Below, piece by piece: positions 1 to 16,854 of a stretch of DNA of 16,854 nucleotides. Within the stretch, counting starts at the first letter, position 1; each line of letters opens with the position of its first letter. Origin of the DNA: Planctomycetota bacterium (GTDB lineage: Bacteria > Planctomycetota > Planctomycetia > Pirellulales > Pirellulaceae); the NCBI GenBank assembly GCA_029259935.1, contig JAJDEH010000279.1, positions 1-16,854 of the forward strand, written 5' to 3'. The translations under genes and the position numbers were made by a program. A model generated the notes under the pieces. The model worked only from the letters and a program-made list of their open reading frames with translations, searched no databases and was not told the origin of the DNA.

Positions 1-428
1 GGCCCCACGCAACCGTGAATTTTCGCCAGTTGCCCGTCGTCCAACTGAACCCGCAGTCCCCCCAGCACTCCTTGGAAAATGACCAGGCCCAGGGCGGCTG
101 ACGTGACCCACCGCATCCAATCGCGCGAGTCACCGTGCCACACGGTCACCAGGAGTCCGATCGTGATCAATCCCACCGTCGCTCCCAACAAACGATGGCC
201 GTGCTCGATGAACAAGTCCCAAGGTCCCAGCAACCAAGTTTGCCACGGATATAAGAACAGGTTGTAACCATAGGTGCCCGGCCAATCGGGAACCGCCATG
301 CCCGCGTCATAGGTCGTCACTAAACTGCCCACCCAGATCAACGGAAACGTGGCGCACACCAACAGCACGGCCCAGCGGTGAGGCCACGGGCGGTACGCAC
401 TCGGTGTTGAATCCTGCGACTTACTCAA
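1..428 (-). CDS. ctaA: Haem A synthase (CtaA/COX15 family), N-terminal part, cut by window edge
   Basis: Converts haem O to haem A in the membrane, needed by the haem a/a3 oxidase encoded just upstream. The visible 142 codons show a short polar N-terminus, a first membrane segment (about residues 18-36), the family block VGSLVTTYDAGMAVPDWP (33-50), then EHGHR (75-79) and a second membrane segment followed by KIHG. E75 and H78 match the Glu-x2-His pair of the Bacillus enzyme, and H138 matches its second haem ligand; this is family knowledge applied to visible residues. No ATG fits. I chose TTG at 428 because it follows a GAGAG ribosome-binding sequence and lies 12 bases after the coxA stop; that same TGA is the nearest in-frame stop upstream. 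The C-terminal half lies outside the window. Family identity is very likely; the start is moderately sure. Confidence 0.9.
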   Translation of the reverse strand, partial: MSKSQDSTPSAYRPWPHRWAVLLVCATFPLIWVGSLVTTYDAGMAVPDWPGTYGYNLFLYPWQTWLLGPWDLFIEHGHRLLGATVGLITIGLLVTVWHGDSRDWMRWVTSAALGLVIFQGVLGGLRVQLDDGQLAKIHGCVG

Positions 429-440
429 GGTTCTCTCGGA

Positions 441-2228
441 TCATGCCGGTTCTGGGCCGGTTTTGGGCGGCGGCTGGATCTGCGGATAGAAATCGGTGTC
501 TACCTCGGGCGAGCCATATTCATACGGACCACGATAGACGACCGGTTGGAAATCAAAGTTGCCATGCCCGGGCGGGCTGGGAGCCATCCATTCCAACGAG
601 TTGGCACCCCACGGATTGCGGCCGACCGTGGGGCCAAAGAACATGCTCCAAATAAAGTTGCCGGCGAAGATAACCTGCGTGGCGACCATTCCGATGGCGC
701 AAATCGTCATGAACTGATTTAATGGCTGCAGGTGAGCAAACGTCGCGTAGTCGTAGGGATCGGCCAAGCGTCTGGGAAATCCGACCACGCCCAGTATGTG
801 CATGGTGTAAAACGTTCCGTTTAGAAAAATGAACGTCAGAAAAAAGTGCAGCCGGCCCCATGATTCGTTCATCATCCGGCCAAACATTTTGGGAAACCAA
901 AAATAAATCGCGCCGAACACCGCCATCGCGGTGCCGGAAAACAGCACGTAATGGAAATGCGCCACGATGAAGTAGGTATCGTGAATGAAAATGTCGGTCG
1001 GCGTGGCGGCCATGAAAATTCCCGACAAGCCGCCAATCACGAACATCGAGACAAACGACAAAGCAAACAGCATCGGCGTGGTGTATTGAATCCTGCCGCC
1101 CCAGATCGTCCCTAGCCAATTGAATGTTTTCACCGCGCTGGGCAGGGCAATCATCATGGTCGAGACCATGAACGTCATGCCCAGGATTGGGTTCATGCCC
1201 GATACGAACATATGGTGTCCCCACACGATGAATCCCAGCCCGGCGATTCCCGAGATGGCGTAGACCATCGGCTTGTAACCGAACAGCGGCTTACGGGCAA
1301 AGCAACTCATGATATCCGAGACCATGCCCATGGCTGGCAGAATCATGATGTACACGGCGGGATGGGAATAAAACCAAAACAGATGCTGCCACAACAGCGG
1401 TTGTCCGCCGCCACTGACGGGCATCGAGTTGTTCACCACCAGCGACTCGGGCAGGAAGAAGCCCGTTCCCAACACGCGATCGGTAAGTTGCATGAATCCG
1501 GCCGCGGTCAACACCGGCAGGGCAAACGCCTGCAGGATGGCGGTAATAAACATTGCCCAGATCGTCATTGGCAAGCGAAACATTGTCATGCCGGGCGCAC
1601 GCATCTGAATGATCGTCGTCATGTAGTTGACCGAGCCCAACATCGAGGACACACCGACAAAAGTGACTCCGATCAACCACATGTTCTGCGCCCAACCGCT
1701 GGCCGGCGCGGCTTCCCACACGGCGGACAACGGCGGATAAGACGTCCAACCCGATCCGGCTCCATTGCCGGGCATGAAAAAACTACTGCCGATGGAGATA
1801 AACGCCGGCCACATGAACCAATAGCTGAGCATGTTCAGCGTCGGAAACGCCATGTCGTCCGCGCCGATCATCAGTGGAATCAAGAAGTTGCCAAATGCAC
1901 CAGCCAGGATCGGAATGATCACGAAGAAGATCATGACCGTGGCGTGCATGGTGAACAGCATCGTGTAGAACTCGGGCGAAATCTGGCCGCCTTCGTTGGA
2001 AAATAACATCTGGCCGATTACGGGCATGTTTTGCCAGGGCCAAGCCAATTGCCAACGAATTCCCAGTGCCAGCAGTCCGCCAACCAGGAACCACAGCAGG
2101 GTGGAAAACAGAAACTGAATTCCAATGATTTTGTGATCGCGCGAAAAAATGTACTTCGAAATCCAACTTCCAAGGGGGCTCGCGCCCCCGTGGCCGTGCG
2201 GATCCGCGTGCGTGTCCGACGCGTTCAT
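441..2228 (-). CDS. coxA: Cytochrome c oxidase subunit I, A2-type haem-copper oxidase
   Basis: Catalytic subunit that reduces O2 at a haem a3-CuB centre and pumps protons; integral membrane protein of about 12 helices, 595 residues. Visible ligands: H95 and H426 (low-spin haem a), H424 (haem a3), H289/H338/H339 (CuB), and Y293 of HPAVY for the His-Tyr crosslink. K367 (PSAVKTFNW) matches the K-channel lysine and D125 the D-channel entry aspartate. The helix VI glutamate of A1 enzymes is absent: the motif is YSHPAVY (287-293), the signature of A2-type oxidases such as the Thermus and Rhodothermus caa3 enzymes. The ATG at 2228 lies one base past the coxB stop, with a GGAAGAGGA ribosome-binding sequence inside the coxB end, so translation is probably coupled. 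There is no fused subunit III; the C-terminus is a Pro-rich tail. Confidence 0.97.
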   Translation of the reverse strand: MNASDTHADPHGHGGASPLGSWISKYIFSRDHKIIGIQFLFSTLLWFLVGGLLALGIRWQLAWPWQNMPVIGQMLFSNEGGQISPEFYTMLFTMHATVMIFFVIIPILAGAFGNFLIPLMIGADDMAFPTLNMLSYWFMWPAFISIGSSFFMPGNGAGSGWTSYPPLSAVWEAAPASGWAQNMWLIGVTFVGVSSMLGSVNYMTTIIQMRAPGMTMFRLPMTIWAMFITAILQAFALPVLTAAGFMQLTDRVLGTGFFLPESLVVNNSMPVSGGGQPLLWQHLFWFYSHPAVYIMILPAMGMVSDIMSCFARKPLFGYKPMVYAISGIAGLGFIVWGHHMFVSGMNPILGMTFMVSTMMIALPSAVKTFNWLGTIWGGRIQYTTPMLFALSFVSMFVIGGLSGIFMAATPTDIFIHDTYFIVAHFHYVLFSGTAMAVFGAIYFWFPKMFGRMMNESWGRLHFFLTFIFLNGTFYTMHILGVVGFPRRLADPYDYATFAHLQPLNQFMTICAIGMVATQVIFAGNFIWSMFFGPTVGRNPWGANSLEWMAPSPPGHGNFDFQPVVYRGPYEYGSPEVDTDFYPQIQPPPKTGPEPA

Positions 2229-2229
2229 A

Positions 2230-3105
2230 CTAGTCCTCTTCCTCTGTACTCGGAGGCGAATAACTATCTTGCTCTTGTGCGTGATAGGTTTCGTTCAACC
2301 ATTGGTCGAACTCGCTCTGGTTTTTGTCGACGGTGATTTGGCCGCGCATCTTGTAGTGGCCCCATCCGCAAAGCTCCGCGCACACGATGTCATACACACC
2401 GGTCTGATTCGTCCGAAACCAGACGAACTGAGTCATTCCCGGAACGACATCTTGCTTGACACGCAGGTTAGGCAGAAAGAAACTGTGCAGCACATCTTGG
2501 CTTTCGATTTGAATGACGATCTCTTCGTCCTTCGGAACGTGCAAATCGTTAACCGTGAACACGTCGTCGTGGGTGAACAGCCGCTTATCCTTACCCGCGT
2601 ACCGGACGCGCCATTCAAACTGCCGTCCGGTGACCAGGGCCAACGGCGGCTTGGGCTCGTCGTCGGTCGTGCCGAGTACGCCGTCCGGCCCCGGTTCCAT
2701 GGGGCGGTTCAGCTTATGGTCGGCCCAGGCGTTCATTTGATAAACGGCAATAAACAGCAATGTCGCGGCGGGCAGAATCGACCACACCACTTCCAAGGTA
2801 TGGCTGCCGTGCGTGAACTTCACGGGCTCCTTCGTCCTTTCGACATCGTACTTCCACATGAACCAAAACAACGCGATGCCGGTGCCGATAAAAATGGCGC
2901 CGGTCAAATAGAAAATGCGAATGAACAGCAGGTCGATAATTTCGCCGTCGGGATTGATATTTTCGGGAAACCAATGGCCGCCCGGAAAGGGAAACGTATC
3001 GCCCGGCTTGCCATTGAAGGGCCATGTGTCGGCGGCGGCCGCGACAATGATCCACGTCCCGAGAATCGGAACCAGCAGAAAGAATAAGCTCCAAAACCGT
3101 CCCAC
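2230..3105 (-). CDS. coxB: Cytochrome c oxidase subunit II with CuA centre
   Basis: Accepts electrons from a c-type cytochrome or cupredoxin at the binuclear CuA site and passes them to subunit I. With the GTG start the protein has 291 residues: an N-terminal hydrophobic segment (about 4-25), two further membrane helices (about 57-84 and 104-124), then the periplasmic cupredoxin domain (from about 155). All CuA ligands are visible: H207, C242, E244, C246, H250 and M253. No CXXCH follows, so it is not a fused caa3 subunit II. I chose GTG at 3105 because GGAG lies 7 bases upstream. A TTG at 3153 would add 16 Arg-rich residues but has no ribosome-binding site. It lies 54 bases after the diheme cytochrome gene and one base before coxA. 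A Gly/Asp-rich loop at 138-150 is an insertion of unknown role. Confidence 0.95.
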   Translation of the reverse strand: MGRFWSLFFLLVPILGTWIIVAAAADTWPFNGKPGDTFPFPGGHWFPENINPDGEIIDLLFIRIFYLTGAIFIGTGIALFWFMWKYDVERTKEPVKFTHGSHTLEVVWSILPAATLLFIAVYQMNAWADHKLNRPMEPGPDGVLGTTDDEPKPPLALVTGRQFEWRVRYAGKDKRLFTHDDVFTVNDLHVPKDEEIVIQIESQDVLHSFFLPNLRVKQDVVPGMTQFVWFRTNQTGVYDIVCAELCGWGHYKMRGQITVDKNQSEFDQWLNETYHAQEQDSYSPPSTEEED

Positions 3106-3159
3106 AGTTACTCTCCAAGTCGTTTTCCGCCGTCGCGCTCGACGCGCCGGCAAGGCCGT

Positions 3160-4476
3160 CTAGCGAACTTCTTTTTTATTCTCGCGCGTATGTTCCGGCC
3201 GGCTGATCGGCTCGAAAGGCAGCGATTGAACATACGTGATCACTTGCCATATTTCCTCATCGGTGATCTTTTCGGCGGGCTGGGCCGGCATGCCGCTGCC
3301 GTTGATGCCGTTGCGAACTCGCCAATACAAATCGACCGGTCGTCGGCCGCCGCGAAAAACGCCTTGCCGCAGATTACGCGGACGGACTTCCCGCGGTTCA
3401 TGCGCGCCGCGCGCCATGTACTCATCCACCAACGGCTGATCCCAGGGTCCTTTCGCGGTGTACCACTCGGTCGTCCACGAGTCATACAATTTCTCGCCAC
3501 CATCGCCTATCGCCGAATAACCATGGCACTTGATGCAGTCCAACTTTCCGTAGAACAGGGCCTTACCCGCCACAATCGCCTCTTGGACCTTCTCGGGATC
3601 GTAGGACGGCGAGTCGCGCCGCAACTGTTGTGGACGCTCGGGCACTTCGGTGACCACGAATTCAGGCTGATTCCAACGCTTTAGTTTGTCTTCGACGATC
3701 TCTCGAATGGCCGCCAGATTCTCGGCATAGGTGCTTGCCGGATCACCTTGTTGATTGAAGTCCAGCAGCTTTTCGCCGGGCTCCAGTTCTTCATACATAC
3801 GGTCCATCAACGACCTTTCTACCTCGCCGCGAATGCCTAGGTAGCGAACATAATGGACCAGCGATTCAAGTTCCGGTTCGGACAGCAGGCGGAACGACGG
3901 CATGGCCGTGCCCGAAATCCCATTGACCAGCGTCTTCTTCAAGTCCGCATGGGTCGGGCGATGGCCGCCCGGTGTCGATTTAAACTTGAAGTCGCCTTTG
4001 CGAAAGTCGCGAGGATAAGGATTCAGAAAGGAGCCCGTCGGACCGGCACCGTTGCCAGTGATACCGTGACAGTGGACGCAGTGTTCGCGATACAGTCCGC
4101 GAGGGTTGCCATCCTCATCGCTTCCCACGGGACCGGCCGCCATGCGAAGAAGCGAAAGGCTCACCAAACTGGACGATTCGAAAGTGACTTCTCCGCCTGA
4201 ACCGTCCGACCGTTCGGGAGTGTACTTGACGCTTTGTTGCGGGAAAAACGGATCGTCCGGCGTCCCAAAAGTACCCACCAAGATGTCACCGACATTCTCG
4301 ATTTGATCCTTGGAGTAAGGTTCGTCCTGCTCTCGTTCCGACCGGCGTAGATATACCGAGTTGAGCGAAAAGGTCGCTTCGGGCGAGCAGCCCGCCGCGG
4401 CCAGCATGCCGGCACACAAGCAGCAGGCTTTGACGAGCCATAAGTTGAACGAGCGTTGGTTGATCCGCTGTAACAT
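3160..4476 (-). CDS. Diheme cytochrome c lipoprotein, probable electron donor to the oxidase
   Basis: Two class I cytochrome c domains in a predicted outer-face lipoprotein of 438 residues. The signal peptide is hydrophobic and ends in LAAAGC with the lipid cysteine at C30. Haem 1 is CVHCH (133-137) with likely Met ligand M192 (AMPSF); haem 2 is CIKCH (314-318) with likely Met ligand M396 (GSGMP). A charged helical linker joins the domains (about 215-300). The gene sits directly before coxB, as detached donors do when subunit II lacks its own haem c; the donor role is inference. I chose ATG at 4476 because GGAAG lies 9 bases upstream and the signal peptide then starts normally. A GTG at 4506 would add 10 residues without a ribosome-binding site. 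Cysteines at 18, 19 and 21 inside the signal are unusual. Confidence 0.9.
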   Translation of the reverse strand: MLQRINQRSFNLWLVKACCLCAGMLAAAGCSPEATFSLNSVYLRRSEREQDEPYSKDQIENVGDILVGTFGTPDDPFFPQQSVKYTPERSDGSGGEVTFESSSLVSLSLLRMAAGPVGSDEDGNPRGLYREHCVHCHGITGNGAGPTGSFLNPYPRDFRKGDFKFKSTPGGHRPTHADLKKTLVNGISGTAMPSFRLLSEPELESLVHYVRYLGIRGEVERSLMDRMYEELEPGEKLLDFNQQGDPASTYAENLAAIREIVEDKLKRWNQPEFVVTEVPERPQQLRRDSPSYDPEKVQEAIVAGKALFYGKLDCIKCHGYSAIGDGGEKLYDSWTTEWYTAKGPWDQPLVDEYMARGAHEPREVRPRNLRQGVFRGGRRPVDLYWRVRNGINGSGMPAQPAEKITDEEIWQVITYVQSLPFEPISRPEHTRENKKEVR

Positions 4477-4549
4477 CAAACGTTTCTTCCCGAATCTGCA
4501 ATCCACGGAGGCTATCCAAACACTTCACGCTGGCCTATTAAAAGGCGAA

Positions 4550-5551
4550 TTAATTAAATGACGACGAACTGAATTCGAGATTCCACGTGGCCGATTTGCC
4601 CATTTCGTCGCCTTCTAGCTGTTGCTTGAAGCGGCCCTTCCTGAGCTTCAGGTCCGCGCCATTCAGCTTCACCGTATCGCTGACAAATCCGGCCTTCTCT
4701 TGCCAAAGACGAAATTCAAGTTCAACTCCAGCGGGCACATGAGGAATCTCAAAGGCTCCGTTTTCGTCCGTGACCGCGAAATAGGGATTGTCGCGAACGA
4801 TCATCTTGGCCGTCATCCAAGGATGCACGTTACAGGACACGGAAATCGGCGAGTCCTCCTGTGCGGTCGGCTGATAGATCAACGAACTATTGGCGGAGAT
4901 CGAGGTACTATCCTTTTTGCCGCGCTTCGCATCGATATTCGTGTTATGCAGGGTGTTGTCGCTGTTGATGATGTTCATGCGTTGGTCGGTTCGCATGGCA
5001 AAAACGTGAGACAAGAAAATGCACCGCTTTTGATCGAAGTCGACTTGTGGCTTTTGCTGATCGATGGTGGCCGTATATTCGCCGGCCGCGATCCGATTGA
5101 AACTGTACGAAGGATGCACCCAGACCGGCGTCTCCTCATCGAAATCCACAGGTAAAGATGAGTTGAGGTAAATCAATACATTCTTGATTCCGCCGTTGCT
5201 TGCATTAACTTCGATAGCCTCGTTGGGTGCCGAAGTACCGCAAATCTGCGTCTCTTTGGACACAGGAATTGCCGACAATGTCGCTACGGCGCTGGCAGTC
5301 GGATCATCGACCTTGATGACACCCTTGATACTCGTCCATTGGGGCGTGCGATTGGTGCTATCGAACACTTCACCAGGACCGGCAACGGCACCACCACCGC
5401 TCCCCTTGAATGCTGCACGTACCACATCGGCGTTCTTCTGACTGTAGGACAAAGTCGCCGCATCGCCGGGCCCGCAACCGAGATTGGCCACCGCGGACAA
5501 GCCAAGCAACAACACCAAGGCAATACGATGCCAGCCGATCCGTTGGATCAT
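4550..5551 (-). CDS. Amicyanin-like cupredoxin with C-terminal Ig-like domain, putative lipoprotein (second of a tandem pair)
   Basis: Likely periplasmic blue-copper protein of 333 residues. The N-terminus is a signal peptide with a cysteine at C26 (VANLGC), a non-standard but possible lipobox. After a Gly/Ala-rich stretch, residues about 70-255 form a beta-rich domain with a type-1 copper ligand set: H202 (TLHN), then C240, H243 and M246 in CNVHPWM. The C-x2-H-x2-M spacing is that of amicyanin. Residues about 253-290 (DENGAFEIPHVPAG) resemble a carboxypeptidase-regulatory/Ig-like fold. C104 and C177 are matched in the upstream paralogue. I chose ATG at 5551, with GAGGTG 5 bases upstream; an ATG at 5581 would add 10 polar residues and has no close ribosome-binding site. 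An electron-carrier role between the cytochrome b complex and the oxidase is inference. It could instead be a copper chaperone or structural protein. Confidence 0.8.
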   Translation of the reverse strand: MIQRIGWHRIALVLLLGLSAVANLGCGPGDAATLSYSQKNADVVRAAFKGSGGGAVAGPGEVFDSTNRTPQWTSIKGVIKVDDPTASAVATLSAIPVSKETQICGTSAPNEAIEVNASNGGIKNVLIYLNSSLPVDFDEETPVWVHPSYSFNRIAAGEYTATIDQQKPQVDFDQKRCIFLSHVFAMRTDQRMNIINSDNTLHNTNIDAKRGKKDSTSISANSSLIYQPTAQEDSPISVSCNVHPWMTAKMIVRDNPYFAVTDENGAFEIPHVPAGVELEFRLWQEKAGFVSDTVKLNGADLKLRKGRFKQQLEGDEMGKSATWNLEFSSSSFN

Positions 5552-5636
5552 CCTTTCACCTCGCTGCTCGTCAATTCCCATAATTTACTTCGCTTAACCT
5601 TTGACGTCGCGTCTGTAACCTTGTGGTGATAAGTAA

Positions 5637-5665
5637 GCGAGCGGCGACGAAACCTCGCCGCTCGC
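5637..5665 (-). terminator. Strong GC-rich hairpin between the two cupredoxin genes
   Basis: A perfect 11-bp inverted repeat (GCGAGCGGCGA and its complement) with a 7-base loop lies 47 bases past the stop of the upstream cupredoxin gene. On the minus strand it is followed by TTACTTATC, a poor U-tract. It could be a partial or leaky intrinsic terminator, or an mRNA-end stabiliser that sets unequal expression within the operon. The palindrome is certain; termination is not. Confidence 0.5.
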
Positions 5666-5673
5666 CACATGTC

Positions 5674-5711
5674 GTTCAATTTTCGTCGTTCAATTACTCT
5701 GGTGTTCAATT
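5674..5711 (-). repeat. Three copies of an 8-base direct repeat beside the hairpin
   Basis: On the plus strand GTTCAATT occurs at 5674, 5688 and 5704 (starts 14 and 16 bases apart), and the first two copies share the longer GTCGTTCAATT. The last copy ends one base before the stop codon of the upstream cupredoxin gene. It may be a small tandem duplication or a protein/RNA binding site; no known family is recognised. Confidence 0.4.
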
Positions 5712-5712
5712 T

Positions 5713-6507
5713 TTACTTTTTGTTAAACAACGTGGGAGCGACAACAATGTCGCCCAGATCGGTCGTTTGGCCGCCTTTGATCGTGAACGTCGTGCGTCCG
5801 GCGCGCCAACGTGTTTTTTTGCCTTTGTATTTAATGTCCTGCACGTAACCCGCTTCGTGCCAGAATTGAAACGTGTGCTCGCCCGCGGGCAAGTTCTTGA
5901 TGGTGAATTCGCCGTTGGCATCGGAAATCGACGCATACGGATGGTCACGCACGATGACGAAGGCATTCATCCACGGATGAATGCTGCAACTGACCGTGGC
6001 GGCATGCTGTTCGGGCACCTTAAACTGATGATCGATTTTCTTCTTGGCGGGTAAAAGCGGATTGATTGAGCCGTTGTTGAACGCATCAATCTTGGTGTTG
6101 TGCCCGACGTCGTCCGAGTTCTTAACTTCCAACGTTTGCGAATTGCGAACGAACACCACCCTCGGTGCAAAGGCGCAGCCTTTGTTGTCCAGCACGACTT
6201 TTGCTTCCGCGTCCATTTCGTAAGACGGATGCGCCGCGGGAGCCTTTTCGCCTCTTCGATAATTGATATAGAGATTCGCCAGGACGTTCTTAATGCCGCC
6301 CTTTTCACCGACGACCAACGTTTCGCTGAGCGGCTTGAACTTGCCACAGTAGGCCTTGTCGGCGGAAAGGGTCAATTCCGTCTGAGCGGGTGCTTCGCCG
6401 TCGTAGACGAAACGCCCCGTTAGATTACCCCACTCCGCAGCCGTTAGCACGTTGCAGAATAGCGCGGACAAGAGAACGCAACTAAAGAGAATTGTCAGTT
6501 TTCGCAT
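5713..6507 (-). CDS. Amicyanin-like cupredoxin with C-terminal Ig-like domain (first of a tandem pair)
   Basis: Secreted protein of 264 residues: a signal peptide (about 1-23, ending LTAAEW) and a beta-rich cupredoxin domain (about 28-190) with a full type-1 copper ligand set, H136 (DVGHN), C174, H177 and M180 (CSIHPWM). The C-x2-H-x2-M spacing is that of amicyanin. Residues about 190-225 (SISDANGEFTIKNLPAGEH) match a carboxypeptidase-regulatory-like motif. C54 and C111 could form a disulfide and have equivalents in the downstream paralogue, which also shares GGIKNV and the H-P-S-Y motif. The ATG at 6507 has AAGGAG 9 bases upstream. Such proteins are often annotated as hypothetical or methylamine-utilisation-like. 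The copper site is read from the sequence; electron transfer to the diheme cytochrome or CuA is inference from gene order. Confidence 0.82.
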   Translation of the reverse strand: MRKLTILFSCVLLSALFCNVLTAAEWGNLTGRFVYDGEAPAQTELTLSADKAYCGKFKPLSETLVVGEKGGIKNVLANLYINYRRGEKAPAAHPSYEMDAEAKVVLDNKGCAFAPRVVFVRNSQTLEVKNSDDVGHNTKIDAFNNGSINPLLPAKKKIDHQFKVPEQHAATVSCSIHPWMNAFVIVRDHPYASISDANGEFTIKNLPAGEHTFQFWHEAGYVQDIKYKGKKTRWRAGRTTFTIKGGQTTDLGDIVVAPTLFNKK

Positions 6508-6746
6508 GTTTCACTTCTCCTTCACCAGCTCAACAACCAGTCCATGGTGGTTACTGGATCGACTAGGACAGGCCTGGGCTGCTTGCCCAGACCAACGGTG
6601 GAGGGTCATGCCGCCGACTCATACGAATCGACGTCACGATCAAGCGGCCCACACACGCGGCCCGCAACAGGGGGGTAACGTATTATACCCGCCTCAACCC
6701 ATTTCACCATTGTCCGAATAATACACGGCGATGAAACTCCAATTCA
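6508..6746 (-). other. 239-bp leader upstream of the cupredoxin genes
   Basis: No gene is seen here. It is the longest gap inside the respiratory train and may carry its own control elements. Inverted repeats include CTGGGC/GCCCAG (6574-6590, 5-base loop), and two overlapping, mutually exclusive ones near the start codon: AACCA/TGGTT (6535-6552) and CCAGT/ACTGG (6537-6557). None is followed by a convincing U-tract on the minus strand. A -10-like TATAAT on the minus strand is listed separately. Confidence 0.4.
6682..6687 (-). promoter_or_regulatory. Candidate -10 box for an internal promoter of the cupredoxin/oxidase part
   Basis: The minus strand reads GGGTATAATACG, a perfect TATAAT about 175 bases upstream of the first cupredoxin. 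It lies inside the inverted repeat GGGTA-N8-TACCC (6673-6690). The -35 region at the usual spacing is poor (ATGGTG), so it would need an activator or an alternative sigma contact. Suggestive only. Confidence 0.3.
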
Positions 6747-9700
6747 TCACTCCGTTGAACTTTCTCCTCCATTTGATTCGCCTCCGGCCGCCGCATCCGT
6801 CGCGCCACCGGCCGGCACCAAATCGCTCACCGAATTGCGGTCCACCGAATACTCATCAAAGTTCATCAATAGGTCGACTAGTGCGTCGACCTGCTGCACA
6901 CTGGTTCCGTGAAACAACTCCTGACGAACACCACCCAAATGAGGTGCATTGGGGTCGTATTTGATGTTTTCCGGCATCGCCGTATAGGGCAGCAATTGCA
7001 CCGGACGGGCAATCCAGCGCCGCATATATCCCGGCCGTAACCGTTTGTAAACTTGCGACAGGTCCGGCGCTTTCGCGCGATCGGAACCCGGCTTCTCGTA
7101 GTCGCCGACGCGATGGCAAGCCACGCAGCCGTCTTTGTTCGTGATCATCGTCATCGCCGCGTCGAATCGCGACGTTTCAGGCAGGCCTTCTTCGCGCAGT
7201 CGCTGTCGGTACTGTTGATCCGCTTGGTCTAGATGGGCCGACCGCCGCCGTCCGGTAAATTCATAGGGGAATTGGACGTTGTCCACCGCGGCGAAGTAAT
7301 TAACGATCTTGGTCGCTTCTTCGGGCGACATGTTGAACTTCGGCATCCGCAGCAGGACCGCGGGACGAATAGCGTGCGGATCGAGCAGGAAGTCATGCAA
7401 CCAATCGGTTTGCACCTTGCGTCCTTGACCAACGAGCGGTGGCGGCAGCCAGGCCCAAGCTTCCTTGCCTTTGGCACCGGGATTGACCTGCTTCTCGCGT
7501 CGTAGTGCGCGCGGCAACATGTACTTAGGCAGAAAGCCACCATCGGTCGGAAAACGTTTGCGAATCATGTCAGCACGCACCCGCAGACTTTGCGTGCCGA
7601 CCTGTCGGGCCTTGCCATTCAAGGCCAGGGGTTCAAATATCTCAAAGTACAAGTCCACATTTTGTGGATCGTACACATCGCCTTCAAACAACTCGTCGCC
7701 GGCGTCATCTTCCATCGCCGGTAACCCGTCTTCATTGGTCAAACCGGGCAAGCCAACCAACCGGGCTTGCAGCTTACCCTGCCGATTCGGCACAGCCGAA
7801 TCAAGCAGTTGTTCGGGCGTGAATTTTTCGACCATGAAAGGAAAAGTCGTCGTCGCGGGCGGGCTGCCAAAGTAACCATCGCCGGGCGAAAACTCGATAT
7901 CCCACTTTTCAAACTCCAGCATGTGGCAACCGCCGCAGTTGTATTTCTGCAATACTTGGCGGCCCTCGATGATCGCCCGCTGCCGCTCGTCCGGCTGATA
8001 GATAAACTTATTGGCCGGCGGATCCGCCACCAAACCGAGTACGAACGTTGCCACCGCTTCGCGTTCGACGTCGTTGAACGGGAACCGCGGCATGCGGAGC
8101 CGCTCGTTATAGCCTTTGTTATCCACTTCGTGATAATCGTAACTACGCGGCTCGACCAACTTTTGAAAGATGAATCCGGCGCGGTGCCCCATGTTCAAGG
8201 CATCCAGATAGAAGCCCTTATCTTGTTCGTCGAACATGCCTTCCCGGTCTTCCTCGGCATGGTCCGCTTCATGGCCGTGATCGTCACCATGTGCTTCGCC
8301 TTCATCCTGAAAGTGGGTGCCGTGTCCATGGCTACTATGTTTTTTGTCGTGCAAGAAATTGACGATGTGATTGAAGGCCAGCTTGGAAGGATCCTTGCGT
8401 CCCCAGTCAGCCAATCCGGTTCCAATCGGCTTGGCCGCCTCGAAACCGGGGATGTCATGACAACCATAGCAACCATATTTCCCGATCGACTTACGGCCCA
8501 AATACAGCAGCTTCTTGGTCGTATCGACATTGCCGCCCACCATTTCAATTTCAGCGCCCTTCAACTCGCCGCGCAACGTTTCGGGAATACCTTCGTCCCG
8601 ATAGTTTTCCGCGTCGCGTGGGAAGCTCTCCGCCAGGTTTTTCGTGACCAACTCGTCGATGGTCGCGAGCGAATCCTCACTCAAACTCTCCGCCGACAGC
8701 GTGCCGTCGGCCGGCTTCCAATCCGAAGTCGACTCGGCCAACAGGAACTCGACAATATCCGCCACCGGATCGGTGACCGCCGTCACGTTACCCGTGGCAT
8801 CTTTTTGCTGCACGGGATCAAGCAGCATGTTCGGCATCACGGTTCGAGCGTGATAGTTGCTCGGATTTCGGATCCAACCGTACAGCCAATTGCGTCCTTT
8901 TTCACCGCCGAACTTGGCGGCAACGCCGGAAAGATCCGGACCTTGTACAATTTCCGTTGGATCGCGGAAAGGCACCGCGTCTTCAAAGGCCTTGTGATTG
9001 TGGCAGGTCAGGCAGCGTTCGAACTCGACGCGGCCACGTTCGACGCGTTCTTCGGGCGTCGATTCGCTGATACCTTCTGGTGGTTGTGCATATTCAAACG
9101 GCTGGCTTCGCTCTAACAAAAACGTCGTGATCGCCAGAATCTCGATCGGCTCATATCGCTCCGCCAACTCCCGGCTTTCACCGTGAAGATGCTGCCACAG
9201 CCCAAAGAACCGGGGCATCCGCGTCGACTCGCGAAAATGCTTCGGATTACGAATCCAATCGTACAAGAATGGCTCATCCAACTTGTGAGAAACGTAGCGC
9301 AAGCTGGGACCGCTCCTACGCAGCGTTCCCGGCGTTTCCACATCCGCCAACAACTCCTCCACGCCATTTGATCCGTCCGGCAGCGCTGAGGCATCAAGCC
9401 GCGCGTCGGCGGCCAGCAATTGCAATAGCCGATGCCGCACTTCGTTATTCGCCGGCTGAGCGACCAGATCTTGCGATAGTGCGTCGAGTTCTTCTAGCGA
9501 ACCGATGCGCGTCTGAAACGGACGAGCCCGGGCAAGCACTGGCGCAATTTCCTCTTGAATGACGGCCAACTGCTTGTCGATTTCCGCGATGCGTGCATCG
9601 ATTTGCTGAATCTGATCTTGCGGTATGTTTTGTGAATCGGCCGATAACTCGGCCTTCTTCGCCTCAAGGCTGGCTTTCTCGCCGGCCAAGGGAGTCCGCC

Positions 9701-12266
9701 GCTTTTCGATCGGCAGCAACTCGGTGCGAATCGGCGCGAAGCCCGCTTCGGCCTTCGTCAATTGCACGGCAATCTGGGCCCTTAGGTCTTGGGCCGCGGC
9801 GAAGTAATTCGGCTCGGGCCGCAGGTCGGGACCAACCCGTTCATCACCATCGTAGCCGTTGACTTCATGGCAACCGAAACAGCCGTACTTGCGAATCAAA
9901 TTATGTCCGCGCGTCACCTTCGGAGCAGGAGCTTCCGCGAACCGCTGGCTGGGCTCTAGTTCGGTCACATCGTGGTGACACTTCAGACAGCTACTTTCCG
10001 CATGCCTGGTCGGATACATCGGAAAGATCCAGTGATGGTTATCAAACCAACCATTGTCATGCCGCCAATCCTTCCGCTGACTCGGAGTGTTGGGGGTATG
10101 CGACGCCCACTTGAACGCCGTGGCACTCCCTTGGCCCTCGTGGCACATTGTGCAGGCAAAATCGGCCACCTTGTGGGGGCTGAGCGAGCCGACAAACAAA
10201 TCCAATCGTGGATGCGTCACGTACGGGTCGGGCAGTCCGCGCCGCACCACCAGTCTCACTGGTTCGCCCCAATCCGTCCGTCCCGTCAGCAGCAATCGAA
10301 TGGCATCACCACGATTGCGAACCCGATCGCCGTCAACTTCGACGATCACGTCGCCCGCCATCAAACCTGGCTGCGACGTGTCGCCTTCAATATCCGTTGC
10401 GGCCTTCATCAAGCTCTTCCTTAGCTCATAACCCTCGACCTCTTGCGGTTCGCCCGTGACAATCGCGGCCTGGGCACCGAGGGAACTGACGGCATCCTCG
10501 CCCTGGCCCACCAACAGCAGTGCTGACTCGTCCGACCCAGGCTTCACGATTTCCACGCTGACAAAAGCAGCCGAGCCCAGCGTGGACGAACGCAGACGAA
10601 TCAACGACTTACCGTCGCCTGTCTTGACGTCAGTCGCCACAATACCCGCCTTCTCCGCAATCTTGCCGAGCGCCTCGACGATTTCCGCCGGTGATTGGCT
10701 GCCGGAGAATGAAATCTCATCTTGCCCGACATCGGTTCGCAGACGAAGCCGAATTTCGCCCTCGGCTGGAATCGAATCCGATTTAATATCGACCTTGGCC
10801 GGATGGGCCTGCCGGTCACTGGAATAAGGCTGCACGAAACTGACCGTGGCGTCATCGCGGCCTATCAAATAGTCGCCCTGCTCGGCCAACTGGATACCGT
10901 AAACTTGCATTAGCGTGGGCAAGGGCCCGTCGCCATCTTCCGGTGTTGGCGACTTTTCCGGGGACTGCAAAATGAAATTGAGTTCCCGTTCGCTGACGTA
11001 GGCAGGATCGACGGCGGAACCTGGCATCGTACGTTCCATCGCCTGATGACATGTCGTGCACCGATCAAACCGTCGCACGCGGCTAAAGTTGTAATCGATG
11101 GTATTGTCGTTGTCCCATTTGTTGTCGATCGTCAAGGGCGAATTAAAAGCATCCAAAATCGGCAACTCAAGCCACTTCTTGCCTAGGAAAGGAAAGCTGC
11201 CCACAAAATAAGTCGATCGCCGTTCGACGTGCGCCGCCTTCAGCCGCACTAGATCCGCTTCATTTTCCTTGATCGACTTTTCGACCGCGCTAGTGCCTGC
11301 CGTCATTTGGTCAATAATTCGCTGCAAATCCTTGCGATGACCGGCCGCGTCCTCCTCCATCTCCGTCAGTTTGTTCAAGCCAAACTTCTTCAAACCGCCG
11401 ACTTCGTTCTCGACCAGTTCGTCAATTTCCGCCTGAAGTTTCCCCAGGCGAGCCTCATCGTCTTTATTTCCCGCCTCGGCATCGCGGGCGACGATCCCAA
11501 GAGCACCCTTAGCGGCGTCCACGGCCGCCGACTTCGACTTTCGATATCGTTGGACCAACTCTTCGCGAAAGCGGGCTGCCTCCACAATAGACTGCAACTT
11601 CTCAACTAGCCGATCGCGAGTCGCCGCCGCCGTCGCTTCGGCATCCGTCGCCTGCTGCTCGGCATCTTGAGCCGCCGCCAGTGCCTCGGCGGCCGCCTGC
11701 GTCAACGCTGTGGATTTTTCGTTCTTGCTTGTCGAATCCGCTTGCGCCAGTGCCCGATCCGTCGCGGCGGAGATCGCTTCCTGCGCCGTTTTCGCGGCAA
11801 TGCCGGCCTGCGCGGAATCGACCGCCGCCAGATTCGCCTGAGCTCGCAATGCTCCCGCCTTCGACCGTGACTCGGCCGCGACCGCCGACTCTTCGCTCAG
11901 TTGCTTGGCCAAATCGTCAATTCCGCCGAAGTCGTACACATCCAGTTCGCGGGACTTCGCTTCCCGATTGACCTCGGCCTTGAACGAATCCAGCAATGCC
12001 CCATCAATCGCGGCGCTCTTGGCCGTTAGCAATTCGGCATACAACGAAGCATGCTCCGCCTCGGCCCGATCGGTTTCGAACTGAATCTTCTGCCAGTTGT
12101 TCATCAGCAGTTCGATCTGCCGAAAATCTCGCTGGTAGCCTTTCCACTCGCGCCAGTGGTCGGCCAAGAACATCCACACCGTGGAGCCTAGCAACACGGC
12201 ACTTGAGACCGCAAAGATGCGGTGCATCAGTTTCTGATCGCGCCAAGTTTGTTCCGTCGCGGGCAT
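6747..12266 (-). CDS. Giant membrane-anchored octahaem cytochrome c with coiled coils and PDZ domain
   Basis: A 1839-residue protein with eight CXXCH motifs, at residues 403 (CTTCH), 705 (CTMCH), 760 (CLKCH), 796 (CFGCH), 1085 (CLTCH), 1266 (CYGCH), 1444 (CGGCH) and 1714 (CVACH). Order: one N-terminal membrane anchor (about 14-35); a long Ala/Glu/Lys-rich coiled coil (about 40-345); haem 1; a beta-rich segment resembling flagellin-IN (503-575); a PDZ-like domain (610-677, core GLMAGDVIVEVDGDRV); haems 2 and 3; then five class I cytochrome modules, each CXXCH followed downstream by a Met-Pro ligand motif (such as TRMPRFF, TVMPNM, LRMPRF, LRMPKF, TAMPEN). A second coiled coil (823-925) interrupts the haem 4 module and a His-rich stretch (1306-1336) the haem 6 module. 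The ATG has CGGAG upstream. Its place after the cytochrome b genes suggests it replaces cytochrome c1/f and wires the complex to its acceptors; that role is inference. Confidence 0.93.
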   Translation of the reverse strand: MPATEQTWRDQKLMHRIFAVSSAVLLGSTVWMFLADHWREWKGYQRDFRQIELLMNNWQKIQFETDRAEAEHASLYAELLTAKSAAIDGALLDSFKAEVNREAKSRELDVYDFGGIDDLAKQLSEESAVAAESRSKAGALRAQANLAAVDSAQAGIAAKTAQEAISAATDRALAQADSTSKNEKSTALTQAAAEALAAAQDAEQQATDAEATAAATRDRLVEKLQSIVEAARFREELVQRYRKSKSAAVDAAKGALGIVARDAEAGNKDDEARLGKLQAEIDELVENEVGGLKKFGLNKLTEMEEDAAGHRKDLQRIIDQMTAGTSAVEKSIKENEADLVRLKAAHVERRSTYFVGSFPFLGKKWLELPILDAFNSPLTIDNKWDNDNTIDYNFSRVRRFDRCTTCHQAMERTMPGSAVDPAYVSERELNFILQSPEKSPTPEDGDGPLPTLMQVYGIQLAEQGDYLIGRDDATVSFVQPYSSDRQAHPAKVDIKSDSIPAEGEIRLRLRTDVGQDEISFSGSQSPAEIVEALGKIAEKAGIVATDVKTGDGKSLIRLRSSTLGSAAFVSVEIVKPGSDESALLLVGQGEDAVSSLGAQAAIVTGEPQEVEGYELRKSLMKAATDIEGDTSQPGLMAGDVIVEVDGDRVRNRGDAIRLLLTGRTDWGEPVRLVVRRGLPDPYVTHPRLDLFVGSLSPHKVADFACTMCHEGQGSATAFKWASHTPNTPSQRKDWRHDNGWFDNHHWIFPMYPTRHAESSCLKCHHDVTELEPSQRFAEAPAPKVTRGHNLIRKYGCFGCHEVNGYDGDERVGPDLRPEPNYFAAAQDLRAQIAVQLTKAEAGFAPIRTELLPIEKRRTPLAGEKASLEAKKAELSADSQNIPQDQIQQIDARIAEIDKQLAVIQEEIAPVLARARPFQTRIGSLEELDALSQDLVAQPANNEVRHRLLQLLAADARLDASALPDGSNGVEELLADVETPGTLRRSGPSLRYVSHKLDEPFLYDWIRNPKHFRESTRMPRFFGLWQHLHGESRELAERYEPIEILAITTFLLERSQPFEYAQPPEGISESTPEERVERGRVEFERCLTCHNHKAFEDAVPFRDPTEIVQGPDLSGVAAKFGGEKGRNWLYGWIRNPSNYHARTVMPNMLLDPVQQKDATGNVTAVTDPVADIVEFLLAESTSDWKPADGTLSAESLSEDSLATIDELVTKNLAESFPRDAENYRDEGIPETLRGELKGAEIEMVGGNVDTTKKLLYLGRKSIGKYGCYGCHDIPGFEAAKPIGTGLADWGRKDPSKLAFNHIVNFLHDKKHSSHGHGTHFQDEGEAHGDDHGHEADHAEEDREGMFDEQDKGFYLDALNMGHRAGFIFQKLVEPRSYDYHEVDNKGYNERLRMPRFPFNDVEREAVATFVLGLVADPPANKFIYQPDERQRAIIEGRQVLQKYNCGGCHMLEFEKWDIEFSPGDGYFGSPPATTTFPFMVEKFTPEQLLDSAVPNRQGKLQARLVGLPGLTNEDGLPAMEDDAGDELFEGDVYDPQNVDLYFEIFEPLALNGKARQVGTQSLRVRADMIRKRFPTDGGFLPKYMLPRALRREKQVNPGAKGKEAWAWLPPPLVGQGRKVQTDWLHDFLLDPHAIRPAVLLRMPKFNMSPEEATKIVNYFAAVDNVQFPYEFTGRRRSAHLDQADQQYRQRLREEGLPETSRFDAAMTMITNKDGCVACHRVGDYEKPGSDRAKAPDLSQVYKRLRPGYMRRWIARPVQLLPYTAMPENIKYDPNAPHLGGVRQELFHGTSVQQVDALVDLLMNFDEYSVDRNSVSDLVPAGGATDAAAGGESNGGESSTE

Positions 12267-12343
12267 GCTGATTAACTCCGCGCCACTTCTTTCAATTGAG
12301 TCAAATTAAGCCACGAGCCAAAACCGCTTGGCCCGCCGCTCGA

Positions 12344-13726
12344 CTAAAAATTTAAAAAATACTCAGGAATTGCCACGAAGTACTTCATCTGAAACATCCA
12401 GCGAGTCACCATCTTGATCGGCAACAAGGCCATGAACAGCAACAGATTGGTCATCACCATGAAGCGAATGAAGCCCATGCGAATGAACATCTTGCGGAAG
12501 TACTTGCTGATCAACACCATCGCCGGAGGCACAGCGATGAAATACGCCAACAGAAGCACAATCCCCAGCCATTCCCGATAGATGATGAACATCAACTGCC
12601 CGAACAGATCCGAGCCCTCCGGCACCTTCGGGCGCCCCATCTCCATCCAGTAAACCCAAAAGTACTCCGAAAGATCCACGTTATTCAGTGCTTCAACTTT
12701 GTGGACATCCCAGGTCTCATAGAAACCAAAAAAGTTCCAATTCGGACCGCGCAAAAACGTCCCCATGACGATCAAGGTGACCCACAGCACTAGAAAGCCG
12801 AATTGGAAAATCAAATAAGCAAACTTACGCTGGTCGATTGTGTAGTAGCCGCTACCTTCTTTGTTGAAGTCCAGGTAGGGAATCGCCATTAAGCCCACGA
12901 CGACCAGACTGGGAAGCACGACGCCGGCCATCCACGGATCGTAATAGACCAGCATCTCTTGCAAGCCCAAAAAGTACCACGGGGCCTTGGATGGATTCGG
13001 CGTCTTCACGGAACTGGCCGGCTCTTCCAGCGGAGCCTGCAGCCCAATCCCCCACAGCAACAACAATGCCGTGAGGGCGATCATGCAAATCAATTCGGTG
13101 TAAACCAAGTCGGGCCACACGAGGACCTTTTCGTCGTCTTCTTTTTCCAGCGGCCCCTCACCACGCCGCAACCGCTCGTCGTTCTCCACCGCCTTATACG
13201 CGCCCAGCCAGGTAAAGAACCCCAGCAAAAACACCATGCCCACGATCGGCACGTTGTCCGCCTTGGTGACAATCGAGGCGAAGTCCGGATCGATGATGGA
13301 ATAGCCCATCAGCAACAAGGACAAATTCAACATGGCCCACGCCACGAACGGCTTGACGAAGAACTTGCGAAACCAAAACATCACCGCCAGAACCACGAAA
13401 GAACCGACACTGTAAACGGTCGGCCCCATGATGCTGTCGAATGCATTGCGGCAGCCCTGCGGAATTGAAATCAACTGCATTAACACCGGCGAACCGCTCA
13501 TCGCCAGCGGGGAGATGATCGTGAAAAAGACCGACGCCACCAGCCAGAAATGGGCCGTCGTGAAGGGCAGTCCCGATCCGGGCAGCGAAAACATGACTTT
13601 CGCACGGCCAGACTTCCACAAATAGAACGCGGCGACCCCGTTCATCGTGGCCAGCAGCAGGTAGTAGGCCCCAAGGAAGCCCGCAATGCTGCTGAGAAAT
13701 TGATTTATGTCAACATGTCCGTGCAT
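12344..13726 (-). CDS. Cytochrome b C-terminal (subunit IV-like) protein with N-terminal membrane extension
   Basis: Second cytochrome b subunit, 460 residues, far longer than the roughly 160 residues of subunit IV. The core related to subunit IV/cytochrome b C-terminus starts near residue 200 (WPDLVYTELI) and carries KAPWYFLGLQEM (247-258), the counterpart of the Qo-site PEWY motif; the glutamate position is a proline here. Before it lie about 185 residues with about five membrane helices (roughly 11-37, 58-76, 105-120, 127-145, 159-178); after it come further helices at about 265-285, 303-325, 385-405 and 423-442. A charged cytoplasmic-type loop (181-200) joins the two parts. Cytochrome b and this gene are 28 bases apart. 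It should form the quinol-oxidising site with the b6-like subunit. The ATG lacks an obvious ribosome-binding site. Confidence 0.87.
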   Translation of the reverse strand: MHGHVDINQFLSSIAGFLGAYYLLLATMNGVAAFYLWKSGRAKVMFSLPGSGLPFTTAHFWLVASVFFTIISPLAMSGSPVLMQLISIPQGCRNAFDSIMGPTVYSVGSFVVLAVMFWFRKFFVKPFVAWAMLNLSLLLMGYSIIDPDFASIVTKADNVPIVGMVFLLGFFTWLGAYKAVENDERLRRGEGPLEKEDDEKVLVWPDLVYTELICMIALTALLLLWGIGLQAPLEEPASSVKTPNPSKAPWYFLGLQEMLVYYDPWMAGVVLPSLVVVGLMAIPYLDFNKEGSGYYTIDQRKFAYLIFQFGFLVLWVTLIVMGTFLRGPNWNFFGFYETWDVHKVEALNNVDLSEYFWVYWMEMGRPKVPEGSDLFGQLMFIIYREWLGIVLLLAYFIAVPPAMVLISKYFRKMFIRMGFIRFMVMTNLLLFMALLPIKMVTRWMFQMKYFVAIPEYFLNF

Positions 13727-13754
13727 GACTATATGAGCAACTCGCTGATTTCAA

Positions 13755-14531
13755 CTACAAAGGTCCGCTAATGCCGCCGTCTTTTCGCACACGCCAAAAA
13801 TGAATCGCGATCAGCAAGGCGGCCGCCAAGGGAATGGCGATACAGTGCAAAATATAAAACCGATTCAAGGTTTCCTCGCCCACGAAGCGCGCACCTAGCA
13901 ATCCAAAGCGCGCATCGGAGGCGTTAGTAATCATCGCCACGCCGTCGACCGTCAATAATTGCTGGCCCGGCCCTTCATATCCCAGGATCGGTGTCGCCCG
14001 GGCCATGTTCGAACCGACCGTGATGGCCCAAATCGCCAACTGATCCCAGGGAAGCAAGTATCCCGTAAATGAGAGCAACAAAGTTAACAGCAACAGGACG
14101 ACCCCAATCACCCAATTAAACTCGCGCGGCGGCTTGTAGCTGCCCGTCAAGAACACGCGGTACATATGCAACCAGACGGTAATCACCATCGCATGCGCGG
14201 CCCAACGGTGTATTTCGCGCAGAATCCCCAGCGAAGTTACATCACGCAGCGCTAAGATATCGTTGTAGGCCCATTCCAACGTGGGCCGGTAATAGAACAT
14301 CAACAGAACGCCAGTGATCGTCTCCACCAGAAATAGGAAAAAAGTAACGCCGCCCATGCACCAGGTGAAACTGAGCGAGATCCCCTGCTTTTTTATCGAG
14401 ACGGGATGCAGATGCAGGAAGAAGTTCGTCAGCATCACCACGATGCGATTACGGCGGTCCGTCGGAGCCGGATGCCGGATGATACTCTTCCAAATCTGGG
14501 AATTTCGAATTACTTCGCCTAGGTTCGGCAT
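13755..14531 (-). CDS. petB: Cytochrome b6-type subunit of the Rieske/cytochrome b complex
   Basis: Binds the two b haems of the quinol:acceptor oxidoreductase. It has 258 residues and four core helices. H108 and H122 (14 apart) and H229 and H244 (15 apart) are the haem ligand pairs; the 14/15 spacing is that of cytochrome b6 rather than mitochondrial-type cytochrome b (14/14). The protein ends in GGISGPL, almost the b6 C-terminus. C58 in [10 protein letters not shown] aligns with Cys35 of b6, which binds the extra haem c(i)/c(n) near the Qi site. YRP (81-83) and GYLLPWDQ (157-164) are further family blocks. It lies 75 bases after the Rieske gene. An unusual polar N-terminus of about 35 residues precedes the first conserved block. 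Identity is clear; haem c(i) attachment is inferred from one cysteine and family knowledge. Confidence 0.95.
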
Positions 14532-14606
14532 GATTTCTTATTCAGTAGACTTTCACGATTCTAAAATGCGGCCAAAGGGCCAGCTTCACACGGGAGCGAA
14601 CGCCGA

Positions 14607-15719
14607 TCAGACCGAAACGAAGCTGGCGGGGTCCTTCCATTCCCCCTTTTCCTCAAAAAACTTGCGGCTTTTGTCGACTTCCAACTGACCATCGTCAGCC
14701 AGCCGAATGGCAAACCGCTCAAGAGGCCTTGGGGCCGGGCCCTCGAAGTTGACCCCGTCTTTATAGAAACCACTGCCGTGGCAGGGGCATTTAAACTTCT
14801 GCTCGCCTTCCAACCAGTTGGGAGTACAACCCAAATGAGTGCAGACCGATTGCAGAGCATAAATTTCGGGGACACCTTCGTATTCGTAACGCACAATCCA
14901 AACACCGAATTGGGCTTTATACTTCGCTTCGACCTGGCCGGGAGAGAAATCACCAGGAAAACCCACCTTAAACTTCGTGGGCGGCTCGGTGAGGATATTG
15001 GGGAACATGAACCTCGCCAGACCCAACGTCCACAACAGGCTAGTCAAACCGAACGAACTAAAGCCGACTGCCAGCGCCGAACCGGCAAACACACTGATCA
15101 TGGAAGCCATAAATGTGCGGCGATCTTCTTCCGGCTGCTCGGCACGAGCGACCGGCTGAGCGTAGGCAGGCTTGGCCGGCATGGGGGCCACTTCGATTTT
15201 CGGCTTTCCCTTCGGCTTGGCGGGCTGGCCCTTTGCCGCCGCTTCGGCCTTTGTCATCGGACCCGGCTTACCCTCTTTACGGGCCGCAGCCAGGATGCTG
15301 GATGTATCCATCGGCCCTTCCCGCTTCGCGGTCGCGGGCTTGGCGGTCGCCGCAGCTTTGGCGGGCACTTTCTTCGGCGCGGCCTTTTCCTTTGCCGCCG
15401 CGGGCTTTGAACCATCACCACGAGCTGCGGCGAGCATTTCCTCGACCGACATCTCACCAGGCTTCTTCTTTGACGCCGATGCTGCCGGCTTTGCCGCAGG
15501 GGCCGGCTTGTCGCCACCCGCACCATCCCCACGAGCGGCCGCCAGCATCTCCTCAACCGACATTTCGCCAGGCTTTTTCGCGGCGGCAGGTTTTGTTGAC
15601 GGCGCTGCAGGCGCAGGCTCGGAGGCTTTCGCCGGCTCGGACGACTCACCTCCGCCACCATCGTCGCGGCGGCAGGAAGCTAAGACTTCTTCAATTGAAA
15701 GATCTTTAGGGTCGCTCAT
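14607..15719 (-). CDS. Rieske 2Fe-2S protein with long repeat-bearing N-terminal extension
   Basis: Takes the first electron from quinol in the cytochrome b complex. The Rieske fold is C-terminal: CTHLGC (293-298) and CPCHGSGF (311-318) give ligands C293, H295, C311 and H314 and the disulfide C298-C313. A membrane anchor spans about 203-240, preceded by DRRTFM (199-204), a twin-arginine-like motif; Rieske proteins commonly use Tat export. The first about 195 residues are an Ala/Pro/Lys-rich extension, absent from typical Rieske proteins, that should stay in the cytoplasm. It contains four helical motifs: LSIEEVLASCRR (7-18), two identical MSVEEMLAAARGDG copies (53-66, 90-103) and MDTSSILAAAR (137-147). 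The ATG at 15719 has only a weak GGAT upstream. It heads the gene train and has a promoter candidate 138 bases upstream. Function of the extension is unknown. Confidence 0.93.
   Translation of the reverse strand: MSDPKDLSIEEVLASCRRDDGGGGESSEPAKASEPAPAAPSTKPAAAKKPGEMSVEEMLAAARGDGAGGDKPAPAAKPAASASKKKPGEMSVEEMLAAARGDGSKPAAAKEKAAPKKVPAKAAATAKPATAKREGPMDTSSILAAARKEGKPGPMTKAEAAAKGQPAKPKGKPKIEVAPMPAKPAYAQPVARAEQPEEDRRTFMASMISVFAGSALAVGFSSFGLTSLLWTLGLARFMFPNILTEPPTKFKVGFPGDFSPGQVEAKYKAQFGVWIVRYEYEGVPEIYALQSVCTHLGCTPNWLEGEQKFKCPCHGSGFYKDGVNFEGPAPRPLERFAIRLADDGQLEVDKSRKFFEEKGEWKDPASFVSV
15411..15578 (-). repeat. Two coding copies of an identical 19-residue motif in the Rieske extension
   Basis: Codons for residues 48-66 (15578-15522) and 85-103 (15467-15411) both encode KKPGEMSVEEMLAAARGDG. 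By my codon-by-codon comparison 9 of the 19 codons differ and all differences are synonymous. That argues for selection on the peptide rather than a recent DNA duplication. Degenerate copies flank them at residues 7-18 and 137-147. Confidence 0.85.
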
Positions 15720-15810
15720 TATCCATCCAAGAGACGGGGCTCTAGAGCCTTCCAGGGCGGCAAAGGCACTATGTGGATAGGTTGTGAAAATGCTAAAACA
15801 GTTGCCAAGT

Positions 15811-15826
15811 AACGACTTATGTCGTT
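15811..15826. promoter_or_regulatory. Palindrome AACGAC-TTAT-GTCGTT in the Rieske leader
   Basis: Perfect 6-bp arms around a 4-base centre, located about 90 bases upstream of the Rieske start and about 30 bases downstream of the candidate -10. It could be an operator or a small mRNA hairpin. On the plus strand it is followed by a T-rich run (TTTAGGTTTTTGTCTT), so it could also stop plus-strand transcription, although no plus-strand gene ends here. Confidence 0.3.
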
Positions 15827-15856
15827 TAGGTTTTTGTCTTAAGAAAGCTCACAGAT

Positions 15857-15884
15857 TTTGTAGTCCAAGGCCGATTCTTGTCAA
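15857..15884 (-). promoter_or_regulatory. Candidate sigma70-type promoter of the respiratory gene train
   Basis: On the minus strand a perfect TTGACA (15884-15879) is followed after 16 bases by TACAAA (15862-15857), which matches 4 of 6 positions of TATAAT. Transcription would start near 15850 and give a leader of about 130 bases before the Rieske ATG. This is the best promoter match seen in the 433-bp gap and is correctly placed and oriented, but sigma70-like matches also occur by chance. Confidence 0.45.
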
Positions 15885-16152
15885 CCACCCTCGTCCCAAC
15901 CCTTGCTGCGGCCTTTTGTCGCATATTGCCAAGCAGACTCGCACTAAGTTTTGACCATATTTTGCCGATCGGCTGCCCACGGTCAACCGCCGACTTTTCG
16001 CTTGTGGTGTTTATTTGTAACAACGACTCCCGGACGCTCGGCGACTCCGTTGGGTCAACATATCGAGGGTTGAGACTTTCTATGTCGAGGTGACTTTTCT
16101 AGAATTCACTCTCCACACCTACTGGCCGCCGCCACACAACGGATTTTCTCCC

Positions 16153-16854
16153 ATGAAGGTACTCATTGTCGGAAATGGCGGGCGCGAACATGCGCTTGCT
16201 TGGAAGATCGGCCAAAGCTCGCGCGTCGATCGTGTGTTTGTCGCGCCCGGGAATGCGGGGACGGCACAAGATGGCGAAAATGTCGACATCCCGGTCAACG
16301 ATTTTCCAAAGCTCATCCGGTTCGCCAAGGAAAACGACATCGGACTGACCGTGGTCGGCCCCGAAGCGCCGCTGGTCGAGGGAATCAGCGACGCCTTTCG
16401 CGGCGAAGGGCTGCGAGTTTTTGGCCCGTCGAAGGTGGCCGCGCAATTGGAGGGAAGCAAGGTTTTTTGTAAAAACTTGCTGCACACGGCTGACGTTCCC
16501 ACTGCCGACTACCAAGTCTACCGGGACGCGGAAAGTGCCGAGCGTTTCATTAGGGATCGCTATCCGCTTGAGGATCAAGTAGTCCCCTTGGTGATTAAGG
16601 CCGACGGCCTGGCCGCCGGCAAGGGCGCGATCGTCTGTTCGCGCCGCGGCGACGCACTCGAAGCCATTCATCGCATCGCCCGCGACCGGGAGTTTGGTGA
16701 CGCCGGAGACCAACTGATCATCGAAGAAAGGCTGGACGGCCAAGAGGCCAGTGTGCTGGCGATCACCGACGGCCAGACCATCGTCACTCTTTCTCCGGCT
16801 CAAGATCACAAGCCGGCCCACGACGGCGACAAAGGCCCCAATACCGGAGGCATG
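16153..16854 (+). CDS. purD: Phosphoribosylamine-glycine ligase (GAR synthetase), N-terminal part, cut by window edge
   Basis: ATP-grasp enzyme of de novo purine synthesis that joins glycine to phosphoribosylamine in the cytosol. The 234 visible codons are open to the window end. Family blocks: MKVLIVGNGGREHALAWK (1-18), APGNAGT (31-37), VVGPEAPLVEG (68-78), FGPSK (90-94), KADGLAAGKG (about 149-158), the ATP-grasp glycine-rich loop, and near the end a Ser-Pro-Ala-Gln-Asp-His-Lys block followed by GPNTGGM. These are diagnostic for PurD. The C-terminal part of the ATP-grasp domain lies beyond the window. The ATG is preceded by GGATTTTCTCCC with no clear ribosome-binding sequence. It is divergent from the respiratory genes and functionally unrelated to them. 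Confidence 0.97.
   Translation, partial: MKVLIVGNGGREHALAWKIGQSSRVDRVFVAPGNAGTAQDGENVDIPVNDFPKLIRFAKENDIGLTVVGPEAPLVEGISDAFRGEGLRVFGPSKVAAQLEGSKVFCKNLLHTADVPTADYQVYRDAESAERFIRDRYPLEDQVVPLVIKADGLAAGKGAIVCSRRGDALEAIHRIARDREFGDAGDQLIIEERLDGQEASVLAITDGQTIVTLSPAQDHKPAHDGDKGPNTGGM

Follow-up and report, generated by a model that had tools for sequence, protein, structure and literature searches.

A giant octahaem cytochrome c in a planctomycete operon as the probable c-type subunit of a b6-type Rieske/cytochrome b complex

Cytochromes c1 and f are monohaem. In an operon of a Planctomycetota bacterium (Pirellulaceae), the place where either would be expected is taken by a c-type cytochrome of 1839 residues, raising the question of what so large a protein does there. 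The operon lies on a stretch of 16,854 nucleotides, which we refer to as the window (GenBank assembly GCA_029259935.1, contig JAJDEH010000279.1, positions 1 to 16,854). The first-pass annotation of this DNA placed the gene directly after two cytochrome b genes, saw no other c1/f-like gene, and suggested that the protein may be an electron wire and scaffold that joins a quinol oxidase to a terminal oxidase. We consider it quite probable that the octahaem serves as c-type subunit in a b6-type Rieske/cytochrome b complex predicted here from its genes, in which it stands in for c1 or f and moves electrons from the Rieske protein towards CuA. The basis for this replacement is haem count, gene linkage, co-occurrence, homology to the octahaem of an anammox-type locus (L082), and an invariant ligand set.

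A split cytochrome b, made up of a b6-type protein and a subunit IV-like protein (SUIV), is encoded together with a Rieske protein in one operon, which places the complex in the b6f-like branch. The presumed haem ci cysteine of that branch is present as well: its motif is TWC58MGG in the window protein, and related loci carry TWCMGG. SUIV begins with about 190 additional residues (1-190) that form a hydrophobic region. The operon continues through two cupredoxin-like proteins and a dihaem cytochrome to oxidase genes (Table 1), and in three relatives (L016, L005, and L039) ORFs that look like CtaB, CoxC, and CoxD come next.

Table 1. Features of the operon and of the giant octahaem, in window positions.
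Feature	Positions	Strand	Basis or reading
Rieske protein, 370 aa	14607..15719	(-)	motifs CTHLGC/CPCHG; long N-terminal extension before membrane helix
Cytochrome b6-type protein, 258 aa	13755..14531	(-)	His pairs 108/122 and 229/244, by their spacing presumed b-haem ligands; Cys58, presumed haem ci (cn) anchor after b6f; H40 of HLHP
Subunit IV-like protein (SUIV), 460 aa	12344..13726	(-)	Cytochrom_B_C at residues 236-316; APWY at the presumed place of PEWY in canonical complexes
Giant octahaem c-type cytochrome, 1839 aa	6747..12266	(-)	ORF with ATG start at 12266
N-terminal membrane anchor, residues 17-35	12162..12218	(-)	sole hydrophobic segment of giant
Long-helix region, residues 40-348	11223..12149	(-)	structure prediction
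Haem 1 CTTCH, residue 403	11046..11060	(-)	distal ligand one of H685/H698/H723
PDZ-like region, residues 455-680	10227..10904	(-)	weak profile match and conserved motif
Insert in PDZ-like region, residues 481-580	10527..10826	(-)	gap fraction 0.96-0.98 among 120 aligned relatives
Haem 2 CTMCH, residue 705	10140..10154	(-)	CXXCH
Haem 3 CLKCH, residue 760	9975..9989	(-)	CXXCH
Haem 4 CFGCH, residue 796	9867..9881	(-)	probable distal Met1017
Second helical hairpin, inserted in haem-4 domain, residues 821-936	9459..9806	(-)	alignment and structure model
Haem 5 CLTCH, residue 1085	9000..9014	(-)	probable distal Met1144
Haem 6 CYGCH, residue 1266	8457..8471	(-)	probable distal Met1392
Haem 7 CGGCH, residue 1444	7923..7937	(-)	probable distal Met1641
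Haem 8 CVACH, residue 1714	7113..7127	(-)	probable distal Met1764
Secreted cupredoxin-like protein, 264 aa	5713..6507	(-)	motif CSIHPWM, which we take to be a copper motif
Cupredoxin-like lipoprotein, 343 aa	4550..5581	(-)	motif CNVHPWM; lipoprotein and copper motif both presumed
Dihaem c-type cytochrome, 448 aa, probable lipoprotein	3160..4506	(-)	lipobox read by eye; two CBB3/class-I domains
CoxB	2230..3153	(-)	motif CAELCGWGHYKM, presumably the CuA motif
CoxA	441..2228	(-)	PF00115, 2.3e-150
CtaA-like haem A synthase, cut by window end	3..428	(-)	ORF; presumed identity

The haem motifs are not there by chance. Ten were counted in the DNA of the window (eight in the giant gene, two in the dihaem gene) against 1.13 expected, none of 200 shuffles of the window reached that number (maximum, 8), and 2000 shuffles of the giant protein gave a mean of 0.003 CXXCH and at most one. 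All 16 cysteines of the giant are haem cysteines. The ORF, the motif counts, and the hydrophobic segment agree with the first-pass claim of eight CXXCH motifs in one membrane-anchored chain of 1839 residues, and the N-terminal sequence MPATEQTWR is well conserved among homologues.

Structure prediction gave helices at residues 40-84, 114-167, and 171-262, with others up to 348, at pLDDT values mostly of 77-98; the model of residues 1-830 is poor near haems 1-4, with many stretches below 50. The Pfam PDZ profile matched a sub-region of the giant weakly (E 7.5e-5, 23.4 bits, Pfam cut-off 27), and the G-L-x-x-G-D motif of the PDZ-like region is conserved across the family. Single haem domains of the giant also fell below the Pfam cut-off, with better scores among relatives. 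A PDB sequence search with the giant found no match at E 0.1, Foldseek found no PDB match at E 0.001 or better for either of the two giant models, and a plasmid search found no match. Foldseek gave weak FliD-like matches with the model of the N-terminal half and coiled-coil noise with the second model, and neither was used. Within the PDZ-like region, the insert of about 100 residues is nearly unique among 120 relatives and matches no Pfam family; for the whole model, the structural matches were weak and FliD-like.

Our homologue search scored 7987 candidates and found 1935 homologues, and each of the 120 that were listed contains exactly eight CXXCH motifs; a pseudogene or assembly artefact was dropped from consideration on this count. 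A scan of named genomes was seeded with the giant alone, so that linkage to cytochrome b was not built in, and yielded 48 loci. These are planctomycete wherever a title names a group (L002 and L003 are titled only “bacterium”). The titles of relatives read Pirellulales, Pirellulaceae, Planctomycetaceae, and similar, and we refer to these proteins as the Pirellulales type. Carriers among the named genomes include Adhaeretor mobilis, Bythopirellula polymerisocia, and Lacipirellula limnantheis. An eight-haem ORF is present in 38 of the 48 loci; contig ends truncate nine of the rest, and in the tenth (L009) the frame is broken. SUIV precedes the giant in 44 loci, the other four contigs beginning inside the giant gene, and a cupredoxin follows it in 39, the other nine contigs ending in the giant or just past it. 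CoxB was found in 34 loci and CoxA in 33, with the remainder at contig ends, and a CtaA homologue in 30, the other 18 contigs stopping before its position. As far as the contigs reach, the order Rieske-b6-SUIV-octahaem-cupredoxin-cupredoxin-dihaem-CoxB-CoxA-CtaA is kept across all 48.

Co-occurrence with b6 was assessed in two further samples. Of 25 genomes from one relative's family, 14 carry the window b6 at an identity of at least 85%, and the giant was searched for in 16 of the 25 (five of the 14 b6-positive genomes and all 11 b6-negative ones). It is present in all five of the former and none of the latter (Fisher p 2.3e-4), each time at a single place on a contig shared with b6. In an even draw across the phylum, 24 of 59 genomes carry b6 at an identity of at least 56%, in 25 loci. 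In 23 of these 24 genomes the b6 locus also contains an octahaem homologue, either complete or truncated where the contig or the fetched region stops; in the remaining one (G075) the contig ends in SUIV. The octahaem is thus the constant c subunit across the phylum-draw loci. Three of the 23 depart from the position immediately downstream of SUIV: the octahaem gene lies about 9.5 kb away on the opposite strand in L075, upstream in L078, and 8.5 kb downstream in L081. Linkage to the b6, SUIV, and Rieske genes is far beyond chance, which upholds the c1/f position claimed in the first-pass annotation, and, contig ends aside, the gene was found with cytochrome b both in the 48 close loci and in the phylum draw.

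The genes downstream of the octahaem are less constant. With tblastn, CoxA or CoxB was found in the fetched region of 12 of the 24 phylum-draw genomes; in the other 12, several of whose contigs end early, Cox genes were not found in that region, so delivery to a co-encoded oxidase is not general. A homologue of the 264-aa cupredoxin was found with tblastn in 17 of the 25 loci, against a dihaem relative of at least 200 aa in only three (L016, L068, and L074, with a short match in L075). The cupredoxin is thus the commoner partner and the likelier general exit carrier. The same counts make it unlikely that the dihaem cytochrome is the true c1 equivalent, with the octahaem an accessory wire or electron store. 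The dihaem protein does share the operon, has two CBB3/class-I domains, and is encoded in 34 of the 48 close loci, the other 14 contigs stopping before its position. However, its scarcity across the phylum stands against an octahaem in 23 of 24 genomes, and its gene sits after the octahaem and beside CoxB, as expected of an oxidase-side carrier.

The closest characterised relatives of the complex are found in anammox bacteria. The best PDB match of the window Rieske protein was 9rk3 (150 bits), with 9rk4 at 74 bits; these entries are Kustd1480 and Kuste4569, respectively (PMC12954380). One phylum-draw genome (G078), presumably that of an anammox bacterium, encodes a complex of each kind. Its locus L082 encodes a Rieske protein (101/117 identical to Kustd1480), b6, a 568-aa FAD/4Fe-4S oxidoreductase, SUIV, and a 953-aa octahaem. 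Its locus L083 encodes a Rieske protein (91/110 identical to Kuste4569), a 363-aa hexahaem, and a 587-aa octahaem, the latter taken to be the counterpart of the HAO-like Kuste4574. In blastp, the giant aligns with the L082 octahaem in three pieces (1.8e-27, 3.2e-20, and 1.2e-17), along with weaker crosswise matches between class-I domains, and neither multihaem protein of L083 matches it at 1e-3. Judged by these alignments, the giant is an enlarged relative of the octahaem in the Kustd1480-1485 complex of Kuenenia stuttgartiensis. An HAO-like octahaem enzyme was dropped as a candidate, given the lack of a match at 1e-3 to the 587-aa protein and five invariant methionines outside CXXCH.

The L082 counterpart shares with the window a b6 with HLHP, SUIV, and a homologous octahaem that has the same eight invariant ligands and a long stretch ahead of haem 1; in these comparisons the L082 protein stands in for the multihaem subunit Kustd1485. 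In contrast to the Kustd1480-1485 type, the window has no NAD(P) oxidoreductase, and cupredoxins, dihaem c, and an oxidase follow instead; its octahaem is about twice as long and has a PDZ-like region, and its SUIV bears the extra N-terminal region. The Kuste4569-4574 complex likewise has b6, SUIV, and Rieske subunits and a multihaem c where f would be, and differs in the hexahaem and octahaem of its L083 counterpart.

Ligands were compared in an alignment of 24 octahaems, comprising 18 locus proteins with exactly eight CXXCH and more than 900 aa and six of the 120 listed homologues. Outside it are the truncated L064, L073, L077, L081, and L085, the 816-aa octahaem of L062, and L075, L078, and L090, three proteins not recovered in full as single ORFs. 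The eight CXXCH motifs are in register in all 24, a haem count that owes something to the selection of eight-haem proteins. Apart from CXXCH and the start methionine, the invariant histidines and methionines number exactly three (685, 698, and 723) and five (1017, 1144, 1392, 1641, and 1764), and these, unlike the haem count, are not a product of row selection. This set fits one distal ligand per haem, with a tentative assignment to individual haems, and the ligand order fits bis-His haems 1-3 and class-I-like His/Met domains for haems 4-8. Given the linkage, the homology to the anammox type, and one ligand per haem, replacement of c1/f is the likeliest role of the giant, with electrons passing from Rieske towards the CuA oxidase.

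A path through such a complex can be proposed. One N-terminal helix would anchor the octahaem in the membrane, and the long-helix arm would probably wrap the complex and the Rieske head; the long coil is probably a clamp on the complex. Haems 1-3 would form a bis-histidine module, followed by five His/Met class-I-like domains in a row (haems 4-8). The Rieske cluster would oxidise (mena)quinol and then reduce a haem of the N-terminal module, and the electron would run along the haem chain and exit to CuA of the co-encoded aa3-type oxidase, either directly or via the cupredoxins and, here, the dihaem c. The second electron would reach the quinone-reduction site by way of the b haems and haem ci, as it does in b6f. 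By gene order, the complex and an O2-consuming oxidase share one operon here, unlike in the anammox relatives, and a wire to the oxidase is the likeliest use of the giant. The first-pass reading is partly supported: the giant occupies the c1/f place, and oxidase genes come after it in the 48 close loci up to the contig ends. The PDZ-like domain varies between lineages, and the underlying idea is not new. The least probable alternative is that the octahaem sends electrons outwards, by extracellular or outer-membrane transfer: its size, eight haems, PDZ, and weak MtrC/MtrF-type profile matches would suit this, but the N-terminal anchor is conserved in the family, no outer-membrane partner was recognised in the window, and Cox genes come after the giant in close loci.

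A new haem b has been proposed for the anammox complexes at the interface of the two cytochrome b monomers; His62 (Kustd1481) or His43 (Kuste4571) would hold it, and it would relay electrons towards NAD(P) (PMC12954380). The first histidine of HLHP is residue 62 in L082 and 43 in L083, where R266/K267 and R247 fit too, and in the window b6 the corresponding residue is H40. This histidine is present in all 38 b6 N-termini read among the first 48 loci and in all 22 later ones (one as HFHP), the b6 proteins of L085-L091 lying outside the scan pattern; two further pattern matches (L021 and L027) are wrong-frame noise. On the strength of this conservation, and with Kustd1480-1485 as the closest characterised relative, electron bifurcation to NAD(P)H, which has been proposed for the anammox relatives, might also operate here, with the octahaem as the high-potential exit. 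We find this improbable. The window contains no NAD(P) oxidoreductase gene, and 28 bases separate b6 and SUIV where the anammox-type operon has the 568-aa oxidoreductase; b6 and SUIV matches are adjacent in the close loci as well, and the operon leads into an oxidase instead. The interface histidine is therefore kept without an NAD(P) oxidoreductase between b6 and SUIV, so either the haem or the histidine would serve something else.

Returning to the octahaem as a c1/f replacement, a more speculative extension, which we hold only tentatively, is that it makes one wired quinol:O2 supercomplex without a free carrier. Rieske would reduce the bis-His module, the five-domain class-I chain would reach CuA, and the interface haem b would be present too. 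If so, the interface haem would be a general means of electron exchange between cytochrome b monomers and not an NAD(P)H device. The anammox Rieske proteins have potentials above +300 mV, and the need for so many c haems in these complexes is described as not entirely clear (PMC12954380). Both the large number of c haems and the proposed interface haem b are open puzzles of the anammox complexes, and oxidase-linked homologues without an adjacent NAD(P) module let the complex's own traits be separated from anammox traits.

The absence of another c1/f-like gene, as claimed in the first-pass annotation, is true of the operon and of c1 and f proper but not of whole genomes. No cytochrome c1 (PF02167) was found in seven related genomes, with Caulobacter positive among 14 control genomes, and no cytochrome f (PF01333) over the cut-off in the same seven, with Synechococcus and, unexpectedly, Thermotoga positive among the controls. 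Two weak cytochrome f matches in the related genomes are frames of 1467 and 1489 aa on other contigs, and the giant itself matches neither profile. The complex shares the Rieske protein and haem b pairs with canonical bc1 and b6f, and the haem ci cysteine with b6f, and differs in having no c1 or f member over the cut-off in these genomes. All seven genomes nevertheless encode another c1-like domain, a dihaem c in one chain with a second cytochrome b (615-759 aa), with an adjoining Rieske ORF recognised in six. Two different Rieske/b complexes are thereby encoded side by side in the seven genomes checked.

Other multihaem proteins occur beside cytochrome b genes in these lineages. A third Rieske/b complex in B. 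polymerisocia (L060; G002 contig 9, 4131-7502) consists of a Rieske protein, a 371-aa cytochrome b, and a 561-aa octahaem. This set may represent an octahaem nitrite reductase together with a dedicated Rieske/b donor, an arrangement reported for Nitrospirales (PMC12342949). In L062 (3906-7878), L063 (4667-7953), and L093 (3975-7825), a b6-like protein of 518-529 aa is long enough to include SUIV, and the neighbouring proteins with eight, seven, and nine haems (816, 576, and 769 aa, respectively) are partly similar to haems 2-4 of the giant. The matches of the 816-aa protein to the giant are weaker than those of the L082 octahaem (best, 4.9e-12). A search for shorter relatives with the haem 2-4 region gave 177 matches; among the 120 listed, those named by organism are planctomycete or plain “bacterium,” and many are marked partial.

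Multiple Rieske/b complexes were reportedly reviewed by ten Brink and others in 2013. In the actinobacterial bcc-aa3 supercomplex, the dihaem c subunit QcrC links complex III with an aa3 oxidase and no free carrier takes part; no relation between it and the giant was seen in profile searches. The idea of an octahaem in place of c1 is not new, as a b6-type operon with an atypical octahaem as its only c subunit was reported in 2013 for Nitrospina, Kuenenia, and Methylomirabilis (PMC3578206). By its description, that operon in Nitrospina gracilis, Kuenenia, and Methylomirabilis oxyfera resembles ours in split cytochrome b, Rieske, and octahaem, and the passages that describe it make no mention of Cox linkage or PDZ. 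Literature searches of open-licence PMC papers found no earlier description of the Pirellulales form. So far as these searches show, the new elements are the Cox-linked planctomycete form, the ligand set, a PDZ that varies by lineage, and retention of the proposed interface-haem histidine with no NAD(P) module encoded alongside.

The octahaem appears to have been enlarged differently among lineages. Haem 1 lies at residues 304-405 in the Pirellulales-type proteins compared and at 242-268 in 14 of 17 multihaem homologues outside this type (L068-L091, the 587-aa protein of L083 apart), the other three having it at 313-421; the helix arm thus tends to be longer in the Pirellulales type. In the Pirellulales type, L065 included, haems 1 and 2 flank the PDZ-like domain. 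In L068, the next closest by b6, a PDZ domain (E 3.2e-9, above the Pfam cut-off) lies between haems 5 and 6, at residues 658-743 of its octahaem (6239-10402), and none was found in 11 other octahaems at the limits used. The differing positions suggest two separate PDZ insertions, and a domain so variable between lineages is not needed for the core function.

Alignments to the window SUIV start at its residue 57-151 for other planctomycete SUIVs and only at 185-190 for anammox-type ones, as if the N-terminal region had grown stepwise. The N-terminal 190 residues of the Rieske protein carry a repeated 11-residue motif like MSVEEMLAAAR, which is probably cytoplasmic given its location before the membrane helix. 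A strict pattern of this type occurs in one to three copies in 35 of 38 Rieske ORFs from the first 48 loci, and in one copy in four of 34 from later loci.
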